A DNA stretch of 64,000 bases, from contig NZ_CP035103.1 in assembly GCF_006094695.1 (NCBI RefSeq), positions 3,348,001 to 3,412,000 of the forward strand, written 5' to 3'. The translations under genes were made by a program, and so were the position numbers. Below, one piece after another: positions 1 through 64,000 of this stretch (its first letter is position 1; the number at the start of each line of letters is the position of its first letter). The stretch is from Kocuria rosea (GTDB lineage: Bacteria > Actinomycetota > Actinomycetes > Actinomycetales > Micrococcaceae). The notes beneath the pieces are model-generated. The model was given only the letters and a program-made list of their open reading frames with translations, was not told the DNA's origin and did no database searches.

Positions 1-291
1 GACCCGCCGGTCGTCCCCCATCAGCGCCGGCTGCTGGGTGCCGGGCAGCTGCAGGAACCGGGTCAGGGCCACCTCGACCCCGCGCCGGATGCTGTCGCCG
101 AACAGGCCCTCCAGCGGCCGGGCGTAGACCGGGACGTCGAGCCGCACGGCGTCCAGCAGCTCCTCCGTCACCGCCGGCAGGTGCGGGACCAGGAGGGGGG
201 TCAGCGCCGGCGGCAGGGAGGTCCACGGCAGCTCCCGGTCCGCCCGCCGCCCCGGCTGCGCGTGCTCCGTCGTGTGGTCCACCCGCTCCAC
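1..291 (-). CDS. PucR/FasR-like transcriptional regulator, N-terminal part
   Basis: Reading frame open from the window edge to a GTG at 291, giving the first 97 residues of a longer protein. The segment around residues 27-85 (for example TPLLVPHLPAVTEELLDA and VPVYARPLEGLFGDSIRRGV) resembles the N-terminal region of actinobacterial PucR-type regulators, a family that includes the fatty-acid regulator FasR. The HTH would lie beyond the window, so the family call rests on this region and on context. The gene is divergent from the ferredoxin reductase and desaturase, and its start region lies only about 95 bases from theirs, so it probably controls them. The regulated target is inferred. Confidence 0.6.
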   Translation of the reverse strand, partial: MERVDHTTEHAQPGRRADRELPWTSLPPALTPLLVPHLPAVTEELLDAVRLDVPVYARPLEGLFGDSIRRGVEVALTRFLQLPGTQQPALMGDDRRV

Positions 292-367
292 GATCCCCCG
301 CTTTCATTCCGACACCACAATTTCTCTGCTGAAAGAGTACGCGACGGGACGAGAACTGCCGTCGGAT

Positions 368-394
368 TTGGGGCACAGTTATTACGTGCCCCAA
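368..394. promoter_or_regulatory. perfect 9-bp inverted repeat, candidate operator of the desaturase operon
   Basis: TTGGGGCAC at 368-376 and GTGCCCCAA at 386-394 form a perfect dyad around a 9-base AT-rich spacer. It lies in the divergent region of a fatty-acid-type regulator and a desaturase operon, and its right arm contains the likely GTG start of the reductase. This is what a repressor operator blocking transcription or initiation would look like. No protein has been shown to bind it; an RNA hairpin at the start codon is an alternative. Confidence 0.45.
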
Positions 395-1438
395 CTGCGA
401 CTGTTCACCCGCCTGGCCTCGGCCTTCACCACGCCCCGCTCCCCCGAGGACTTCCTGCGGCTCATCGACCCCCTGGCCAGCGCCCGCCAGCTGCGCGGCC
501 TGGTGACCGCCGTGGTGCCCGAGACCGCGGACTCGGTGACGATCCGCTTCCGCCCCGGCCGCGGCTGGAACGCGCACGAGGCCGGCCAGTGGGCCCGCAT
601 CGGCGTGGAGATCGACGGCGTGCGGCACTGGCGCTCCTACTCCCTCAGCACGGGCGCCGGCCAGGACCCGGCGATCACGGTGACGGCGATGGGCAAGGTC
701 TCCACCGCCCTCGTCCGGGGGACCCGGCCCGGTGACGTGCTGTTCCTCGCCCCGCCCGAGGGCGACTTCGTCCTCCCCGAGAGCCCGCGCCCGCTGCTGA
801 TGCTCACCGCCGGCAGCGGCCTGACGCCGGTCATGTCCATGATCCGCACCCTCGTGCCCCGCCGTCCGGACGCCGACCTGGTGCTCGTGCACTCCTCGCG
901 CTCCCCGGAGGAGTCCCTGTTCCGCGAGGAGCTGCTGGAGCTCACCGACCAGTTCCCCGGCTTCCGCCTGGTCCAGTGGTTCACCGGTGAGCGCGGCCGC
1001 CGCCTCGACCTCGCGGCCACCGCCGACCTCGACGCCGCGTGCCCCGACTGGCGCGACCGCGCCGCCTACGCGTGCGGCCCCGCCGACTTCCTCGACGCCG
1101 CCGAGGCGCTCTGGCAGCGGGAGGAGGGCGAGCTGCGGGTCGAGCGCTTCGCCGCCGTGGTCGCCCCCGGCTCCGGCGGGGAGGGCGGGCGCGTGACCTT
1201 CGAGAAGTCCGACAAGGAGGTCGAGGCCGACAGCGCCACGACCCTCCTGGCCGCCGGCGAGGACGCCGGTCTGATGATGCGCAGCGGCTGCCGCATGGGC
1301 ATCTGCCACGCGTGCGTGACCCCGCTGCTCTCCGGGCAGGTCCGTGACACCCGCACCGGCGAGGTCCACGGCGAGCCCGGCCACCTCGTCCAGACCTGCG
1401 TGTCCACGGCCGCCGGTCCCGTCAGCCTCGACGCCTGA
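386..1438 (+). CDS. ferredoxin reductase with C-terminal 2Fe-2S domain (desaturase electron donor)
   Basis: 350 residues from GTG 386. The frame is open back to GTG 272, but that stretch is AT-rich, overlaps the divergent gene and lacks coding character, so 386 is preferred; TTG 368 is also possible. An FAD-binding RSYSLS motif and an NAD-binding GSGLTPVMS segment are followed by a plant-type [2Fe-2S] domain with Cys302, Cys307, Cys310 and Cys338. It probably moves electrons from NAD(P)H to the diiron desaturase encoded 53 bases downstream. The architecture matches the reductase partner of mycobacterial DesA3-type desaturases. Function is inferred from domains and operon. Confidence 0.85.
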   Translation: MPQLRLFTRLASAFTTPRSPEDFLRLIDPLASARQLRGLVTAVVPETADSVTIRFRPGRGWNAHEAGQWARIGVEIDGVRHWRSYSLSTGAGQDPAITVTAMGKVSTALVRGTRPGDVLFLAPPEGDFVLPESPRPLLMLTAGSGLTPVMSMIRTLVPRRPDADLVLVHSSRSPEESLFREELLELTDQFPGFRLVQWFTGERGRRLDLAATADLDAACPDWRDRAAYACGPADFLDAAEALWQREEGELRVERFAAVVAPGSGGEGGRVTFEKSDKEVEADSATTLLAAGEDAGLMMRSGCRMGICHACVTPLLSGQVRDTRTGEVHGEPGHLVQTCVSTAAGPVSLDA

Positions 1439-1491
1439 CCCCGAAGCTTCCAGCACTCGTTCCCCGACCCCGTTCCGAAAGGACCGACACC

Positions 1492-2607
1492 ATGACGATC
1501 GTCACCCCCTTCCTGCTCGACTCGGGCCGCCCCACCGAGTCGGCCAAGCCCTCCGCCGCCGCGCACCTCTCCGACGAGCAGGTCGAGGAGCTGGGCCGCG
1601 AGCTCGACGCCCTCCGCGAGTCCGTGATCGCCACCCGCGGGGCGAAGGACGCGGCCTACATCCGCCGCGTCATCGCCACGCAGCGCTCCCTCGAGCTGGC
1701 CGGGCGCGCCACGCTGCTGTTCGCCAAGCACAAGCCCGCCTGGTTCGCCGGCACCGGCATGCTGACCGTCGCCAAGATCCTGGAGAACATGGAGATCGGG
1801 CACAACGTGCTGCACGGGCAGTGGGACTGGATGCGCGATCCCGACATCCACTCCACCACCTGGGAGTGGGACTTCGTGACCCCGTCCCGGGCGTGGCAGC
1901 ACACCCACAACGACCTGCACCACACCTGGACCAACGTGGTCGGCAAGGACCGGGACGTCGGGTACACCATTCTGCGCATGGACGAGGACCAGGAGTGGAA
2001 GCCCTGGAACCTCGGCAACCCGGTGTACAACGCGCTGCTCGCCCCGGTCTTCGAGTGGGGGATCGCCATCTACGACCTCGAGCTCGACGAGTACCGCGAG
2101 GGCCGCAAGCCGAAGTCGGAGCTCCGGCGCAGCCTGAAGGCCCTCGGGGCGAAGTTCCTGAAGCAGGCCGCGAAGGACTACGTGGCCACCCCCGCCGCCG
2201 CGGCCCTGGCCGGCTCCGGGAAGCAGGCCCTGACCGCGACCCTGACCGCCAACGCCGTCCGCAACGTCTGGGCGCACGCCGTGATCTTCTGCGGCCACTT
2301 CCCCGCCGGGGCGGACACGTTCACCGAGGAGCAGATCGAGGGCGAGACCCGCGGCGACTGGTACGTGCGGCAGATGATCGGCTCGGCCAACATCTCCGGG
2401 TCGAGGCTGATGCACCTCATGACCGGCAACCTGTCCTTCCAGATCGAGCACCACCTGTTCCCGGACCTGCCCTCGAACCGCTACGCCGAGGTCGCCGTCA
2501 AGGTGCGCGAGATCTGCGAGCGCTACGAGCTGCCCTACACCACCGGGCCCCTGCCGAAGCAGGTCGCCTCCGCGTGGGCGAAGGTGTTCCGCCTGGCCCT
2601 GCCCTGA
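1492..2607 (+). CDS. membrane acyl-CoA/fatty acid desaturase
   Basis: 371 residues; ATG preceded by AAAGGA. The three histidine boxes of membrane diiron desaturases are visible: GHNVLHGQ, HTHNDLHHTW and QIEHHLFPDLP. Hydrophobic stretches lie between them. It would insert a double bond, probably delta-9, into saturated acyl chains in the membrane using electrons from the upstream reductase. The length is normal for the family. The two genes form one transcription unit that ends at a strong hairpin just after the stop. Regiospecificity cannot be read from the sequence. Confidence 0.9.
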   Translation: MTIVTPFLLDSGRPTESAKPSAAAHLSDEQVEELGRELDALRESVIATRGAKDAAYIRRVIATQRSLELAGRATLLFAKHKPAWFAGTGMLTVAKILENMEIGHNVLHGQWDWMRDPDIHSTTWEWDFVTPSRAWQHTHNDLHHTWTNVVGKDRDVGYTILRMDEDQEWKPWNLGNPVYNALLAPVFEWGIAIYDLELDEYREGRKPKSELRRSLKALGAKFLKQAAKDYVATPAAAALAGSGKQALTATLTANAVRNVWAHAVIFCGHFPAGADTFTEEQIEGETRGDWYVRQMIGSANISGSRLMHLMTGNLSFQIEHHLFPDLPSNRYAEVAVKVREICERYELPYTTGPLPKQVASAWAKVFRLALP

Positions 2608-2632
2608 TCCGTCCCCGCACGACGACGGACCG

Positions 2633-2663
2633 AACGGCCGCGATGCTCCGGCACGCGGCCGTT
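2633..2663 (+). terminator. stem-loop after desaturase gene
   Basis: AACGGCCGCG at 2633-2642 pairs perfectly with CGCGGCCGTT at 2654-2663 around an 11-base loop, 25 bases after the desaturase stop. There is no T-run, as is common for hairpin terminators in high-GC actinobacteria. Confidence 0.5.
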
Positions 2664-2738
2664 CCGCGTGCCGGGACCGGGCCGGGCTCCTGTCGGGCGG
2701 CGTTGGTAGGCTCGCGGGACCCGCACGAAAGGCAGGCC

Positions 2739-4310
2739 ATGAGCTCTCCCCAGCGCGTCCTCATCACCGGTGCCACCGGTTACATCGGAGGGCGCCTGGC
2801 GCCCAGGATGCTGGAGGCCGGGCACACCGTGCGCGTCGCCGTCCGGTCCCCCGGCAAGCTGCGCGCCGTGCCGTGGCGGGACCGGGTGGAGGTCGCCGAG
2901 ACGGACCTCAACGACCTCGACGGGATGACCGCCGCGTGCCAGGACGTGCACACCCTCTACTACCTGGTGCACTCCATGGGCGGCTCCCGGGAGTTCGAGG
3001 AGGAGGAGGCCGAGATGGCCCGGACCGTGGCCCGGGCCGCGGAGCGGGCCGGGGTGCGGCGCATCGTCTACCTCTCGGGGCTGCACCCCCAGGGCGTGGA
3101 GCTGTCCCAGCACATGCGCTCCCGGGTCCGGGTGGGCGAGATCCTGCTCGCGAGCTCGGTCCCGGCGGTGGTCTTCCAGGCCGGCGTGGTCATCGGCTCC
3201 GGCTCGGCGTCCTTCGAGATGATCCGCCACCTCGGCGACACCCTCCCGATCATGCCGGCGCCGTCCTGGGTGACCAACAGCATCGAGCCCATCGCCGTCC
3301 GTGACGTGCTGTACTACCTGATCCACGCCATGGACCTGCCGGAGGGCCTCAACCGCACCTTCGACATCGGCTCCCGCGACGTCATGACCTACGCGGACGC
3401 CATGCGCCGCTACGCCCGGGTGGCCGGGCTGCGCCGGCGGGTGGTCTTCCACTTCCCCCTCCCCGCGCCCCGGCTGTCCGGGTTCTGGGTGGGCATGGTC
3501 ACCCCGATCCCCCTGGGCCTGGCCGTGCCGCTCGTGCAGTCGCTGCAGCACGACGCCGTGTCGGGCGAGCACGACATCGACGACCACATCCCGCCGCCCC
3601 CCGAGGGGCTGGCCGGCTACCGCCGCGCCGTGGCGCTCGCGCTGAAGAAGATCGAGGACAACTCCGTGGAGACCACGTGGGACGTCCACTACAGCTCCTC
3701 CGAGGCGGCCGCGGACCCGCTGCCCTCGGACCCGGACTGGGCGGGGCGCACCGTGTTCGTGGACGAGCGCAGCCGCACGGGCCCGGCGCGGCCCGAGCAG
3801 GTGTGGCGGGTCGTCGAGTCCATCGGCGGGCGCAACGGCTGGTACTCGCTGCCCCTGGCGTGGCAGGTCCGCGGCGTCATGGACAAGCTCGTGGGCGGGG
3901 CCGGCCTGAACCGCGGCCGCCGCGACGCCACGGACCTGCAGGTGGGCGAGTACGTGGACTGGTGGCGCGTCGAGGCCATGGAGGAGGGGCACAAGCTGCT
4001 CCTGCACGCCGAGATGCGCGCCCCCGGCCGGGCGTGGCTCGAGCTGTCCGTGGAGCCCGAGGGCGAGGGCAGCCGGTACACGCAGCGGGCCATCTTCTTC
4101 CCCCGGGGCCTGCCGGGCCGGCTCTACTGGTGGGGCGTGTGGCCCTTCCACGGCTTCATCTTCCCGTCCATGGCCCGCAACATCCTCGCCACCGCCGCCG
4201 CGCTGGACGACCCAGCCCCCGGCGCCCCGGGACAGTCGGACCAGGCAGCCCAGGCCGACGAGGCCGCGGCGCGGATCAGTCCTGCCGGGGAGACCCCGGC
4301 CCGCGGCTGA
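2739..4310 (+). CDS. NAD(P)-binding SDR protein with C-terminal DUF2867 domain
   Basis: 523 residues; ATG preceded by GAAAGG. The N-terminus carries the atypical/extended SDR Rossmann signature GATGYIGG, and the domain runs to about residue 300 as in NAD(P)H-binding NmrA-like proteins. The C-terminal 180 residues (around RPEQVWRVVESIGGRNGWYS to the end) match the pattern of DUF2867, seen in this two-domain family. The substrate is unknown; members are annotated as nucleoside-diphosphate-sugar epimerase-like. The 3' end overlaps the convergent sulfurtransferase gene by 35 bases. Confidence 0.75.
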   Translation: MSSPQRVLITGATGYIGGRLAPRMLEAGHTVRVAVRSPGKLRAVPWRDRVEVAETDLNDLDGMTAACQDVHTLYYLVHSMGGSREFEEEEAEMARTVARAAERAGVRRIVYLSGLHPQGVELSQHMRSRVRVGEILLASSVPAVVFQAGVVIGSGSASFEMIRHLGDTLPIMPAPSWVTNSIEPIAVRDVLYYLIHAMDLPEGLNRTFDIGSRDVMTYADAMRRYARVAGLRRRVVFHFPLPAPRLSGFWVGMVTPIPLGLAVPLVQSLQHDAVSGEHDIDDHIPPPPEGLAGYRRAVALALKKIEDNSVETTWDVHYSSSEAAADPLPSDPDWAGRTVFVDERSRTGPARPEQVWRVVESIGGRNGWYSLPLAWQVRGVMDKLVGGAGLNRGRRDATDLQVGEYVDWWRVEAMEEGHKLLLHAEMRAPGRAWLELSVEPEGEGSRYTQRAIFFPRGLPGRLYWWGVWPFHGFIFPSMARNILATAAALDDPAPGAPGQSDQAAQADEAAARISPAGETPARG

Positions 4311-5175
4311 GCCCCTCGGGGCCCGCCACGGGCCGGGGACCGGGGCGGCCCCACTCGCTCCAGGAGCCGTCGTAGACCGTCACGTCCTCGCGGCCGGCGA
4401 GGTGGGCGCCGAGCGCCAGGACGCACGCCGTGAGGCCCGAGCCGCAGCTGGTGACGATCCGCCGCCCCTCGGGCGCGGCCGCCGCGATCCGCTCCCGCAG
4501 CTGCGGCAGCGGCAGCAGCCGCCCCTGCCCGTCCTGCAGGTCGGTGTAGGGCAGGTTGACCGCCCCCGGCATGTGCCCGGGGCGCAGGCCCGGCCGCGGC
4601 TCGGGCTCGGTGCCCGCGAACCGGCCGGCGGAGCGGGCGTCCAGGACGGTGGCGTCCGGGTCGGCCAGGGCGCGGGCGACGTCCTCCGCCCCGACGAAGC
4701 CGCCCGGACGGGGCACGAGCTCCACGTCGCCGGGCTCGGCCGGCGGCGCGGCGTGCGCCCCCGTGGGCCGGCCCTCCGCGGCCCACGCCGGGAGGCCGCC
4801 GTCGAGGACGGCGACCCGGTCGAAGCCCGCGGTCCGGAGCAGCCACCAGACGCGGGCGGACGCGAAGACGCCCTTGGCGTCGTAGGCCACCACCGTGCTC
4901 GAGTGCGAGATGCCGAGCGCCCGGGCCGCCGCGCTCAGCTGCTCCGCCGGGGGCGCCGTGTGCGGCAGGTCCGAGGACGGGTCCGAGAAGGCCCCGTCCA
5001 GGTCCAGGAGCACCGCCCCGGGGAGGGCCTCGTCGGTCCGGTTGAGCGTGGAGCTCGCGTCCACGAGCACCAGCCGGGGGTCCTGGAGGTGCTCGGCCAG
5101 CCAGTGGGTGCTCACCACGGGCCCGGGGAGCTCGAGCGATGCGCTGATGTCGTCGTTCCGGGTGCCGGTGCTCAT
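4276..5175 (-). CDS. rhodanese-type sulfurtransferase (thiosulfate or 3-mercaptopyruvate)
   Basis: 299 residues, the usual size for tandem-rhodanese sulfurtransferases. Two rhodanese modules are visible: the inactive N-terminal one (VLVDASSTLN..., residues about 20-140) and the catalytic one with the loop CGSGLTA, Cys244. CG[ST]G[VLI]T loops are more typical of mercaptopyruvate sulfurtransferases than of thiosulfate enzymes. It would transfer sulfur to cyanide or to thiol acceptors in the cytoplasm. The start is ATG 5175; the frame is open further upstream but enters the divergent transporter gene. Confidence 0.85.
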   Translation of the reverse strand: MSTGTRNDDISASLELPGPVVSTHWLAEHLQDPRLVLVDASSTLNRTDEALPGAVLLDLDGAFSDPSSDLPHTAPPAEQLSAAARALGISHSSTVVAYDAKGVFASARVWWLLRTAGFDRVAVLDGGLPAWAAEGRPTGAHAAPPAEPGDVELVPRPGGFVGAEDVARALADPDATVLDARSAGRFAGTEPEPRPGLRPGHMPGAVNLPYTDLQDGQGRLLPLPQLRERIAAAAPEGRRIVTSCGSGLTACVLALGAHLAGREDVTVYDGSWSEWGRPGPRPVAGPEGLSRGPGSPRQD

Positions 5176-5262
5176 GCGTCCAAGGCTAGTTCCGCCGGGG
5201 CAGTACCGTCCCGGCAGCCGCACGGGGCGGGGCCGCGGGCGGGGCCCCGGTAGCCTGGGCAG

Positions 5263-6390
5263 GTGGCCGAATCGCTCCGACAACGTGTCCTCGGCGGCGT
5301 CCGCGGCCTGGCGCCCGGTTACTTCGCCCTCGTCATGGCCAGCGGCATCCTCTCGGTGGGCCTGCAGATGCAGGGCTTCGCCGCGCTGTCCACGGCCCTG
5401 CTCGCGGTGTGCGCGGGCAGCTGGGCGGCGCTGTGCCTGCTCACCGTCTGGCGGTTCGCCGTCTTCCGGCGAGAGTTCGTCGTGGAGTTCCTCGACCCTC
5501 GCCGCGCGTTCGGCTTCTTCACCTTCGTGGCCGGCACGAACGTGCTGGCGTCCCGGCTCGCGACGACGGGCTGGCACGGGGCCACGGCCGCGCTCCTAGG
5601 ACTCGCGGGGGCGGTGTGGCTGGGCCTCGGCTACGTGGTCCCGTGGAGCGCGGTGCTCTCCCGGCGCACCCGCCCCGTGGTCAGCACCGCCAACGGGACC
5701 TGGTTCATCTGGGTGGTGGCCAGCCAGTCCGTGGCCGTGGCCGCCGCGGCCCTGGACCCGGTGGTGGGCAGCGACGCCTGGCGGCACGTGCTCTCCGTCG
5801 TCGCGGTCGCCGGCTGGTCCGTGGGGCTGTTCCTCTACGCCGCGGCGGGCGTGCTCGTGACGCTGCGCATGATGCTCTATCCGCTGCGGCCGGTCGACCT
5901 GACCCCGCCGTACTGGGTGGCGATGGGCGCGTGCGCCATCACCGTGCTGGCGGCCTCCCGGATCGTGGAGATGTCCGACACCCCGATGGTCGCCGTGGTC
6001 CGCGGGCTCGTGGCGGGTCTGGGCCTGGTCTTCTGGGCGTTCGCCACCTGGTTGATCCCGGCCCTGGTGGCGGCCGGGTGGTGGCGCCACCGCGTGCACC
6101 GGGTGCCGCTGCGCTACGAGTCCTCGCTGTGGAGTGTGGTCTTCCCGCTGGGGATGTACGCCGTGGCCAGCATCTATCTGGGCCGCGCGGACGACCTGCC
6201 GATCGTGGGTCTGGTCGGGGCCGTCTGGCTGTGGGTGGCCCTGAGCGCCTGGGCGATGGTGTTCACTGCCATGCTCGTGCACCTGGTCCGCCGGCTGCTC
6301 CTCGGCCGGGAGGATCCGGCTCCGGCCTGGCCGGAGCCGGACGCATCCGTCAGGCCGGACCCAGGGGGCGGACCGGGCGCCGCCCGCTGA
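5263..6390 (+). CDS. TDT-family transporter (TehA/C4-dicarboxylate or sulfite exporter type)
   Basis: 375 residues from GTG 5263. About ten hydrophobic segments are evident, starting with GYFALVMASGILSVGLQ, the typical opening of the tellurite-resistance/dicarboxylate transporter (TDT) family that includes TehA, Mae1 and the sulfite exporter SSU1. The substrate is not determinable. The gene is divergent from a sulfurtransferase and is followed by sulfur amino-acid genes, so sulfite export is a reasonable but unproven guess. Confidence 0.75.
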   Translation: MAESLRQRVLGGVRGLAPGYFALVMASGILSVGLQMQGFAALSTALLAVCAGSWAALCLLTVWRFAVFRREFVVEFLDPRRAFGFFTFVAGTNVLASRLATTGWHGATAALLGLAGAVWLGLGYVVPWSAVLSRRTRPVVSTANGTWFIWVVASQSVAVAAAALDPVVGSDAWRHVLSVVAVAGWSVGLFLYAAAGVLVTLRMMLYPLRPVDLTPPYWVAMGACAITVLAASRIVEMSDTPMVAVVRGLVAGLGLVFWAFATWLIPALVAAGWWRHRVHRVPLRYESSLWSVVFPLGMYAVASIYLGRADDLPIVGLVGAVWLWVALSAWAMVFTAMLVHLVRRLLLGREDPAPAWPEPDASVRPDPGGGPGAAR

Positions 6391-6443
6391 CCCGGCGGAA
6401 CCGGCGGCGCCGGCGGCGCAGCCGACCGGGCGGAAAGGACCGG

Positions 6444-7631
6444 TCAGGCGGTGAGCGCGCGCTCGAGGTCCTCCAGCTGGTCCTCGACGTCCTCGATGCC
6501 CACCGAGAGCCGCACCAGGTCCACGGGCACGGCCAGCGCGGTGCCCTTCACGGAGGCGTGCGTCATCTCCGAGGGGTAGCAGACCAGGGACTCCACCCCG
6601 CCCAGGCTCACCGACAGCGAGTACAGCCGGGTGCCCTCCGCCACCGCCCGGGCCGCGGCCTCCCCGCCGGTCAGCCGGAAGGAGACCATGCCGCCGAACC
6701 CGCGCATCTGCGCGGCGGCGAGCGCGTGGCCGGGGTGCCCGGGCAGCCCGGGGTAGAGCACCTGCGCGACCTCGGGGCGCTCCAGGAGCCACTCGGCGAT
6801 CCGCTGCGCGTTGTCCTGGTGGCGCTCCATCCGCAGGCTCAGGGTCTTGAGCCCGCGGGCGGCCAGGTAGCTGTCCTGGGGGCCCGCCACGGCGCCGGCG
6901 GCGAACTGCTGGAAGCCGACCGCCTCGGCGAGCGGGGCCCCGCGCCACTGGGCCGCGCCCACGACCACGGCGCCGCCGAGCACGTCCGAGTGCCCCCCGA
7001 TGTACTTCGTGGTGGAGTGCACCACGGCGTGCGCGCCGAGCTCGAGGGGGGTCTGCAGGTACGGGGACGCGAAGGTGTTGTCGACGACGAGCAGCGCCCC
7101 GGCGTCCCGGGCCAGCTGCGCCCACGCCGCCACGTCGGCGATGCCGAGCAGCGGGTTGGACGGCGTCTCGAGCCACAGCACCTTCGTGGCGCCGGGGCGC
7201 ACGGCCGCCCGGACGGCGTCGAGGTCCGTGATCTCCACGGGCGTGTGCCCGATGTCCCACGGGGCGAGGACCCGGGTGATCAGCCGGTTGGTGCCGCCGT
7301 AGCCGTCGGCGCCGAGCACGATGTGGTCGCCCGGGCGCAGCACGGCGCGCAGCAGGGCGTCCTCTGCCGCGATCCCCGAGGCGAACGCGAACCCCCGCTC
7401 GCCGCGCTCCAGGGCCGCGAGCTGCTCCTCGAAGCCGCTGCGGGTGGGGTTGGAGCCGCGGCTGTACTCGTGCCCGGCGCGCAGCACGTTGATCCCGTCC
7501 TGGGCGAACGTGGAGGTCTGGTAGATCGGCGGGATGACCGCCCCGGTCAGCGGGTCGGGCTCCTGGCCGGCGTGGACGGCGGTGGTCGTGAAGCCCCGGT
7601 GGCGGGTGCGGGTCTCGGTGGGGGACGTCAT
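6444..7631 (-). CDS. metB: cystathionine gamma-synthase/lyase (Cys/Met metabolism PLP enzyme)
   Basis: 395 residues; ATG 7631. The fold-type I PLP enzyme signature is present: the cofactor lysine in HSTTKYIGGHSD, plus the substrate-loop motif YSRGSNPTR, and the C-terminal SLGGVESLVCYPS that typifies MetB/MetC/CGL proteins. It condenses O-acyl-homoserine with cysteine or cleaves cystathionine; the two activities are hard to separate by sequence. It lies 8 bases downstream of the MetY-like gene and is surely cotranscribed. Confidence 0.85.
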   Translation of the reverse strand: MTSPTETRTRHRGFTTTAVHAGQEPDPLTGAVIPPIYQTSTFAQDGINVLRAGHEYSRGSNPTRSGFEEQLAALERGERGFAFASGIAAEDALLRAVLRPGDHIVLGADGYGGTNRLITRVLAPWDIGHTPVEITDLDAVRAAVRPGATKVLWLETPSNPLLGIADVAAWAQLARDAGALLVVDNTFASPYLQTPLELGAHAVVHSTTKYIGGHSDVLGGAVVVGAAQWRGAPLAEAVGFQQFAAGAVAGPQDSYLAARGLKTLSLRMERHQDNAQRIAEWLLERPEVAQVLYPGLPGHPGHALAAAQMRGFGGMVSFRLTGGEAAARAVAEGTRLYSLSVSLGGVESLVCYPSEMTHASVKGTALAVPVDLVRLSVGIEDVEDQLEDLERALTA

Positions 7632-7639
7632 GGCGGGGC

Positions 7640-8968
7640 TCACTTCCGGGTGGTCTGGACGGCGGTGACGACGGTGTCGAGGGCCTGGCCGAGGTCGGCC
7701 ACGAGGTCCTGGGGGGACTCGAGGCCGATCGAGAGCCGGATCGTGGTCTCGGCGATCCCGCCGGCCCGGCGCTGCTCGGGGGTCAGGCGGCAGTGCGTCA
7801 TGGCCGCCGGGTGGGCCACGAGGCTGCGGGTGTCCCCGATGTTGGCGACCAGCTTGAACAGCCGGAGCGCGTCGATGAACGGGCCCACGGCGCCGTCCGG
7901 GGCGGCGAGGTCGAAGGAGAACACGGAGCCGGTCCCGCGCGGGAAGTCCCGGGCCGCGATCCCGGCGCCGGGGTCCCCGGGCACGCCGGGGTGGTGGACG
8001 CGGGCGACGGCGGGGTGCCCGGCCAGGAACTCGGCCACCGCCAGCGCCGAGGCCGTGTGGCGGGCCACGCGCAGGTCGAGGGTCTCGGTGCCCTGCAGGA
8101 TCTGGCTGGCATTGAACGGGGAGAGCGTGGTGCCGAGGTCGTGCACGTACTTCGCCCGGACCAGGTGCAGGTAGGGGCTGGCGGCGGCGCACTTGTCGAC
8201 GAGGCTGAGTCCGCCCCAGCGGGCGCGGGCCTGGGTGAACTGCGGCCACTTGTCCGGCCGGGCGGACCAGTCGAAGGTCCCGCCGTCCACGACCGCCCCG
8301 GCGAGCGCGTTGCCGTGCCCGCCCAGGAACTTGGTGGCCGAGTGCACCACGATGTCCGCGCCCTTCTCCAGCGGCCGGTACAGGGCCGGGGACGCGAGGG
8401 TGTTGTCGACGACGACGGGCACCCCGGCGGCCCGGGCGACGTCGGCGATCCCGGGCAGGTCCGGGAGGGTGGCCAGCGGGTTGCCGATGGACTCGAGCAG
8501 GAACGCGCGGGTGTCGGGGCGCACGGCCGCGGCCCACGCCCCCGGGGCGGTGGGGTCCACGAAGGAGACCTCGATGCCGTAGTCCGCGAAGGAGTCGGTG
8601 AGCAGGTCCACCGTGCCCCCGTAGAGCTTCTCGGAGGCCACGAGGTGCTTCCCGGCGCCCTGGCCGAGCAGGGCCAGCAGCGCCACGGCCACGGCGGACT
8701 GGCCAGAACCGGTCGCCACGGCGCCCGCGCCGCCCTCGAGGTCGCTGATCCGCTGCTCGAGCACGGCCACCGTGGGGTTGCCGGTGCGCGTGTAGGTGAA
8801 GCCCGGCCGGGTCTGGGCGAACATCTGCCGGGCCGCCTCGTAGTCCGGGAACTCGAAGGCCGCGGTCTGGTAGATCGGCACCGTCAGGGTGCGCTGGACG
8901 ACCTGGTCGTGGGTGCCGGCGTGGATCTGCCGGGTCGCGAGGTCGTGGTCGGTCACGGGGATGGACAT
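7640..8968 (-). CDS. metY: O-acetylhomoserine aminocarboxypropyltransferase (sulfhydrylase)
   Basis: 442 residues from ATG 8968. It has the longer O-acetylhomoserine sulfhydrylase layout of the Cys/Met PLP family: ATRQIHAG start, GFTYTRTGNPT loop, PLP lysine in HSATKFLGGHGN and an insertion around residues 235-270. It makes homocysteine directly from O-acetylhomoserine and sulfide. It is the first gene of the metY-metB pair, downstream of a long structured leader. An in-frame start at 9001 would extend it by 11 residues, but those look non-homologous. Confidence 0.87.
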   Translation of the reverse strand: MSIPVTDHDLATRQIHAGTHDQVVQRTLTVPIYQTAAFEFPDYEAARQMFAQTRPGFTYTRTGNPTVAVLEQRISDLEGGAGAVATGSGQSAVAVALLALLGQGAGKHLVASEKLYGGTVDLLTDSFADYGIEVSFVDPTAPGAWAAAVRPDTRAFLLESIGNPLATLPDLPGIADVARAAGVPVVVDNTLASPALYRPLEKGADIVVHSATKFLGGHGNALAGAVVDGGTFDWSARPDKWPQFTQARARWGGLSLVDKCAAASPYLHLVRAKYVHDLGTTLSPFNASQILQGTETLDLRVARHTASALAVAEFLAGHPAVARVHHPGVPGDPGAGIAARDFPRGTGSVFSFDLAAPDGAVGPFIDALRLFKLVANIGDTRSLVAHPAAMTHCRLTPEQRRAGGIAETTIRLSIGLESPQDLVADLGQALDTVVTAVQTTRK

Positions 8969-9140
8969 GGCGCTGCTCCTGTGCCTTGCTCTTACCCGCA
9001 CCGGTCATCCGCGCGGGCCCGGTGGGCACGCCGCGGAAGATGCAGGCCGCTTCCTCATCCGAACCACCCAATGAGCATGGGGTTGGTGCGTGACCAAGTC
9101 GGAGCTTGGCGGTCACGTCTCGTGAAGCTGGAACAACACT
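8969..9140 (-). promoter_or_regulatory. structured untranslated leader of metY-metB
   Basis: The 272 bases between metY and the next gene hold no plausible gene. Reading on the metY strand, a hairpin GTGACC..CAAG/CTTGGTCAC (9088-9116) is followed by an imperfect CACCAACCC/GGGTGGT hairpin (about 9060-9090) and a GGAAG/CTTCC hairpin (about 9035-9055). Serial hairpins before a methionine-pathway operon suggest leader control, such as a riboswitch. I could not match the conserved cores of SAM-I, SAM-IV or T-box RNAs, so the class is left open. Confidence 0.35.
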
Positions 9141-9240
9141 ATGCGCAGAGGTAGTGGGTGTCCCTCCGCGTCGGAAGATGACGACCGTGACGGTTCGTGA
9201 CGCCGGCCGTGCGCGCCGGGCCCGGCGCGGGGCCGGCGCG

Positions 9241-9693
9241 TCAGGCCCGGGTGTCGATGTCCTCGAAGATCAGGAACGTCTGGGTGTCCACCACGCCGGG
9301 CAGCTGCTGGACGTGCTCGAAGATCACCTGCCGCAGGTGCACGGTGTCCACGGCCCGCACGAGGAGCATGACGTCGAAGTTCCCGCCCACCAGGGCGATG
9401 TGGTGCACGGCGGGGATCGCCTGGAGCTGGGCGCACAGCTCCCGCCAGGTGTTCTGCTGGAGCTTGAGCGTCACGTACGCGGAGGCCTGCAGGCCCGCCC
9501 GGACCGGGTCGATCACGGTGCTGAAGCGCAGGATCACCCCCTCGTCCCGGAGCCGGTTGATCCGGGCGTAGGCGTGGGCGCGGGAGACGTGCACGGCCGC
9601 GGCGATCGCCGTCACGGACTGCCTCGCGTCCCGGGACAGCTCCGCGAGGATCTTCCGGTCGGTCTCGTCCAGCGGCACGGGGGTCGAGGGCAC
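9241..9693 (-). CDS. Lrp/AsnC-family transcriptional regulator
   Basis: 150 residues from GTG 9693, which has a GAAGGAG ribosome site 6 bases upstream. The N-terminal HTH (LDETDRKILAELSRDARQ...HVSRAHAYARINRL) and the C-terminal RAM/ligand domain (residues about 70-145) give the complete Lrp layout. It is divergent from the 2-oxoacid dehydrogenase operon, as in other bacteria where an Lrp-type BkdR controls branched-chain keto-acid degradation, so branched-chain amino acids are likely effectors. Confidence 0.88.
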   Translation of the reverse strand: MPSTPVPLDETDRKILAELSRDARQSVTAIAAAVHVSRAHAYARINRLRDEGVILRFSTVIDPVRAGLQASAYVTLKLQQNTWRELCAQLQAIPAVHHIALVGGNFDVMLLVRAVDTVHLRQVIFEHVQQLPGVVDTQTFLIFEDIDTRA

Positions 9694-9739
9694 GGCGGGC
9701 TCCTTCGGGGCGGGTCGGGCGCGGGGCCCGGAACGTGTC

Positions 9740-9782
9740 GGACGAATGCGTGTGCTCCACGCCACACTAGAACATTTCGTCC
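9740..9782. promoter_or_regulatory. nested inverted repeats between lrp-like gene and oxoacid dehydrogenase operon
   Basis: GGACGAA (9740-9746) and TTCGTCC (9776-9782) form an outer dyad; GTGTG (9750-9754) and CACAC (9763-9767) an inner one. They lie in the AT-richer divergent region, where an Lrp-type protein would be expected to bind. Candidate only. Confidence 0.35.
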
Positions 9783-9934
9783 ACGCGCGGTGCACTGTCC
9801 GTCTCAGACTTCTGCATTTTCCCCACTCTGTGGATACGAACCATGCCCGGTTCCCATACTGGGGAGACAGAGCCGCACCACCTTCCTGCCCTCCCCGGAC
9901 CGCGGCCGCACCGGGGACCGACCGAGGGGACACC

Positions 9935-11110
9935 ATGAGCCAGACCGTCGAGACCCCCGAGGACCCGATCCTCCGGGCCTCCCAGAGCTTCGGCATCACA
10001 CCGGAGCAGTACATGCTCCCGGCCCGCGGTGAGATCCGCATGGTCGACCCGAGCGGGCGGCTGCTCGCCCCCGAGGAGCAGGGCACCGGCCCCGGCCACG
10101 AGTACCCGCTGCCGGCCCCGGACGTCCTGCTGGGCGCCTACGAGAAGCTGGTGGTCGGGCGGCGGGTCAACGACCAGAACTCCGCGCTGGTCCGCCAGGG
10201 CAGGATGGCCGTCTACCCGTCCAGCCACGGCCAGGAGGCCTGCCAGGTGGCGGCCGCCCTGTGCCTCGAGGAGGGCGACTGGCTGTTCCCCACCTACCGG
10301 GACACCGTGGCGGTCATGACCAAGGGCGTGGACCCGATGCAGGTCATGGCGATCTTCCGCGGTGAGTGGCACAGCGGCTACGACCCGCACGAGCACCACG
10401 TGGGCATCCAGTCGACCCCGCTCACCACCCAGCTGCTGCACGCGGTGGGCGTGGCCCACGCCGCCAAGCTGCGCGGCGAGGACACCGTGGTCCTGGCGAT
10501 GTGCGGGGACGGCGCCACCAGCGAGGGCGACTTCCACGAGGCCCTGAACTTCGCGGCCGTGTTCAAGCTGCCGGTCGTGTTCTTCGTGCAGAACAACGGC
10601 TACGCGATCTCCGTGCCCCTGTCCCAGCAGTCCGCGGCCCCGAGCCTCGCCCACAAGGCGGTCGGCTACGGCATGGCCGGCGAGCGCGTGGACGGCAACG
10701 ACCTCGTGGCGCTGCTCGCCACCCTGCGGCGCGCCGTGGACCTGGCCCGCTCCGAGTCCGAGCCCCTCCTCGTGGAGGCGCACACCTACCGCATGCAGGC
10801 GCACACCAACGCCGACGACGCCACCCGCTACCGGGACGACGCCGAGGTGCAGGAGTGGATCGCCAAGGACCCGGTGACCCGGATGCGCGCCTACCTCGGC
10901 GCCGAGGGCGTGCTCGACGACGCGGCGGAGCAGCGCATCGCCGCCGCCGCCGAGGACGTCGCCACGGCCCTGCGCGACGGCATGAACGCCGACGTGGAGA
11001 TCGACCCGCTCGAGCTGTTCCGCCACGTCTACACCGAGCAGACCCCGCAGCTCGCCGAGCAGGAGCAGTTCCTGGCCGCCGAGCTCGCCCGAGAGGAGAC
11101 CGGACAGTGA
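9935..11110 (+). CDS. 2-oxoacid dehydrogenase E1 alpha subunit (branched-chain type likely)
   Basis: 391 residues; ATG with GAGGGG upstream. The ThDP-binding motif starts at GDG 191-193 and ends at the Asn pair 220-221 (FFVQNN), as in E1 alpha. SSHGQEACQVA and the HTNADDATRYR segment typify branched-chain or pyruvate E1 alpha of Gram-positives. With E1 beta it decarboxylates 2-oxo acids and transfers the acyl group to the lipoyl E2. The divergent Lrp regulator favours branched-chain 2-oxoacids from valine, leucine and isoleucine; pyruvate cannot be excluded. Confidence 0.85.
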   Translation: MSQTVETPEDPILRASQSFGITPEQYMLPARGEIRMVDPSGRLLAPEEQGTGPGHEYPLPAPDVLLGAYEKLVVGRRVNDQNSALVRQGRMAVYPSSHGQEACQVAAALCLEEGDWLFPTYRDTVAVMTKGVDPMQVMAIFRGEWHSGYDPHEHHVGIQSTPLTTQLLHAVGVAHAAKLRGEDTVVLAMCGDGATSEGDFHEALNFAAVFKLPVVFFVQNNGYAISVPLSQQSAAPSLAHKAVGYGMAGERVDGNDLVALLATLRRAVDLARSESEPLLVEAHTYRMQAHTNADDATRYRDDAEVQEWIAKDPVTRMRAYLGAEGVLDDAAEQRIAAAAEDVATALRDGMNADVEIDPLELFRHVYTEQTPQLAEQEQFLAAELAREETGQ

Positions 11111-12156
11111 GCACCCTGCACGCCCCCGCCCCGGCCGGCGAGGCCCCGGCGGTCAAGCCCGCCACCTTCGCCCAGGCGCTCAACACCGCCCTGGCCGACG
11201 CGCTGGCCGCCGACCCCGCCGTCGTCGTCTTCGGCGAGGACGTCGGCACCCTCGGCGGCGTCTTCCGCATCACCGACGGGCTGACGAAGCGCTTCGGCCG
11301 CACCCGGTGCTTCGACACCCCGCTGGCCGAGTCCGGGATCGCCGGCATGGCCGTGGGCATGGCGATGAACCGGATGCGCCCCGTCATCGAGATGCAGTTC
11401 GACGCCTTCGCCTACCCGGCCTTCGAGCAGGTCGCCTCGCACATCGCGAAGATGCACAACCGCACCCGCGGCGCCGTGCGCCTGCCGATCGTCATCCGCA
11501 TCCCCTACGCCGGCGGCATCGGCGGCGTGGAGCACCACTGCGACTCCTCCGAGGCCTACTACGCCCACACCCCGGGCCTGAAGGTGTTCACCCCCGCCAC
11601 GGTCGAGGACGCCTACCTCATGCTGCGCGAGGCGATCGACTCGGACGACCCCGTCGTGTTCTTCGAGCCCAAGAAGCTCTACTGGTCCAAGGCCCCCGTG
11701 GACCTGGCCGAACTGAGGGACCGCTACGAGAACGGGGCGCCCGAGCGCCGGGAGGGCCGCGCCGTCGTCGCCCGCGCCGGCGAGGACGCCACGCTGCTGG
11801 CCTACGGGCCGTCCGTGCCGACCGCCGTGGCGGCCGCCGCGGCCGCCGGCGCCGAGGGTCGCTCGCTCGAGGTCGTGGACCTGCGCAGCATCGTCCCGTT
11901 CGACGACGAGACGGTCGCCGCGTCGGTGCGGAAGACCGGGCGCGTGGTGGTCGTGGCCGAGGCGCCGGGCTTCGCGTCCGTGGCCGCCGAGATCGTGGCC
12001 CGCGTCCAGGAGCGCTGCTTCCACTCCCTGGCCGCGCCCGTGCGCCGCGTGACCGGGTTCGACATCCCGTACCCGGCGCCCAAGCTCGAGGAGCACTACC
12101 TGCCGAGCGTCGACCGCATCCTCGACGCCGTGGACGACCTGCAGTGGGAGGACTGA
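11107..12156 (+). CDS. 2-oxoacid dehydrogenase E1 beta subunit
   Basis: 349 residues; the GTG start overlaps the E1 alpha stop by 4 bases, indicating translational coupling. The transketolase pyrimidine domain (FGEDVGTLGGVFRITDGL, residues about 30-50) and the C-terminal transketolase domain (EVVDLRSIVPFD) are complete. It forms the alpha2-beta2 E1 heterotetramer with the preceding product. Confidence 0.9.
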   Translation: MSTLHAPAPAGEAPAVKPATFAQALNTALADALAADPAVVVFGEDVGTLGGVFRITDGLTKRFGRTRCFDTPLAESGIAGMAVGMAMNRMRPVIEMQFDAFAYPAFEQVASHIAKMHNRTRGAVRLPIVIRIPYAGGIGGVEHHCDSSEAYYAHTPGLKVFTPATVEDAYLMLREAIDSDDPVVFFEPKKLYWSKAPVDLAELRDRYENGAPERREGRAVVARAGEDATLLAYGPSVPTAVAAAAAAGAEGRSLEVVDLRSIVPFDDETVAASVRKTGRVVVVAEAPGFASVAAEIVARVQERCFHSLAAPVRRVTGFDIPYPAPKLEEHYLPSVDRILDAVDDLQWED

Positions 12157-12158
12157 CC

Positions 12159-13676
12159 ATGACCGTGAAGACGTTCACCCTGCCGGATCTCGGCGAGGGA
12201 CTGACCGAGGCCGAGCTCGTGAGCTGGCTCGTCCAGGTGGGCGACACCGTCGCCGTGGACCAGCCGATCGCCGAGGTGGAGACCGCCAAGTCCGCCGTGG
12301 AGGTGCCCTGCCCCTTCGCCGGGACCGTGCACCAGCTGCACGGCGCCTCGGGGCAGACCCTCGACGTCGGCGCGCCGCTGATCTCCGTCGACACCGCGGA
12401 CCGGGCCGGGACGCCCGCCCCGCAGGGCGGCGGCCCGAAGGGCGGGCAGTCCTACCGGGAGGAGGAGCGCGCCGGGGCGGACCCCGCGGCGGCCGCCGAG
12501 GCCTCCGACGACGACGCAGGATCGGGCAGCGTGCTCATCGGCTACGGCACGCCCGCCGGCGGCACGGCCGGACGCCGGCGCCGGCCGAAGCGGGCCGGTG
12601 CCACCGGCCCGGCCGCCTCCGCCGCCCGGCCGGTCCCCGAGCCTGCCCCCGCGCGGGCCGCGGAGCAGGCCGCGGCCCAGGCGGCGCAGGCCGCGGGCGC
12701 CGCCCACGACGCGATGGCCTCGGCCCCGCGCCTGGCGCCCACGGTCGTCTCGCCGATCGTGCGCAAGCTCGCCAAGGACCGCGGGGTCGACATCTCCACC
12801 GTGCGCGGCTCGGGCCCCGGCGGGCTCATCCTGCGCCGGGACGTGGTGACCGCGGCGGCCGCCCCCGCCGCACCGGCCGCGCGGGAGAGCACGGCCCCGA
12901 CGTCGTCGGCCCCCGCCCCGGTGCCGTCCACCACCGCGGCGCCGTCCGCCGTGGACGCCCGCACGGGGCTCGGGGTCGCGGAGCGGGTCCCGGTCTCCGG
13001 GATCCGCAAGGTCATCGGGCAGGCCATGACCCGTTCCCGCGCCGAGATCCCCGAGGCCACCGTCTGGGTGGACGTGGACGCCACGAGGCTGGTGGAGCTG
13101 CGCGCCGAGCTCAAAGCCCAGGACCCCGCGACCGCCCCGGGGCTCATGGCGCTGATCGCGCGGTTCGTGCTCGCCGGCCTGGCCCGCCACCCCGAGCTCG
13201 CCACGCGGATCGAGACCCTCGAGGACGGCAGCCAGGAGATCGTGCGCTTCGACGGCGTGAACCTCGGCTTCGCGGCGCAGACCGACCGCGGGCTCGTGGT
13301 GCCGAACATCCGCGGCGCGCACACCCTGAGCGCCCGCGGGCTCGACGCCGAGCTCCGGCGGCTCACCGAGCTCGCCCGCTCCGGGAAGGCCGGGCCCGCC
13401 GAGCTGTCCGGCTCCACGTTCACCCTCAACAACTACGGGGTGTTCGGCACGGACGGGGCCGCGGCGATCATCAACCACCCGGAGGTCGCGATCCTCGGGA
13501 TCGGCCGGATCATCGACCGCCCGTGGGTGGTCGACGGGCAGCTGGCCGTCCGCAAGGTCACCCAGCTCTCCCTCGCGTTCGACCACCGGGTGTGCGACGG
13601 CGGGGCCGCCGGCGGCTTCCTGCGCATGGTGGCCGACGCGGTGGAGAACCCGGTGTCGGTGCTCGCGGACCTCTAG
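12159..13676 (+). CDS. dihydrolipoamide acyltransferase (E2)
   Basis: 505 residues; starts 2 bases after E1 beta. One lipoyl domain with the lipoylated Lys44 in ETAKSA; a long Ala/Pro-rich linker; a peripheral subunit-binding domain (VSPIVRKLAKDRGVDISTVR, about 200-235); and a catalytic acyltransferase domain with His476 and Asp480 in DHRVCDG. It transfers the acyl group to CoA. No E3 (dihydrolipoamide dehydrogenase) gene follows, so the complex must borrow E3 from elsewhere. A repeat-rich hairpin region follows the stop. Confidence 0.92.
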   Translation: MTVKTFTLPDLGEGLTEAELVSWLVQVGDTVAVDQPIAEVETAKSAVEVPCPFAGTVHQLHGASGQTLDVGAPLISVDTADRAGTPAPQGGGPKGGQSYREEERAGADPAAAAEASDDDAGSGSVLIGYGTPAGGTAGRRRRPKRAGATGPAASAARPVPEPAPARAAEQAAAQAAQAAGAAHDAMASAPRLAPTVVSPIVRKLAKDRGVDISTVRGSGPGGLILRRDVVTAAAAPAAPAARESTAPTSSAPAPVPSTTAAPSAVDARTGLGVAERVPVSGIRKVIGQAMTRSRAEIPEATVWVDVDATRLVELRAELKAQDPATAPGLMALIARFVLAGLARHPELATRIETLEDGSQEIVRFDGVNLGFAAQTDRGLVVPNIRGAHTLSARGLDAELRRLTELARSGKAGPAELSGSTFTLNNYGVFGTDGAAAIINHPEVAILGIGRIIDRPWVVDGQLAVRKVTQLSLAFDHRVCDGGAAGGFLRMVADAVENPVSVLADL

Positions 13677-13701
13677 CGGCCCGCCGGCCCGCCGCCGCCC
13701 G

Positions 13702-13880
13702 CGAGAGGTCGCGTCCGGCGCACCCCCATCGCGACGGGTCGCGTTCGGCCGGTATCGCGGTCACTTGTCGACAGAACGCGACCCCTCGGCAGCGGCGGAG
13801 GCGGAACGCGACCCCTCGGCAGCGGCGGAGGCGGAACGCGACCCCTCGGCCGGTGGCGGAGGCGGAACGCGACTCCTCGG
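13702..13880. repeat. cluster of six copies of a 15-base motif with hairpin potential
   Basis: Four direct copies of GAACGCGACCCCTCG or close variants begin at 13774, 13804, 13834 and 13865 (a 30-31 base tandem period), and two inverted copies lie at 13702-13717 and 13732-13746. The inverted copy at 13732 pairs 14 of 15 bases with the first direct copy. The region sits between the convergent E2 and FMN-enzyme genes and probably ends both transcripts. The same motif recurs near 48.0 kb. Confidence 0.8.
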
Positions 13881-13896
13881 TGCGGGGGCCGGTGGC

Positions 13897-15150
13897 TCAG
13901 CGCCGGTCGGCCGGGGTGTCCCGGCGGGAGGGGGCGGGGTGGTGGCGGGCGCCGAGCAGGTGCGGGCCCAGGTCGGCGACCGTCTCGGCGCCCATCAGCT
14001 GCATGCTGATCCGCACCTCCTCGGCCAGCAGCCCGATCGCCCGCTCCACGCCCTGCTGCCCGCCGGCCATCAGCCCGTAGAGGTAGGCCCGGCCGATGAG
14101 CACGAAGTCCGCTCCGGCGCACAGGGCGGTGATCACGTCGGCGCCGCTCATCACCCCGGAGTCGAGGATCAGCTCGACGCCCTCCCCCACCTCGTCCCGC
14201 ACCTCGGGCAGCGCGTGCAGCGAGGCGGGGGCGCGGTCCAGCTGGCGGCCGCCGTGGTTGGAGACCACCAGCCCGTCGGCCCCCGCGGCCAGGGACTGCC
14301 GGGCGTCGTCCCGGGTCAGCACCCCCTTCACGAAGAGCTTCCCCGGCCACACGGAGCGGATCCACTCGAGGTCCGCGTAGGACAGGGTCGGGTCGAACAT
14401 CGAGTTCGTGATGGTGGGCAGGTCGGCGCTCGTGCTGGAGAGGGACGCGAACTTCAGGGAGTCCGTGGTGAGGAAGTTGAACCACCACTCGGGCCGGTAG
14501 GAGGCGTCGGCCACCGTCCGCAGCGTCAGCCTCGGCGGGATGACCATGCCGTTGCGCACGTCCCGCAGCCGCTGGCCCGCCACCGGGGTGTCCACGGTGA
14601 CGAGCAGGGTGCCGTAGCCGTGGGCCGCGGCGCGCTCCAGCAGGTCCCGGGACCGGGCCCGGTCCTTCCACAGGTACAGCTGGAACCAGCGGGTGGCGTC
14701 CGGTCCGGCCGCGGCGACCTCCTCCAGCGAGCGGGTCCCCATGGTGGACAGCGTGAAGGGGATCCCGGCCCGCTCCGCCGCGCGGACTCCCCCGATCTCG
14801 CCCTCGGCGTGCATGAAGCGGGTGAAGCCGGTCGGGGCGATCCCGAACGGCAGCGCGGACCGCGCCCCGGCGATCGGCGTGGACAGGTCGGGAGCGGCGA
14901 TGCCGTGCAGGATCCGGGGCAGCAGCTCGACCGCGTCGAACGCCTCCCGCGAGCGCCGGCGGGTCAGCTCGCGCTGGGCGGCGCCGTCCGCGTAGTCGAA
15001 GGCCGGGCGCGGGGTGCGGCGGCGGGCGATCCGGCGCAGGTCCCAGAGGTCCGCGGCCCGGGCCAGCCGGGCCGCGCGGCGGTCGAGGGCGGGGGGCTCG
15101 AACTGCAGGAGCGGGCGCAGCTCGGACCACTGGGGCAGACGCCGCTCCAC
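13897..15150 (-). CDS. FMN-dependent alpha-hydroxy-acid oxidase/dehydrogenase (L-lactate type)
   Basis: 417 residues from GTG 15150, which follows GAGGAGG. It carries the full TIM-barrel of the glycolate oxidase/lactate dehydrogenase family: ALPFGIAPTG, STMGTRS, FQLYLW and the catalytic histidine in SNHGGRQLD. It oxidises a 2-hydroxy acid, most likely L-lactate, passing electrons to the respiratory chain or O2. The length resembles LldD-like proteins of actinobacteria. It stands as a single gene facing the E2 gene. Confidence 0.85.
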   Translation of the reverse strand: MERRLPQWSELRPLLQFEPPALDRRAARLARAADLWDLRRIARRRTPRPAFDYADGAAQRELTRRRSREAFDAVELLPRILHGIAAPDLSTPIAGARSALPFGIAPTGFTRFMHAEGEIGGVRAAERAGIPFTLSTMGTRSLEEVAAAGPDATRWFQLYLWKDRARSRDLLERAAAHGYGTLLVTVDTPVAGQRLRDVRNGMVIPPRLTLRTVADASYRPEWWFNFLTTDSLKFASLSSTSADLPTITNSMFDPTLSYADLEWIRSVWPGKLFVKGVLTRDDARQSLAAGADGLVVSNHGGRQLDRAPASLHALPEVRDEVGEGVELILDSGVMSGADVITALCAGADFVLIGRAYLYGLMAGGQQGVERAIGLLAEEVRISMQLMGAETVADLGPHLLGARHHPAPSRRDTPADRR

Positions 15151-15228
15151 GGCGGACCTCCTCACGGTCGGGGTGTTCCCGACCACACTACGTCGGAGGC
15201 CCCGACGACGCCTTGGGCGGGGCGCCGT

Positions 15229-15390
15229 TCAGTCGGTCTCGGGACCCGCGCAGTACGGGCAGTCCTGCTCGACGTCGGCCCAGCTGTGCCGCCCGCCCCG
15301 GAGGAGCGGTGCCGCCGACCCGCGGCCGGCGGCGCCGTCCGGGCGCGAGGAGGTCCGGGGGGAACGGGGCGGGAGCAGGTCGACGGTCAT
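15229..15390 (-). CDS. small hypothetical protein ending in a CPYC motif
   Basis: 53 residues from ATG 15390, preceded by a strong GGAGGA site. Its Arg/Pro/Gly-rich middle is followed by HSWADVEQDCPYCAGPETD. The CPYC pair is the redox motif of glutaredoxins and NrdH, but no thioredoxin fold fits so short a chain; metal binding or a short peptide is possible. It lies between the FMN enzyme and the glycosyltransferase, on the same strand as both. A genuine gene seems likely from the ribosome site, but homology is unknown. Confidence 0.45.
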   Translation of the reverse strand: MTVDLLPPRSPRTSSRPDGAAGRGSAAPLLRGGRHSWADVEQDCPYCAGPETD

Positions 15391-15544
15391 GGTGCAGTCC
15401 TCCGGGAGGGTGGCGGCGGGCGGGGCGTCGCCCGGTCCCTCCAGTATCGGGGGCGTCATCCGTGCGGAACAGCGATGTTTTCCCATGCTGATCCGTCAGC
15501 CCCGCTGATGATTCGTCCCGGGGTCGCCGGCCCGGCCGCGAGAT

Positions 15545-15563
15545 CCCGGGGACGTGCCCCGGG
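15545..15563 (-). terminator. stem-loop after UGT gene
   Basis: CCCGGGG (15545-15551), a 5-base loop and CCCCGGG (15557-15563) form a perfect 7-bp hairpin, 13 bases beyond the stop of the UGT gene. No T-run. Confidence 0.45.
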
Positions 15564-15576
15564 AGGCGGCCCGCGC

Positions 15577-16770
15577 TCAGAGGCCGGTGAGGACGTCGAG
15601 GGCGGTGTCCAGGCCCTGCTCCGCCCGGACCGCGCGCCCCACGCGCTGCGCCCGCTCCCGGCGGGCGAGGGCGTCGCCCACGGCGGGGACCAGGGCCTCC
15701 GCCGTCAGCGACCGGCGCGGGATGGGGGCCGCGGCGATGCCGAGCCGGTGCAGCTGCCGGCCCCAGAAGGGCTGGTCGACGAGGAAGGGCACCACCACGG
15801 ACGGGACGCCCGCACGGGCCACCGCGTGCACGGTCCCGGCCCCGCCGTGGTGGACCGCCACCGCGGCGTCCGGGAGCAGGGTGCCCAGCGGGGCGGCCGG
15901 CACCACCAGCACGTCCTCGCCGCGGCGGTCCGGCGGCAGGGACAGACCGCCCCAGCCCGTGACCAGGAGGGTCCGCAGCCCGTGGGCGCGCGCGCTGTCC
16001 ACGACCGTCCTCCCCCGCGCGGACGGGTCCCCGGCCGCCATGGACCCGAAGGTCGCCACCAGGCACGGCCCGCCCCGGACGAACTCGGCCACCGCCGGGT
16101 CCGGGGCGGGGGCGGCCGCGCCGGGGTGCCAGGCACCGGTCAGGTGCACCCGGGCCGGCCAGTCGGCGGGCCGGGGCAGCAGCTGCGGGCTGATCCCCAT
16201 CAGCGTGGCGCGGGAGGGTGCGGGGTGCCGGGGCGCCCGGCCGCCGGGCAGCTGCCGGCACGCGTGCTCGACGTCCCGGCGGAACAGCCGGGCGCCGCCG
16301 CGGGGCACCGCGTAGGTCGCCCGGTTGAACCGCCCGAGGTCCTTCGAGACCGTGGGCCCGCCCGGTGCGGAGAACTCCCGGGTGGGCGTCGCCACGGGCA
16401 CGAACTCGGCGAGCGCGCGGGGGACGCCGAGGGCGTCGGCCACGGCCGGCGCGCTGAGGATCAGCGGGTGGTGCAGAACCAGGTCCGGGTCGAACGCCAG
16501 GGTCTCGCGCACCGCCGCGGAGAACATCCGCCGCATCCCGGGGCGGACCTCCGCGCGGACGTGGTGCACCGCCGCCCGCGGCGAGGCCCCGGGGGCGTCC
16601 ATCAGCCGGTGGAAGTCCACGTCCAGGCCGACGGTGTCGATCCCGGCCAGGTCCACCCCGGAGTTCTCCGGCACCCCCAGCCGGACCCGGTGGCCCTGTG
16701 CGGCGGCGTGCCGGGCCAGGGCCGCGAAGGGCTCCACGTCGCCGCGGGTTCCGGAGGTCAGCAGCATCAT
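15577..16770 (-). CDS. UGT-type glycosyltransferase, possible carotenoid glycosyltransferase
   Basis: 397 residues from ATG 16770 (GTG 16776 is an alternative). A GT-B fold of family GT1: N-terminal TSGTRGDVEPFAALA, typical of sterol/carotenoid UGTs, and C-terminal nucleotide-sugar motif HHGGAGTVHAVARAGVPSVV, followed by the DQPFWG loop. The acceptor is unknown. Its position, divergent by 161 bases from a lycopene-elongase-like gene, suggests a CrtX-like role adding sugar to a hydroxylated C50 carotenoid. That role is inferred from context only. Confidence 0.75.
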   Translation of the reverse strand: MMLLTSGTRGDVEPFAALARHAAAQGHRVRLGVPENSGVDLAGIDTVGLDVDFHRLMDAPGASPRAAVHHVRAEVRPGMRRMFSAAVRETLAFDPDLVLHHPLILSAPAVADALGVPRALAEFVPVATPTREFSAPGGPTVSKDLGRFNRATYAVPRGGARLFRRDVEHACRQLPGGRAPRHPAPSRATLMGISPQLLPRPADWPARVHLTGAWHPGAAAPAPDPAVAEFVRGGPCLVATFGSMAAGDPSARGRTVVDSARAHGLRTLLVTGWGGLSLPPDRRGEDVLVVPAAPLGTLLPDAAVAVHHGGAGTVHAVARAGVPSVVVPFLVDQPFWGRQLHRLGIAAAPIPRRSLTAEALVPAVGDALARRERAQRVGRAVRAEQGLDTALDVLTGL

Positions 16771-16931
16771 GCGCACCCCCACAGTCTGCCCCGCGGCGGG
16801 ACGGCGCACGAACGGACCGGCGGAGCACCCCGGGACCGCCGGGGCCCGCCGCCGCACCGGCCCCGGAACCGACGTAGTGTGGGGTGCACCCGGACCCCCG
16901 GGTCACCTGACGTCCGAGGAGGTCCGCCGCC

Positions 16932-17798
16932 GTGCCCCAGGCCGGATTCGCCCCCGCGCTCCAGCGGATCGTGCACATCTCGCGACCGGTGCTCTGGATC
17001 AACGCCCTGGGCACCGGCGTGGTGGGCATGTGGCTGGCGGGCTCGCTCTGGCAGTGGGAGGCGCTGCCGCTGCTGCTGTGGCTCACCCTCCCCTTCAACC
17101 TGCTGATCTACGGCGTCAACGACGTCTTCGACCAGGACACCGACGCCCTCAACCCCCGCAAGGGCTCGCTCGAGGGAGCCCTCATCCGGTCCGAGGAGGT
17201 GCGCACGATCCTGACCGCGGTGCTCGTCACCAATGTGCCGTTCGTCGTCTGGTTCGCCGTGACCCTGCCCCCGGCCGCGCTGGGCTGGATCGCGCTGTAC
17301 GTCCTGGTCTTCGTGTTCTACTCGGCCCCTCCCCTGCGCTTCAAGGCCCGGGCATACCTCGACTCCCTGAGCAACGCCGCCTACGCGCTGCCGCTGGTCT
17401 TCGTCGCCCACGCGCTCGGGGCGGCCCCCGTGTGGCCCGCGGCCCTCGGCCTGATGGCCTGGAGCGTGGCCAAGCACGCGTTCGACGCCGTCCAGGACAT
17501 CGAGGAGGACCGCGCGGTGGCCATCACGACGACGGCGGTCCGGCTGGGCGCGCGCGGGACGGCCCTGTGGAGCGGCGGCTGGTGGGCCGTGTCCACGCTG
17601 GGCTTCGCGCTGGTCAGCCTCCCGGTGGCCGCGGTCAACGCGCTCATCGCCGGGTGGCTCGTGGTCTCCCTCCTGCGGGACCCGAGGCCGGGGACCGGGC
17701 ACCGGCTGTACCGGTACTCGATCGCGTTCCCCTACGTCGCCGGCGCCGTGGCCGGCGTGCAGCTGACGGTGGCGCTGTTCTTCGGGCTGTACCCGTGA
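16932..17798 (+). CDS. UbiA-family prenyltransferase, second lycopene elongase-like protein
   Basis: 288 residues from GTG 16932 with GAGGAGG upstream. About nine membrane segments and both Asp-rich UbiA motifs are present: NDVFDQDTD and DAVQDIEED. The NDVFDxxxDxxNPRKG form is typical of lycopene elongases (CrtEb, LbtC, haloarchaeal LyeJ). It would add C5 isoprenyl units to lycopene ends in the membrane. The gene overlaps the CrtD-like gene by 4 bases. A separate elongase domain exists in the opposite operon, so the cell has two. Confidence 0.8.
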   Translation: MPQAGFAPALQRIVHISRPVLWINALGTGVVGMWLAGSLWQWEALPLLLWLTLPFNLLIYGVNDVFDQDTDALNPRKGSLEGALIRSEEVRTILTAVLVTNVPFVVWFAVTLPPAALGWIALYVLVFVFYSAPPLRFKARAYLDSLSNAAYALPLVFVAHALGAAPVWPAALGLMAWSVAKHAFDAVQDIEEDRAVAITTTAVRLGARGTALWSGGWWAVSTLGFALVSLPVAAVNALIAGWLVVSLLRDPRPGTGHRLYRYSIAFPYVAGAVAGVQLTVALFFGLYP

Positions 17799-19228
17799 GC
17801 CGCGTCGTCGTCGTCGGCGGGGGGATCGGGGGGCTGACCTCGGCCGTGCTGCTCGGCCACGCCGGTCACCGCGTCACCCTCCTCGAGGCCGCCGACCACC
17901 TCGGCGGCAAGAGCCGCCGGCTCGAGGCCGAGGGGCAGCGCCTGGACACCGGACCGTCCCTCTTCACCTTCCCGGGGGTGTGGGAGGAGCTCCTCCGCCG
18001 CCTGGACCGGCTGCGGGACGCCGGCACCGCGGGAGCCGGAGCGCCGAGGGCCGAGGAGACCGCCGGGCTGGAGCTGGAGCGCCTGCCCGCGGTCGGCACG
18101 TACTACTACCGCGGCACCCGGTGCGAGCTGCCCGTCCCGCCCGGGCACCCCTGGCACGCGGCCTGGACCCGATTCGAGGCCGAGCACGGCGTGCTCGGCC
18201 CGGACATCACCCGGCTGCTGACCACCGACGTGCTGGACCGGGCGGCCTATCCCGCGCTGGGCCGGCTCGGGACGCTGTACGGGCGCCGGCTCACGACCCG
18301 CGACTACCTCGACAGCCTCACCTGGATGCCGGAGGGCCTGCGCGAGGTCATCGCCATCCACACCCTCAACGCCGGTGTCGGCCCGGCACGGACCCCGGCC
18401 CTCTACGCGAGCATGCCCGCCGTCATGGCGCGCGACGGCGTCTGGATCCCCCGGGGCGGGGTCTACGAGCTCGTCGAGGCGCTCCGGCGCCTCGCCGTGG
18501 ACGCCGGGGTCGAGCTCCGCACCGGGGAGCCGGTGACCTCCGTCGCCCGCCGGCGCGTCCTGACTGCCCGGGGCGCGTACCCGGCCGACGCCGTCGTCAG
18601 CGGGCTCGACGCCCACCGGCTGGACGGGCTGCTCGCCGGGCGCGCGCCCCGGGCCCCGCGCCGGCTCAGCTGCTCGGCGATCGCGGTCTACGCCGTGCTC
18701 GACCACGAGCTGCCCGAGGGGACGCCCCGGCACGGGGTGATCATGCCCGACCGGCCCGCCGACCTCTACGCCGACCTGGAGGCCGGGACCGAGCCCGAGC
18801 AGACCATGGCCTTCGCCAACCACTACCCGGCGCACGCGGGCCACCCCAACAGCGCGGCCACGCTCGCCCTGCTGCTGACCGCGCCGGCCAACGGGAAGTC
18901 CTACACCCTCGAGGACCCGTTCGTCGCGCGCGAGCTCGAGCGCACGGCGCGGGTGCTCGGGCTGCCCGGGCCGATCACGGACCGCTTCCGGAGCGCGGAG
19001 ATCCTGGACCCCGCGTACTTCGCCGCGCACGGCTCGGCAGGAGGGGCGCTCTACGGCGCCGTGCGCCCCGCGTGGCGCAGCGGCCCGTTCCACGCCCCGG
19101 CCCACACGAGTCCGCTGCGGCCGTGGCTGTGGCGGGTGGGCGCCTCCGTGCACCCGGGCGGCGGGCTGCCCGCGGTGCTGGGCGGCGCCATGATCTCGAC
19201 CGACAAGCTGCTGAAGCGCCTAGGGTAG
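17795..19228 (+). CDS. CrtI/CrtD-like carotenoid desaturase or related FAD oxidoreductase
   Basis: 477 residues; GTG overlaps the upstream stop. An N-terminal FAD dinucleotide-binding motif VVVVGGGIGGLTSAV is followed by the carotenoid-desaturase layout, ending in RVGASVHPGGGLPAVLGGAM, a tail typical of CrtI/CrtD proteins. It differs clearly from the CrtI domain encoded at 20.8-22.4 kb, so it probably does a later step, such as 3,4-desaturation of a C50 intermediate as CrtD does in bacterioruberin synthesis. The coupling to an elongase supports this; substrate unproven. Confidence 0.75.
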   Translation: MSRVVVVGGGIGGLTSAVLLGHAGHRVTLLEAADHLGGKSRRLEAEGQRLDTGPSLFTFPGVWEELLRRLDRLRDAGTAGAGAPRAEETAGLELERLPAVGTYYYRGTRCELPVPPGHPWHAAWTRFEAEHGVLGPDITRLLTTDVLDRAAYPALGRLGTLYGRRLTTRDYLDSLTWMPEGLREVIAIHTLNAGVGPARTPALYASMPAVMARDGVWIPRGGVYELVEALRRLAVDAGVELRTGEPVTSVARRRVLTARGAYPADAVVSGLDAHRLDGLLAGRAPRAPRRLSCSAIAVYAVLDHELPEGTPRHGVIMPDRPADLYADLEAGTEPEQTMAFANHYPAHAGHPNSAATLALLLTAPANGKSYTLEDPFVARELERTARVLGLPGPITDRFRSAEILDPAYFAAHGSAGGALYGAVRPAWRSGPFHAPAHTSPLRPWLWRVGASVHPGGGLPAVLGGAMISTDKLLKRLG

Positions 19229-19272
19229 GGCCGGAGCCCCCGGCAGGTCCCCGCCCCGGGCCGGGCGGCCGA

Positions 19273-20454
19273 TCAGCGGGCGAGCTCCCACGCCCAGAGC
19301 AGCAGCAGCGTCGCGAGGAACCCGGTGAGGTAGTTCAGCCACAGGAACCGCCGCCAGCCCCGGTTGGCGCGCTCGCAGCCGGCGTCCGTGATGGTCAGGA
19401 ACGGCACGAGGTTGGCGAGATAGGGCAGCACCAGGAGGGACCCGACCGGCCCGGGCCAGGGGGCGAGCAGCAGGAGCACCCCGGCGGCGAGGTAGAGGGC
19501 CGCGGCGGCCCACACCGTGGGGCGGGCGCCCAGGACGGTGGCGATCGAGCGCAGCCCGCCCTCCCGGTCCGCCTGGACGTCCTGCACGGCCCCGAACGCC
19601 TGCGAGGCCATCGACCACAGGAAGAACCCGGCGCACAGGGCCACGAGGCCCCCCGACCAGGCCGCGCCGGCGAGCACGAGGCCGTAGACCGCCGGGGACA
19701 CGAAGTGGGTGGCGGAGGTCGCCGAGTCCAGGAACGGGACCTCCTTGAAGCGCAGCCCCTTCAGGCTGTAGGCCGCCACCGCGAACAGGCTGACCCCGAG
19801 CACCCCCGCCGCGGCGGCCCCGCCCGCCAGGAACAGGTACGCCAGGAACGGCAGCGCCGTCAGCACCGAGCCCACGAGGACCGTCCGGTGCTCGGAGCGG
19901 TCCACGAGCGCGCCCTCGACACCGCCCTTGCGGGGGTTGCGGAGGTCGGACTCGTAGTCGAAGACGTCGTTGATCCCGTACATCAGGAGGTTGTACGGGA
20001 AGAGGAAGAACAGCGTCCCCACCACCAGGGGCAGGTCCACCCGGCCAGTGGTCAGGACATAGGCCGCCGCGAAGGGGTAGGCGGTGTTGACCCAGGAGAC
20101 CGGCCGGGAGGTGGCCACGAGGGTGCGCACGGTGGCGGTGAGCCGGCCGCGCTCGGCCAGCCCCCACCACAGCGAGGGCAGCAGCAGCAGCGCGGCGAGC
20201 GGGTACGCGAAGTCCTCGACCGGCACGAGGCCGATCCGCAGCTCCGTGATGTGCCCGGCCCCGTAGTCGAAGAACCCGGCGGCGATCATGAGGTTGTCGA
20301 ACACGACCGTCAGCAGCGCGAGCACGGCGAAGGAGATCCCGAGCACGGCCAGGGCCCGGCGCCGCGGCGGCGCCGGGGAGGGCCGGCGGACCAGCAGGGT
20401 GGCCGGGGTCAGGGCGAGCGCGAGGAAGACGGGGATGACGAGGGCGTAGGTCAC
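19273..20454 (-). CDS. CrtYf-CrtEb fusion: C50 carotenoid cyclase subunit joined to lycopene elongase
   Basis: 393 residues from GTG 20454, overlapping the crtYe stop by 4 bases. Residues 1 to about 115 have three to four membrane segments and the heterodimeric lycopene-cyclase pattern (VFDNLMI, LVPVEDFAYPL), like CrtYf. Residues about 125-393 are a UbiA elongase with NDVFDYESDLRNPRKG and AVQDVQADREGG, like CrtEb. In Corynebacterium these are two genes; a cyclase-elongase fusion (LbtBC) is, as I recall, known from Dietzia. It would extend lycopene to a C50 chain and help cyclise its ends. Confidence 0.85.
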   Translation of the reverse strand: MTYALVIPVFLALALTPATLLVRRPSPAPPRRRALAVLGISFAVLALLTVVFDNLMIAAGFFDYGAGHITELRIGLVPVEDFAYPLAALLLLPSLWWGLAERGRLTATVRTLVATSRPVSWVNTAYPFAAAYVLTTGRVDLPLVVGTLFFLFPYNLLMYGINDVFDYESDLRNPRKGGVEGALVDRSEHRTVLVGSVLTALPFLAYLFLAGGAAAAGVLGVSLFAVAAYSLKGLRFKEVPFLDSATSATHFVSPAVYGLVLAGAAWSGGLVALCAGFFLWSMASQAFGAVQDVQADREGGLRSIATVLGARPTVWAAAALYLAAGVLLLLAPWPGPVGSLLVLPYLANLVPFLTITDAGCERANRGWRRFLWLNYLTGFLATLLLLWAWELAR

Positions 20455-20807
20455 GGGGCGTCCGCTCCTCCGCGGGCCGGACCGGCCGCGGAGGAGCGGC
20501 GCGCCAGCGCCTTCTCCGTGAGCCGGACGAGGTTCATCGTCAGGTAGCAGAGGAACACGAGGAACACGACCTCCTCGACGGGGATCTGCGGGGCGACCAT
20601 CCAGCCGGTCGCCCACGCACTGCGGCTGTGCAAGAAGATCCCCAGGCTGATCCCGGCGACGTCCCAGGCGAGGAAGAACACCAGGCCCGCGAGCAGCACG
20701 AGGGCCGCCCGGCGGGGGTCCTGGGCGAAGAACAGCCGCTCCCGCACGTCGAGGAGCACCATCCCGGCCAGGCTGAGGAGCAGGAAGCCGAGGTACACGA
20801 AGCTCAT
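20451..20807 (-). CDS. C50 carotenoid epsilon/gamma-cyclase subunit, CrtYe-like
   Basis: 118 residues; ATG overlaps the upstream stop (ATGA). Three membrane segments and the pattern GWMVAPQIPVEEVVFLVFLCYLTMN identify the small lycopene-cyclase domain family. It acts as the second half of the heterodimeric cyclase with the CrtYf part of the next product. Whether the ring formed is epsilon, gamma or beta (decaprenoxanthin, sarcinaxanthin or C.p.450 type) cannot be told from sequence alone. Confidence 0.85.
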   Translation of the reverse strand: MSFVYLGFLLLSLAGMVLLDVRERLFFAQDPRRAALVLLAGLVFFLAWDVAGISLGIFLHSRSAWATGWMVAPQIPVEEVVFLVFLCYLTMNLVRLTEKALARRSSAAGPARGGADAP

Positions 20808-23290
20808 CCGCGCGGCACCAGGGGTTCTGCCAGCGGCCCGGTGGAGGTGTCCCCGCGCAGGTCCTTGAGCAGGATCTCCGCGCTGATCAGGCACATCGGC
20901 AGGCCGATGCCGGGGATCGTCGAGGCCCCGCAGTAGTGCAGGCCGGCGACCTTCCGGCTGCGGTTGGCGCCCCGGAAGAACGCGGACTGCTTGAGCACGT
21001 GGGCGGGACCGAGCACGTTGCCGCGCCAGGAGTTGAAGTCCCGCCGGAAGTCCTCGGGGCCCACGGTGTGGCGCACCACCACGCGCTCCCGCAGGTCCGG
21101 CACACCGGCCCACGCCGCGACCTGGTCGATCACCCGGTCCGCGACGGCCTCGACCCGCGGGGAGCCGGTGCCGTCCGGTCCGCCCGCGCCCAGCGCGGGG
21201 TCGGCGGGGACCGGGATCAGCACGAAGAGGTTCTCGTGCCCGTCCGGGGCCACGCCGGGGTCGGTCGCCGAGGGCTTGCAGACGTAGACGGACGCGGGGT
21301 CCGGGACGCTCGTGGGCTCCTCGAAGATCGCCCGGAAGTTCGTGTCCCAGTCCTCGCTGAAGAACAGGCTGTGGTGCGGGAGCTCGGGCAGCTCCCCGCG
21401 GACCCCGAGCATCACGAGCACCGCGCCGGGGCCGGTCTGGCGCCGGTCCCAGTACCGCTGCGGGTAGCTCTGCAGCTCGCGCGGGAGCAGCGCGGTCTCG
21501 GTGTGGTGCAGGTCCGCGGCCGAGACGACGACGTCCGCCGCCAGCTCGTGCTCCGCCCCGTCCGCGTCCCGCCACACGACGCCGGTGGCCCGGACGGGGC
21601 CTTCGGCGGCCGGGGAGGTGCTGATCCGCACCACGTCCGCGCCCGTCCGGATCCGTGCCCCGTGGGCGACGGCGAGCCGCTCGACGGCCTCGACGACCCG
21701 GCGGAACCCGCCCTGCGGGTACTGGACGGAGTCCGTGAGGTCCATGTGGCTCATGAGGTGGTAGAGCGACGGCGTCATCCGGGGCGCGCTGGCCAGGAAG
21801 ACGGCGGGGTAGCCGAGCACCTGCCGCAGCCGCGTGTCCTGCACGGTGCCGGCGGCGAAGTCGTGCAGCGAGCCGGTGAGGTGCCGGGCGAGCTCGGGCA
21901 GGCCCCGCACGACCGGCCGGGTGAGCAGCGGCGTGAACGAGGCGTAGGAGGTGTAGAGGAAGTGGTCGACGGCCAGCTGGTAGGTCCGCTTCGCGGAGGC
22001 CAGGTACGCCCGGATCCGCTCGCCCGCCCCGGGCTCCACGGACTCGAACAGCGCCACGGTGTCCTCGAGGTCCGAGCGGATGTCGATGGGCTGCTCGTAG
22101 CGCTCGCCCCAGACCCGGTAGGCGGGGTCCAGGCGGAGCAGCTCGAGCTCCTGGGCGGCGCTGGAGCCCATGAGCCGGAAGAAGTGGTCGAAGACCTCCG
22201 GCATGAGGTACCAGGAGGGCCCGGTGTCGAAGCGGAAGCCGTCCCGCTCGAGCCGTCCGGCGCGCCCGCCCGTCGTGCTCCCGCGCTCCAGGACGGTCAC
22301 GTCCCACCCGTCCTTCGCGAGCAGGCCCGCGGCGGCGAGCCCGGCGATTCCGGCCCCCACCACCACGGCGTGCCGCCCCCGGGGCCCGGTGGGGCGGCGG
22401 CGGGTGTGCGCCCTGACCACGGCGGCCGCGGCGAGCGCGGCCTTGCGGGGGTTCGGCACGCGGATGCGGGAGCTCAGCAGCTCCCGGGCAGGGGTGGCGC
22501 GGATCCGCACGGACAGCTCCCGGAACAGGTCGTGGGCGGCGAGGACGGCGGCGCGGGAGGACCCCGGCAGGTCGTCGATGACCGCGCGGGCGGCCGCGAG
22601 GTCGGCGTCGATGTCGTCGAGGAGGCGGTTCTTCTCGGTCTCGGAGAACTCCCCCGGCTCCACGCCGGGGAAGTACACGCGGCCGAGCTCCCCGTAGTCC
22701 TCGGCCAGGTCGCGCAGGAAGTTGACCTTCTGGAACGCCGCGCCCAGGCGGCGGGCCCCCGCCACGAGCTGCGCGCGGCGCCGCTCGGGCACGGTGCGGC
22801 CGGCCAGGAAGACCTGCAGGCACATCAGCCCCACGACCTCGGCCGAGCCGTACACGTACTCGTCGAGGGAGTCGGCGCTGTGCCGGTCCTCGCTGAGGTC
22901 GGCGCGCATGGACGCGAAGAACGGGCGCACGAGGTCGGGGCCGATCCCCGCGTGGCGCGCGGTGCGGGCGAAGGCGTGCACCACGAGGTTGCTGCTGAAG
23001 CCGCGCTCGATCGCCCCGTACGTCTCGTCCTCGAGGCCGTCCAGCAGCTCCCGCGAGCCCCGGGGCGGGACGCCGGCGCCGGCGCTGGCGCCGTCGACGA
23101 TCTCGTCGGCGATCCGCACCAGGGCGTAGACGGCGTAGACGTGCGGGCGGATCTCCGGGCCCAGCAGCCGGCAGGCGAGGCCGAAGGACGTGGAGTAGCG
23201 GCGGATGACGGTCGCGGCGGCCTGCTGGGCGGTGGCGTCGTACCGGGCGGCGGCCTCGGCCGGTGACCCGGTGTGCTGGGCGGCGGTCAC
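20804..23290 (-). CDS. CrtB-CrtI fusion: phytoene synthase joined to phytoene desaturase
   Basis: 828 residues from GTG 23290, overlapping the crtE stop (GTGA). Residues 1 to about 290 are phytoene synthase with the Asp-rich motifs DEIVD (62-66) and DLAED (194-198). After a short basic linker (about 295-306) comes phytoene desaturase, from the FAD motif VVVGAGIAG (309-317) to the C-terminal signature YCGASTIPGIGLPMCLISAE. No stop or strong internal ribosome site separates the parts. It would condense two GGPP to phytoene and desaturate it to lycopene. These are normally two proteins in actinobacteria. Confidence 0.9.
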   Translation of the reverse strand: MTAAQHTGSPAEAAARYDATAQQAAATVIRRYSTSFGLACRLLGPEIRPHVYAVYALVRIADEIVDGASAGAGVPPRGSRELLDGLEDETYGAIERGFSSNLVVHAFARTARHAGIGPDLVRPFFASMRADLSEDRHSADSLDEYVYGSAEVVGLMCLQVFLAGRTVPERRRAQLVAGARRLGAAFQKVNFLRDLAEDYGELGRVYFPGVEPGEFSETEKNRLLDDIDADLAAARAVIDDLPGSSRAAVLAAHDLFRELSVRIRATPARELLSSRIRVPNPRKAALAAAAVVRAHTRRRPTGPRGRHAVVVGAGIAGLAAAGLLAKDGWDVTVLERGSTTGGRAGRLERDGFRFDTGPSWYLMPEVFDHFFRLMGSSAAQELELLRLDPAYRVWGERYEQPIDIRSDLEDTVALFESVEPGAGERIRAYLASAKRTYQLAVDHFLYTSYASFTPLLTRPVVRGLPELARHLTGSLHDFAAGTVQDTRLRQVLGYPAVFLASAPRMTPSLYHLMSHMDLTDSVQYPQGGFRRVVEAVERLAVAHGARIRTGADVVRISTSPAAEGPVRATGVVWRDADGAEHELAADVVVSAADLHHTETALLPRELQSYPQRYWDRRQTGPGAVLVMLGVRGELPELPHHSLFFSEDWDTNFRAIFEEPTSVPDPASVYVCKPSATDPGVAPDGHENLFVLIPVPADPALGAGGPDGTGSPRVEAVADRVIDQVAAWAGVPDLRERVVVRHTVGPEDFRRDFNSWRGNVLGPAHVLKQSAFFRGANRSRKVAGLHYCGASTIPGIGLPMCLISAEILLKDLRGDTSTGPLAEPLVPRG

Positions 23291-24405
23291 CGGATGCGCT
23301 CCGTGGCCCCGGCCACGATGCGGCGCAGGTCCTCCTCGAGGGCGGGGGGCAGCCCCGCGGCGTCGAGCAGGGCACGGGCCTCGGCCGCGCACCCGGCGAC
23401 CATGTCCTCGACCTCCTGCCGCGCCCCGCACTGCTCGAGCAGGTCGCGGGCGCGCAGGGCGTGCTCGCTGCTGATCTCGTGGCGGCCCAGGATCGCGTCG
23501 AGCTCCTCACCGGCGGGCGTGCGCTGGGCGGCGGCCACGAGCATGGTCCGCTTGCCCTCCCGCAGGTCGCTGACCGCGGACTTGCCCGTGGCCTCCGGGT
23601 CGCCGAAGACGCCGAGCAGGTCGTCCACGAGCTGGTAGGCGGTGCCCACGGTCCGGCCGAGGCGCCCGAGCACCTCCACGTCCCGGTCGGGGGCCCCGCC
23701 GAGCACTCCCCCGGCCTGCAGGGGGGTCTCGAAGGAGTAGACCGCGGTCTTCAGGCACGTGGCCGCGAGGATCTGCTCGCGGCCGGGACGGGCCCCGGGC
23801 AGGGTGTGGTCGACGTCGAGCAGCTCGCCCGCGGCCGAGGAGAACAGGGCGGCGTCGAGCAGGTCGAGGACCCGGGGCAGCCGCTCGGGCGAGAGCCCGG
23901 AGCGGGCCACGAGCCGGTACGCGCCGGCCAGGGCGAGGTCCCCGGCGATGACGCCCACGCTCGCGCCGTACTGGCGCGCCTGGTCCGGCCCCGAGCCGGA
24001 CGCGAACGCCCGGGAGGCCGCGGCGGCGTTGATGGTGGGCTGGTGCCGGCGCAGCTCGTCCTGGTCGATGACGTCGTCGTGCACGATGAGGGCGGTGTGC
24101 AGCAGCTCGAACGCCGCCCCGACGGACTCGACCACGGGGTCCGGCTCGGGCGCGGGATAGGCGCCGGCCGTGAGCCGCACGAGGTGCGGACGGATCTGCT
24201 TGCCGCCGGAGCTGAGCCGGGCGACCTCGCCCCACAGCCGGGCGAAGCCGGGGTCCACGGCCTCGGCGCGGCCGGTGGCCTCGGCGAGGAACTCCTCCAG
24301 GACGGGCACCCGGGCAGGCTCTCGCCCCCCGCCGTGCCCGGTCCGCGTCCCGGTGCCCGGACGAGCGCTCGAGAAGGCCGATTCGCGCGAGAAGACCGTC
24401 ACCAT
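23287..24405 (-). CDS. crtE: geranylgeranyl diphosphate synthase
   Basis: 372 residues from ATG 24405 (the adjacent GTG 24402 is possible). The polyprenyl synthase motifs are present: GGKQIRPHLV, the first Asp-rich region HDDVIDQDELRR and the second YQLVDDLLGVFGD. It elongates farnesyl or shorter diphosphates to GGPP, the substrate of the next gene product. It is the first biosynthetic gene of the operon, 47 bases after marR, with a palindrome in between. Confidence 0.9.
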   Translation of the reverse strand: MVTVFSRESAFSSARPGTGTRTGHGGGREPARVPVLEEFLAEATGRAEAVDPGFARLWGEVARLSSGGKQIRPHLVRLTAGAYPAPEPDPVVESVGAAFELLHTALIVHDDVIDQDELRRHQPTINAAAASRAFASGSGPDQARQYGASVGVIAGDLALAGAYRLVARSGLSPERLPRVLDLLDAALFSSAAGELLDVDHTLPGARPGREQILAATCLKTAVYSFETPLQAGGVLGGAPDRDVEVLGRLGRTVGTAYQLVDDLLGVFGDPEATGKSAVSDLREGKRTMLVAAAQRTPAGEELDAILGRHEISSEHALRARDLLEQCGARQEVEDMVAGCAAEARALLDAAGLPPALEEDLRRIVAGATERIR

Positions 24406-24426
24406 TCCCCCATTCCACCACAGTCC

Positions 24427-24439
24427 TTCGAAAATCGAA
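24427..24439 (-). promoter_or_regulatory. palindrome before crtE, candidate MarR operator
   Basis: TTCGA (24427-24431), AAA and TCGAA (24435-24439) form a perfect 13-base dyad in a conspicuously AT-rich patch (about 24421-24450) between marR and crtE. Such a patch in 73% GC DNA suggests an internal promoter/operator. Binding by the adjacent MarR protein is inferred. Confidence 0.5.
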
Positions 24440-24452
24440 TCAATTGTCCGTG

Positions 24453-25058
24453 TCACGCCGTGCGCGGAGCCGCCCCGGAACCCTCCGGAGCCGCCGCGGG
24501 CGGGGTCCCCCCGGTCGCCGCCCCGTCCTCGGGCGCGCCCTCCCCCGCCCGGTGGCCGGCCCGGCGGACCGCCTCGGTGAGCTCGGGCAGGCGCCGCCGC
24601 AGGACGTCGATCTCCTCGTCGGTGCAGTCGTCGAGCACCGCCAGGACCTCCTCGCCCATGGCCGAGAACATCTGGCGGCCGGAGCGGTAGGCGTGCTCGG
24701 TGGCCTGCAGGCTGACCTCCCGCCGGTCGCGGGGGTCGACCGCGCGCACCAGGTGCCCCGCGGCGACCAGGCGCTTGATCACCGTGGTGGTCGCCGAGCC
24801 GCTGAGCACGAGCCGGCGGGCGATGTCCCCGGCGCGGATCGGGCGGCCGGCGCGGTTGGCCTGCATGACCTCGTTGAGGGCGTGGACGTCCTTGTGCGCC
24901 AGCCCGAAGCGGCGGCGGACCTGGTCCGCGTACCGCTCGGCCTCGGTGCTGAACTGCTGCAGCAGGAAGAGCACGTCGAATCCGCGCCGCCCCCGGTGCG
25001 CGCTGCCGCCCGGCGCCGCGGCGCCGGACGTGCTGATCGTGCCCTCGTCGGACTGCAT
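24453..25058 (-). CDS. MarR-family regulator of the carotenoid operon (CrtR-like)
   Basis: 201 residues from ATG 25058. The winged-helix core spans about residues 35-165: IRAGDIARRLVLSGSATTTVIKRLVAAGHLVR is the recognition part and DPRDRREVSLQATE the wing. N- and C-terminal tails are low complexity. In Corynebacterium glutamicum the MarR-type CrtR represses crtE and responds to GGPP; this gene has the same neighbourhood, though here it is upstream in the same direction rather than divergent. Effector and repression are inferred. Confidence 0.83.
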   Translation of the reverse strand: MQSDEGTISTSGAAAPGGSAHRGRRGFDVLFLLQQFSTEAERYADQVRRRFGLAHKDVHALNEVMQANRAGRPIRAGDIARRLVLSGSATTTVIKRLVAAGHLVRAVDPRDRREVSLQATEHAYRSGRQMFSAMGEEVLAVLDDCTDEEIDVLRRRLPELTEAVRRAGHRAGEGAPEDGAATGGTPPAAAPEGSGAAPRTA

Positions 25059-25096
25059 GTGCCGATTCTAGGGCGCGGGCGCGAGAGAATGGGGCC

Positions 25097-25900
25097 ATGA
25101 CGGAGAGCAGAGACCCCGCCGGACCGGACCTCCCGCCCCCGGGGGCGCCCGGTGCCCCCACGGTGTCCGTGGTCGTGCCGGCCCGGGACGACGCCGTGCA
25201 CCTCGCGCGCTGCCTGCGGCTGCTCGCCGCGCAGACCCGGCCGCCGGACGAGGTCGTGGTGGTGGACAACGCCTCGAGCGACGGCACCGCGGACGTGGCC
25301 CGCGCCGCCGGGGCCCGCGTGGTGTACGAGCCCGCGCCGGGCATCCCGCCCGCCGCGGCCACCGGCTACGACGCCGCCCGGGGGGAGGTGGTGGTGCGCT
25401 GCGACGCGGACACCGTCCCCGGCCCGGAGTGGATCGCCGGGCTGCTCGCGGCCCTCGCGTCCCGCCCGGACGTGGTCGCCGTGGCCGGCCCGGGCCGCTT
25501 CCACGGCCTGCCGCCCGGCCTCGACCGGCTGCTCTCCGCCCTCTACATCGGCCTGTACGTGCTCAGCACGGCCGCCGCGCTGGCCCACCCTCCCCTGTTC
25601 GGCACCAACATGGCGATGCGCCGCTCCTGGTGGCTCGAGGTCCGGGACGGCGTCCACCGGCACGACCCGGAGCTGCACGACGACTTCGACCTCAGCTTCC
25701 GGCTGGACCCGGCGCACCGGATCCTCTTCCGGCCCGGCCTGTCCGTGGGCATGTCCCCGCGGGCGCTGCGGGGCGGGCGCCCCGCCGTCCGCCGGCTGGC
25801 GCGCGCCTTCCGGACGATCCGGCTCAACTGGGCCGACGAGCGCCCGTGGGAGCGGTGGCAGGCGCGCCTGGGGCACCGGCTGCCGGGGGGCCGCGCATGA
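25097..25900 (+). CDS. family 2 glycosyltransferase
   Basis: 267 residues from ATG 25097, divergent from marR by 38 bases. The GT2 start TVSVVVPARDDAVHLARCL, the RCDADTVPGPEWI segment (DxD-type metal site) and a later HDPELHDDFDLSFRL acceptor region are present, with one or two hydrophobic segments near residues 145-165. It could transfer sugar to a carotenoid or membrane lipid. The position beside the crt operon suggests a pigment or membrane role, but the acceptor is unknown. Confidence 0.78.
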   Translation: MTESRDPAGPDLPPPGAPGAPTVSVVVPARDDAVHLARCLRLLAAQTRPPDEVVVVDNASSDGTADVARAAGARVVYEPAPGIPPAAATGYDAARGEVVVRCDADTVPGPEWIAGLLAALASRPDVVAVAGPGRFHGLPPGLDRLLSALYIGLYVLSTAAALAHPPLFGTNMAMRRSWWLEVRDGVHRHDPELHDDFDLSFRLDPAHRILFRPGLSVGMSPRALRGGRPAVRRLARAFRTIRLNWADERPWERWQARLGHRLPGGRA

Positions 25901-26538
25901 GCCGGCTCGCCCTGGCGGTGCGGTGGCTCGGCCCGCTCTCCGTGCTGCTCACCGCCCTGTTCTTCGACGCCGTGGGCGCCTCCGTGATGATGCTCGTGTG
26001 CCTGGCCATCACCATCACGTGGCGGGCCCGGCTGCCCGCGGCCCTGGAGATCACCACGGACCTGACGCTGCTGGTCGCGGCCTGGAGCTCCGTGTTCCTG
26101 CTCTACGAGAGGTACGACCACTGGGACCTGGTCGTCCACTTCGCGGCCACCGCGGTGCTGGCCGAGCTGACGTTCCGCGCCCTCGAGCGCTGGTCCCGGC
26201 TCTCGTCCCCCGGCCCGGTCTCCCACGTGGTCCTGGTCAGCTCCCTGGGCGCGGCACTGGCCCTCGTGTGGGAGTACCTCGAGTTCGCCGGCTACTACCT
26301 CGTGGACCCCCAGGTGAACGTGGGCTACCTGGACACCATGGGCGACATGGCCGCCGGCCACGCCGGGGCGGTGGTCGCCGGGATCCTGGGCACCTGGGCC
26401 CGGCATCGGGCGGACGCCTCCGGCGGCACCCGTCCGGACGGGGACGCCGCCGGCCCACCGGACCGCACCGGCCCCCGGGACGCCGTCGGGAGGCGGCACG
26501 CCGCCGAGGACCCGGACACCACCGAGACGAAGGACTGA
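25897..26538 (+). CDS. polytopic membrane protein (YjdF/DUF2238-like)
   Basis: 213 residues; ATG overlaps the glycosyltransferase stop. Five to six hydrophobic segments, then a charged tail from about residue 165. The motif HWDLVVHFAATAVLAE and the segment VWEYLEFAGYY...YLDTMGDMAAGHAGAVVAG resemble the DUF2238/YjdF family. Function unknown. It is not the DUF422 carotenoid hydratase CruF, although it lies near crt genes. Confidence 0.55.
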   Translation: MSRLALAVRWLGPLSVLLTALFFDAVGASVMMLVCLAITITWRARLPAALEITTDLTLLVAAWSSVFLLYERYDHWDLVVHFAATAVLAELTFRALERWSRLSSPGPVSHVVLVSSLGAALALVWEYLEFAGYYLVDPQVNVGYLDTMGDMAAGHAGAVVAGILGTWARHRADASGGTRPDGDAAGPPDRTGPRDAVGRRHAAEDPDTTETKD

Positions 26539-26541
26539 CCC

Positions 26542-27090
26542 ATGTTCTGGACGAACCTGCTCAAGACCAGCGCGCAGACGGGGGCGGCCGCCGCGGCCGG
26601 CACCGCGGCCTCCGCCGGGGTGGACAGCCCCTGGTACCGGGACCTGCGGAAGCCGGGGCTGCAGCCGCCGGCCGCCGTGTTCCCGGTCGTGTGGACCGTG
26701 CTCTACGCGGATCTCGCGGTGACCTCCGCGGCCGTGCTCACCGAGCTGCAGCGGCAGACCCGCCCGGGCGCGCACCGCCGCGGACCGCGGGTGCGGACGA
26801 TCCGGCGCCCGGGGTGCGTCCCGTCCGAGGCGGCACGGCGCGAGCGCGGCTACCGCCGGGCGCTCGCGCTGAACCTCGCCCTCAACGCGGGGTGGAGCTG
26901 GGTCTTCTTCACGAAGCACGACACCGGCCTGGCCACGGTCACGGCCGCGGCGCTGACCGTCAGCACCGCCGATCTCGCGCGCCGGGCGGCGCAGGCACGG
27001 CCCCTGCACGGCGCCGCCCTGCTCCCCTACGCCGGCTGGTGCGGCTTCGCCACGGTCCTGAGCGCCCGCATCCACCAGCTCAACTCCTGA
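26542..27090 (+). CDS. tspO: TspO/MBR-family tryptophan-rich membrane protein
   Basis: 182 residues; starts 3 bases after the preceding stop. The family hallmark WYRDLRKPGLQPPAAVFPVVWTVLY is intact, as is NLALNAGWSWVFF. A basic insertion of about 30 residues (about 75-110) lies between the second and third membrane segments, making it longer than the usual 155-165. TspO proteins bind tetrapyrroles and in Rhodobacter affect pigment gene expression. Its place beside a carotenoid cluster fits light/pigment or porphyrin stress, an inference. Confidence 0.82.
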   Translation: MFWTNLLKTSAQTGAAAAAGTAASAGVDSPWYRDLRKPGLQPPAAVFPVVWTVLYADLAVTSAAVLTELQRQTRPGAHRRGPRVRTIRRPGCVPSEAARRERGYRRALALNLALNAGWSWVFFTKHDTGLATVTAAALTVSTADLARRAAQARPLHGAALLPYAGWCGFATVLSARIHQLNS

Positions 27091-27116
27091 AGCGGGTCCG
27101 GGCGGCCCGGGCCCGC

Positions 27117-29249
27117 TCAGCGGGCGGAGACCGTGATCGCGCCGTGGCGGTAGCCGATCGATCCGCCCTGGAAGCGCTGGACGACCGTGTCCCCGGAGCG
27201 CTGCTCCGGGGTCACCGGGTAGCCCAGGCGGCCGTGCTCGCCCCGGAGGTCGGCGTGGGCCCGGCCGATCGCCCCGCGCACGGGCTGCGCGCCGGTCGCG
27301 GGCGACCACAGGATCCTGCCCCGCTCGAAGGACTGGTGCGCCCCGCCGGCCGGGCCGCGGTGCTCACCGCCCAGCGGGTGCCCCAGCAGACCCGTCTCCG
27401 CGCCGAGGGCCGCCCAGCGCGCGCCGACGGCGCCGTGCACGGGGGCCGCACCGGTCCCGGCGCTCCAGACGACCGTGCCCCGCTGGAAGTGCTGGTGGAC
27501 GCCGCCGGCGCCGTTGTCGCGCTCCCCGGTCCGGGGATAGCCCAGGAGGCCGTTCACGCCGCCGGCGCGGTTCCAGGCGCCGCGCACACCGCCGTGCACC
27601 CACCGGGCGCCCGAGTCCGCGCTCCAGTAGACGGCTCCGCGCTCGAACTCCTGGTAGCAGCCGTCCTGGGCGAGGCCGCACCGTTCGTGCGAGCGCGGCG
27701 CCCCGGTGGACGCGCCGATCCGGGCGTGGAGGGCGCCGATGGCGCCCTGGGTGCGGTAGCCCTCCTGGAGCGTGGCCCGGGCGACGGCGGCCCTGGGGTG
27801 CACGAGCCCTGCGCCGCAGCCGCCCGGGCAGGACCCGGGCAGGGGCCGGGCCGTGGCGGCCAGGACCTCCTTGACCTGGGCCGGGGAGAGGGACGGGTCC
27901 GTCTCGCGGACCAGCGCCACGACCCCCGCGACCGTGGGGCTGGCCATCGAGGTGCCGTACTTGTAGGAGTAGGTGCCGCCGCCGGGCCGGGCGCTCCCGG
28001 TGTCGGCGGTGGACAGGATCTGCCGGGAGGGGTCCCCGCCCGGGGCGGCCAGCGTGACCCGGCCCCAGTTGGAGTACCCGGCGCGGGCGCCCTGGGCGGT
28101 GCTGGCGGCCACGGTGATCACCCCCCGGCAGTTGGCCGGGGACTCCATCCTGGCGTCGCGATCGTGGTTGCCCGCCGCCACGACCACGCTCGCCCCGCGG
28201 GACAGGGCCCGGTCGATCCCGTCCTGCAGGGCGGCCGGGCACGTGCTGGAGAGGAAGCCCAGGCTGAGGTTCACCACGGTCGCCGGGTGGGGGTTCGTCG
28301 GGACGGCGTCGACGTCCTCGCCGGCGGCCCAGGCGATCGCCACGGCGATGTCGGACACGTACCCGTCCCCGCAGGCCCCGAGGGCGCGCACCGGCAGGAG
28401 CGTCGCGCCGTGGGCGACACCGGCCACACCGGTGCCGTTGTTGCCCCGCGCCGCCGCGATGCCCGCCGTGTGCGTGCCGTGCCAGGAGGAGGAGCGGGCG
28501 GCGGAGCCGGATCCGCACTCGCCGGGACCGGCGTGGTCCCCCTCGTCCCGTGGGTCCGGGTCCCAGCCGTCCCCGTCGCGGGAGTGGCCCGGCTGCACGC
28601 CCCCGGCGTGCAGGGAGACGAAGTCGTGGCCCGGTGCCACGTTGGCGTCCAGGTCGGGGTGGGACGTGATCCCGGTGTCCACGACCGCGATGGTCTGGCC
28701 CCTGCCGGTCGCCCGGTCCCAGGCGCTGGGCAGGTCGAGGCCTGCCGCGGCGGGCTGGAGGTTCCACTGCGACGTCGCGTAGTACGGGTCGTCGGGCACC
28801 GCGGCGATGCTCGCGAGATGGTCCGGCTCGGCGTACTCGACGGCCGGGTCCTCCTCGAGGGCGCCGGTCAGGGTCTCGAGCTGTTCCGCGTCGAGGAGCC
28901 CGTCCGCCGCCACGACCCGGGCCGAGTCCACGGTCCGGCTGATCTCGTCCAGCAGGGGCGCCGCCGCCGGCTCGCCCGCCGCCGCGCCCCCGGGCGCGAT
29001 CCGCTCCGCGGCCTCCGCGTAGACGCGCTCGCGGGCCCGCGGGGCGGGTTCCGCGCCGTCCTTGAACTTCACGATCACCCGGTCGGTCGCGCCGGGGCTC
29101 CCGGCCCCCTCCGCAGCGGGCGCGGGCGCGGGCGCCGGTGCGGCGGGCACGGTGGCCTCGGCCGGGGGCCGGGCCGCGGCGGGGGCCGCGGCGCCGGCCA
29201 GGATCAGGACCAGGGCGGCCGTCAGGGCGCGGCCGTGGAAGGACGTCAT
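27117..29249 (-). CDS. secreted subtilisin-like serine protease with C-terminal LGFP repeats
   Basis: 710 residues; signal peptide 1-26, I9-like propeptide to about residue 150 (RVIVKFKDG...VEYAEPD), S8 catalytic domain with Asp191, His257 and Ser434 in GTSMASP, oxyanion Asn361 in AAGN. Residues about 490-710 hold four LGFP-type repeats of about 52 residues (LLGYPRTGE, LLGHPLGGE, LGYPVTPE are the clear ones), which in other actinobacteria anchor proteins to the envelope. Paired Cys in the catalytic domain suggest disulfides. It is the larger of two tandem paralogues. Confidence 0.92.
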   Translation of the reverse strand: MTSFHGRALTAALVLILAGAAAPAAARPPAEATVPAAPAPAPAPAAEGAGSPGATDRVIVKFKDGAEPAPRARERVYAEAAERIAPGGAAAGEPAAAPLLDEISRTVDSARVVAADGLLDAEQLETLTGALEEDPAVEYAEPDHLASIAAVPDDPYYATSQWNLQPAAAGLDLPSAWDRATGRGQTIAVVDTGITSHPDLDANVAPGHDFVSLHAGGVQPGHSRDGDGWDPDPRDEGDHAGPGECGSGSAARSSSWHGTHTAGIAAARGNNGTGVAGVAHGATLLPVRALGACGDGYVSDIAVAIAWAAGEDVDAVPTNPHPATVVNLSLGFLSSTCPAALQDGIDRALSRGASVVVAAGNHDRDARMESPANCRGVITVAASTAQGARAGYSNWGRVTLAAPGGDPSRQILSTADTGSARPGGGTYSYKYGTSMASPTVAGVVALVRETDPSLSPAQVKEVLAATARPLPGSCPGGCGAGLVHPRAAVARATLQEGYRTQGAIGALHARIGASTGAPRSHERCGLAQDGCYQEFERGAVYWSADSGARWVHGGVRGAWNRAGGVNGLLGYPRTGERDNGAGGVHQHFQRGTVVWSAGTGAAPVHGAVGARWAALGAETGLLGHPLGGEHRGPAGGAHQSFERGRILWSPATGAQPVRGAIGRAHADLRGEHGRLGYPVTPEQRSGDTVVQRFQGGSIGYRHGAITVSAR

Positions 29250-29485
29250 GGACTCTCCAGCCGGTGGGGGGGTGCAGCGCGCAGCGGGGGAGCTGCGGCG
29301 CGCCGACCACGGGAAGGGGAGTCGGCGCCGCTGCGCTCAGCGTACGGAGCGTCTGCTCGTGTTACCGAATGGGAAGATCCATGCTTTTCGCTGGACTTTG
29401 AGGTCGCCCCGGAGGAACGGCCCGGGGACGACGACGGCGCCGCCCACCCCGAGCGGGTGGACGGCGCCGGCGGGCGGGGCGAGGG

Positions 29486-31141
29486 TCAGCCGGCGGCGGG
29501 GATCGCCCACCACTGGGCCGGGAGGACCTGCTGCCAGCGGGCCCCGAGGCCGGCGTTCCAGACGATCCAGCCGTTGGCGAACTCCTGGAAGCAGGGCGTG
29601 CCGCCCAGGGCGCACAGCTCCCGGGAGCGGGCCTCGCCGGTGGTCGCGCCGATCTTCCGGTGCAGCGCCCCGATGCCGCCCGCGGTGCTGAAGGGCTCGC
29701 CGCCCTGCACCGCGACCAGCGCGGAGACCGGGTCGACGATGCCGGCGCCGCAGCCGGGCGCGCACCCGCCGGGGGCCTGCCGGGCCGTCGAGGTCAGGGC
29801 GTCCTGGAGACCCGCCACGCCCAGCCCCGGAGCGAGCTCCCGGAGCAGCGCCACGGTGCCGGCGACCGCCGGGGCCGCCATGGACGTGCCGTTGCGCTCC
29901 GTGTACGTGGGCGCGCCGAGGCCCTGCGCCCCGGCGTTGCCGGTCGAGAGGATCTGCGCGTAGGGGTCCCCGCCCGGGGCCGCGACCGTGACCGAGCCGA
30001 AGTTGGAGTAGGGGGCCAGCGCGCCAGAGACGTCCGTCGCGGCGACCGAGATCACGCCGGCGCAGTTGGCCGGCGCGGACTGCGCGGCGTCCACGGCCTG
30101 GTTGCCCGCGGCCACGACCACGGGGATCCCGCGGTTCACGGCCTCGCTGATCGCGGACTGCAGCACCGCCGGGCACTCCCCCGGCACGCCGAGGCTGAGG
30201 TTGATGACCGTCGCGGGGTTCGGGTTGGCGGCGGCGCCCGCCACCGGGGCGCCGGCGGCCCACAGGACGCCGGCGGCGACGTCGGTGATGTATCCCTGGC
30301 TGCAGGCGCCCACGGCGCGCACGGGCAGGATCCTCGCGTCCGGGGCCACCCCCGCGACGCCCAGTCCGTTGTTCGCGTCGGCCGCGGCGATGCCGGCCGT
30401 GTGGGTGCCGTGCCAGGTGGAGCTCGGGGGCATGGGGCTGTTGGGGCACAGCACGGCGTCGGGGTAGTCGCCCATGTCCGTCGGGTCGGCGTCCCACCCG
30501 TCGCCGTCCCGGCCGTTCTGGGCCGTGGAGACGAAGTCGTAGCCGGGCAGGACGTTGGCGTCCAGGTCGGGGTGGGCGGTGATGCCGGTGTCCACGACGG
30601 CGATGGTCTGCCCGGCGCCGGTGGCCCGGTCCCACGCGAGGGGCATGCCCAGTCCGGCCGGGTCGTCCCACAGGCTCCACTGCAGCGCGGCGTAGGACGG
30701 GTCGTTCGGCACGGCGGTGGTGGTCGCCAGGAGGTCCGGCTCCGCGTACTCCACGGCGGGGTCCTGCTCCAGGGCGGTGGTCAGCGCGTCGAGCTCGGCG
30801 CCGGCCAGCATCCCGTCGGTCCGCACCACCTGGGCGCCGTCCGCGGTGGCCGTGGTCTCCACGAGCCCGGCGCCCCCGGACCGGCCGGCGGCCTGCGCGT
30901 ACACGACGTCGCGGGAGTCCTCGAGGGCGGCGCCGTCCCGGAACTTCACGACGACGCGGTCGGTCGCCGCCGCCGTTGCCGAGTCGGCACCGGGAGCGGT
31001 TCCGGTGGCCGCCGGGACCGGCTGGACGGCCTGGCCCGCGGTCGCGGCGGCCCCGGTCGCCGCCGCGGCGGAGCCCAGCGGGACGAGGGCGAGGGCGGCC
31101 GCGAGCGCGAGGGAAGCGGTGGTGCTGCGGGTGGTGGTCAA
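29486..31141 (-). CDS. secreted subtilisin-like serine protease, single LGFP-type repeat
   Basis: 551 residues from TTG 31141, chosen because GGAGGA stands 5 bases before it and a clean signal peptide follows (to about residue 28). Propeptide (RVVVKFRDG...VEYAEPD), then S8 domain with Asp184, His244 and Ser420 in GTSMAAP. After residue 485 only one diverged repeat (IGALHRKIGATTG...FQEFANGWIVWNAG) remains, against four in the downstream paralogue. The two probably arose by duplication and then gained or lost repeats. Confidence 0.9.
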   Translation of the reverse strand: MTTTRSTTASLALAAALALVPLGSAAAATGAAATAGQAVQPVPAATGTAPGADSATAAATDRVVVKFRDGAALEDSRDVVYAQAAGRSGGAGLVETTATADGAQVVRTDGMLAGAELDALTTALEQDPAVEYAEPDLLATTTAVPNDPSYAALQWSLWDDPAGLGMPLAWDRATGAGQTIAVVDTGITAHPDLDANVLPGYDFVSTAQNGRDGDGWDADPTDMGDYPDAVLCPNSPMPPSSTWHGTHTAGIAAADANNGLGVAGVAPDARILPVRAVGACSQGYITDVAAGVLWAAGAPVAGAAANPNPATVINLSLGVPGECPAVLQSAISEAVNRGIPVVVAAGNQAVDAAQSAPANCAGVISVAATDVSGALAPYSNFGSVTVAAPGGDPYAQILSTGNAGAQGLGAPTYTERNGTSMAAPAVAGTVALLRELAPGLGVAGLQDALTSTARQAPGGCAPGCGAGIVDPVSALVAVQGGEPFSTAGGIGALHRKIGATTGEARSRELCALGGTPCFQEFANGWIVWNAGLGARWQQVLPAQWWAIPAAG

Positions 31142-31343
31142 GGATTCCTCCGGCCGTCGGGACGGGAGGCGGCATGGTGCGCACGGCCCACCCCCCGATG
31201 GACTGGAGCGAGAGCGATCCCCCTGCGGAAACGGAGCCCCCACTCCTGTGCTCTGCCCAGCGTAGGGACGGTGTGCGTGTGTGACCGAATGCGAACCCCG
31301 TGGACCGGGGTCCGGGGGACGCCCCGGGCCGGGCGGCGGGCCC

Positions 31344-31766
31344 TCAGCCCGCCCGGGCGATGCGCAGGGCTGTGGCGATCAGGGGGACCTGCAGGGGGAG
31401 CCGCACGAGCGTCACGACCCGCCGGACCGGGGAGCCGCGGCGGGCCCGCCAGGCCATGGTGACGTTGCCCGGCCACACGCCCACGAACAGGGCGGCCGCG
31501 GCCCAGCCGCCGGCGCGGCGGGTGCCGGGACGGAGCAGCAGCGCCCCGACGCCGATCTCCGCCGCCCCGGAGCCCAGCGTCCAGGCGCGGGGCGGGCCCG
31601 GCAGGGACCGCGGGATCAGCCCGTCGAAGAGCGCGGGCCGGACGAGGTGGAGCACGCCCGTCCCGCACAGGGCCGCGCCCAGTCGGAGGGCGCGTGCCGC
31701 CTCGGCGCCGGAGCGGGCCGCGCGGCGGTCCGGTCCGGACAGGAGCTGCGGGAGACGGAGGGGCAT
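31344..31766 (-). CDS. DoxX-like membrane protein
   Basis: 140 residues from ATG 31766. Four hydrophobic segments with the DoxX-type pattern: GTGVLHLVRPALFDGLIP, then SGAAEIGVGALLL, then ALFVGVWPGNVTMAWRA. Members are small membrane proteins of unknown or redox-linked role. The gene is divergent from the nitroreductase by 126 bases and could share its operator. Confidence 0.7.
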   Translation of the reverse strand: MPLRLPQLLSGPDRRAARSGAEAARALRLGAALCGTGVLHLVRPALFDGLIPRSLPGPPRAWTLGSGAAEIGVGALLLRPGTRRAGGWAAAALFVGVWPGNVTMAWRARRGSPVRRVVTLVRLPLQVPLIATALRIARAG

Positions 31767-31848
31767 GGGGCCAGGGTACCCAGCGGGAGGCGCCGCGACG
31801 TGACGGACGGCACACGACGTCTCCGGCATAGACCCGCCCCGCTCTTTG

Positions 31849-31864
31849 TTGACGTGTACATCAA
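31849..31864. promoter_or_regulatory. imperfect dyad before the nitroreductase gene
   Basis: TTGACGTGTACATCAA is a 16-base imperfect palindrome (12 of 16 positions symmetric) in the AT-rich divergent region between the DoxX-like and nitroreductase genes. Such TTGA..TCAA dyads are typical of MarR/HxlR-type operators. No regulator gene is adjacent. Confidence 0.4.
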
Positions 31865-31892
31865 GATGACCGTGCCTCCGAAAGGACACCCC

Positions 31893-32504
31893 GTGGCCCC
31901 CGAGACCCTGCAGGACCAGCTCACCCTCGACGCCCTCGCCGCCGACCTCCTCTTCCGCGAGGCCCGCACGGCCTCGGAGTTCCTCGACGAGCCCGTGGCC
32001 GACGAGCAGCTCCGGGCGGCCTTCGAGCTCGCCAAGATGGGCCCCACGGCCATGAACATCCAGCCGCTGCGCGTGACGTGGATCCGCTCCGCGGAGGCCC
32101 GGGAGCGCCTGCTCCCCCACATGGCCGAGGGCAACCGGGCGAAGACCGCCGCGGCGCCCGCCGTCGCGGTGCTCAGCTACGACGTGGACTGGCACGAGCA
32201 CCTGCCCGTCGTCTTCCCGCCCGCCGCCGGCAACCAGGAGATGTTCGCGGGCAACGAGGAGCTGCGCGCGCAGATGGGCCGGGACAACGCCCACCTGCAG
32301 GCCGGGTACTTCGTGCTGGCCGTGCGCGCCGTCGGTCTCGCCGCGGGCCCCATGGGCGGTTTCGACGCCCCCGGGGTGGACGCCGAGTTCCACGCGGGGA
32401 CGAGCCTGCGCGCGCTGATGGTCGTGAACATCGGCGCCCCCGCCGCCCCGCGCCACGACCGGCTGCCGCGCCTGGACTTCGACGCCGCGACCCGCACTGT
32501 CTGA
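31893..32504 (+). CDS. nitroreductase-family malonic semialdehyde reductase-like protein
   Basis: 203 residues from GTG 31893, preceded by AAAGGA; a longer frame exists but its extra codons cover the operator-like dyad. The RutE/HadB pattern is present: KMGPTAMNIQPLRVTWI (FMN contact) and LQAGYFVLAVRAVGLAAGPMGGFD. RutE reduces malonic semialdehyde in uracil degradation, and related proteins act on other aldehydes or nitro compounds. No rut operon is nearby, so the substrate is open. Confidence 0.75.
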   Translation: MAPETLQDQLTLDALAADLLFREARTASEFLDEPVADEQLRAAFELAKMGPTAMNIQPLRVTWIRSAEARERLLPHMAEGNRAKTAAAPAVAVLSYDVDWHEHLPVVFPPAAGNQEMFAGNEELRAQMGRDNAHLQAGYFVLAVRAVGLAAGPMGGFDAPGVDAEFHAGTSLRALMVVNIGAPAAPRHDRLPRLDFDAATRTV

Positions 32505-32597
32505 GGCGGCCCCGGGCGGACCCGCCGGCCGCGGGTCCGCCCGGCCCCCGCGCGCCCTCCGTGGCACCTGTCGGCCCGAGGACGGATACTGGACGGG

Positions 32598-33770
32598 ATG
32601 ACGCCCGCACTCCTGTCCCTCGGCACGGCCCTCCCGCCGCACGTGCTCGAGCAGACCGACGCCCAGGACCTCTACCAGGCCCAGCCCGGCACCGACCGGC
32701 TCAACGCCCGGCTGCTGCGCACGGTGTTCGGCGCCTCCGGGGTCCAGCGCCGGCACACGGTGCTGTCCGAGCTGGTCGAGGACGGCGCCCGCGCCGGATC
32801 CCCGTACATCACGGAGGACGGCCGGTTCCTGACCCCCCTCACCGGCGTCCGGAACCGGACCTACGTGGAGCAGGCCCCCGCGCTCTTCGCCGAGGCCGCG
32901 CGGGACGCCCTCGCCCGCTGCCCCGGGCTCGACCCCGCGACCGTCACCGACGTGGTGACCGTCTCCTGCACCGGCTTCTTCGCCCCGGGCCCCGACTACC
33001 AGCTGGTCCGGGACCTCGGCCTCGACCCGGCCGTCCGCCGTGCGCACATCGGCTTCATGGGCTGCCACGGCGGGCTGATCGGGCTGCGCCAGGCCGCGGC
33101 CATCGCCACGGCGGACCCGGACGCCGTCGTCCTGCTCGTGGCCGTGGAGCTGTGCACGCTGCACCTGCGCCCGGCCCGGGACCCGGACGCCATCCGGGGG
33201 GCCGCGCTCTTCGCCGACGGCGCCGCGGCGGCCGTGGTCAGCGCGCGGGCCCCCGAGGGCGTCACCCCGCTGCTCGAGCTCGACCGGTTCCGCACCCTCG
33301 TGATCCCGGACGGCGAGGACGCCATGGCCTGGACCATCGGCGACGCCGGGTTCGAGATGATCCTCGGCGCCGCGGTGCCCCAGGTCCTCGAGGACAACAT
33401 CCACACCGCCCTCGCCGCGCTGCTGGACGGGCCGGAGGGGCCCGTCGACCGGGACCGCATCACCGACTGGGCCCTCCACCCCGGCGGCCGCGGCATCCTC
33501 GACAAGCTCGAGGACACCCTGGGGCTGCCGCCCGAGGTGCTGCGGGAGTCCCGCGACGTGCTCGCCACGCGCGGCAACATGAGCAGCGTGACCGTCCTGC
33601 ACGTCCTGCGCCAGGTGATCGACGCGGCCCCGGCGGACGAGACCCGCACCGTCTGCGCCCTGGCGTTCGGGCCGGGCCTGACCGTAGAGTCGGCGCTGTT
33701 CACGATCCCCGCCCGGGCCGCGGCACCGGCCGCGGAACTCGATCCCGCCGCGGCCGTCCCGATCCGCTAG
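32598..33770 (+). CDS. type III polyketide synthase
   Basis: 390 residues from ATG 32598. The chalcone-synthase-fold catalytic triad is complete: Cys124 in VSCTGFFAPGPDYQL, His294 in WALHPGGRGIL and Asn327 in TRGNMSS. It would condense an acyl-CoA starter with malonyl-CoA units to a pyrone, resorcinol or similar ring in the cytoplasm. The sequence is nearer bacterial pyrone/resorcinol synthases than plant enzymes. A flavin oxidoreductase follows 9 bases downstream; no methyltransferase is present. Confidence 0.88.
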   Translation: MTPALLSLGTALPPHVLEQTDAQDLYQAQPGTDRLNARLLRTVFGASGVQRRHTVLSELVEDGARAGSPYITEDGRFLTPLTGVRNRTYVEQAPALFAEAARDALARCPGLDPATVTDVVTVSCTGFFAPGPDYQLVRDLGLDPAVRRAHIGFMGCHGGLIGLRQAAAIATADPDAVVLLVAVELCTLHLRPARDPDAIRGAALFADGAAAAVVSARAPEGVTPLLELDRFRTLVIPDGEDAMAWTIGDAGFEMILGAAVPQVLEDNIHTALAALLDGPEGPVDRDRITDWALHPGGRGILDKLEDTLGLPPEVLRESRDVLATRGNMSSVTVLHVLRQVIDAAPADETRTVCALAFGPGLTVESALFTIPARAAAPAAELDPAAAVPIR

Positions 33771-33779
33771 GAGGTTCCC

Positions 33780-35006
33780 GTGGACCACGACGTCGTCGTC
33801 GTCGGCGCCGGGCTCGCCGGCCTGCAGTGCGCCCACCTGCTCGAACGGCACGGACTGGACGTGGTGGTGCTGGAGGCCTCCGACGGCGTCGGGGGCCGGA
33901 TCCGCACCGACACGGTCGACGGCTTCCGCTGCGACCGCGGGTTCCAGGTGCTCAACCCCGCTTACACCGAGCTGCGGCGCAACGTGGACGTCGCGGCCCT
34001 GGGGATCCAGAAGTTCGACGCCGCCGCCGGGGTCCGCCGCGGCGACGGCATCGACGTCCTCGCCGACCCCCGCCGCGTCCCCTCCCGGCTGCCGGGGACG
34101 CTGCGCAGCCCGCTCGTGGAGCTGCGCCGGCTGCCCGCCCTGGCGGCCTGGCTCGCCCCGGGCCTGGACCTCCGCGCACGGCGCCGGGAGCGGCGGGACC
34201 TGCCCTGGCACGAGTCCCTCGACGCCGCAGGAGTGCGGGGACCGCTGCGGGACCTGGTGCTCGAGCCGTTCCTGGCCGGCGTGATCCTCGAGGACGAGGG
34301 CCGCACCTCGGCCGCCTTCGTGCGCGAGCTCGTCGGCTGGTTCCTGCTCGGCACCCCCGGCCTGCCCTCCGGGGGCATGGGCGCGCTCCCGGCCTGGATC
34401 CACGACGGGCTCCGGTCCCCGGCCGTCCTCGGTGCCCGCGTGGAAGCGGTGGAGCGCACCGGGAACGGGTGGACCGTGGGCGCCGGGGACGCCGCCTGGC
34501 GGGCGTCCTCCGTGGTCGTGGCCACCGAGGGCCCGGCCGCCGCCCGGCTCCTGGACCTGCCGGACACCCCCATGAAGGGCGAGGCGACCTGGTGGTTCGC
34601 GGCGGACGCCGCGCCCTCCGACCTCGGGTGCCTGGTCCTGCCGGGCGAGTCGACCGGCCCGCTCGTCGACACGGCCGTGGTCAGCAACGCCGCCCCCAGC
34701 TACGCCCCGGACGGCCGGGCGCTGATCCAGGCGACCGCCCTCCTGCCGCGGGGCGCCGAGCTCCCCGCCGAGGCCGACGTCCGCCGGCAGCTGGGCACGA
34801 TCTGGTCCGCCGACGCCGCCGCCTGGGACCTGCTGACCGTGCACGAGGTGCGCCGGGCGCTGCCGGAGCAGCCGCCCGGGCTCGTGGCCGACCGGCCCGC
34901 CGCCCTCGGCGACGGCCTGTACGTGTGCGGCGACCACCGCACCGACGGCTCGACCCAGGGCGCCCTGCGCTCCGGGCGCCGCGCGGCCGAGGCCCTGCTG
35001 GCCTGA
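33780..35006 (+). CDS. FAD-dependent amine-oxidase/protoporphyrinogen-oxidase-like oxidoreductase
   Basis: 408 residues from GTG 33780 with AGGAGG upstream. Rossmann FAD site VVVVGAGLAGLQCAHLL, second motif GGRIRTD typical of amine oxidases/carotenoid-type desaturases, and the C-terminal FAD closure LYVCGDHRTDGSTQGALRSGRRAAEALL. It forms a two-gene unit with the type III polyketide synthase, so oxidation of that product is the simplest proposal. It could instead act on an unrelated isoprenoid or amine. Confidence 0.75.
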   Translation: MDHDVVVVGAGLAGLQCAHLLERHGLDVVVLEASDGVGGRIRTDTVDGFRCDRGFQVLNPAYTELRRNVDVAALGIQKFDAAAGVRRGDGIDVLADPRRVPSRLPGTLRSPLVELRRLPALAAWLAPGLDLRARRRERRDLPWHESLDAAGVRGPLRDLVLEPFLAGVILEDEGRTSAAFVRELVGWFLLGTPGLPSGGMGALPAWIHDGLRSPAVLGARVEAVERTGNGWTVGAGDAAWRASSVVVATEGPAAARLLDLPDTPMKGEATWWFAADAAPSDLGCLVLPGESTGPLVDTAVVSNAAPSYAPDGRALIQATALLPRGAELPAEADVRRQLGTIWSADAAAWDLLTVHEVRRALPEQPPGLVADRPAALGDGLYVCGDHRTDGSTQGALRSGRRAAEALLA

Positions 35007-35042
35007 GCCCGCGGGTTGCGGGGGTGACCCGGCCGCGCCGGG

Positions 35043-36119
35043 TCAGTCGTCGTAGGTGTCGGCGAGCCGGCGGCGCTGGTGCTCCCGGCGGCTGTAGGTG
35101 GCCTCGCGGATGGCCTCGTCGCTGTCGAAGTTCGAGCCCAGGGCGCCGGCCAGGGTGCCCAGCGACGCGGCGAGCCAGGACAGGTGCAGGTAGTCGAGGA
35201 GATCGACGGGATGGCCCAGCTGGGACTCGAGGTAGCCGGCCTCGATCACCGCCAGGCCCACGAGGAGCAGCATCGCCCACAGGAGCACGTACATCAGGGC
35301 CACGCTCAGCCACACGGTGATGACGGTGGAGGCGTTGTCCGACCGGGACCGCCAGGGTTCGCCGTCGTCCGCGGAACGGTTCCACAGGCCGTTGTGGATG
35401 ATGAGCCAGCCGCTGAGCGCGGCGGTGACCACCACGCTGATCGTGGCCAGCCGGAGCGGGGACAGGACATCGGACATGTTCCAGATGGAGGCGTAGAAGA
35501 TGCCGAAGGCGCCGGTGGCAGCCGCGGCCGCCACACAGCTGGCCAGGGCCGGCAGCAGGCGCCCGGGCTGGTTGCTCAGGATCATGCCGATCAGCAGCCG
35601 CAGCCGGTTCATCCGCCCGGGCAGCACGACGTAGGCCGCGCCTCCCGCCTCCCCCGAGGAGACCTTGCGCGCCGCCGCCCGTCCCAGGGCCCCGTGCACC
35701 GCGGACGGCGAAGGGGCGTCCTCGGCGCCGTCCCGGATCGCGCCGACCAGGGCGGCCAGCAGCCGGCAGGCCTTGCGGGAGAAGTGGTCGGCGCCCAGGC
35801 CCGGCAGCGAAACCAGCGCTGCGGCGTCGGCCGCGCCGACCTCGCAGAGCAGCGGTTCCCCGTCGTGGACGCGCGGCAGGTCCGTCAGGTACACCACGAA
35901 GTCCCACCCGTGCTCCTCGCGCAGCCGGCCGGCCTTGTCCAGCAGCGGGATGTTCCCCTCGGCCGTCAGGGGCAAGGTCTCGCGGCTGACCTCCACCGTC
36001 CAGGAGATCTCCGGGCCGGAGCGTTCCGCGAGCGCCCGCGGCAGGTCCTCGGCCACCCGGCGGGCCACCTTCTCCGGCAGCCCCGGATCAGCGAGAACCC
36101 CTACGGTCAGTGACTGCAC
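35043..36119 (-). CDS. uncharacterised membrane protein
   Basis: 358 residues from GTG 36119 with GGAGGAGG upstream. The first 170 residues look soluble (MQSLTVGVLADPGLPEKVARR..., YLTDLPRVHDGEPLLCEV); four hydrophobic segments lie at about 185-330 (LLPALASCVAAAAATGAFGI, ISVVVTAALSGWLIIHNGLW, VWLSVALMYVLLWAMLLLVG and one near the end); the tail is basic. I know similar actinobacterial proteins only as hypothetical or with doubtful folate-dehydrogenase labels, which nothing visible supports. Confidence 0.65.
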   Translation of the reverse strand: MQSLTVGVLADPGLPEKVARRVAEDLPRALAERSGPEISWTVEVSRETLPLTAEGNIPLLDKAGRLREEHGWDFVVYLTDLPRVHDGEPLLCEVGAADAAALVSLPGLGADHFSRKACRLLAALVGAIRDGAEDAPSPSAVHGALGRAAARKVSSGEAGGAAYVVLPGRMNRLRLLIGMILSNQPGRLLPALASCVAAAAATGAFGIFYASIWNMSDVLSPLRLATISVVVTAALSGWLIIHNGLWNRSADDGEPWRSRSDNASTVITVWLSVALMYVLLWAMLLLVGLAVIEAGYLESQLGHPVDLLDYLHLSWLAASLGTLAGALGSNFDSDEAIREATYSRREHQRRRLADTYDD

Positions 36120-36325
36120 ATGGCCTCCTCCCCCGAGCGCACGGCACGTGGTGCCGCGGCCTCGGAGGCTGCCCCGCGGAGCAGCTCGACGTCGTCCCCC
36201 CGAGCTTAGCCATCGGCAGGCCGACGACCGGACGGGCCCGGTGGGGCGCCGGTGCGCGAGGAGCCGGCCGCCGTTGCGGAGCCCCCGCGTCCACCGGACA
36301 GGTCGCCGGCCCCGGGCCTCCGGGC

Positions 36326-37204
36326 TCAGATGTTGGAGGCGTCCGGAGGAAGGTCGGCCGGCGGCCGGGAGGACCCGCCCGCACCGGCCGACTGGGGGCA
36401 GTCCATGCCCAGGGTGTAGGCGGTCATCGACAGCGAGCCGTAGGAGTACCCGTCGACGAGCACCGCGGTGTCCGCGGAGCCGGCGGCCCCGGCGAGCCCG
36501 GCCAGGTACAGGGACGGGATGAAGTGGTCGGGGGTGGGCACGGCCAGGTCCCAGTCGCGGTGGGTGTCCAGGGCTGCCAGCTCGGTGGGGTCGGTGAGGA
36601 GGCGCTCCTTGGCGTCCTCGTTGAAGCGCCGCGCCCAGTCGTAGCCGTCGTCGGTGCGCGTCCAGTCCATCCCGCCCAGGTTGTGCACGATGTTGCCGCT
36701 GGTGACGATCAGCACGCCCGCCTCCCGCAGGGGCGCCAGCCGGGCCCCGAGGTCCAGGTGGTAGCCCAGGGGCTTGTCGGCGTTGATGCTCATCTGCAGC
36801 ACCGGGACCGAGGCGTCCGGGAAGGCGTGGGTGAGCACGGACCAGGTGCCGTGGTCGATCCCCCAGCTGTCGACGTCGGCGCCGATCCAGGTGGGGTGGA
36901 CGGTGTCGCTGATCTCCTCGACCAGGCCCGGCAGCCCGGGGGCGGGGTACTGCACGTCGAAGAGCTCCTGCGGGAAGCCGTAGAAGTCGTGGATGGTGCG
37001 CGGGGCCGGCATCGCGGTGACCGCGGTGGCGTTGATGTACCAGTGGGCACTCACCACCAGGATCGCCCGGGGCCGCGGCACCGAGGCCCCGAACGCCCGC
37101 CAGGCGGAGGTGTACCGGTTGACCTCCAGGGCGTTCATCGGGTTGCCGTGCCCGAAGAACGCCGCCGGCATCACGACGCCCGCGCCGGGGCTCTGCGTGC
37201 TCAT
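36326..37204 (-). CDS. class III extradiol ring-cleavage dioxygenase (4,5-DOPA dioxygenase type)
   Basis: 292 residues; ATG overlaps the upstream hydrolase stop. The YgiD/LigB-like metal site is visible: His19 in FFGHGNPMNAL, SAHWY, and later VTSGNIVHNLGG and TPDHFIPSLYLAG. Aromatic 4,5-DOPA extradiol enzymes open catechols to make betalamic-acid-type products in plants; bacterial relatives have poorly known substrates. Cotranscription with an alpha/beta hydrolase fits ring cleavage followed by hydrolysis, as in catechol meta pathways. Confidence 0.82.
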   Translation of the reverse strand: MSTQSPGAGVVMPAAFFGHGNPMNALEVNRYTSAWRAFGASVPRPRAILVVSAHWYINATAVTAMPAPRTIHDFYGFPQELFDVQYPAPGLPGLVEEISDTVHPTWIGADVDSWGIDHGTWSVLTHAFPDASVPVLQMSINADKPLGYHLDLGARLAPLREAGVLIVTSGNIVHNLGGMDWTRTDDGYDWARRFNEDAKERLLTDPTELAALDTHRDWDLAVPTPDHFIPSLYLAGLAGAAGSADTAVLVDGYSYGSLSMTAYTLGMDCPQSAGAGGSSRPPADLPPDASNI

Positions 37205-37980
37205 TGCGCCTCCTCGGCGCCGGCCCCCAGGGAGCGGCGCCGTCTCGGGGCGAACGTGGCCGGCTTGTCGGCGGCGTGGAAGTCGGTGATCAGGCGCGCG
37301 CACAGCTGCGGCTTCTCGACCAGCACGCCGTGGGAGGCGTGCGGGACCACGGCCAGCTCCCCGTGGGGCAGAGCGCGGTACGCGGCCACGGCGTGCTCGA
37401 GCCGCACCTCGTCGTCGTCGCCGACGAGCACCAGGACGGGGAGGTCGAGGCCCGCCAGGTCCGCGTCCGGGAAGACCGGTCCCTCCTCGTGCATCCGCCG
37501 CAGCTTCGCCGCGACCTCGCCGTAGTGCTCGCGCCCGTCGGGGGAGACCTCCGCGTAGGCGTCGACCATGAAGGCCGGCACCTCCGCCTCGCCCGCCAGG
37601 ACGCCGGGCTCCCACCCGTCGCGGTGGTGCACCCCCGCCGCCAGCACCAGGTCCCGGACCAGGTCGGGACGGCGCAGCGCCACGGTCAGGGCGACGACGG
37701 CGCCGTCGCTGTACCCCAGCAGGTGCACCGGGGCGCCGGCCTCCTCCTCGAGGAAGGCGATCGTGTCCTCGGCCATCGCCGCGTAGGAGAGCGGGCCCTC
37801 CCGGTCGGGGGTGCGGCCGTGCGCGCGCTGATCGGGGGTGATCACCCGGTACCGGCCGGCCAGTTCCGCGACCAGCGGGCCCAGGGCTCGGGAGTCCGTG
37901 CCCCCGGGGTGCAGCAGGACGAACTCCGGCCCGCTCCCCCGGGCGCAGAACCACAGTCCCCCGGCCCGCTCCTCGCTCAT
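37201..37980 (-). CDS. alpha/beta hydrolase
   Basis: 259 residues from ATG 37980. Alpha/beta-hydrolase core with the nucleophile Ser91 in GYSDGA, an oxyanion HPGG segment near residue 24 and a C-terminal His in PHASHGVL. The 4-base overlap with the dioxygenase gene ties the two together. It may hydrolyse a ring-cleavage product; other esters are equally possible. Confidence 0.8.
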   Translation of the reverse strand: MSEERAGGLWFCARGSGPEFVLLHPGGTDSRALGPLVAELAGRYRVITPDQRAHGRTPDREGPLSYAAMAEDTIAFLEEEAGAPVHLLGYSDGAVVALTVALRRPDLVRDLVLAAGVHHRDGWEPGVLAGEAEVPAFMVDAYAEVSPDGREHYGEVAAKLRRMHEEGPVFPDADLAGLDLPVLVLVGDDDEVRLEHAVAAYRALPHGELAVVPHASHGVLVEKPQLCARLITDFHAADKPATFAPRRRRSLGAGAEEAQ

Positions 37981-38046
37981 GCGGTCAGTATCGCCCCTCC
38001 CGGGGACACCGCACCAGCTCCGGGGGCGGCGCCGAGGCCCAGCAGG

Positions 38047-39270
38047 TCAGTCGCGCAGCATCTCCCCCACCCGCCGGACCCCTTCGGTGATGTCCTCCGG
38101 CGAGGCCGCGGAGTAGGCGAGGCGCAGGCTCGTGGAGGCGCGCCCGTCCGCGTAGCAGGCGCCGCCGGGCACCAGCACCACGCCGTGCCCGATGGCCCGG
38201 CCCAGGAGGTCCCCGTGGTCGAGGGCCGGGTCCAGGTCCAGCCACGTGAAGAAGCCGCCGGCGGGACGCGTCCAGCGCACCCCCTCGGGCATGAACCGCT
38301 CGAGGGCGGTCATCATGGCGGCGCAGCGCGCGCGGTACAGGTCCACCGCCCGGTCCAGGGCGGGCCGCCAGTGCTCGCTGGCCACGTACTCGGCGGCGAG
38401 CTCCTGGCCGAGCACGGACGGGTGGATGGTCACGGCCTCGGCCGCGATCTGCAGCCGGGCCCGCACCGCCGGCGCCGCCGCGATCCAGCCGACCCGCAGC
38501 CCGGGCGAGAAGATCTTGGAGAAGCTGCCCAGATGGATCACGGTGCCCGGGTCCAGCGAGTACAGGGACGGGAGCCGGTGGGCGCGGTCGAAGCCGAGCA
38601 GCGCGTACGGGTCGTCCTCGAGGATGAGCACCCCGCGCTCGGCGCAGACCTCCACGAGCCGCCGGCGCCGCTCCTCGGTGAGGGTCACCCCGGTGGGGTT
38701 GTGGAAGTTCGGGATGGTGTAGACGAACTTCACGCTCCGGCCGGCGGCCCGCAGCCCGTCGATCCGCCCGGCGACCGCCTCGGGGTCCAGTCCGTCGTCG
38801 TCGACGTCCACGTGGGCGACCTCGACCTCGTAGCTGCCGAAGACGCCGAGGGCCCCCACGTAGGTGGGGCCCTCGGCCACGACCACGTCCCCCGGGTCGC
38901 AGAACAGCTTGGTCACGAGGTCGAGACCCGCCTGGGACCCGGCGGTGATCTGGATCGTGTCCGGCGTGGTCTCCGCGCCCTGCAGGCGCATGAGCTCCAC
39001 GACCAGCCCGGGCAGGCGCCCGATCCCGGCCCCGGAGCCGTACTGGAGCACCTCGGGGCCGCGCTCGGCGAGGATCCGCGCCGACATCGCGGCCACCACG
39101 TCGTGCGGGAGCACGCTCATGTCCGGGTTGCCGCCGGCCAGGGAGATGATCCCGGGGCGCATCGCGATCTCGAACACGGCCCGGACCGGGGAGGGGCGGA
39201 ACTCCTCGGAGCGGTGGGCGAACAGCGAGGTGTAGTCGGGCCGGGGGGTCACGGCCGCGCCCCCGGTCAC
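38047..39270 (-). CDS. PLP-dependent aminotransferase, class I/II; candidate arginine transaminase
   Basis: 407 residues from GTG 39270, which has GGAGG upstream and overlaps the ureohydrolase stop. Fold-type I aminotransferase without an HTH, of the 2-aminoadipate/LysN-like group: [24 protein letters not shown] and the PLP lysine in [15 protein letters not shown]. It converts an amino acid to a 2-oxo acid. Coupling to a ureohydrolase, and a ThDP decarboxylase-like enzyme nearby, make arginine to 2-ketoarginine (AruH-type step) the best guess. Substrate unproven. Confidence 0.82.
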
Positions 39271-40346
39271 CGGTCCTCCCCCGCCGGGCCCTGCACCGGG
39301 GCCTGCGCCGGGACGGCGTCCCCGTAGACGTGCCCGGCCAGCCCGTAGGCGGGTCCGCCCGGCGCCGCGCCGGGCCCCAGCGCGAGGAGGCTGATGAGCT
39401 CGTAGGCCACGTGGGCGGCCGCCACCCCGGTGATCTCGGCGTGGTCGTAGGCCGGGGCGACCTCGACGACGTCGCAGCCGACCACGTTCGTCCCGCGCAG
39501 CCCGCGCAGGATCTCGAGCACCTCCCGGCTGGTCATGCCACCGGCCTCGGGGGTCCCGGTGCCGGGGGCGTGGGCCGGGTCCAGCACGTCGATGTCCAGC
39601 GAGACGTAGAGCGGGCGGTCGCCGACGCGCTCGCGCAGGTGCGCGACGACGGCGTCCACCCCCAGCCGCATGACGTCGGCGGAGGAGACGATGCCGAAGC
39701 CGAAGCGGGCGTCGTCGTCGAGGTCCTCGGTGCCGTAGAGCGGCCCGCGGGTGCCGACGTGGCACACGGCGTCCGTGTCGAGCAGGCCCTCCTCGAACGC
39801 CCGGCGGAAGGGGGTGCCGTGGGTGTACTCGGCGCCGAAGTAGGTGTCCCAGGTGTCCAGGTGGGCGTCGAAGTGCAGCAGCGCGACCTCGCCGTGGCGC
39901 GCGTGGGCGGCGCGCAGCAGCGGCAGGGCGATGGTGTGGTCGCCGCCGATCGCCACGAGCCGGGTGTCCTCGCCCATGAGCTCCTTGGCCTGGGCCTCGA
40001 TGGAGGCGATCGCCTCGGGGATGTCGAAGGGGTTGGCCACGATGTCCCCGGCGTCGGCGACCTGCGCCCCGGCGAACGGCGAGACGTTCTGCGCGGGGTT
40101 GTAGGGGCGCAGCAGGCGCGAGGACTCCCGGACGTGGTTGGCCCCGAACCGGGCGCCGGGCCGGTAGGAGACGCCGGCGTCGAACGGCACGCCCACCACC
40201 GCGATGTCCGTGTGCTCGACCTCGTCCGTGCGCGGCAGGCGGGCGAACGTGCCCAGCCCCGCCCAGCGCGGGGTCAGTGCGGCGTTGACGGGTCCGACGA
40301 CGGGGGTGCCGTCCGGGGTGGTGCCGGTGATGCGCTCGGGGTTCAT
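39267..40346 (-). CDS. agmatinase/guanidinobutyrase-family ureohydrolase
   Basis: 359 residues from ATG 40346. The arginase-fold dimanganese ligands are all present: [14 protein letters not shown] and [19 protein letters not shown]. It releases urea from a guanidino compound. SpeB agmatinases and GbuA guanidinobutyrases are not separable by eye; the adjacent aminotransferase, aldehyde dehydrogenase and ThDP enzyme favour 4-guanidinobutyrate, giving GABA plus urea. The urease and urea transporter operons about 9-15 kb away would use the urea. Confidence 0.85.
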
Positions 40347-40428
40347 GGTGTGCGGTCCTCTCGGTGGATGCTGACGGGGGTGCTGACGGGGGTGCCGGCG
40401 GGGGCGGCGGACGGGCCGGGCGGGGGGC

Positions 40429-40995
40429 TCACGAGCCGAGGATCCACAGCAGCACGGCGTCCTCGGTGCCGGGGTTCTCCCAGGTGTGCGGTTCGGAGCC
40501 GGGGAAGGTGACGGTGTCCCCGGCCGCCAGGTCGAAGGTGCGGTCCGGGACGTGCAGCCGGAACCGGCCGCTGATCAGGTGCAGCACCTCGGTCTCGCAG
40601 TCCATGCTGTACATCGCGTCCTCGCCCCGGCCCCCGGCGGCCACGCGGGCCCGGATGACCTGGACCTGGCGCTGGGCCGACGGCGTGACGAGCTGCTCCT
40701 CGATGCCCTCGCCGCCGAGGTCGATGTGCGGGGCGTCCTCGAGCCGGACCAGCTCCACGTCGGCGGGCCCGGCGAAGAGCGCGCCCACGTCGATCCGCAG
40801 CACCTGGCACATCCGCACCAGGGAGTCCACGGGCGGGGAGGTGATGTCCCGCTCCACCCGGCTGACGAAGCCCTTGGTGAGGCCCGCGGCGGAGGCGAGC
40901 TGGTCGATGGTCATGTGGCTGCGCCGCCGGTGGTTGCGCAGCCGCGACCCCACGGCGGCGGTGTGCCCGGAGCTCTCGATGGGCAGTGCTTTCAC
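40429..40995 (-). CDS. XRE-cupin transcriptional regulator
   Basis: 188 residues from GTG 40995 with GGAGGAGG upstream. N-terminal HTH_3 ([36 protein letters not shown], about 15-55) and C-terminal cupin (about 110-188, [19 protein letters not shown]). This layout resembles PuuR and other polyamine/amino-acid catabolic regulators. It precedes the ureohydrolase on the same strand and faces the transporter operon, so it probably controls both directions. Confidence 0.85.
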
Positions 40996-41059
40996 GACGA
41001 CGACGCCTCCTCCCGGACGGTTTTACCCGCCCGTCACGACCCGGACCCGTTCCCAAAAC

Positions 41060-41094
41060 ATGATCTGCATCATACTATGTGGGACAACTTTTGT
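41060..41094. promoter_or_regulatory. divergent promoter region with two short dyads
   Basis: The AT-rich stretch between the regulator and transporter genes holds ATGAT-4-ATCAT (41060-41073) and ACAA-3-TTGT (41084-41094). They are candidate binding sites for the XRE-cupin protein. No -10/-35 pair can be assigned with confidence. Confidence 0.35.
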
Positions 41095-41174
41095 TTCTTG
41101 TAGAGCAACCCCGTTCCGGGGAGGCTCCCGATCGACCCCGTGGGCGCCCGCGCCCCGAGGAAGCAGCGACACCC

Positions 41175-42635
41175 ATGAACGTGCTGATCATCGTGCTGTA
41201 CCTGGTCGCCATGGTGGCGGTCGGGCTCTGGGCCAGCCGCCGGGCCCACGACGCCGAGGACTACCGGGTGGCCGGCCGCCGCCTGGGCCCCGGCTTCTAC
41301 ACCGGGACGATGGCCGCGGTGGTCCTCGGCGGCGCGTCCACCGTGGGCGGGGTGGGCCTCGGCTACACCTACGGCATCTCCGGGATGTGGCTGGTGGTGG
41401 CGATCGCCACCGGCCTGGCCGCGCTGAGCCTGTTCTTCGCCGGCCGCATCCAGTCCCTCAAGGTGTTCACCGTCTCCCAGATGCTGCAGCTGCGCTACGG
41501 CGAGCGCGGCGGGGCCAAGGCGTCCTCGTTCGTGATGCTGGCCTACACCGTGATGCTCTCGGTGACCTCCACCTCCGCGTACGCCGCGATCTTCTCGGTC
41601 CTCTTCCCGCTCGACCGGTCGTGGGCGATCCTGCTCGGCGGCGTGGTGGTCGTGGCGTACTCCGTGCTCGGCGGGATGTGGTCGATCACGCTCACCGACA
41701 TGATGCAGTTCGTGTTCATGACGGTCGGCATCTTCCTGGTCCTGCTGCCGTTCTCCCTCTCCGCGGCGGGCGGCTGGACCGGGCTCGAGGACCGGCTGGA
41801 CGCCACGTTCTTCACCTGGGACGGCATGGGCACGCAGGCGATCGTCACCCAGTTCGTGGTCTACGGCTTCGGCATGCTGATCGGCCAGGACATCTGGCAG
41901 CGCGTCTTCACCGCCCGCTCCCCGCAGGTCGCCCGCTGGGGCGGGCTCGCCTCCGCGGCCTACGTGGCGCTCTACGGCGTGGCCGGGGCCGTCATCGGGA
42001 TGACGTCCGCCGCCGTGGCCCCGGACCTCTCCTCCCCGGACGACGCGTTCGCCACGATGGCGCAGCAGTACGTCCCGGCCGGGCTCGGCGGGATCGTGCT
42101 CGCGGCCGGGGTCGCCGCCATGATGTCCACGGCCTCGGGCGCGCTCATCGCCGCGGCCACGGTGGCCCGCGTCGACGTCGTGCCGACCCTGAGGTCCCTG
42201 CTCACCCGGCACGCGGCCCCCGCCCCGGAGGGCACCGCCGAGGCGCTGCGCGGGGACCGGATCTACGTGCTCGTCTTCGGCGTGGTGATCACGGTGATCT
42301 CGATCTTCGTCTCGGACACCGTCACCGCCCTGACCATCGCCTACGACATCCTGGTGGGCGGCCTGCTCGTCGCCATCCTCGGCGGGCTCCTGTGGCGGCG
42401 CGGCACGAGCCTCGGCGCGGCCCTGTCCATGCTCGTCGGGTCCGTGGTGACCGTGGCGTCCATGGCGGTCTTCGGCGTGCTGGCCAACGCCCCCATCTAC
42501 CTGGGACTGGCGAGCTCCGCACTGGTCTACGTGGTGGTCTCACTGCTGTCCCGCCCCACGCACGCCGGGGTGCTGCGGCAGTGGAACGAGCGCCTCGCGG
42601 GCTCCGGCGCCGACCGCGCGGAGGCCCGCCCGTGA
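41175..42635 (+). CDS. sodium:solute symporter (SSS family)
   Basis: 486 residues from ATG 41175. About 13 membrane segments with the SSS pattern: MNVLIIVLYLVAMVAVGLWASRR, DAEDYRVAGRRLG, LGGASTVGGVGLGYTYG and GLGGIVLAAGVAAMMSTASGALIAAAT. It imports a solute with sodium. First gene of the plus-strand operon, opposite the ureohydrolase unit. An amino acid, polyamine or guanidino compound is a likely cargo. Confidence 0.85.
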   Translation: MNVLIIVLYLVAMVAVGLWASRRAHDAEDYRVAGRRLGPGFYTGTMAAVVLGGASTVGGVGLGYTYGISGMWLVVAIATGLAALSLFFAGRIQSLKVFTVSQMLQLRYGERGGAKASSFVMLAYTVMLSVTSTSAYAAIFSVLFPLDRSWAILLGGVVVVAYSVLGGMWSITLTDMMQFVFMTVGIFLVLLPFSLSAAGGWTGLEDRLDATFFTWDGMGTQAIVTQFVVYGFGMLIGQDIWQRVFTARSPQVARWGGLASAAYVALYGVAGAVIGMTSAAVAPDLSSPDDAFATMAQQYVPAGLGGIVLAAGVAAMMSTASGALIAAATVARVDVVPTLRSLLTRHAAPAPEGTAEALRGDRIYVLVFGVVITVISIFVSDTVTALTIAYDILVGGLLVAILGGLLWRRGTSLGAALSMLVGSVVTVASMAVFGVLANAPIYLGLASSALVYVVVSLLSRPTHAGVLRQWNERLAGSGADRAEARP

Positions 42636-44146
42636 GCGCCTGGTCCCGGCTCTCGGACCACCTGGACGAGAACTCCGAGGGCTACGGCCCGCTGCGCGGC
42701 ACGCTGGGCGCGGGCCGGATCGGGATGATCTGGCTCGCGGCGAACCTGGTGGTGACCACCCTGCTGACGGGGACGCTGTTCGTGCCCGGGGTGTCCTGGC
42801 CCACGGCTCTGGCCATGATCGTCCTGGGCACGCTGATCGGCGGGGCGGTGCTGGTGCTCGTGGGGAACATGGGCACCCGCACCGGTCTCGCCACCATGTC
42901 CCTGACCAAGGGCTCCTTCGGCCTGCGCGGGTCCTTCCTGCCGGTGGCCGCGAACGTGGTCATCCTCATGGGCTGGAGCTGGGTGCAGGCGATGCTCGCC
43001 GGCGTCACCGTGAACTTCCTCGTGGCGCAGGCGACCGGCTACTCGAACCCGGTGCTGTTCTCGGTGCTCTGCCAGGCGCTGGTCGTGGCGCTGGCCGTCC
43101 TCGGCCACGAGGGCATCGCCCGGGTGGAGCCGTGGCTGGCGGTGGTGATCCTGGGCATCATGGCCTGGGTGTTCACGGTGGCGTTCACGTCCTACCCCGT
43201 GGCCGACTTCGCCGCCCTGCCCGTGGACCCCGGGGCGGGCTGGTCCCCCATCGCGGTCCTCGACGTCGTCATCGCCACGGCCATCTCCTGGACCGTGCTC
43301 TCCGCGGAGTTCAACCGGCTCGCCCGCCGGCAGTCCGCGGGCATGATCGGCTCCGGCGCGGGGTACGTCCTGTCCACGGTCGCGGCCATGAGCCTCGGGG
43401 CCACCGCCGTCGCCTACGTGGTGCTCGACGGCGGGGAGGCGGTCGGGTTCGACCCGACGGTGCTCGTCGCCGCCTTCGGCGCGCCCCTGGCGGTGGTGGT
43501 CTTCCTGTCGGTGATGGCCACCAACACCATGGTCGTCTACGGCATGGTCTCCTCGGTGGTGAACCTGACACCCTCGCGGAGGCTGCGGTTCCTGCCCACG
43601 GCGCTCGTGCTGGGGGCAGTGTCGGTCCTCGGGTCCACCCGGCTGGGCCTGCTGGACCAGTTCACCGAGTTCCTGGTGCTGATCGGCTCGCTGTTCATCC
43701 CCGTCTTCGCGATCATGCTGGTGGACTACTACGTGGTCCAGCGCGGCGCCTACGCGGCGGACATCCTGCGCGGTCGCGGCGGCCGGTACTGGTACCGGGG
43801 CGGGGTCAACCCCGCCGCCGTGGCGGTGTGGGCCGTCGGCGCGGTCTGCTCGCTGGTGCTCACCTACGTGCTGCCGAGCCCCGTGGGCGCGACCATTCCC
43901 ACGTTCGTCCTCTCCGCGGCGCTCTACCTGCTCTGGGCCCTGGCGGCGAAGCGGATCGTGCCGGGCCGGCCGGTCCAGCGACACCTCGCCGAGGCGGGGA
44001 GGACCGGGACGGACGGGGCCGGGGCGCGGGACGGGGCCGCCGCGCCCGAGCGGACCGGCGGACCCTGCACGGTCGGCACTGTCGGCACTGTCGGCACTGT
44101 CGGCGCGGCCGGCAGGCCGGAGGAGGCCGCCGATGCGCCTCGTTGA
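42632..44146 (+). CDS. NCS1-family permease (purine/cytosine permease type)
   Basis: 504 residues; GTG overlaps the symporter stop. Twelve membrane segments of the nucleobase:cation symporter-1 fold: GWSWVQAMLAGVTVNF, ATAISWTVLSAEFNRLAR, LIGSLFIPVFAIMLVDYYVV. N-terminal SDHLDENSEGYGPLRG is typical of cytosine-permease relatives. The last 50 residues are a charged tail ending in a TVG repeat. A second, unrelated transporter directly coupled to the first suggests two forms of substrate or product exchange. Confidence 0.82.
   Translation: MSAWSRLSDHLDENSEGYGPLRGTLGAGRIGMIWLAANLVVTTLLTGTLFVPGVSWPTALAMIVLGTLIGGAVLVLVGNMGTRTGLATMSLTKGSFGLRGSFLPVAANVVILMGWSWVQAMLAGVTVNFLVAQATGYSNPVLFSVLCQALVVALAVLGHEGIARVEPWLAVVILGIMAWVFTVAFTSYPVADFAALPVDPGAGWSPIAVLDVVIATAISWTVLSAEFNRLARRQSAGMIGSGAGYVLSTVAAMSLGATAVAYVVLDGGEAVGFDPTVLVAAFGAPLAVVVFLSVMATNTMVVYGMVSSVVNLTPSRRLRFLPTALVLGAVSVLGSTRLGLLDQFTEFLVLIGSLFIPVFAIMLVDYYVVQRGAYAADILRGRGGRYWYRGGVNPAAVAVWAVGAVCSLVLTYVLPSPVGATIPTFVLSAALYLLWALAAKRIVPGRPVQRHLAEAGRTGTDGAGARDGAAAPERTGGPCTVGTVGTVGTVGAAGRPEEAADAPR
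44072..44107 (+). repeat. 9-base tandem repeat in permease tail
   Basis: GTCGGCACT is repeated three times from 44072, followed by partial copies, coding for TVGTVGTVG in the cytoplasmic tail of the permease. It lies just before the overlap with the cyclase gene. Copy number could vary without a frameshift because the unit is 9 bases. Confidence 0.8.
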
Positions 44147-44789
44147 CCTGAGCCACCCCGTGGAGGCCGGCATGCAGGTCTTCCCGGGGGACCCGGCCGT
44201 GGACTCCCGGCTCGCGGCGTCCGTCCCGCGGGACGGCTTCCAGGTGGCCGAGCTGCACCTGGGCACGCACAGCGGCACGCACGTGGACGCCCCGCTGCAC
44301 ACCGTGGACGGCGGCTCGCCCGTGGACGAGCTCGACCTCGCCCGCCTGGTGGGACCGGCGCGCATCGTGCACGTGCCGGAGCTCCGGGAGCACGAGGTGA
44401 TCCGCTGGGCGCACGTCCGCGCACAGCTGGAGGACGTGCGGGCCGGCACGATCGTGCTGTTCCGCACCGACTGGTCCCGGCACTTCGGCACCCCGCGCTA
44501 CCTGGCGCACCCGGTGCTGGACGTGGAGATCGCCGAGCGCCTGCTGGCCGCGGGCGTGCACGTGCTCGGCACGGACACCCTCAACCCGGACCGCACCCCG
44601 GACGCCGGCGCGTCCGGCCCGCCCGAGCTGCCGGTGCACGCGGCGGTCCTCGGGGCGGGCGGGGCGATCGTCGAGAACCTGACGAACCTGCACGCCGTCG
44701 ACTGGCGGGACCCGCTGGTGAGCGTACTGCCGCTGCGGCTGCGCGGACTGGACGGCTCCCCGGTGCGGGCGGTGGCGATGCAGCCGTGA
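44133..44789 (+). CDS. cyclase-family metal hydrolase (kynurenine formamidase-like)
   Basis: 218 residues; ATG overlaps the permease end by 14 bases. The family signature [11 protein letters not shown] (HxGTHxDxPxH, zinc ligands) is intact, preceded by [16 protein letters not shown]. KynB-type enzymes hydrolyse N-formyl amides; the wider family includes isatin hydrolases. In this operon it may open a cyclised or acylated pathway intermediate, for example a ring formed by 2-ketoarginine or guanidinobutyraldehyde. That role is speculative. Confidence 0.8.
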
Positions 44790-44881
44790 GCCCCGCGCCG
44801 CCGCTGCCCGGTCCCCGCCCCGGGACCACGACGCCGCCGACGCCGACGCCGACATCCGATCACTCCCGAGGAGACCCCGCC

Positions 44882-46303
44882 ATGACCGCCGACGCCCGAT
44901 CCACCGCCCCGTCCGCCTACCGGTCCGTCAACCCGGCGACCGGCCGGGTCCTGGCCGAGCACCCGACCGCCACCGATGCCCAGGTGCAGGAGGCCCTGGC
45001 CGGCGCCGACGCCGCGTTCCGCGCCTGGCGGACCCTGCCGATCGAGGAGCGGGCGGCCGTCGCCGCCCGCGTCGGGACGCTGTTCGCCGAACGGGTCGAG
45101 GAGCTGGCCGCCGTCATCACCGAGGAGATGGGCAAGCCGCTCGCCGAGGCCCGGGACGAGGTCGCGTTCTGCGCCGAGATCTTCGGCTACTTCGCCGAGC
45201 AGGGCCCGGCCCTGGCCGCGGACCAGCCCATCACGGCCTCCGGCGGCGGCCGGGCGGTGGTCCAGAAGCGGCCCGTGGGGGTGCTGCTGGGGATCATGCC
45301 GTGGAACTACCCCTACTACCAGGTGGCCCGCTTCGCGGCCCCCAACCTGGTGCTGGGCAACACGATCCTGCTCAAGCACGCCGAGTCCTGCCCACGGGCG
45401 GCCCTGGCCCTCCAGCAGCTCATGGACGACGCCGGGGTGCCGGCCGGCGCCTACGCCAACGTCTTCGCGAGCCACGACCAGGTCGCGGACATCATCGCCG
45501 ACCCGCGGGTCCAGGGGGTGTCCCTGACCGGGTCCGAGCGGGCCGGGGCGAAGGTCGCCGAGATCGCCGGGCGGAACCTGAAGAAGGTCGTCCTCGAGCT
45601 CGGCGGCTCCGACCCCTACGTGGTGCTGGACACCGACGACGTGCGCGAGTCCGCCCGCGCGGCCTTCGCCACCCGCATGGGCAACACGGGCCAGGCGTGC
45701 AACTCCAACAAGCGGATGATCGTCATGGCGGACCTCTACGACGAGTTCGTGGCCGAGCTGACCCGCCAGGCCGAGGCGCTGACCCCGGGCGACCCGGCCG
45801 AGGCCGCCCCCGGGACCTTCGCCCCCCTGTCCTCCCGGGCCGCGGCCGAGGGACTGGCCCGCCAGATCCGGGCCGCCGTGGACGCCGGCGCCACCCTGAA
45901 CGCCGGCGGGCGGCTGCTCGAGGGCCCGGGCGCGTACCTGGAGCCCACCGTGCTCACCGGGATCACCCCGGACATGGCCGCCCACCACGAGGAGCTCTTC
46001 GGCCCCGTGGCCGTGGTCTACCGGGTGGCCGACGACGCGGAGGCGCTCGCCCTGGCCAACGACACCCCCTACGGGCTCGGCGGGGCGGTCTTCAGCACGG
46101 ACCCCGAGCGGGCGCGCCGGCTCGCCGAGGGCCTGGACGCGGGCATGGCCGCCGTCAACGCCGCCGAGGCCGAGGGCGCCGAGATGCCCTTCGGCGGGGT
46201 CAAGCGCTCCGGCTACGGCCGGGAGCTGGGCCCGCTGGGCATGGACGAGTTCGTCAACAAGCGCCTGCTCTACGTCAAGGACCGGCCCGCCGGGGAGGGC
46301 TGA
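44882..46303 (+). CDS. NAD(P)-dependent aldehyde dehydrogenase (semialdehyde type)
   Basis: 473 residues from ATG 44882. ALDH core: [22 protein letters not shown], catalytic Glu in [10 protein letters not shown] and catalytic Cys in [13 protein letters not shown]. The sequence is closest in feel to Sad/GabD succinate-semialdehyde dehydrogenases. In the proposed pathway it could oxidise 4-guanidinobutyraldehyde to 4-guanidinobutyrate, or succinate semialdehyde formed from GABA. Both are compatible with its neighbours. Confidence 0.87.
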
Positions 46304-46388
46304 CCGCCGGCGTCCGCCGCACGTCCCGCCCTGCTCCGCCCGCTCCACCCGCCCCGCACCACCCGCCCCACCCTTTGGAGGACCGCTC

Positions 46389-47972
46389 ATGACCGCCCGC
46401 AGGACCACCGCCCGTGCCGTGCTGGAGACGCTCCGGGGCTACGGCGTCGACACCGTCTTCGGCATCCCCGGGACCCACTCGCTCGAGTTCTACCGCCCGC
46501 TGCGCGAGCTGGGCATCCGGGCGGTCACCACCCGCCACGAGCAGGGCGCCGCGTACGGCGCCGACGGGTGGAGCCAGGTCTCCGGGCTGCCGGGCGTCGT
46601 CATCACCACGTCCGGGCCGGGCCTGCTCAACTCGCTGTCCGGGGCGGCCACGGCCTACGCCGAGTCCCGCCCGATGATCATCCTGTCCCCCGGCCGTCCG
46701 GTGGGCCACGACTTCCGGGACATCGGCTCGCTGCACGAGACGAAGAACCCGTCCGCGGCCGTGGACGCGATCGTCGGCCGCAGCCGCCGGGTCACCAGCG
46801 GGGCCGAGGCCGTGACCATGGTCCACGACGCCTTCCGGGACTTCGCCCACTCCCGCCCCCGGCCGGTGCACATCGAGATCCCGCTGGACGTCCTGGAGGC
46901 GGAGCTCGACTACACCGACCGGCAGGTGGCCCCGCGCCGGCTCGGCGCCCCGCAGCCGGCGCCGGTCGACGACGTGCGCCGCGCCGCCGAGGTGCTGCGG
47001 GACGCCGAGCACCCTGTCATCCTCGCCGGCGGCGGCTCGCTGGCCGCCGGCGCGCGGCTGCTCGAGCTCGCCGAGCTGCTCGAGGCGCCGGTCATCACCA
47101 CGACCAACGGAAAGGGCGCGATCCCCGAGCGGCACCGCCTCTCGCTGGGCGCCGACCTGCGCCTGTCCACCGCGCACGAGTTCCTGCGCTCCGCCGACGC
47201 CCTGCTGGTGATCGGCTCGAAGGTGGGCGAGGCCGAGCTGTGGGGCGGGGACATCACGCCGCGGGGCCCGGTCGTGCGCGTGGACATCATGCGGGACCAG
47301 ATGCTGTGCAACCTGGACCCGGACATCGAGCTGCCCGGCCACTCCGCGGCCGTGGTCCCGCAGCTCCTCGAGGCGATCGGCCCGCTCGCCCCGCGCCCCC
47401 CGCGCGACCTCACCGAGGTCTTCGCCCGGCTCGACGACGAGGGCCGCCGCACCGCGCCCGAGCTCGCGGCGCTCAACGAGACGATCATGGCGGTGGTGCC
47501 CGAGGACACGATCATCGGCGGCGACTCCTCCCAGGTCACCTACCTGGGCTCCACCACGTTCTTCCGCGCCCAGCTCCCGCACTCCCTGCTCTACATGGGG
47601 ACCTACGCGACCCTGGGCTACGGCCTGCCCGCCTCGATCGGGGCGAAGCTCGCCGCCCCGCACCGGCCCGTGCTGTGCCTCGTGGGCGACGGCGCCCTGA
47701 TGTTCTCGATCCAGGAGCTGATGACCGCCGTGGAGCTCGGCGTGGACCTGCCGATCGTGTGCGTGGACAACGGCGGCTACGGCGAGATCCGGCAGAACAT
47801 GACCGACCGGGACATCGACCCGCTCGCCGTGGACCTGCGGCAGCCGGACTGGCCCGCGCTCGCGGAGGCCTTCGGCGCGGTCGGGTTCGAGGCCACCCCG
47901 GAGAACCTGGCCGATAAGGTCGTCGAGGCGCTCGCGGTCGAGGGGCCGAGCCTGGTGCACCTGAAGATCTGA
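46389..47972 (+). CDS. ThDP-dependent acetolactate-synthase-like enzyme, candidate 2-ketoarginine decarboxylase
   Basis: 527 residues; ATG with TTGGAGGA upstream. Three-domain POX/AHAS fold: catalytic Glu in [13 protein letters not shown] (about residue 50), and ThDP-Mg site [23 protein letters not shown]...NNGG-type closing as [10 protein letters not shown] lone large subunit, with no IlvN and no branched-chain neighbours, argues against acetolactate synthesis. AruI, the 2-ketoarginine decarboxylase of Pseudomonas, is of this family. Aminotransferase, ALDH and ureohydrolase around it fit that role. Inference. Confidence 0.83.
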
Positions 47973-47976
47973 CCCC

Positions 47977-48066
47977 GCCGAGGGGTCCGGTTCCACCCAC
48001 ATCCCTGCCGAGGGGTCGCCTCCTGTCGGAACACAGCCCGGACGGCCTCGGGACGAGACCCCTCGC
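47977..48066. repeat. second copy of the CGAGGGGTC dispersed repeat
   Basis: GCCGAGGGGTC at 47977, GCCGAGGGGTCGC at 48007-48019 and an inverted GACCCCTCG at 48057-48065; the last two can form a 9-bp stem. The 24 bases around 48007-48030 match the 13.77-kb repeat (reverse strand) at 22 positions. As at the first locus, it lies between convergent genes, here the ThDP enzyme and the CDF transporter. Confidence 0.75.
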
Positions 48067-48084
48067 GCAGGGGCGGGGAGCGGG

Positions 48085-49068
48085 TCAGCGCGGGACCTGG
48101 TCCTCCGGCAGCTCCGTCACGGGGGCGAGCACCACGTCCTCGATCTTCCAGTCCAGGTCCGCGCAGCGCTTCCGGGCGGCCGCGAGCTGCTCGAGCGTCG
48201 GGACGACCCCTTCGGCCGGGACCACGAAGGCCTCCACGTGGAAGACGTGGCCCTCGTCGCGGACCCGGACGCCCACGTCCTGCACCCAGGGCTGCTGGCG
48301 CAGCACGGTCTCCATCTCCTGGAGGAGAGGGTGCGGCGCGGCGTCGTCGTAGGTGGTCGGGCGGGAGTCCACGAGGTCGGCGACGGCCCCCTTGAGGTTC
48401 GTGGCCCCGTCCTTGAGGATCGACGTGGAGACCACGAGCGCCGCGACCGCGTCCGCCCACCACAGGCCCATCCCGATGCCCAGCACACCGACCGAGGTGG
48501 CCAGGCCGGTCATCCAGTCCGCCTTGTTCATGTCGGCGTCGGCGTAGAGCACCTTGTCGTGGAGCTCCTCCGCGAGCTTCATCTTCATCCGGCCCAGGAT
48601 CACGGGCGGGATGCTGGTGAGCGTCATCGCCGCCACCATCAGCCACCCGGACCACACCGGCGTGCCGAACAGGTTCGTGACCCCGATCGGGGGCCGCTCG
48701 CCCCGCAGGAGCCCGGAGCCGGAGTCGACCACGAGGAACGCGCCCATCGCCAGGAGCGCGACCGCCGCCACGAGGTGGCCCACGCCCACGGAGCGGTGGT
48801 AGCCGTAGGGGTGGCGGGGCGTAGGGCGCCGGCCGGCGACGCGGACCGCCACGAGGAAGGCGAGGGGCGGCAGGAACGAGAGCGAGTCCTCGATCCAGGC
48901 GACCTTCATGGCCTGGGACTGCCCGGCCACGAGCGCCACGACGGCCACGGTCACGGCGAGCACCCCGAGGGTGATCTTCTCCAGGCGCACCGCACGCGCC
49001 AGGGTGCGCGCCTGGGCGCCGGTGAGCTCGGTGGACCCGAACCGGGCCTTCGCCCCGGACTGCGACAT
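48085..49068 (-). CDS. cation diffusion facilitator family transporter
   Basis: 327 residues from ATG 49068, overlapping the upstream lipoprotein stop (TGATG); GTG 49071 is an alternative. Six membrane segments, with the CDF-type YGYHRSVGVGHL pattern and ADADMNKADWMTGLATSVGVLGIGMG carrying the metal-site Asp residues, then a cytoplasmic domain of about 90 residues. It would export a divalent metal such as Zn, Fe, Co or Mn. First-site residues are unusual (EDSLSFLPP), so metal preference is uncertain. Confidence 0.78.
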   Translation of the reverse strand: MSQSGAKARFGSTELTGAQARTLARAVRLEKITLGVLAVTVAVVALVAGQSQAMKVAWIEDSLSFLPPLAFLVAVRVAGRRPTPRHPYGYHRSVGVGHLVAAVALLAMGAFLVVDSGSGLLRGERPPIGVTNLFGTPVWSGWLMVAAMTLTSIPPVILGRMKMKLAEELHDKVLYADADMNKADWMTGLATSVGVLGIGMGLWWADAVAALVVSTSILKDGATNLKGAVADLVDSRPTTYDDAAPHPLLQEMETVLRQQPWVQDVGVRVRDEGHVFHVEAFVVPAEGVVPTLEQLAAARKRCADLDWKIEDVVLAPVTELPEDQVPR

Positions 49069-49547
49069 CACCCCTCCTCCCGTTCCACCAGGAACGTCTC
49101 GAGCTCGGTGAGGAAGCCGTTCTCCCCCAGCCGGGTGGCCAGCACGATCTTCTCGGTGCGGCCGTCTCCCGTCTCGATCTCCGTGTGCGGGCGGGTCAGC
49201 GCGGCGTGCTTCTCCCAGGGGGACGTCTCGGTGAGGCCTGCGACGACGACGTCGAGGTCGCCGCCCTCGAGCGAGCGGATCAGGTGGCTCTCGGCGCCGG
49301 AGGTCCAGACGACCTCGGCGTCGATCCGCTCGGCGAACTCCTCGACCAGCTCGACCTCCACCCCCGAGGGACGGCCGCTGTCGGCGACCTCCGTCCAGGG
49401 CGGGCTCTCCGAGACCCCGGCCCGCAGTTCACCGCCTCGCACCCGGTCGAGGGTGCCCTCGGGGTCCTTCGGGAACCCGGAGCCGCACCCCGTGACCAGG
49501 GCCGCGGTCAGCACCGCCACCGCGAGCGGGCGCACCGAGGGGGACAT
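49068..49547 (-). CDS. short solute-binding-domain lipoprotein
   Basis: 159 residues from ATG 49547. Lipoprotein signal with lipobox LVTGC (Cys21). The body ([17 protein letters not shown]...[15 protein letters not shown]...[23 protein letters not shown]) is domain 1 of a type II periplasmic amino-acid-binding protein, but only about half of the normal 220-250 residues is present. It ends right at the CDF gene with a TGATG overlap, so the short form looks intended rather than broken. It may be a sensor or helper of the CDF pump; unknown. Confidence 0.65.
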
Positions 49548-49652
49548 CGCCGCACGACCTTTCCAAGCACCGGGGCGGTCCCGGCGGACCGCGCTCTCCA
49601 TCGGTCCCGAGCATACGGAGTTGCGTCGGACGGCGCCGCTGCGGGACCGGTC

Positions 49653-49698
49653 GACACACGCCCGAAACCGGGCGCCGCGTCCGACATCGCCGGGAAAC
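49653..49698 (+). promoter_or_regulatory. GlnR-like motif pair upstream of urtA
   Basis: GACAC-6-GAAAC (49653-49668) and GACAT-6-GAAAC (49683-49698) are two similar half-site pairs, 30 bases apart. Actinobacterial GlnR boxes have AC-ended half sites with GAAAC spaced by 11 bases, so these are plausible nitrogen-control sites about 120-165 bases before urtA. Candidate only. Confidence 0.4.
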
Positions 49699-49819
49699 CT
49701 CTGCGCCGCACCCCGGAAATCCCGGCTGGCTAGCGTCGCTCCCATCCCGGCGGACCGGGTCCTGCCCGCAGGACCACCGCCCGGCACCCAGCGACTCCTC
49801 CCCCGGAAAGCAGGACGGC

Positions 49820-51076
49820 ATGACGGTCCCCGCACGGCGCGCTCTGATCCCGGCCCTCGTGGCCGCCACGCTCCTCACGGGGTGCGGCGCGAAGTACGAC
49901 CCGCGGCCGAGCGCAGAGGCGGCCCAGGCGCCCTCGAGCTCGTGCGTGGACACCTCCGGGAACAGCGTGAAGGTGGGGCTGCTCAACTCCCTCTCGGGCA
50001 CGATGGCCGTGAGCGAGACGACCGTCAACCGTTCCCTGAACCTGGCGATCGAGGAGATCAACGCCGACGGCGGGGTGCTCGGCAAGGAGCTCGACCCCGT
50101 CACCGAGGACGGCGCGAGCGAGCCGACGGTGTTCGCGGAGAAGGCCGCCAAGCTGATCCGGCAGGACTGCGTGGCCGCGGTGTTCGGCGGCTGGACCTCC
50201 GCGAGCCGCAAGGCCATGCTCCCGGTCTTCGAGGCCCAGGACTCGCTGCTGTTCTACCCGGTGCAGTACGAGGGGCTCGAGGCCTCCCCCAATATCTTCT
50301 ACACCGGGGCCACCACCAACCAGCAGATCGTCCCGGCCCTCGACCACCTGCGGGAGCAGGGGCACCGGCGGATCTTCCTGGTGGGCAGCGACTACGTCTT
50401 CCCCCGCACGGCGAACCGGATCATCAACGCCTACGCCGCGGCCCACGGCATGGAGGTGGTGGGCGAGGAGTACGTGCCGATGGGCTCGACCGAGTTCTCG
50501 ACCATCGTCAACAAGCTCCTGGCCTCGGACGCCGACGCGGTGTTCAACACCCTCAACGGCGACTCCAACGTGGCGTTCTTCCGCCAGTACACCTCCGTGG
50601 GCCTCGAGGCCGGCGAGATGCCCGTGGTGTCCGTGTCGGTCGCGGAGGAGGAGGTCCCCGGGATCGGCGTGGAGAACGTCGCCGGTCAGCTGACCTCCTG
50701 GAACTACTACCAGACCGTCGACACCCCCGAGAACGAGCGGTTCGTGCGGGCGTTCCAGGACCGGTACGGCGCCGGGCGGGTCACGAGCGACCCCATGGAG
50801 GCCGCCTACACGTCCGTGCACCTGTGGCGGGCGATGGTCGAGAAGGCCGGGTCCTTCGACGTCGACGCCGTGCGCGAGGCCGCCGACGGGACCGTGGTCG
50901 AGGCCCCCGAGGGCACCGTCGAGGTGGACGGGGAGACCCAGCACGTCACCAAGACCCCGCGCATCGGCCGGATCCGCGAGGACGGGCTGATCGAGACGGT
51001 CGAGGAGGCCGCCGAGCCCGTGGTCCCCGACCCGTTCCTGACCGGCTACGACTGGGCCGACGGCGTCTCCGGCTGA
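49820..51076 (+). CDS. urtA: urea ABC transporter, substrate-binding lipoprotein
   Basis: 418 residues from ATG 49820. Lipobox LLTGC with Cys22; then a periplasmic-binding type I fold of the UrtA/AmiC group: [55 protein letters not shown] and [12 protein letters not shown], features conserved in urea-binding proteins. It captures urea outside the membrane for UrtBC. First gene of a tight urtABCDE operon. Confidence 0.93.
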
Positions 51077-51137
51077 GCCGCCCCGCCGCCGCCGGCACCG
51101 CCCCCCGACGCCCCGCAGACCGAGAGAAGAGCCGTCC

Positions 51138-52022
51138 ATGGAAGTCATCGTCAGCCAGTTGTCCGCCGGGCTCAGCCTCGGCTCCATCCTCCTCCTCGCG
51201 GCCGTGGGGCTGTCCCTGACCTTCGGGCAGATGGGCGTCATCAACATGGCCCACGGCGAGTTCATCATGGCCGGCGCGTACACCGCGTTCACGGTCCAGC
51301 AGGTGCTCGGCCACGCCGGGGTCTCCCTGCTGCTGTCGATCCCGATCGCGTTCCTCGTGGGCGGGGCCCTCGGCCTGCTGGTCGAGGGGCTGCTGCTGCG
51401 GCGCATGTACCACCGGCCGCTGGACACGCTGCTCGTCACCTTCGGGGTGTCCCTGGTCCTCCAGCAGGTGGCCCGGGACGTCTTCGGCGCCCCCAGCGTG
51501 GACGTGCGGCTGCCCGAGCTGCTGCAGGGCCCCGTGGAGGTCCTGGGCGTCCCGGTCCCGGCGTCCCGCGTGTTCCTGCTGGCCCTGGCCGTCATTGTGG
51601 TCGCAGCCCTCGCGCTCGTGCTCCACCGCACCTCCCTGGGCCGCCGGGTCCGCGCCGTGGTGCTCAGCCGCGACCTCGCCGAGGTCAGCGGGATCTCCTC
51701 CCGGCGCACCGACCAGCTGACGTTCTTCATCGGCTCCGGGCTCGCCGGCGTGGCCGGGGTGGCGCTGACCCTCGTGGGCTCCACCAGCCCCACCCTCGGC
51801 ACCACCTACATCGTGGACGCCTTCCTCGTGGTCGTCGCCGGCGGCATCGGCCAGATCCGCGGGGCGGTGCTCGCCGCGGCGGGCCTGGGCGTGCTCCAGG
51901 CCTTCGTCGAGTACTCCACGACCGCCTCGATCGCCAAGGTCCTGGTGCTGGTCGCCGTGGTCGCCTTCCTGCAGCTGCGCCCCCAGGGGATCTTCAGCGT
52001 CCGAACGAGAGGTCTGGCATGA
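51138..52022 (+). CDS. urtB: urea ABC transporter permease UrtB
   Basis: 294 residues; LivH-type permease with eight hydrophobic segments: SLGSILLLAAVGLSLTFGQMGVINMAHGEF is diagnostic of branched-chain/urea permeases. QQVARDVFGAPSVDV is the UrtB-like region. The end overlaps urtC by 4 bases. It forms the membrane channel with UrtC. Confidence 0.92.
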   Translation: MEVIVSQLSAGLSLGSILLLAAVGLSLTFGQMGVINMAHGEFIMAGAYTAFTVQQVLGHAGVSLLLSIPIAFLVGGALGLLVEGLLLRRMYHRPLDTLLVTFGVSLVLQQVARDVFGAPSVDVRLPELLQGPVEVLGVPVPASRVFLLALAVIVVAALALVLHRTSLGRRVRAVVLSRDLAEVSGISSRRTDQLTFFIGSGLAGVAGVALTLVGSTSPTLGTTYIVDAFLVVVAGGIGQIRGAVLAAAGLGVLQAFVEYSTTASIAKVLVLVAVVAFLQLRPQGIFSVRTRGLA

Positions 52023-53212
52023 GCACCACCAGCGCACCCCGTCCCGCCGCCGCGTGGCGCGACCGGCTCACCGGGCCCCGGGGAGCCGCCGCCGGGCTGG
52101 CCCTCGGCGCGCTCCTGCTGCTCGTCCTGGCCCCCCTGACCCTCGGCGGGTTCGGCCTGGGCCTGCTCGGCAAGTACCTGTGCATCGCCATGGTGGCCGT
52201 GGGCATCGGCCTGGCCTGGGGTCGCGGCGGGATGCTCACCATGGGCCAGGGCCTGTTCTTCGGCCTCGGCGCCTACATCATGGCCATGCACCTGCAGCTC
52301 GCGGACACCCGGCTGCTGGGCGAGCAGGTCCCCGAGTTCATGCGGCAGAACGGCGTCACCGAGCTGCCCGCCGTGTGGGCCGTGTTCGCCCACCCGGTGG
52401 CCGCCGTGCTCGGCGTGGTCCTGGTGCCGGCAGCGGTGGCCGCGGCCCTGGGCCTGGCGATCTTCACCCGGCGGGTCAAGGGCGCCTACTTCGCGATCCT
52501 GTCCCAGGCCCTCGCCGCGGCCTTCGCGGTCTGGCTGATCGGGCAGCCCGTCCTCACCAACGGCTCCAACGGGCTGAGCAGCTTCCGCTCCCTGTTCGGC
52601 TACGACCTCGCCGACCCGCGCAACCAGCTGCTCCTCTACCTCGTCACCGCGGCGCTGCTCCTGGCCATGGTGGCCCTCACCTGGCAGCTCCACCGCAGCC
52701 GGTGGGGCGAGCTGCTCGTGGCGGTGCGGGACCAGGAGGAGCGCGTGCGCTTCCTCGGCCGGGACCCTGCCCTCGTGAAGACCGCCGCCTACGTCCTGGC
52801 CGCGGTGATGGCCGGGATCGGCGGGGCGCTGTTCGTCCCGGTGGTGGGGATCGTCTCCCCCGCCGACGTCGGGGTGATCCCGTCCATCGCGTTCCTCATC
52901 GGCGTGGCCGTCGGCGGCCGCGCGACCCTGCTCGGGCCCGTGCTCGGCTCGATCGCCGTGTCCTTCGCCGAGACGTCCCTGGCCTCCGCGTTCCCGTCCT
53001 TCTGGGTGTACCTCCAGGGCCTGCTCTTCGTGCTGGTGGTCGGGTTCCTGCCCGGCGGCATCGCCTCGCTGCCCGGTGTGCTCCGGCGTCGTCGCCGCAC
53101 CCCCGCGACCGCCCCCGGCGACGGCGACGGCCACGGCCCCGGAGGGGCCACCACCCCCGACGACCCCGTCCCCACCCCGGCAGCGGCCCTGGCCGCGGAG
53201 GAGGCCCGATGA
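52019..53212 (+). CDS. urtC: urea ABC transporter permease UrtC
   Basis: 397 residues; ATG overlaps the urtB stop. LivM-type permease with about ten membrane segments: LAWGRGGMLTMGQGLFFGLGAYIMAMHL and VAVGGRATLLGPVLGSIAVSFAETSL. A Pro/Ala-rich tail of about 40 residues follows the last segment. It overlaps urtD by 4 bases. Confidence 0.92.
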   Translation: MSTTSAPRPAAAWRDRLTGPRGAAAGLALGALLLLVLAPLTLGGFGLGLLGKYLCIAMVAVGIGLAWGRGGMLTMGQGLFFGLGAYIMAMHLQLADTRLLGEQVPEFMRQNGVTELPAVWAVFAHPVAAVLGVVLVPAAVAAALGLAIFTRRVKGAYFAILSQALAAAFAVWLIGQPVLTNGSNGLSSFRSLFGYDLADPRNQLLLYLVTAALLLAMVALTWQLHRSRWGELLVAVRDQEERVRFLGRDPALVKTAAYVLAAVMAGIGGALFVPVVGIVSPADVGVIPSIAFLIGVAVGGRATLLGPVLGSIAVSFAETSLASAFPSFWVYLQGLLFVLVVGFLPGGIASLPGVLRRRRRTPATAPGDGDGHGPGGATTPDDPVPTPAAALAAEEAR

Positions 53213-54087
53213 ACGCCGCCGCACGCCCCGAGATGCTGTCCGCGCGCCGCCCCGAGTGGAGGAGCTCCCTGCTGGGCCGCACCCCGCCGCAGCCCGGCGG
53301 GCTGCGCACGGGCCGCCCCTCCTACCTCGAGATCACGGACCTCACCGTGTCCTTCGGGAGCTTCACGGCCGTGGACGGCGTGGACCTCGTGGTCAACCAG
53401 GGCGACCTGCGCTTCCTCATCGGCCCCAACGGCGCCGGGAAGACCACCCTCATCGACGCCGTGACCGGGCTCGTCCCGGCGCGCGGGTCGATCGACCACG
53501 ACGGCCACCAGCTGGTGGGCCGCAGGACGCACCGGATCACCCGGCTGGGCGTGGGCCGCACCTTCCAGACCGCGAGCGTCTTCGAGCAGCTCACGGTCCT
53601 CCAGAACCTCGACATCGCCGCGGAGGCCGGCCGCCCGCCCCTGTCCCTGCTCGCCGCCCGGCGGTCCGTGTCCCGGGAGGTGGAGGAGGCCCTCGAGATC
53701 ATCAACCTCTCCGCCCTGCGGGACGTCCCGGCCGGGGTGCTGGCCCACGGGCAGAAGCAGTGGCTCGAGATCGGGATGCTGCTCGTGCAGAAGGCGCAGG
53801 TTCTGCTGCTCGACGAGCCCGTGGCCGGGATGAGCCACGAAGAACGGGAGCAGACCGGTGAGCTGCTGCGCCGGATCGGCGGCGACCGGATCACGATCGT
53901 GGTGGAGCACGACATGGAGTTCCTGCGCCGCTACGCCACCTCCGTCACCGTGATGGCCGACGGCCGGGTGATCAGCGAGGGCTCCGTGGCCCACGTGCAG
54001 GCCGACCCGCGGGTCCAGGAGATCTACCTGGGCACCGCGGCCACCGCCGCCGCCACCGCAGCCGACTCCCGGGAAGGGGACTCCTGA
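53209..54087 (+). CDS. urtD: urea ABC transporter ATPase UrtD
   Basis: 292 residues from ATG 53209. Walker A GPNGAGKTT, Q-loop region GVGRTFQTASVFEQLTVLQNL, a degenerate signature LAHGQKQWLEI and Walker B VLLLDEPVAGMS, as in LivG/UrtD proteins. The first 40 residues extend beyond the core, as is common for UrtD. It powers transport with UrtE. Confidence 0.93.
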   Translation: MNAAARPEMLSARRPEWRSSLLGRTPPQPGGLRTGRPSYLEITDLTVSFGSFTAVDGVDLVVNQGDLRFLIGPNGAGKTTLIDAVTGLVPARGSIDHDGHQLVGRRTHRITRLGVGRTFQTASVFEQLTVLQNLDIAAEAGRPPLSLLAARRSVSREVEEALEIINLSALRDVPAGVLAHGQKQWLEIGMLLVQKAQVLLLDEPVAGMSHEEREQTGELLRRIGGDRITIVVEHDMEFLRRYATSVTVMADGRVISEGSVAHVQADPRVQEIYLGTAATAAATAADSREGDS

Positions 54088-54779
54088 TGCTCGAGCTCCA
54101 GGACGTGCACACCGGCTACGGCCGCACCGAGGTGGTCCACGGCGTGGACCTCACCGTCGGTGGGGACGCCGTGGTCGCCCTCCTCGGCCACAACGGGGCG
54201 GGCAAGACCACGCTGCTGCGGGCGGTCGTGGGCCTCAACAGGGTGACCTCCGGCCGGATCCTGCTCGACGGCGAGGACATCACCGGGCTCAGCGGGCACG
54301 CCCGGGTCCGCCGCGGCATGGCCTACGTCCCGCAGGGCCAGCGCTCCTTCGGCGGGCTCAGCGTCCGGGAGAACCTCCAGGTGGTGGCCGACGGCCGGCG
54401 GAACGGGCGGGCCGCCGTCGACCGGTCCCTGGCGATGTTCCCGGCCCTCGAGGGGCTGCTCGAGCGCCGGGCCGGGCTGCTCTCGGGCGGGCAGCGCCAG
54501 CAGCTGGCGATCGCCCGCGCCCTGATCACCGAGCCGTCCCTGCTGATCCTCGACGAGCCCACCGAGGGCATCCAGCCGTCCGTGGTCCAGGAGATCGAGC
54601 AGAAGATCCTGCAGCTGGCCGCCGGCACCGGGATCCGGGTGCTGCTGGTGGAGCAGCGGATCGGCTTCGCCCTGGGCTCGGCCACGGACTGGTACGTCCT
54701 GGACTCCGGGCGGGTCAGCGCCTCCGGCCGCGCCGGGGAGCGGGCCGAGGAGCACGCCCGGGCGGCGCTCGCCCTGTGA
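54087..54779 (+). CDS. urtE: urea ABC transporter ATPase UrtE
   Basis: 230 residues; ATG overlaps the urtD stop (TGATG). Walker A GHNGAGKTT, signature LSGGQRQQLAIARAL and Walker B LLILDEPTEGIQPS; the EGIQPSVVQEIE segment is characteristic of UrtE. It completes the transporter just before the urease genes. Confidence 0.93.
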   Translation: MLELQDVHTGYGRTEVVHGVDLTVGGDAVVALLGHNGAGKTTLLRAVVGLNRVTSGRILLDGEDITGLSGHARVRRGMAYVPQGQRSFGGLSVRENLQVVADGRRNGRAAVDRSLAMFPALEGLLERRAGLLSGGQRQQLAIARALITEPSLLILDEPTEGIQPSVVQEIEQKILQLAAGTGIRVLLVEQRIGFALGSATDWYVLDSGRVSASGRAGERAEEHARAALAL

Positions 54780-54839
54780 GCCGGCGCGGGCGCACGCGCC
54801 GGGGCGCCTGCCCGGGCGCCCGCGCCCCGGCACGTGCCG

Positions 54840-54866
54840 GAAACACCCGGTGAACCTCGCCGAAAC
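54840..54866 (+). promoter_or_regulatory. GlnR-like direct repeat before ureA
   Basis: GAAAC-6-TGAAC-6-GAAAC gives three half sites at exact 11-base spacing, about 55-80 bases before the ureA start. This matches the spacing of actinobacterial GlnR boxes, which control nitrogen genes including urease. Binding is not proven. Confidence 0.5.
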
Positions 54867-54921
54867 ACGGAGCCCCTACGGTGACGACTGTCCCTGAGCA
54901 CCCGCCGTCCCGAGGAGAGCC

Positions 54922-55224
54922 GTGCACCTGACACCCCGTGAGCAGGAGAAGCTGCTGGTCGTCGTGGCCGGCGACCTCGCCCGGCGGCGCCGGGACCGGG
55001 GGCTGCGGCTCAACCACCCGGAGGCGGTCGCCCTGATCACCGCCGAGCTGCTGGAGGGCGCCCGGGACGGCCGGACCGTGGCCGAGCTCATGTCCTGGGG
55101 CTCCACGATCCTGGCCCGGGCGGACGTCATGGAGGGCGTGCCGGAGATGGTCCACTCCGTCCAGGTCGAGGCGACCTTCCCGGACGGCACCAAGCTCGTC
55201 ACCGTCCACGACCCCATCCGCTGA
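54922..55224 (+). CDS. ureA: urease gamma subunit
   Basis: 100 residues from GTG 54922, with GAGGAGAG upstream. The UreA sequence [22 protein letters not shown]...[21 protein letters not shown] is complete and of the normal length. Part of the nickel urease trimer that splits urea to ammonia and CO2. It starts the ureABCEFGD operon, 142 bases after urtE. Confidence 0.96.
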
Positions 55225-55255
55225 CCCGCCCGCCCCCGGCACCGAAGGAGCGCCC

Positions 55256-55633
55256 GTGATCCCCGGAGAGTACGTCCTGCGGCCCGAGCCCGTCGTGATC
55301 AACGCCGGCCGGCCCACCATGGAGCTGGACGTGGTCAACCGCGGCGACCGCCCCGTGCAGGTGGGCTCGCACTTCCACTTCGCCGAGGCCAACCCCGGCC
55401 TCGAGTTCGACCGGACGGCGGCCCGCGGCTTCCGCCTGGACGTCCCCGCCGGCACCGCGGTGCGCTTCGAGCCCGGCGACCGCAAGCGCGTCCGGCTCGT
55501 CGCCCTGGCGGGGCGCCGCGAGGTCCACGGCCTCGCGAACCGGGTGAACGGGCCCCTCGACGCCCCCGGCACGGACGCCCCCGGCACCGACGGCGGCCCC
55601 CGCCCCGACGCTTCCGGGAAGGAGCAGGCATGA
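55256..55633 (+). CDS. ureB: urease beta subunit
   Basis: 125 residues from GTG 55256. Core [19 protein letters not shown]...[18 protein letters not shown] is the UreB signature. The C-terminal 22 residues ([12 protein letters not shown]...) are an unconserved extension with a small APGTD duplication. The end overlaps ureC by 4 bases. Confidence 0.95.
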
Positions 55634-57342
55634 GCCACGAGATGTCCCGCGCCCAGTACACGAGCCTCTACGGGCCCACCACCGGGGACCTGGTGCGCCT
55701 GGCGGACACCGAGCTGTTCCTCGAGGTGGAGCACGATCGCACGGTCCCCGGGGACGAGGTGGTCTTCGGCGGGGGCAAGGTGATCCGGGACGGCATGGGC
55801 CACAACGGGCGGCTGACCCGGGACGACGGCGTGGTGGACACCGTGGTCACCAACGCCGTGGTGCTCGACGCCTCCGGGATCTACAAGGCGGACGTCGGCA
55901 TCCGGGACGGGCACATCAGCGGGATCGGCAAGGCCGGCAACCCGGACATCATGGACGGCGTCGACATCCTGATCGGCGCCTCCACCGAGGTGATCGCCGG
56001 CGAGGGCCGGATCCTCACCGCGGGCGGGATCGACTCCCACATCCACTTCATCGGCGCCGACCAGATCGGCACGGCCCTGTCCTCCGGGATCACCACGATG
56101 TTCGGCGGCGGCACGGGCCCCGCCGAGGGCTCCAACGCCACCACGATCACCCCCGGCGCGTGGCACCTCGCCCGCATGTTCCGGGCCCTCGACGGCTACC
56201 CGATGAACTTCGGGCTGCTCGGGAAGGGCCACGCGAGCGCCGCCGAGCCCCTCGCGGAGCAGATCCGCGCCGGCGCCGTGGGGCTCAAGATCCACGAGGA
56301 CTGGGGCGCCACCACGGCGGCGATCGACACGGCCCTGGGCGTGGCCGACGAGTTCGACGTGCAGGTGGCCATCCACACCGACACCCTCAACGAGTGCGGG
56401 TTCCTGGAGGACACGGTGGCCGCGATCGGCGGGCGCGTCATCCACACGTTCCACACCGAGGGCGCCGGCGGCGGCCACGCCCCGGACATCATCCGCATCG
56501 CGGCCCTGCCCCACGTGCTGCCGTCCTCGACGAACCCCACGCTGCCCTTCACCCGGAACACGGCGGAGGAGCACCTGGACATGCTCATGGTCTGCCACCA
56601 CCTCAACCCGGACATCCCGGAGGACGTGGCGTTCGCGGACTCCCGGATCCGGCCCGAGACGATCGCCGCCGAGGACGTGCTGCACGACCTGGGCGTGTTC
56701 TCCATGACCTCCTCCGACTCCCAGGCCATGGGCCGCGTGGGCGAGGTGGTGCTGCGCACCTGGCAGCTCGCCGACCAGATGAAGCGGCGCACCGGGCCCC
56801 TGCCCGAGGAGACGGGCCGCGGGGACAACGCCCGACTGAAGCGCTACGTGGCCAAGTACACGATCAACCCGGCGGTCGCGCACGGGATCGCCGATGTCGT
56901 GGGCTCGGTCGAGCCGGGCAAGTTCGCGGACCTCGTGCTGTGGGACCCGGTGTTCTTCGGGGTCAAACCGCACGCCGTGCTCAAGGGCGGGCAGATCGTG
57001 CACTCGCTCATGGGCGACCCCAACGCCTCGATCCCCACCCCGCAGCCGCAGCTGATGCGGGACGCGTTCGGCGCGAAGGGCACCGCCCCGCACGCCAACT
57101 CCATCACCTTCATGTCCCGCGCCGCCGTCGAGGCGGGCGTCGGCGAGCGCCTGGGCCTGCGCAAGCGGGTGCTGCCCGTGGGCGGGATCCGCGGCCTGAC
57201 CAAGCAGGACATGCGGCACAACCACGCCACCCCGGAGATCGAGGTGGACCCGCAGACCTACGAGGTCCGCGTGGACGGCGAGATCGCCACGTGCGAGCCC
57301 GCCGAGGAGCTGGCTATGGCCCAGCGCTACTTCCTGTTCTGA
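55630..57342 (+). CDS. ureC: urease alpha (catalytic) subunit
   Basis: 570 residues. All nickel-site elements are present: HIHFI, the carbamylated lysine in [11 protein letters not shown], His in [10 protein letters not shown] and [15 protein letters not shown], and the flap [22 protein letters not shown]. It hydrolyses urea in the cytoplasm once loaded with nickel by UreDEFG. Length is standard, with no defects. Confidence 0.97.
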
Positions 57343-57408
57343 CCGGCCCGCCGCCCGGGCCCCGCACACCCTGAGACACCCCGAAGCCCCACGAGAGGAC
57401 CCGCACCC

Positions 57409-57897
57409 GTGATCGTCGAAGCCGTCCTCGGCAACCTGGCCGAGCTCACCGAGCCGGAGCGCGCCGGCCTGCACCTGGAGCGGGTCGCGCTCTCCGGGCC
57501 CGAGCTGCGCAAGCGCGTCCAGCGGGTCGTGACCGACCACGGCACCGAGGTGGGGATCCGGCTGAGCTCGCGGCGGGAGCTCAGGGACGGCGACATCCTG
57601 CACCGGGACGGCCACAGCGCCGTCGTCGTCTCGACCCTGCCCACCGACGTCCTGGTGGTCGCGCCCGCCACGATCGAGCAGATGGGCTTCGTGGCCCACT
57701 CCCTGGGCAACCGGCACCTGCCCGCCCAGTTCCTCGGCCCCGCGGCCGGGGTCCCCGAGCTGCCCGGCCACGACGGGGTCATGGTGCTCCAGTACGACCA
57801 CACGGCCGAGGCCTTCCTGCAGGGCGCCGGGGTGCGCTTCGCTCGCGTCGAGCGGCAGATGGAGGTCCCCTTCCGCCATGCCGAGCACACCCACTGA
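57409..57897 (+). CDS. ureE: urease accessory protein UreE (nickel carrier)
   Basis: 162 residues from GTG 57409. UreE fold with the conserved segment IEQMGFVAHSLGNRHLPAQF, in which the His is the dimer-interface nickel ligand, and a short C-terminal HAEHTH instead of a long His tail. It delivers nickel to the apo-urease complex. The 3' end overlaps ureF by 20 bases. Confidence 0.93.
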   Translation: MIVEAVLGNLAELTEPERAGLHLERVALSGPELRKRVQRVVTDHGTEVGIRLSSRRELRDGDILHRDGHSAVVVSTLPTDVLVVAPATIEQMGFVAHSLGNRHLPAQFLGPAAGVPELPGHDGVMVLQYDHTAEAFLQGAGVRFARVERQMEVPFRHAEHTH

Positions 57898-58600
57898 GCA
57901 CTCCCCCGCGGGCGCCGCCGGATCGCTCGCCGGGACGCTCGCCGTGCTGCAGCTGGCCGACTCCGCCCTGCCCACCGGCGCGTTCGCCCACTCCCTGGGG
58001 CTCGAGACCTACGTGGACGACGGCACGGTCCACGACGAGCCGAGCTTCCTGGCCTGGGTCCGGCACTGCCTGCACCACCAGGTGGTGCCGGCGGAGGGCT
58101 GGGCGGTGCGCGCGGTCGCCACGGCGGCCGACGACGACGCCGTGTGGCGCGCCGACGACCTGCTGGCCGCCCAGGCCCTGCCCGTCCAGGTGCGGGACGC
58201 CGCGACCGCGATGGGCCGGCGGATGACCGACATCGGCGCCGAGAACTTCCCCTCCCCCCGGCTGCTGGCCTACGCGCAGCGCCAGCGCGCCGGGACGAGC
58301 CGCGGCAGTCCCGCGGTGGCCTTCGCGCTCGTGGGCGCCGGCATGGGCGTGACCTGGGAGCAGCTGGCCGGCGCGTACCTCTTCTCGACCGTGACCTCCC
58401 TGACCCAGAACGCCGTGCGCGGCATCCCCATCGGCCAGAACGCGGGCCAGCGCGTGCTGCGCGCCCTGCACGAGGACGTCGCCCGCGGCGTCGAGCGGAT
58501 CGGGTCCATGGCCGACCACGAGGCCGGGGCGACCAGTCCCGGCCTGGAGATCGCCCAGATGCGCCACGCCTGGCAGCGGGCCCGCATGTTCATGTCCTGA
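57878..58600 (+). CDS. ureF: urease accessory protein UreF
   Basis: 240 residues from ATG 57878. UreF features: LQLADSALPTGAFAHSLGLE near residue 30 and SLTQNAVRGIPIGQNAGQRVL near 170. It works with UreD and UreG as the nickel-insertion complex and helps gate GTP hydrolysis by UreG. Confidence 0.93.
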   Translation: MPSTPTEHSPAGAAGSLAGTLAVLQLADSALPTGAFAHSLGLETYVDDGTVHDEPSFLAWVRHCLHHQVVPAEGWAVRAVATAADDDAVWRADDLLAAQALPVQVRDAATAMGRRMTDIGAENFPSPRLLAYAQRQRAGTSRGSPAVAFALVGAGMGVTWEQLAGAYLFSTVTSLTQNAVRGIPIGQNAGQRVLRALHEDVARGVERIGSMADHEAGATSPGLEIAQMRHAWQRARMFMS

Positions 58601-58648
58601 CCCACCACCGCACCGACCGCACCGACCGCACCGACCCAGGAGCTCACC

Positions 58649-59302
58649 ATGACCACCGTCTCCCCCGCCCCCTCCGCGCCGACCGGCCGCGGCCCCGTGC
58701 GCATCGGCGTGGGCGGGCCCGTGGGCGCCGGCAAGACCCAGCTCGTGGAGCGGGTCACCCGCGCGCTGATCCACGAGGTCTCGATGGCCGCGATCACCAA
58801 CGACATCTACACGATCGAGGACGCCAGGATCCTGGCCCGCAACGGCGTGCTGCCGCTGGACCGGATCGTGGGCATCGAGACCGGCGGCTGCCCGCACACC
58901 GCGATCCGCGAGGACACCTCGATGAACGAGGCCGCGATCGAGAAGCTGTGCGCCCAGCACCCGGACCTGCAGATCGTGTTCGTCGAGTCCGGCGGGGACA
59001 ACCTCTCCGCCACGTTCAGCCCGGAGCTGGTCGACTTCTCCATCTACATCATCGACGTGGCCCAGGGCGAGAAGATCCCCCGCAAGGCCGGGCAGGGCAT
59101 GATCAAGTCCGACCTGTTCGTCATCAACAAGACCGACCTCGCCCCGCACGTCGGCGCCGACCTCGACGTCATGGCCGCGGACTCCGCCGTGTTCCGCAAG
59201 GACCGCCCGTTCTGCTTCACCAACCTCCGGACCGACGAGGGCCTCGAGCGGATCCTCGCGTGGATCCGGCACGACGTGCTGATGCTGGACATGGTCCCGT
59301 GA
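58649..59302 (+). CDS. ureG: urease accessory GTPase UreG
   Basis: 217 residues from ATG 58649. P-loop [17 protein letters not shown], the CPH metal motif in [13 protein letters not shown], and [13 protein letters not shown]. It hydrolyses GTP to drive nickel insertion into UreC. Its stop overlaps the ureD start (GTGA). Confidence 0.95.
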
Positions 59303-60183
59303 CCGCCGCCGCGCCCGCCGCCGCGGCACCCGGCCGGTGTGCCGCGCCGGCCTCCGCGCCGACGGGCCGGCTCGAGCTGGTGCTGGTGCCCCGCGGGGAC
59401 CGGACCGTGGCGGCCCACCAGTTCCACGCCGGCGCCCTGCGCGTGCTGCGCCCGCACCACCTGGACGGGTCGGGGCAGCCGTGCTTCGTCGTCGTCAATC
59501 CCGGCGGCGGGTACCTCGGCGGGGACCGCTACGAGCTGGACGTCACGGTCGGGGCCGCCGGCACCGCTCTGGTCACCACCCAGTCCGCGACCAAGGTCTA
59601 CCGCACCCCGGCCGCTCCCGCCCGCCAGGACGTACGTCTCGCGCTCGGTCCCGGCGCGGTCCTCGAGTACCTGCCGGACCAGCTCATCGCCTACGAGGAC
59701 GCCGACTACGTGCAGTCCACGACCGTGACGATGGACCCCTCGGCCTGCCTCGTGGCGGGCGAGGTGGTCACCCCCGGGTGGGCGCCGGACGGCACCGTCT
59801 TCCGCTACCGCGGCGTGGTGCTGCGCACCGAGGTGCTGATGGGCGGGCGCACGGTGGTCCTCGACAACCTCCGCCTGCGCCCGGGCGAGGATGCCGTGGC
59901 CGGGCTCGGCTTCCTGGAGGGACGCACGCACCTCGGCTCCCTGCTGGTCGTGGACCCCCGGGCGGACCGGGAGCTGGTGGAGGAGGTCCACGGCCTGCTC
60001 GCCGCGGCCGAGGCCCGGGTGCCGGGGCTGCGGTGCGGGGTCTCCGAGCTGCCGGTGCCCGGCCTCGTGGTCCGCGCCCTGGGCCCCGGCTCCGCGGAGC
60101 TCACGGACCTGCTCCTGGACGTCTCGGCGCTGCTGCGCGCGCGGTGGACGGGACAGCCGCGCGTGGCGCTGCGGAAGTACTGA
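59299..60183 (+). CDS. ureD: urease accessory protein UreD
   Basis: 294 residues from GTG 59299. UreD pattern: [48 protein letters not shown] and [13 protein letters not shown]. It is the scaffold of the UreDFG activation complex and closes the urease operon, the usual actinobacterial gene order. No nickel transporter gene follows. Confidence 0.93.
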
Positions 60184-60325
60184 ACCCCGCCGGCCCTCCC
60201 TCCGGGCCCGGGGCGGCCCCCGGGACCGAGGAGAGGACATGGGACGTCAACCCGCCGGAAACGCCGCGGCCACATGCCGGGACGAGGATGGGGGAACCGG
60301 GCGCACGAGACGGAAGGGGCTCCCC

Positions 60326-60547
60326 ATGACCGCGAGCAGCAGATGGATCCTGGGCCTGGCCCGGGTGCGGCCGGGTGATCGGATCGAGGCCTGGGAGCAC
60401 CGGCAGCCCCGCTTCACCGGCACGGTCAGCGAGGTGGTCCCGCAGCTGGGGATCGCCTGGGTCCTCGAGGACCGCACGGGACTCCGGCGGCTGGTCTCGA
60501 TCCGGGGCCACCGGCTGCGCCGGTCCGAACTGGTGACCTCGGCCTGA
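60326..60547 (+). CDS. small hypothetical protein
   Basis: 73 residues from ATG 60326, with GGAAGGGG upstream. A compact beta-rich chain (VRPGDRIEAWEHRQPRFTGTVSEVVPQLGIAWVLED), which could be an SH3- or Hfq-like barrel. It follows ureD by 142 bases and may be on the same transcript. No family recognised. Confidence 0.55.
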   Translation: MTASSRWILGLARVRPGDRIEAWEHRQPRFTGTVSEVVPQLGIAWVLEDRTGLRRLVSIRGHRLRRSELVTSA

Positions 60548-60638
60548 CCGCCCGGGGCCCTGGCACCGGCGCCGGAACGCGCGCACGATGGACCCCACGG
60601 GCGGGCACCAGGGTCCGCCGCGGCCGGTGGAGGACACG

Positions 60639-61586
60639 ATGCCAGAGGCTCTCACGTTCGACTCGGGCGGCGTCCCGTGCGCCGCCGCGCTGTACCGCCC
60701 GGCGCCGGCCGGCGCCGCGGTGCCCTGCGTGGTCATGGGCCACGGCTTCACCGGCACCCAGGACCAGCTGGCCGAGCACGCCGCCGGCCTCGCGGAGCAC
60801 GGCCTGGCCGTGCTGACCTTCGACTACCGGCGGTTCGGCCGCAGCGGCGGCGCACCCCGGCAGATCGTGGACGCCGCGGAACAGCTCGAGGACTGGCGGG
60901 CAGCCGTGCGCCTGGCCCGCTCCCTGCCCGGCCTCGACCCGGCCCGCACCGCGCTGTGGGGCAGCTCGCTGTCCGGCGGGCACGTCCTGCGGCTGGCCTC
61001 CGAGGACCGGCGGACCCGGGCCGTGGTCGCCCAGGTGCCGGAGTTCGGCAAGGGCTCCGAGGGCACGGCCGGCGAGATCCGGGTCAAGAAGCAGCAGGAG
61101 CACATCCCGCTCGGGCTGCTCCTGCGGACCACCGTCCGGTTGCTGGCCGCCGCGGTCCGCGACGAGCTGCGGGGACGGCGCGGGCTCCCCCCGCGCTGCA
61201 TCCCGGTGTTCGCGCTCCCCGGGGACGTGGGCGCGATCATCGACCCGGACAGCGACCGGTACCTGGAGCACGCCGTGAGGACGGGTCCGTCCTGGCGCAA
61301 CGAGTTCGCGCCCCGGCTGCTCCTACACCCTCCCGTGTACCTGCCGGGCACCGCCGAACGGGTGCGGGCGCCGCTGCTCGTGTGCGTCGCGGAGCAGGAC
61401 ACCGAGACGGATCCGCGGCGGGCCGCGCGGATCGCCCGGGCGGCGCCGCGGGGCGAGGTCGTGACGTACCCGGTGGGGCACTTCGCGGTCTACGAGGACC
61501 CCGTGCGCTCGCGCGTGCTCGAGGACCAGGCCCGGTTCCTGGTCCGCCACCTCCGCCCCGGGGCGGAGCCGGCCGGCGGCCGCTGA
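60639..61586 (+). CDS. alpha/beta hydrolase (dienelactone hydrolase/S9-like)
   Basis: 315 residues from ATG 60639, chosen for GGTGGAGG upstream. Alpha/beta fold with MGHGFTG, nucleophile in WGSSLSGG, acid in CVAEQDTETD and His in GHFAVYED. A long insert (about 150-250) forms a lid. Relatives annotated as acetylxylan esterase- or peptidase-like hydrolases; substrate unknown. Confidence 0.75.
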   Translation: MPEALTFDSGGVPCAAALYRPAPAGAAVPCVVMGHGFTGTQDQLAEHAAGLAEHGLAVLTFDYRRFGRSGGAPRQIVDAAEQLEDWRAAVRLARSLPGLDPARTALWGSSLSGGHVLRLASEDRRTRAVVAQVPEFGKGSEGTAGEIRVKKQQEHIPLGLLLRTTVRLLAAAVRDELRGRRGLPPRCIPVFALPGDVGAIIDPDSDRYLEHAVRTGPSWRNEFAPRLLLHPPVYLPGTAERVRAPLLVCVAEQDTETDPRRAARIARAAPRGEVVTYPVGHFAVYEDPVRSRVLEDQARFLVRHLRPGAEPAGGR

Positions 61587-61722
61587 CGGTTCCCTCGCCC
61601 GGAGCGGCCGAGGCTCCGTCTGCCGGGGGAGGCCCCGGGGCGGGCCGCGCCGATAGCGTGCTGGGAGCGGCCCCGGCGACGGACGCGGGCCGGCCGCGCC
61701 GACCTCCCCCGGAAGGACCCCG

Positions 61723-62196
61723 ATGATCGACGCCCTGCAGGAATTCACCTCCTCCCTGCCGCCGCTGCTCCAGTGGCTGGGGGTGGTGGTGGCAGGAGCG
61801 ATCCCGTTCGTCGAGTCCTACTTCGGGTCCGTCGTCGGCGTCCTGGCCGGCCTCGACCCGGCGATCGCCGTCGGGGCCGCCGTCGTCGGCAACGTCGCCT
61901 CCATGCTGGCGCTGGTCCTGGGCGCGCACGGCCTCCGCCGCAGGTTCGCCGGCGACCCCCGGGAGCCCTCGCCCCGGCAGCAGAGACTGCGCCGGGCCTT
62001 CGACAAGTACGGTGTGGCCGGCGTGAGCCTGCTCGGCCAAACGATCCTGCCCAGCCAGATCACGGCCACCGCCATGGTCTCCTTCGGCGCGGACCGCAAC
62101 GCCGTCATCCGGTGGCAGATCGTCTCCATCGTCCTGTGGGGCGTCGCCTTCGGCACCCTCGCGGCCATGGGAGTCGGCCTGCTGGACGCCGGCTGA
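61723..62196 (+). CDS. small multi-drug export protein-like membrane protein
   Basis: 157 residues from ATG 61723. Three to four membrane segments with GAIPFVESYFGSVVGVLAGLDP and GVAGVSLLGQTILPSQITATAMVSFGA, resembling the Sm_multidrug_ex family and related DedA-like small exporters. Function not established for most members. Single gene between hydrolase and histidine kinase. Confidence 0.7.
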   Translation: MIDALQEFTSSLPPLLQWLGVVVAGAIPFVESYFGSVVGVLAGLDPAIAVGAAVVGNVASMLALVLGAHGLRRRFAGDPREPSPRQQRLRRAFDKYGVAGVSLLGQTILPSQITATAMVSFGADRNAVIRWQIVSIVLWGVAFGTLAAMGVGLLDAG

Positions 62197-62301
62197 GCCG
62201 CGCCGGCGCCCGGAGCGCCGGGCCGGGGTGCGGAAAACCGCAGGCGTACCAGGTGGAGAACGTCGCTGCGGCGACGACCCCCGCGACCGTAGCGTGAAGG
62301 C

Positions 62302-63717
62302 ATGAGCACACCGCACGAGACCCGGCCCCTTCCACCCGTACCGTGGGGCAGCCCCGGCACCGATCCCGGCAGCGGTCGTGGGACCCCGGACGACGCCCCC
62401 CGCCCCGCAGGCGGTTCCCGGCCCGCGGGCCCCGCCGCCGGGGCCCGGTCCCGGGAGTGGGGACCGTGGTCCCCCAGGACCCTGTTCTTCGGCACCACCG
62501 ACCTCGTGGTGGACGCCGCGCTCGGCACGCTGTGGCTGACGGCCCTCGTCTCCCTGGTCTCCGCCGGCTTCGCCTCGCTCGCCGCCCTGGTGGGCGTGGT
62601 CCTGCTCGTGGCCGCGATCTACGCGGTCCGCGGGATCGAGTGGGTCGAGCGCCGCCGCACGCAGGCGGCGTTCGGGCTGCACCTGCCCGCCCCGCGCCGG
62701 CGCCGCTCGCCCCGCACCGACGGCTGGCGGATCGTCCACCAGTGGTGGCTGGACGTCTCCGACGCCGCGTTCTGGACGGGACTGCTGCACCTGCTCCTCA
62801 CCACGGTCCTGGGCTGGGTCGCCGTGGCGGCCCTGGCCGGCACCGGCGCCGCCGTCGCACTGGCCTTCGCGCCGCTCTACGCGGCGCCGAACAACCCGCT
62901 CTGGCCCTCCGAGGTGGTCGGGACCTGGCCGGACTGGGCCGTGGTCCTGACCGGGATCACCCTGACCCTCCTCGGGCTGCTCGTCGTGGTCCTCGCCGTG
63001 GCCGCGCACCGGGGCCTGTCCCGGCTGCTGCTCCGGGTGGACGAGGCGGCAGAGCTGCGCCGCCGGGCCGCCGAGGCCGCGGCCGCCCGCGAGACCGCCG
63101 TCCGCGGCGCCCGCACCGAGCGCTCCCGGATCGAACGCGACCTGCACGACGGCGTGCAGCCCCAGCTCGTGTCCGTGGCCATGAACCTGTCGATGGCCCA
63201 GCGCCGGATCGACCACGACCCCGCCGGGGCCAAGGACCTCATCGGGGAGGCGCATGCCACTACCAAGGCCGCGATCGCCGAGCTGCGCCGCCTGGCCCGG
63301 GGCTTCCACCCGGCGGTCCTGGAGGACCGGGGCCTCGATGCCGCCCTCTCCGCCGTGGCCGCCCAGTCCCCCGTCCCGGTCGCCGTGGACGTGCGGGTGC
63401 CGCGGCTGGCGCCGGAGACCGAGGCCGCCGTGTACTTCGCGGTCTCCGAGGGCATCGCCAACATCGTCAAGCACGCCCAGGCCGGCGCCGCGTCGGTGCG
63501 GGTGGGCCTCGAGACCGATCCCGCGGGAGGCACCCGCGTGGTCGCCCGGATCGCCGACGACGGCCGCGGCGGCGCCGTGGTGGTCCCCGGCGGCGGCCTG
63601 TCCGGGATCGCCGACCGGATCCGCTCCGCGGGCGGGCACTTCTTCCTCGACTCCCCCGCGGGCGGGCCGACCGAGCTGACCGTCGAGCTGCCGGTCGACC
63701 GGGGGGCGGGATCCTGA
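62302..63717 (+). CDS. NarL-type sensor histidine kinase
   Basis: 471 residues from ATG 62302. Pro/Gly-rich N-terminus, four membrane segments (about 60-240) with a sensor module between, HisKA_3 dimerisation helix with phospho-acceptor His282 in ERDLHDGVQPQ, and HATPase with SEGIANIVKHAQA and DDGRGG. The extracytoplasmic part is small, so it may sense the membrane itself. The stop overlaps the response-regulator start. Confidence 0.9.
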   Translation: MSTPHETRPLPPVPWGSPGTDPGSGRGTPDDAPRPAGGSRPAGPAAGARSREWGPWSPRTLFFGTTDLVVDAALGTLWLTALVSLVSAGFASLAALVGVVLLVAAIYAVRGIEWVERRRTQAAFGLHLPAPRRRRSPRTDGWRIVHQWWLDVSDAAFWTGLLHLLLTTVLGWVAVAALAGTGAAVALAFAPLYAAPNNPLWPSEVVGTWPDWAVVLTGITLTLLGLLVVVLAVAAHRGLSRLLLRVDEAAELRRRAAEAAAARETAVRGARTERSRIERDLHDGVQPQLVSVAMNLSMAQRRIDHDPAGAKDLIGEAHATTKAAIAELRRLARGFHPAVLEDRGLDAALSAVAAQSPVPVAVDVRVPRLAPETEAAVYFAVSEGIANIVKHAQAGAASVRVGLETDPAGGTRVVARIADDGRGGAVVVPGGGLSGIADRIRSAGGHFFLDSPAGGPTELTVELPVDRGAGS

Positions 63718-64000
63718 TGCGCATCGTCATCGCCGAGGACGCCGTCCTCCTGCGCGCGGGCCTCGTCCGCCTGCTCACCGAGGCCGGCCACGAGGTGGTC
63801 GCCGACGTCGACACCGCGGAGGACCTGCTCCGGGCCGTCGAGGAGCACGAGCCGGACTTCGCCCTCGTGGACGTGCGGCTGCCGCCGACGTTCACGGACG
63901 AGGGCATCCGCGCCGCCGTCCTCGTCCGCTCCCAGCACCCGCGGATCGCGGTGCTCGTGCTCTCGCAGTACGTCGAGGAGCGCTACGCCTCGGAGCTCAT
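63717..64000 (+). CDS. NarL/LuxR-type response regulator, cut by the window edge
   Basis: First 94 residues of a receiver domain from ATG 63717 (TGATG overlap with the kinase). Acid pocket Glu7-Asp8, phospho-acceptor Asp52 in LVDVRLPP, and the LSQYVEERYASEL segment of actinobacterial NarL-type regulators. The LuxR DNA-binding domain would lie beyond the window. Confidence 0.85.
   Translation, partial: MRIVIAEDAVLLRAGLVRLLTEAGHEVVADVDTAEDLLRAVEEHEPDFALVDVRLPPTFTDEGIRAAVLVRSQHPRIAVLVLSQYVEERYASEL

Follow-up and report, generated by a model that had tools for sequence, protein, structure and literature searches.

A predicted guanidino-acid catabolic island upstream of urease genes in a Kocuria rosea-group genome

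Introduction

In Pseudomonas, arginine is reportedly degraded by a transaminase pathway composed of AruH, AruI, KauB, and GbuA. The gbuA locus of Pseudomonas aeruginosa, which we take to be gbuA-PA1420-PA1419-PA1418-PA1417-PA1416, was seen as a region of plasmid record L082, where it carries genes for a ureohydrolase, an NCS1 permease, an SSF symporter, a ThDP enzyme, and an FAD oxidase. In S. meliloti, AspC-IlvB1 comprises an aminotransferase and a ThDP decarboxylase acting on arginine-derived oxoacids (PMC7268258). In Arthrobacter, there are clusters of ABC, 2-hydroxyacid dehydrogenase, amidohydrolase, and ThDP genes, some of them with an aldehyde dehydrogenase (ALDH) (L085, L011, and L013). 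A literature search that covered few subscription papers found no characterization of a guanidino-acid unit in Kocuria or Arthrobacter, and no publication on guanidinobutyrate together with Kocuria, or together with Arthrobacter and a transporter.

Here, eight adjoining genes of a Kocuria rosea-group genome are described, located in a 64,000-nucleotide stretch (the window). On balance, and by a slight preference, this island is read as serving the catabolism of arginine or a closely related compound, which would proceed via a 2-oxoacid, an aldehyde, and a guanidino acid to an amino acid and urea.

Results

Organization of the island

All eight genes that the initial annotation names or implies are open reading frames with family matches, arranged on two divergent strands. 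On the minus strand lie a KAT-II/LysN-like PLP aminotransferase (38047..39270 or 38047-39252; Pfam Aminotran_1_2, 7e-38), a predicted GbuA/GpuA-like guanidino-acid hydrolase, hereafter the ureohydrolase (39267..40346; PF00491, 314 bits), and an XRE-cupin transcription regulator (40429..40995; HTH_31/HTH_3 and Cupin_2). The plus strand encodes an SSF sodium:solute symporter (41175..42635; PF00474, 107 bits), a CytX-like NCS1 permease (42632..44146; PF02133/Transp_cyt_pur, 118 bits), a cyclase/KynB-isatin hydrolase-type hydrolase (44133..44789; PF04199, 112 bits), an ALDH (44786..46303, or from 44882; PF00171/Aldedh, 445 bits), and a candidate ThDP-dependent 2-oxoacid decarboxylase (46389..47972; PF02775/02776/00205). 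The aminotransferase may start at GTG 39270, overlapping the ureohydrolase stop, or at GTG 39252, and the ALDH at GTG 44786 or ATG 44882. GTGA overlaps are present at 42632-42635, at 44786-44789 if the ALDH starts at 44786, and at 39267-39270 with GTG 39270, which is what operons would show.

Comparison with described systems

The initial annotation modeled the island on aruHI, yet the closest island found is the Pseudomonas gbuA locus. The two have in common a GbuA-type ureohydrolase (43% identity), an SSF symporter (47% over 463 aa), a same-clade ThDP enzyme (37%), and an NCS1 gene, all in one cluster. However, the NCS1 permeases are only 25% identical, which weighs against the preferred reading. 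Moreover, the gbuA locus has a LysR regulator, an FAD oxidase, and an MBL protein, whereas the Kocuria island has the XRE-cupin regulator, an aminotransferase, and an ALDH, and is split into two divergent operons.

With AruH-AruI-KauB-GbuA, the island shares its predicted chemistry, i.e., transamination, decarboxylation, oxidation, and hydrolysis to GABA and urea. It differs in that its genes all lie in one island and its aminotransferase is of another group, as judged against an AspC-type proxy. The pairing of an aminotransferase with a ThDP decarboxylase resembles AspC-IlvB1, although in Rhizobium L088, the proxy used for the S. meliloti system, the ThDP enzyme belongs to NF006122 and the aminotransferase to NF006719. 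The Arthrobacter clusters share a same-clade ThDP enzyme (58–63%) and an ALDH of up to 70% identity, the latter value being that of plasmid cluster L085, which carries this ThDP type. Unlike the Kocuria island, however, the examined stretches of these ThDP relatives (L011, L013-L016, and L085) contain amidohydrolases and no ureohydrolase, a point against the preferred reading.

Ureohydrolase

A profile search of the window's genome (3.95 Mb) identified the ureohydrolase gene as its sole Arginase-family member. By phmmer, the nearest solved structures are GbuA (PDB 3nio, 282 bits), GpuA (262 bits), and PAH (243 bits). Agmatinase structures reach at most 213 bits (three at 210–213, others at 115–154) and arginases at most 104, so that the protein is nearer to GbuA and GpuA than to either. 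Arg80 corresponds to GbuA Arg72, which is reported to cap the active site where the carboxylate of the substrate lies (PMC9772407). An Arg occupies this position in all 51 sequences aligned (the window's, 49 from the 51 loci with a ureohydrolase match, and one from Shinella), and two aligned agmatinases have another residue there. Tyr169 aligns with GbuA Met161 and is a Tyr in 50 of the 51, as in GpuA (PDB 3nip). In GbuA, Met161 is said to have a role in the specificity loop. Lacking this residue, the ureohydrolase departs at this position from guanidinobutyrase proper; its predicted specificity loop resembles that of the guanidinopropionase GpuA, not that of GbuA, and 3-guanidinopropionate may be an alternative substrate.

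The genome gave no match to the arginine deiminase gene arcA, to OKR-type or pyruvoyl arginine decarboxylase, or to AstA, and only a 46.7-bit partial match to speA, suggesting that it has no convincing arginine decarboxylase; gabT is over its cut-off elsewhere. The ureohydrolase also passes NCBIfam agmatinase models. An agmatinase identity is nonetheless disfavored by its nearest relatives, by Arg72, and by the lack of a convincing arginine decarboxylase. For the latter two reasons, a preference for agmatine, which the initial annotation had named as telling against its proposal, seems unlikely.

ThDP enzyme

The best family for the ThDP enzyme is NF005712, named 5-guanidino-2-oxopentanoate decarboxylase, which it matches at 429 bits, below the cut-off of 500. 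Nine other ThDP relatives score 448–884 bits, four of them above 500, and one of six other actinobacterial relatives scanned passes the cut-off. The S. meliloti AruI homologue IlvB1 works sevenfold better with 5-amino-2-oxopentanoate (PMC7268258), so the model's name is no proof of activity. Among nine annotated regions with a gene of that name, a ureohydrolase occurs in two, a DDAH-family gene in two, and neither was seen in five. In the tree, a clade of 42 of 67 rows (100/99) unites the window's enzyme with the P. aeruginosa gbuA-locus protein and also contains members over the NF005712 cut-off. The earlier label of AruI was thus too strong, the enzyme grouping with the gbuA-locus gene among the 67 rows compared.

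The AHAS of this genome (it passes both PRK07789 and TIGR00118) lies apart from the ThDP enzyme in this tree. Row L097, a 212-aa piece, joins the C1 group (the second ThDP lineage described below), a placement that is not to be trusted, and several other paralogues of the genome are long-branched. Glu33, Glu117, Asp379, and Glu466 are conserved in 85% or more of each of the two ThDP groups but not in the AHAS. The GMVRQWQ stretch of AHAS, whose Trp has a role in acetolactate synthase, reads GEIRQNM in the window's enzyme, Asn replacing Trp. Both the tree and this replacement disfavor an acetolactate synthase, in agreement with the initial annotation.

Aminotransferase, transporters, and cyclase

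The best solved relatives of the aminotransferase are 1x0m/3aov (291 bits), 2egy (248 bits), and MppQ (8tn2, 139 bits), which points to the KAT-II/LysN group rather than to an AruH/AspC-like protein. NF006719, the family of the AruH/AspC-type aminotransferase beside the IlvB1-like gene of Rhizobium L088, is not one of the 25 top-ranked models for the window's enzyme, out of 66. The proposed AruH identity is therefore not supported, AruH itself being represented by this AspC-type proxy.

The NCS1 permease scores 170 bits on TIGR02358, below the cut-off of 310. The nearest solved relative of the cyclase is KynB (4cz1, 65 bits), and it contains an 11-residue stretch that presumably forms the metal motif. 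Of the Kocuria loci L002-L007, only L002 and L003 have the ALDH, NCS1, and cyclase genes in the island; the islands of L004-L006 lack all three, and in L007 an ALDH some 9 kb away is the only one of them. Among the Kocuria loci seen, this trio is thus confined to the rosea group.

Regulator and predicted operator

The HTH and Cupin_2 domains agree with the earlier assignment of the XRE-cupin gene as the predicted regulator of the island. A predicted operator, ACAAC-TTTT-GTTTC, lies at 41084..41097 (strand not applicable) in the divergent promoter region. Its AACN4GTT palindrome occurs upstream of the SSF gene in 15 of 23 Micrococcaceae loci, namely in 14 of 15 with the XRE-cupin gene but in only one of eight without it, and thus appears to track this gene. 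The motif was discovered and counted on the same sequences; first-order Markov shuffles gave a mean of 0.99 of 23 and a maximum of 5 in 2000, and 14 control loci of Brevibacterium, Mycobacterium, and Pseudonocardia type gave no match. In the window alone, CAACNNNNGTTK is no rarer than chance, with one match against 0.57 expected and one in 28 of 100 shuffles.

Neighborhoods in relatives

Among the best 80 of the named loci listed for the ThDP alignment, 51 contain a ureohydrolase in flanks that extend up to 10 kb, which indicates that the grouping is more than chance; in 38, it is the immediate neighbor of the ThDP gene, in the same orientation. An aminotransferase is present in the flank in 14 of the 80. 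In Shinella, the order is speB-ThDP-ALDH, with a D-amino-acid dehydrogenase and a racemase nearby, and in Phaeobacter it is aminotransferase-ThDP-DDAH-like.

Twenty Micrococcaceae ureohydrolase loci, each with a different genus label, were chosen by hand among the matches listed in genomes with no match to the window's ThDP enzyme at E 1e-150. Beside the ureohydrolase, 18 have another ThDP lineage (C1-type); the XRE-cupin gene is near in 16 and the SSF gene in 14. An aminotransferase or ALDH similar to that of the window was found in none of the 20. The ureohydrolase itself, called agmatinase by the models, is present in 178 of 197 Micrococcaceae genomes (E 1e-80). This breadth, the second ThDP lineage in the same slot, and the palindrome tracking XRE-cupin are new.

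Discussion

From the observed gene content, families, residues, synteny, and absence of the searched arginine routes, we infer all substrates and the order of steps. The aminotransferase would convert arginine to 5-guanidino-2-oxopentanoate (2-ketoarginine), the ThDP enzyme would decarboxylate this to 4-guanidinobutanal, the ALDH would oxidize it to 4-guanidinobutyrate, and the ureohydrolase would release GABA and urea. GabT, encoded elsewhere, would process the GABA further, and urease would consume the urea. The SSF symporter would import the substrate, a guanidino acid or an oxoacid, and the NCS1 permease and cyclase, a rosea-group addition, may import and open a cyclic precursor. The XRE-cupin protein probably represses the island. 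The GbuA-nearest ureohydrolase, Arg72, and the gbuA-locus ThDP clade support a guanidino-acid route ending in urea, as first proposed, but calling the route complete went too far: its steps are predictions, and among the Kocuria loci L002-L007, ALDH, NCS1, and cyclase are shared in the island by L002 and L003 only.

The island may instead scavenge ready-made guanidino acids, the SSF symporter importing 4-guanidinobutyrate, 3-guanidinopropionate, or a relative from which the ureohydrolase frees urea, and the ThDP enzyme and aminotransferase acting on the carbon skeleton or another substrate. This is considered somewhat unlikely. It would fit the GpuA-like specificity loop, the SSF similarity to the gbuA locus, and the hand-picked loci, most of which have the regulator and symporter genes and none an aminotransferase or ALDH like the window's; yet a hydrolysis-only route would have no need of the ThDP gene that adjoins the ureohydrolase in 18 of these 20 loci and in 38 of the best 80. 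The same 38 loci count against the view that the ThDP enzyme is a normal acetolactate synthase, or some other carboligase, and that the grouping is incidental. Although AHAS I, of the same superfamily, is among the best solved matches, the tree and the lost Trp make this highly improbable.

A different order of steps, in which urea is removed first, is quite improbable. Here, the ureohydrolase would act on 2-ketoarginine, the ThDP enzyme would turn 5-amino-2-oxopentanoate into 4-aminobutanal, and the ALDH would yield GABA. In favor of this order, S. meliloti SpeB2 can use 5-guanidino-2-oxopentanoate as a substrate, and that preferred by IlvB1 is 5-amino-2-oxopentanoate (PMC7268258). However, the IlvB1-like proxy protein of Rhizobium L088 belongs to a different subfamily, and the acidic Glu117 and Glu466 would presumably suit either cation.

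Under the preferred arginine reading, the Kocuria island looks like an actinobacterial variant of the known Pseudomonas pathway, its decarboxylase lineage differing from that in the same slot in relatives. In one speculative, rather unlikely history, the Kocuria/Rothia line would have remodeled an old operon of the Micrococcaceae, made up of the XRE-cupin, guanidino-acid hydrolase, and ThDP genes with a divergent SSF gene and a shared AACN4GTT operator. The original ThDP gene would have been swapped in place for a gbuA-locus-type decarboxylase arriving with an aminotransferase, giving a full arginine pathway, and the rosea group would then have gained the NCS1 permease and a lactam-opening cyclase for a cyclic guanidine, e.g., a guanidino-acid lactam. 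Two ThDP lineages in one slot beside the same ureohydrolase constitute a natural experiment on the constancy of the unit's substrate. More broadly, the island points to a widespread guanidino-acid unit in Micrococcaceae, whose genes are probably misnamed when annotated as agmatinase or acetolactate synthase.

Linkage to urease

Downstream of the island, on the plus strand, lie urtA-C (49820-53212) and ureC (55630-57342), a urea ABC transporter and urease (49820..57342 together) that are over the cut-offs of TIGR03407/03409/03408 and TIGR01792. By these coordinates, the transporter separates the island from ureC. Among 27 Kocuria genomes, ureC is found in 25 and the ThDP gene in 23 (E 1e-100). 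Their spacing is at most about 14 kb in 10, about 30–40 kb in three, and 0.9 Mb in one; in the remaining genomes, the two genes are on different contigs or one is absent. Where the flanks examined extended no further than 10 kb, L003 was the only locus with ureC, and no locus showed urtA. The urease adjacency noted initially thus stands in that urease lies downstream, but, with linkage within about 14 kb in only 10 of 27 genomes, it is recurrent rather than constant. The urt transporter and urease are a possible sink for the island's urea. Opposite ureC, a match to Rfam 5_ureB_sRNA was also seen.

Island organization and relation to the Pseudomonas gbuA locus

All eight island genes described in the initial annotation were recovered at their positions. 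The XRE-cupin (40429–40995), ureohydrolase (39267–40346) and aminotransferase (reaching 38047) genes form one run on the minus strand, and the SSF, NCS1, cyclase, ALDH and ThDP enzyme genes form another on the plus strand (41175–47972). A cation efflux family gene (48085–49071, minus strand) separates the island from the urea transporter genes. By sequence, the source organism belongs to the rosea group of Kocuria; its ThDP protein shares 98% identity with a K. nitroreducens-named protein, 96% with K. polaris and 92% with a K. rosea strain, and its genome is a single contig of 3.95 Mb.

The route first proposed for these genes, from arginine via 2-ketoarginine, guanidinobutyraldehyde and 4-guanidinobutyrate to GABA and urea, remains the leading explanation, if an inferred one. 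As a description of the parts, a variant of the Pseudomonas gbuA locus that has a KAT-II-like aminotransferase fits better. Because gbuA and PA1416 to PA1420 are listed together in one MexT regulon table (PMC12607905), they are consistent with forming one unit; for PA1419, the authors of PMC11633122 were unable to assign a substrate.

ThDP enzyme

The top NCBIfam model for the window ThDP enzyme is NF005712 (5-guanidino-2-oxopentanoate decarboxylase), at 429 bits, below the cut-off of 500. Among nine scanned relatives, the P. aeruginosa gbuA-locus protein scored 884, a Caballeronia protein 877 and a Shinella protein 728 bits, and six actinobacterial proteins scored 448–534, one of them over 500. 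In a 67-row tree, the enzyme falls in a 42-row clade (support 100/99) with the P. aeruginosa, Caballeronia, Shinella and actinobacterial relatives; outside it lie the source genome's own AHAS (identity confirmed by model scan), a Rhizobium IlvB1-like protein and C1, a second ThDP lineage found beside ureohydrolases in Micrococcaceae. At least 85% of the actinobacterial group, and likewise of the proteobacterial group, retain Glu33, Glu117, Asp379, Tyr385 and Glu466, residues that the own AHAS lacks. Glu51, the activating Glu, is present. The ThDP C-terminal domain is matched at nine places in the source genome. Two Kocuria genomes (G103, C7:44391–45371; G196, C33:19562–20542) matched only residues 4–330 of the window ThDP enzyme, at 85–86%, which may point to a truncated gene or to an assembly artefact.

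Ureohydrolase

Arginase-family matches in the source genome are confined to one place, the island ureohydrolase. Its closest solved proteins by sequence search are a guanidinobutyrase (282 bits), a guanidinopropionase (262) and a proclavaminate amidinohydrolase (243), followed by agmatinases (at most 213) and arginases (at most 104). It passes the cut-offs of both NCBIfam agmatinase models, a name that is weakly informative because the P. aeruginosa GbuA protein encoded on a plasmid record also passes that of TIGR01230. GbuA Arg72 is reported to cap the neighboring active site (PMC9772407), and each of the 51 sequences compared (the window protein, those of 49 loci and one from Shinella) has Arg at this position. 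The GbuA Met161 position is Tyr in 50 of the 51, Met occurring in the Shinella protein alone, and here the window protein resembles guanidinopropionase. Taken together, these comparisons make the enzyme a likely guanidino-acid hydrolase, whose substrate may be 4-guanidinobutyrate or one of another chain length.

Neighborhoods of the Kocuria-type ThDP clade

Flanks of up to 10 kb, some ending at a contig edge, were searched around the best 80 named loci among the matches listed with a ThDP alignment (tblastn with window proteins, E 1e-8). Neighbors were ureohydrolase (51 loci), SSF (22), aminotransferase (14), ALDH (12), XRE-cupin (12), cyclase (4) and NCS1 (3). A ureohydrolase–ThDP–SSF arrangement occurs in Brevibacterium, Mycobacterium and Pseudonocardia; Microbacterium loci carry an MFS transporter, amidohydrolase, ThDP enzyme and ureohydrolase, and Kribbella and Phycicoccus loci carry XRE-cupin, amino-acid ABC genes, ureohydrolase, ThDP enzyme and ALDH. 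Nine annotated regions on plasmids or megaplasmids, each carrying an NF005712-named gene, had the following neighbors: ureohydrolase, NCS1, SSF and FAD oxidase in P. aeruginosa; speB, ALDH, D-amino-acid dehydrogenase and racemase in one Shinella and a hydantoinase/carbamoylase-family amidase in another; aminotransferase and a DDAH-like protein in Phaeobacter; a DDAH-family gene and amidohydrolase in Pararhizobium; ALDH and transporters in two Caballeronia; acyl-CoA-type genes in Streptomyces; and no telling neighbor in R. jaguaris. Candidate 2-oxoacid-forming or guanidino-cutting enzymes therefore recur beside this clade, though they are not constant.

Seven Arthrobacter-type clusters (L011, L013–L016, L018, L085) combine the same ThDP clade with amino-acid ABC genes, a 2-hydroxyacid dehydrogenase and amidohydrolases, with ALDH in L011 and L085; no ureohydrolase was found within their examined flanks, and they perhaps represent another way of removing the guanidino group. 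NCS1 and cyclase recur beside ureohydrolases of the window type, as in two Leucobacter loci: L048 (12546–17747) has a ureohydrolase–NCS1–PLP decarboxylase run with a divergent XRE-cupin gene, and L039 (3253–5552) has cyclase, ureohydrolase and XRE-cupin.

A second ThDP lineage in Micrococcaceae

Of 197 genomes in the family, 178 contain a window-like ureohydrolase (E 1e-80) and 39 contain the Kocuria-type ThDP enzyme (E 1e-150). Among 20 ureohydrolase loci picked by hand from genomes lacking the latter, 18 (L101–L106, L108–L119) have a C1 enzyme, 30–35% identical to the window enzyme, directly downstream; thus, a different ThDP lineage occupies the corresponding place in Kocuria and Rothia, by what may have been replacement, or else loss and regain. 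Within the stretches examined, XRE-cupin was found in 16 of the 20 loci and SSF in 14; aminotransferase, ALDH, NCS1 and cyclase, sought by similarity to the window proteins, were found in none. The aminotransferase accompanies the Kocuria-type lineage, in seven Kocuria/Rothia and seven other loci. Three C1 proteins scored about equally on NF006122 and NF005712, below both cut-offs. Since Gln and Ile replace Glu117 and Glu466 in this group, C1 enzymes may act on another substrate.

Regulation

An AACN4GTT palindrome lies upstream of SSF in 15 of 23 Micrococcaceae loci, against a mean of 0.99 and a maximum of 5 in 2000 Markov shuffles. It occurs in 14 of 15 loci with XRE-cupin versus 1 of 8 without, and upstream of SSF in none of 14 Brevibacterium/Mycobacterium/Pseudonocardia-type loci nor in the one Pseudomonas locus. 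The predicted operator in the window is at 41084–41097, a single site per 64 kb not being significant taken alone. Pseudomonas XRE-cupin proteins are reported to repress adjacent metabolic genes (PMC7901475).

Genomic context and urease

The source genome has gabT over the cut-off. Searches there for arcA, OKR-type and pyruvoyl arginine decarboxylase, and AstA found none, and one for speA found a partial match alone (46.7 bits). Of 27 Kocuria genomes, 25 have urease, and in 10 it lies no more than about 14 kb from the ThDP gene. On the strand opposite ureC, a 5_ureB_sRNA match (85.9 bits; 55785–56074, minus strand) may merely reflect conserved urease coding sequence. A SAM-IV riboswitch match over the gathering score was also seen at 9006–9127 on the minus strand.
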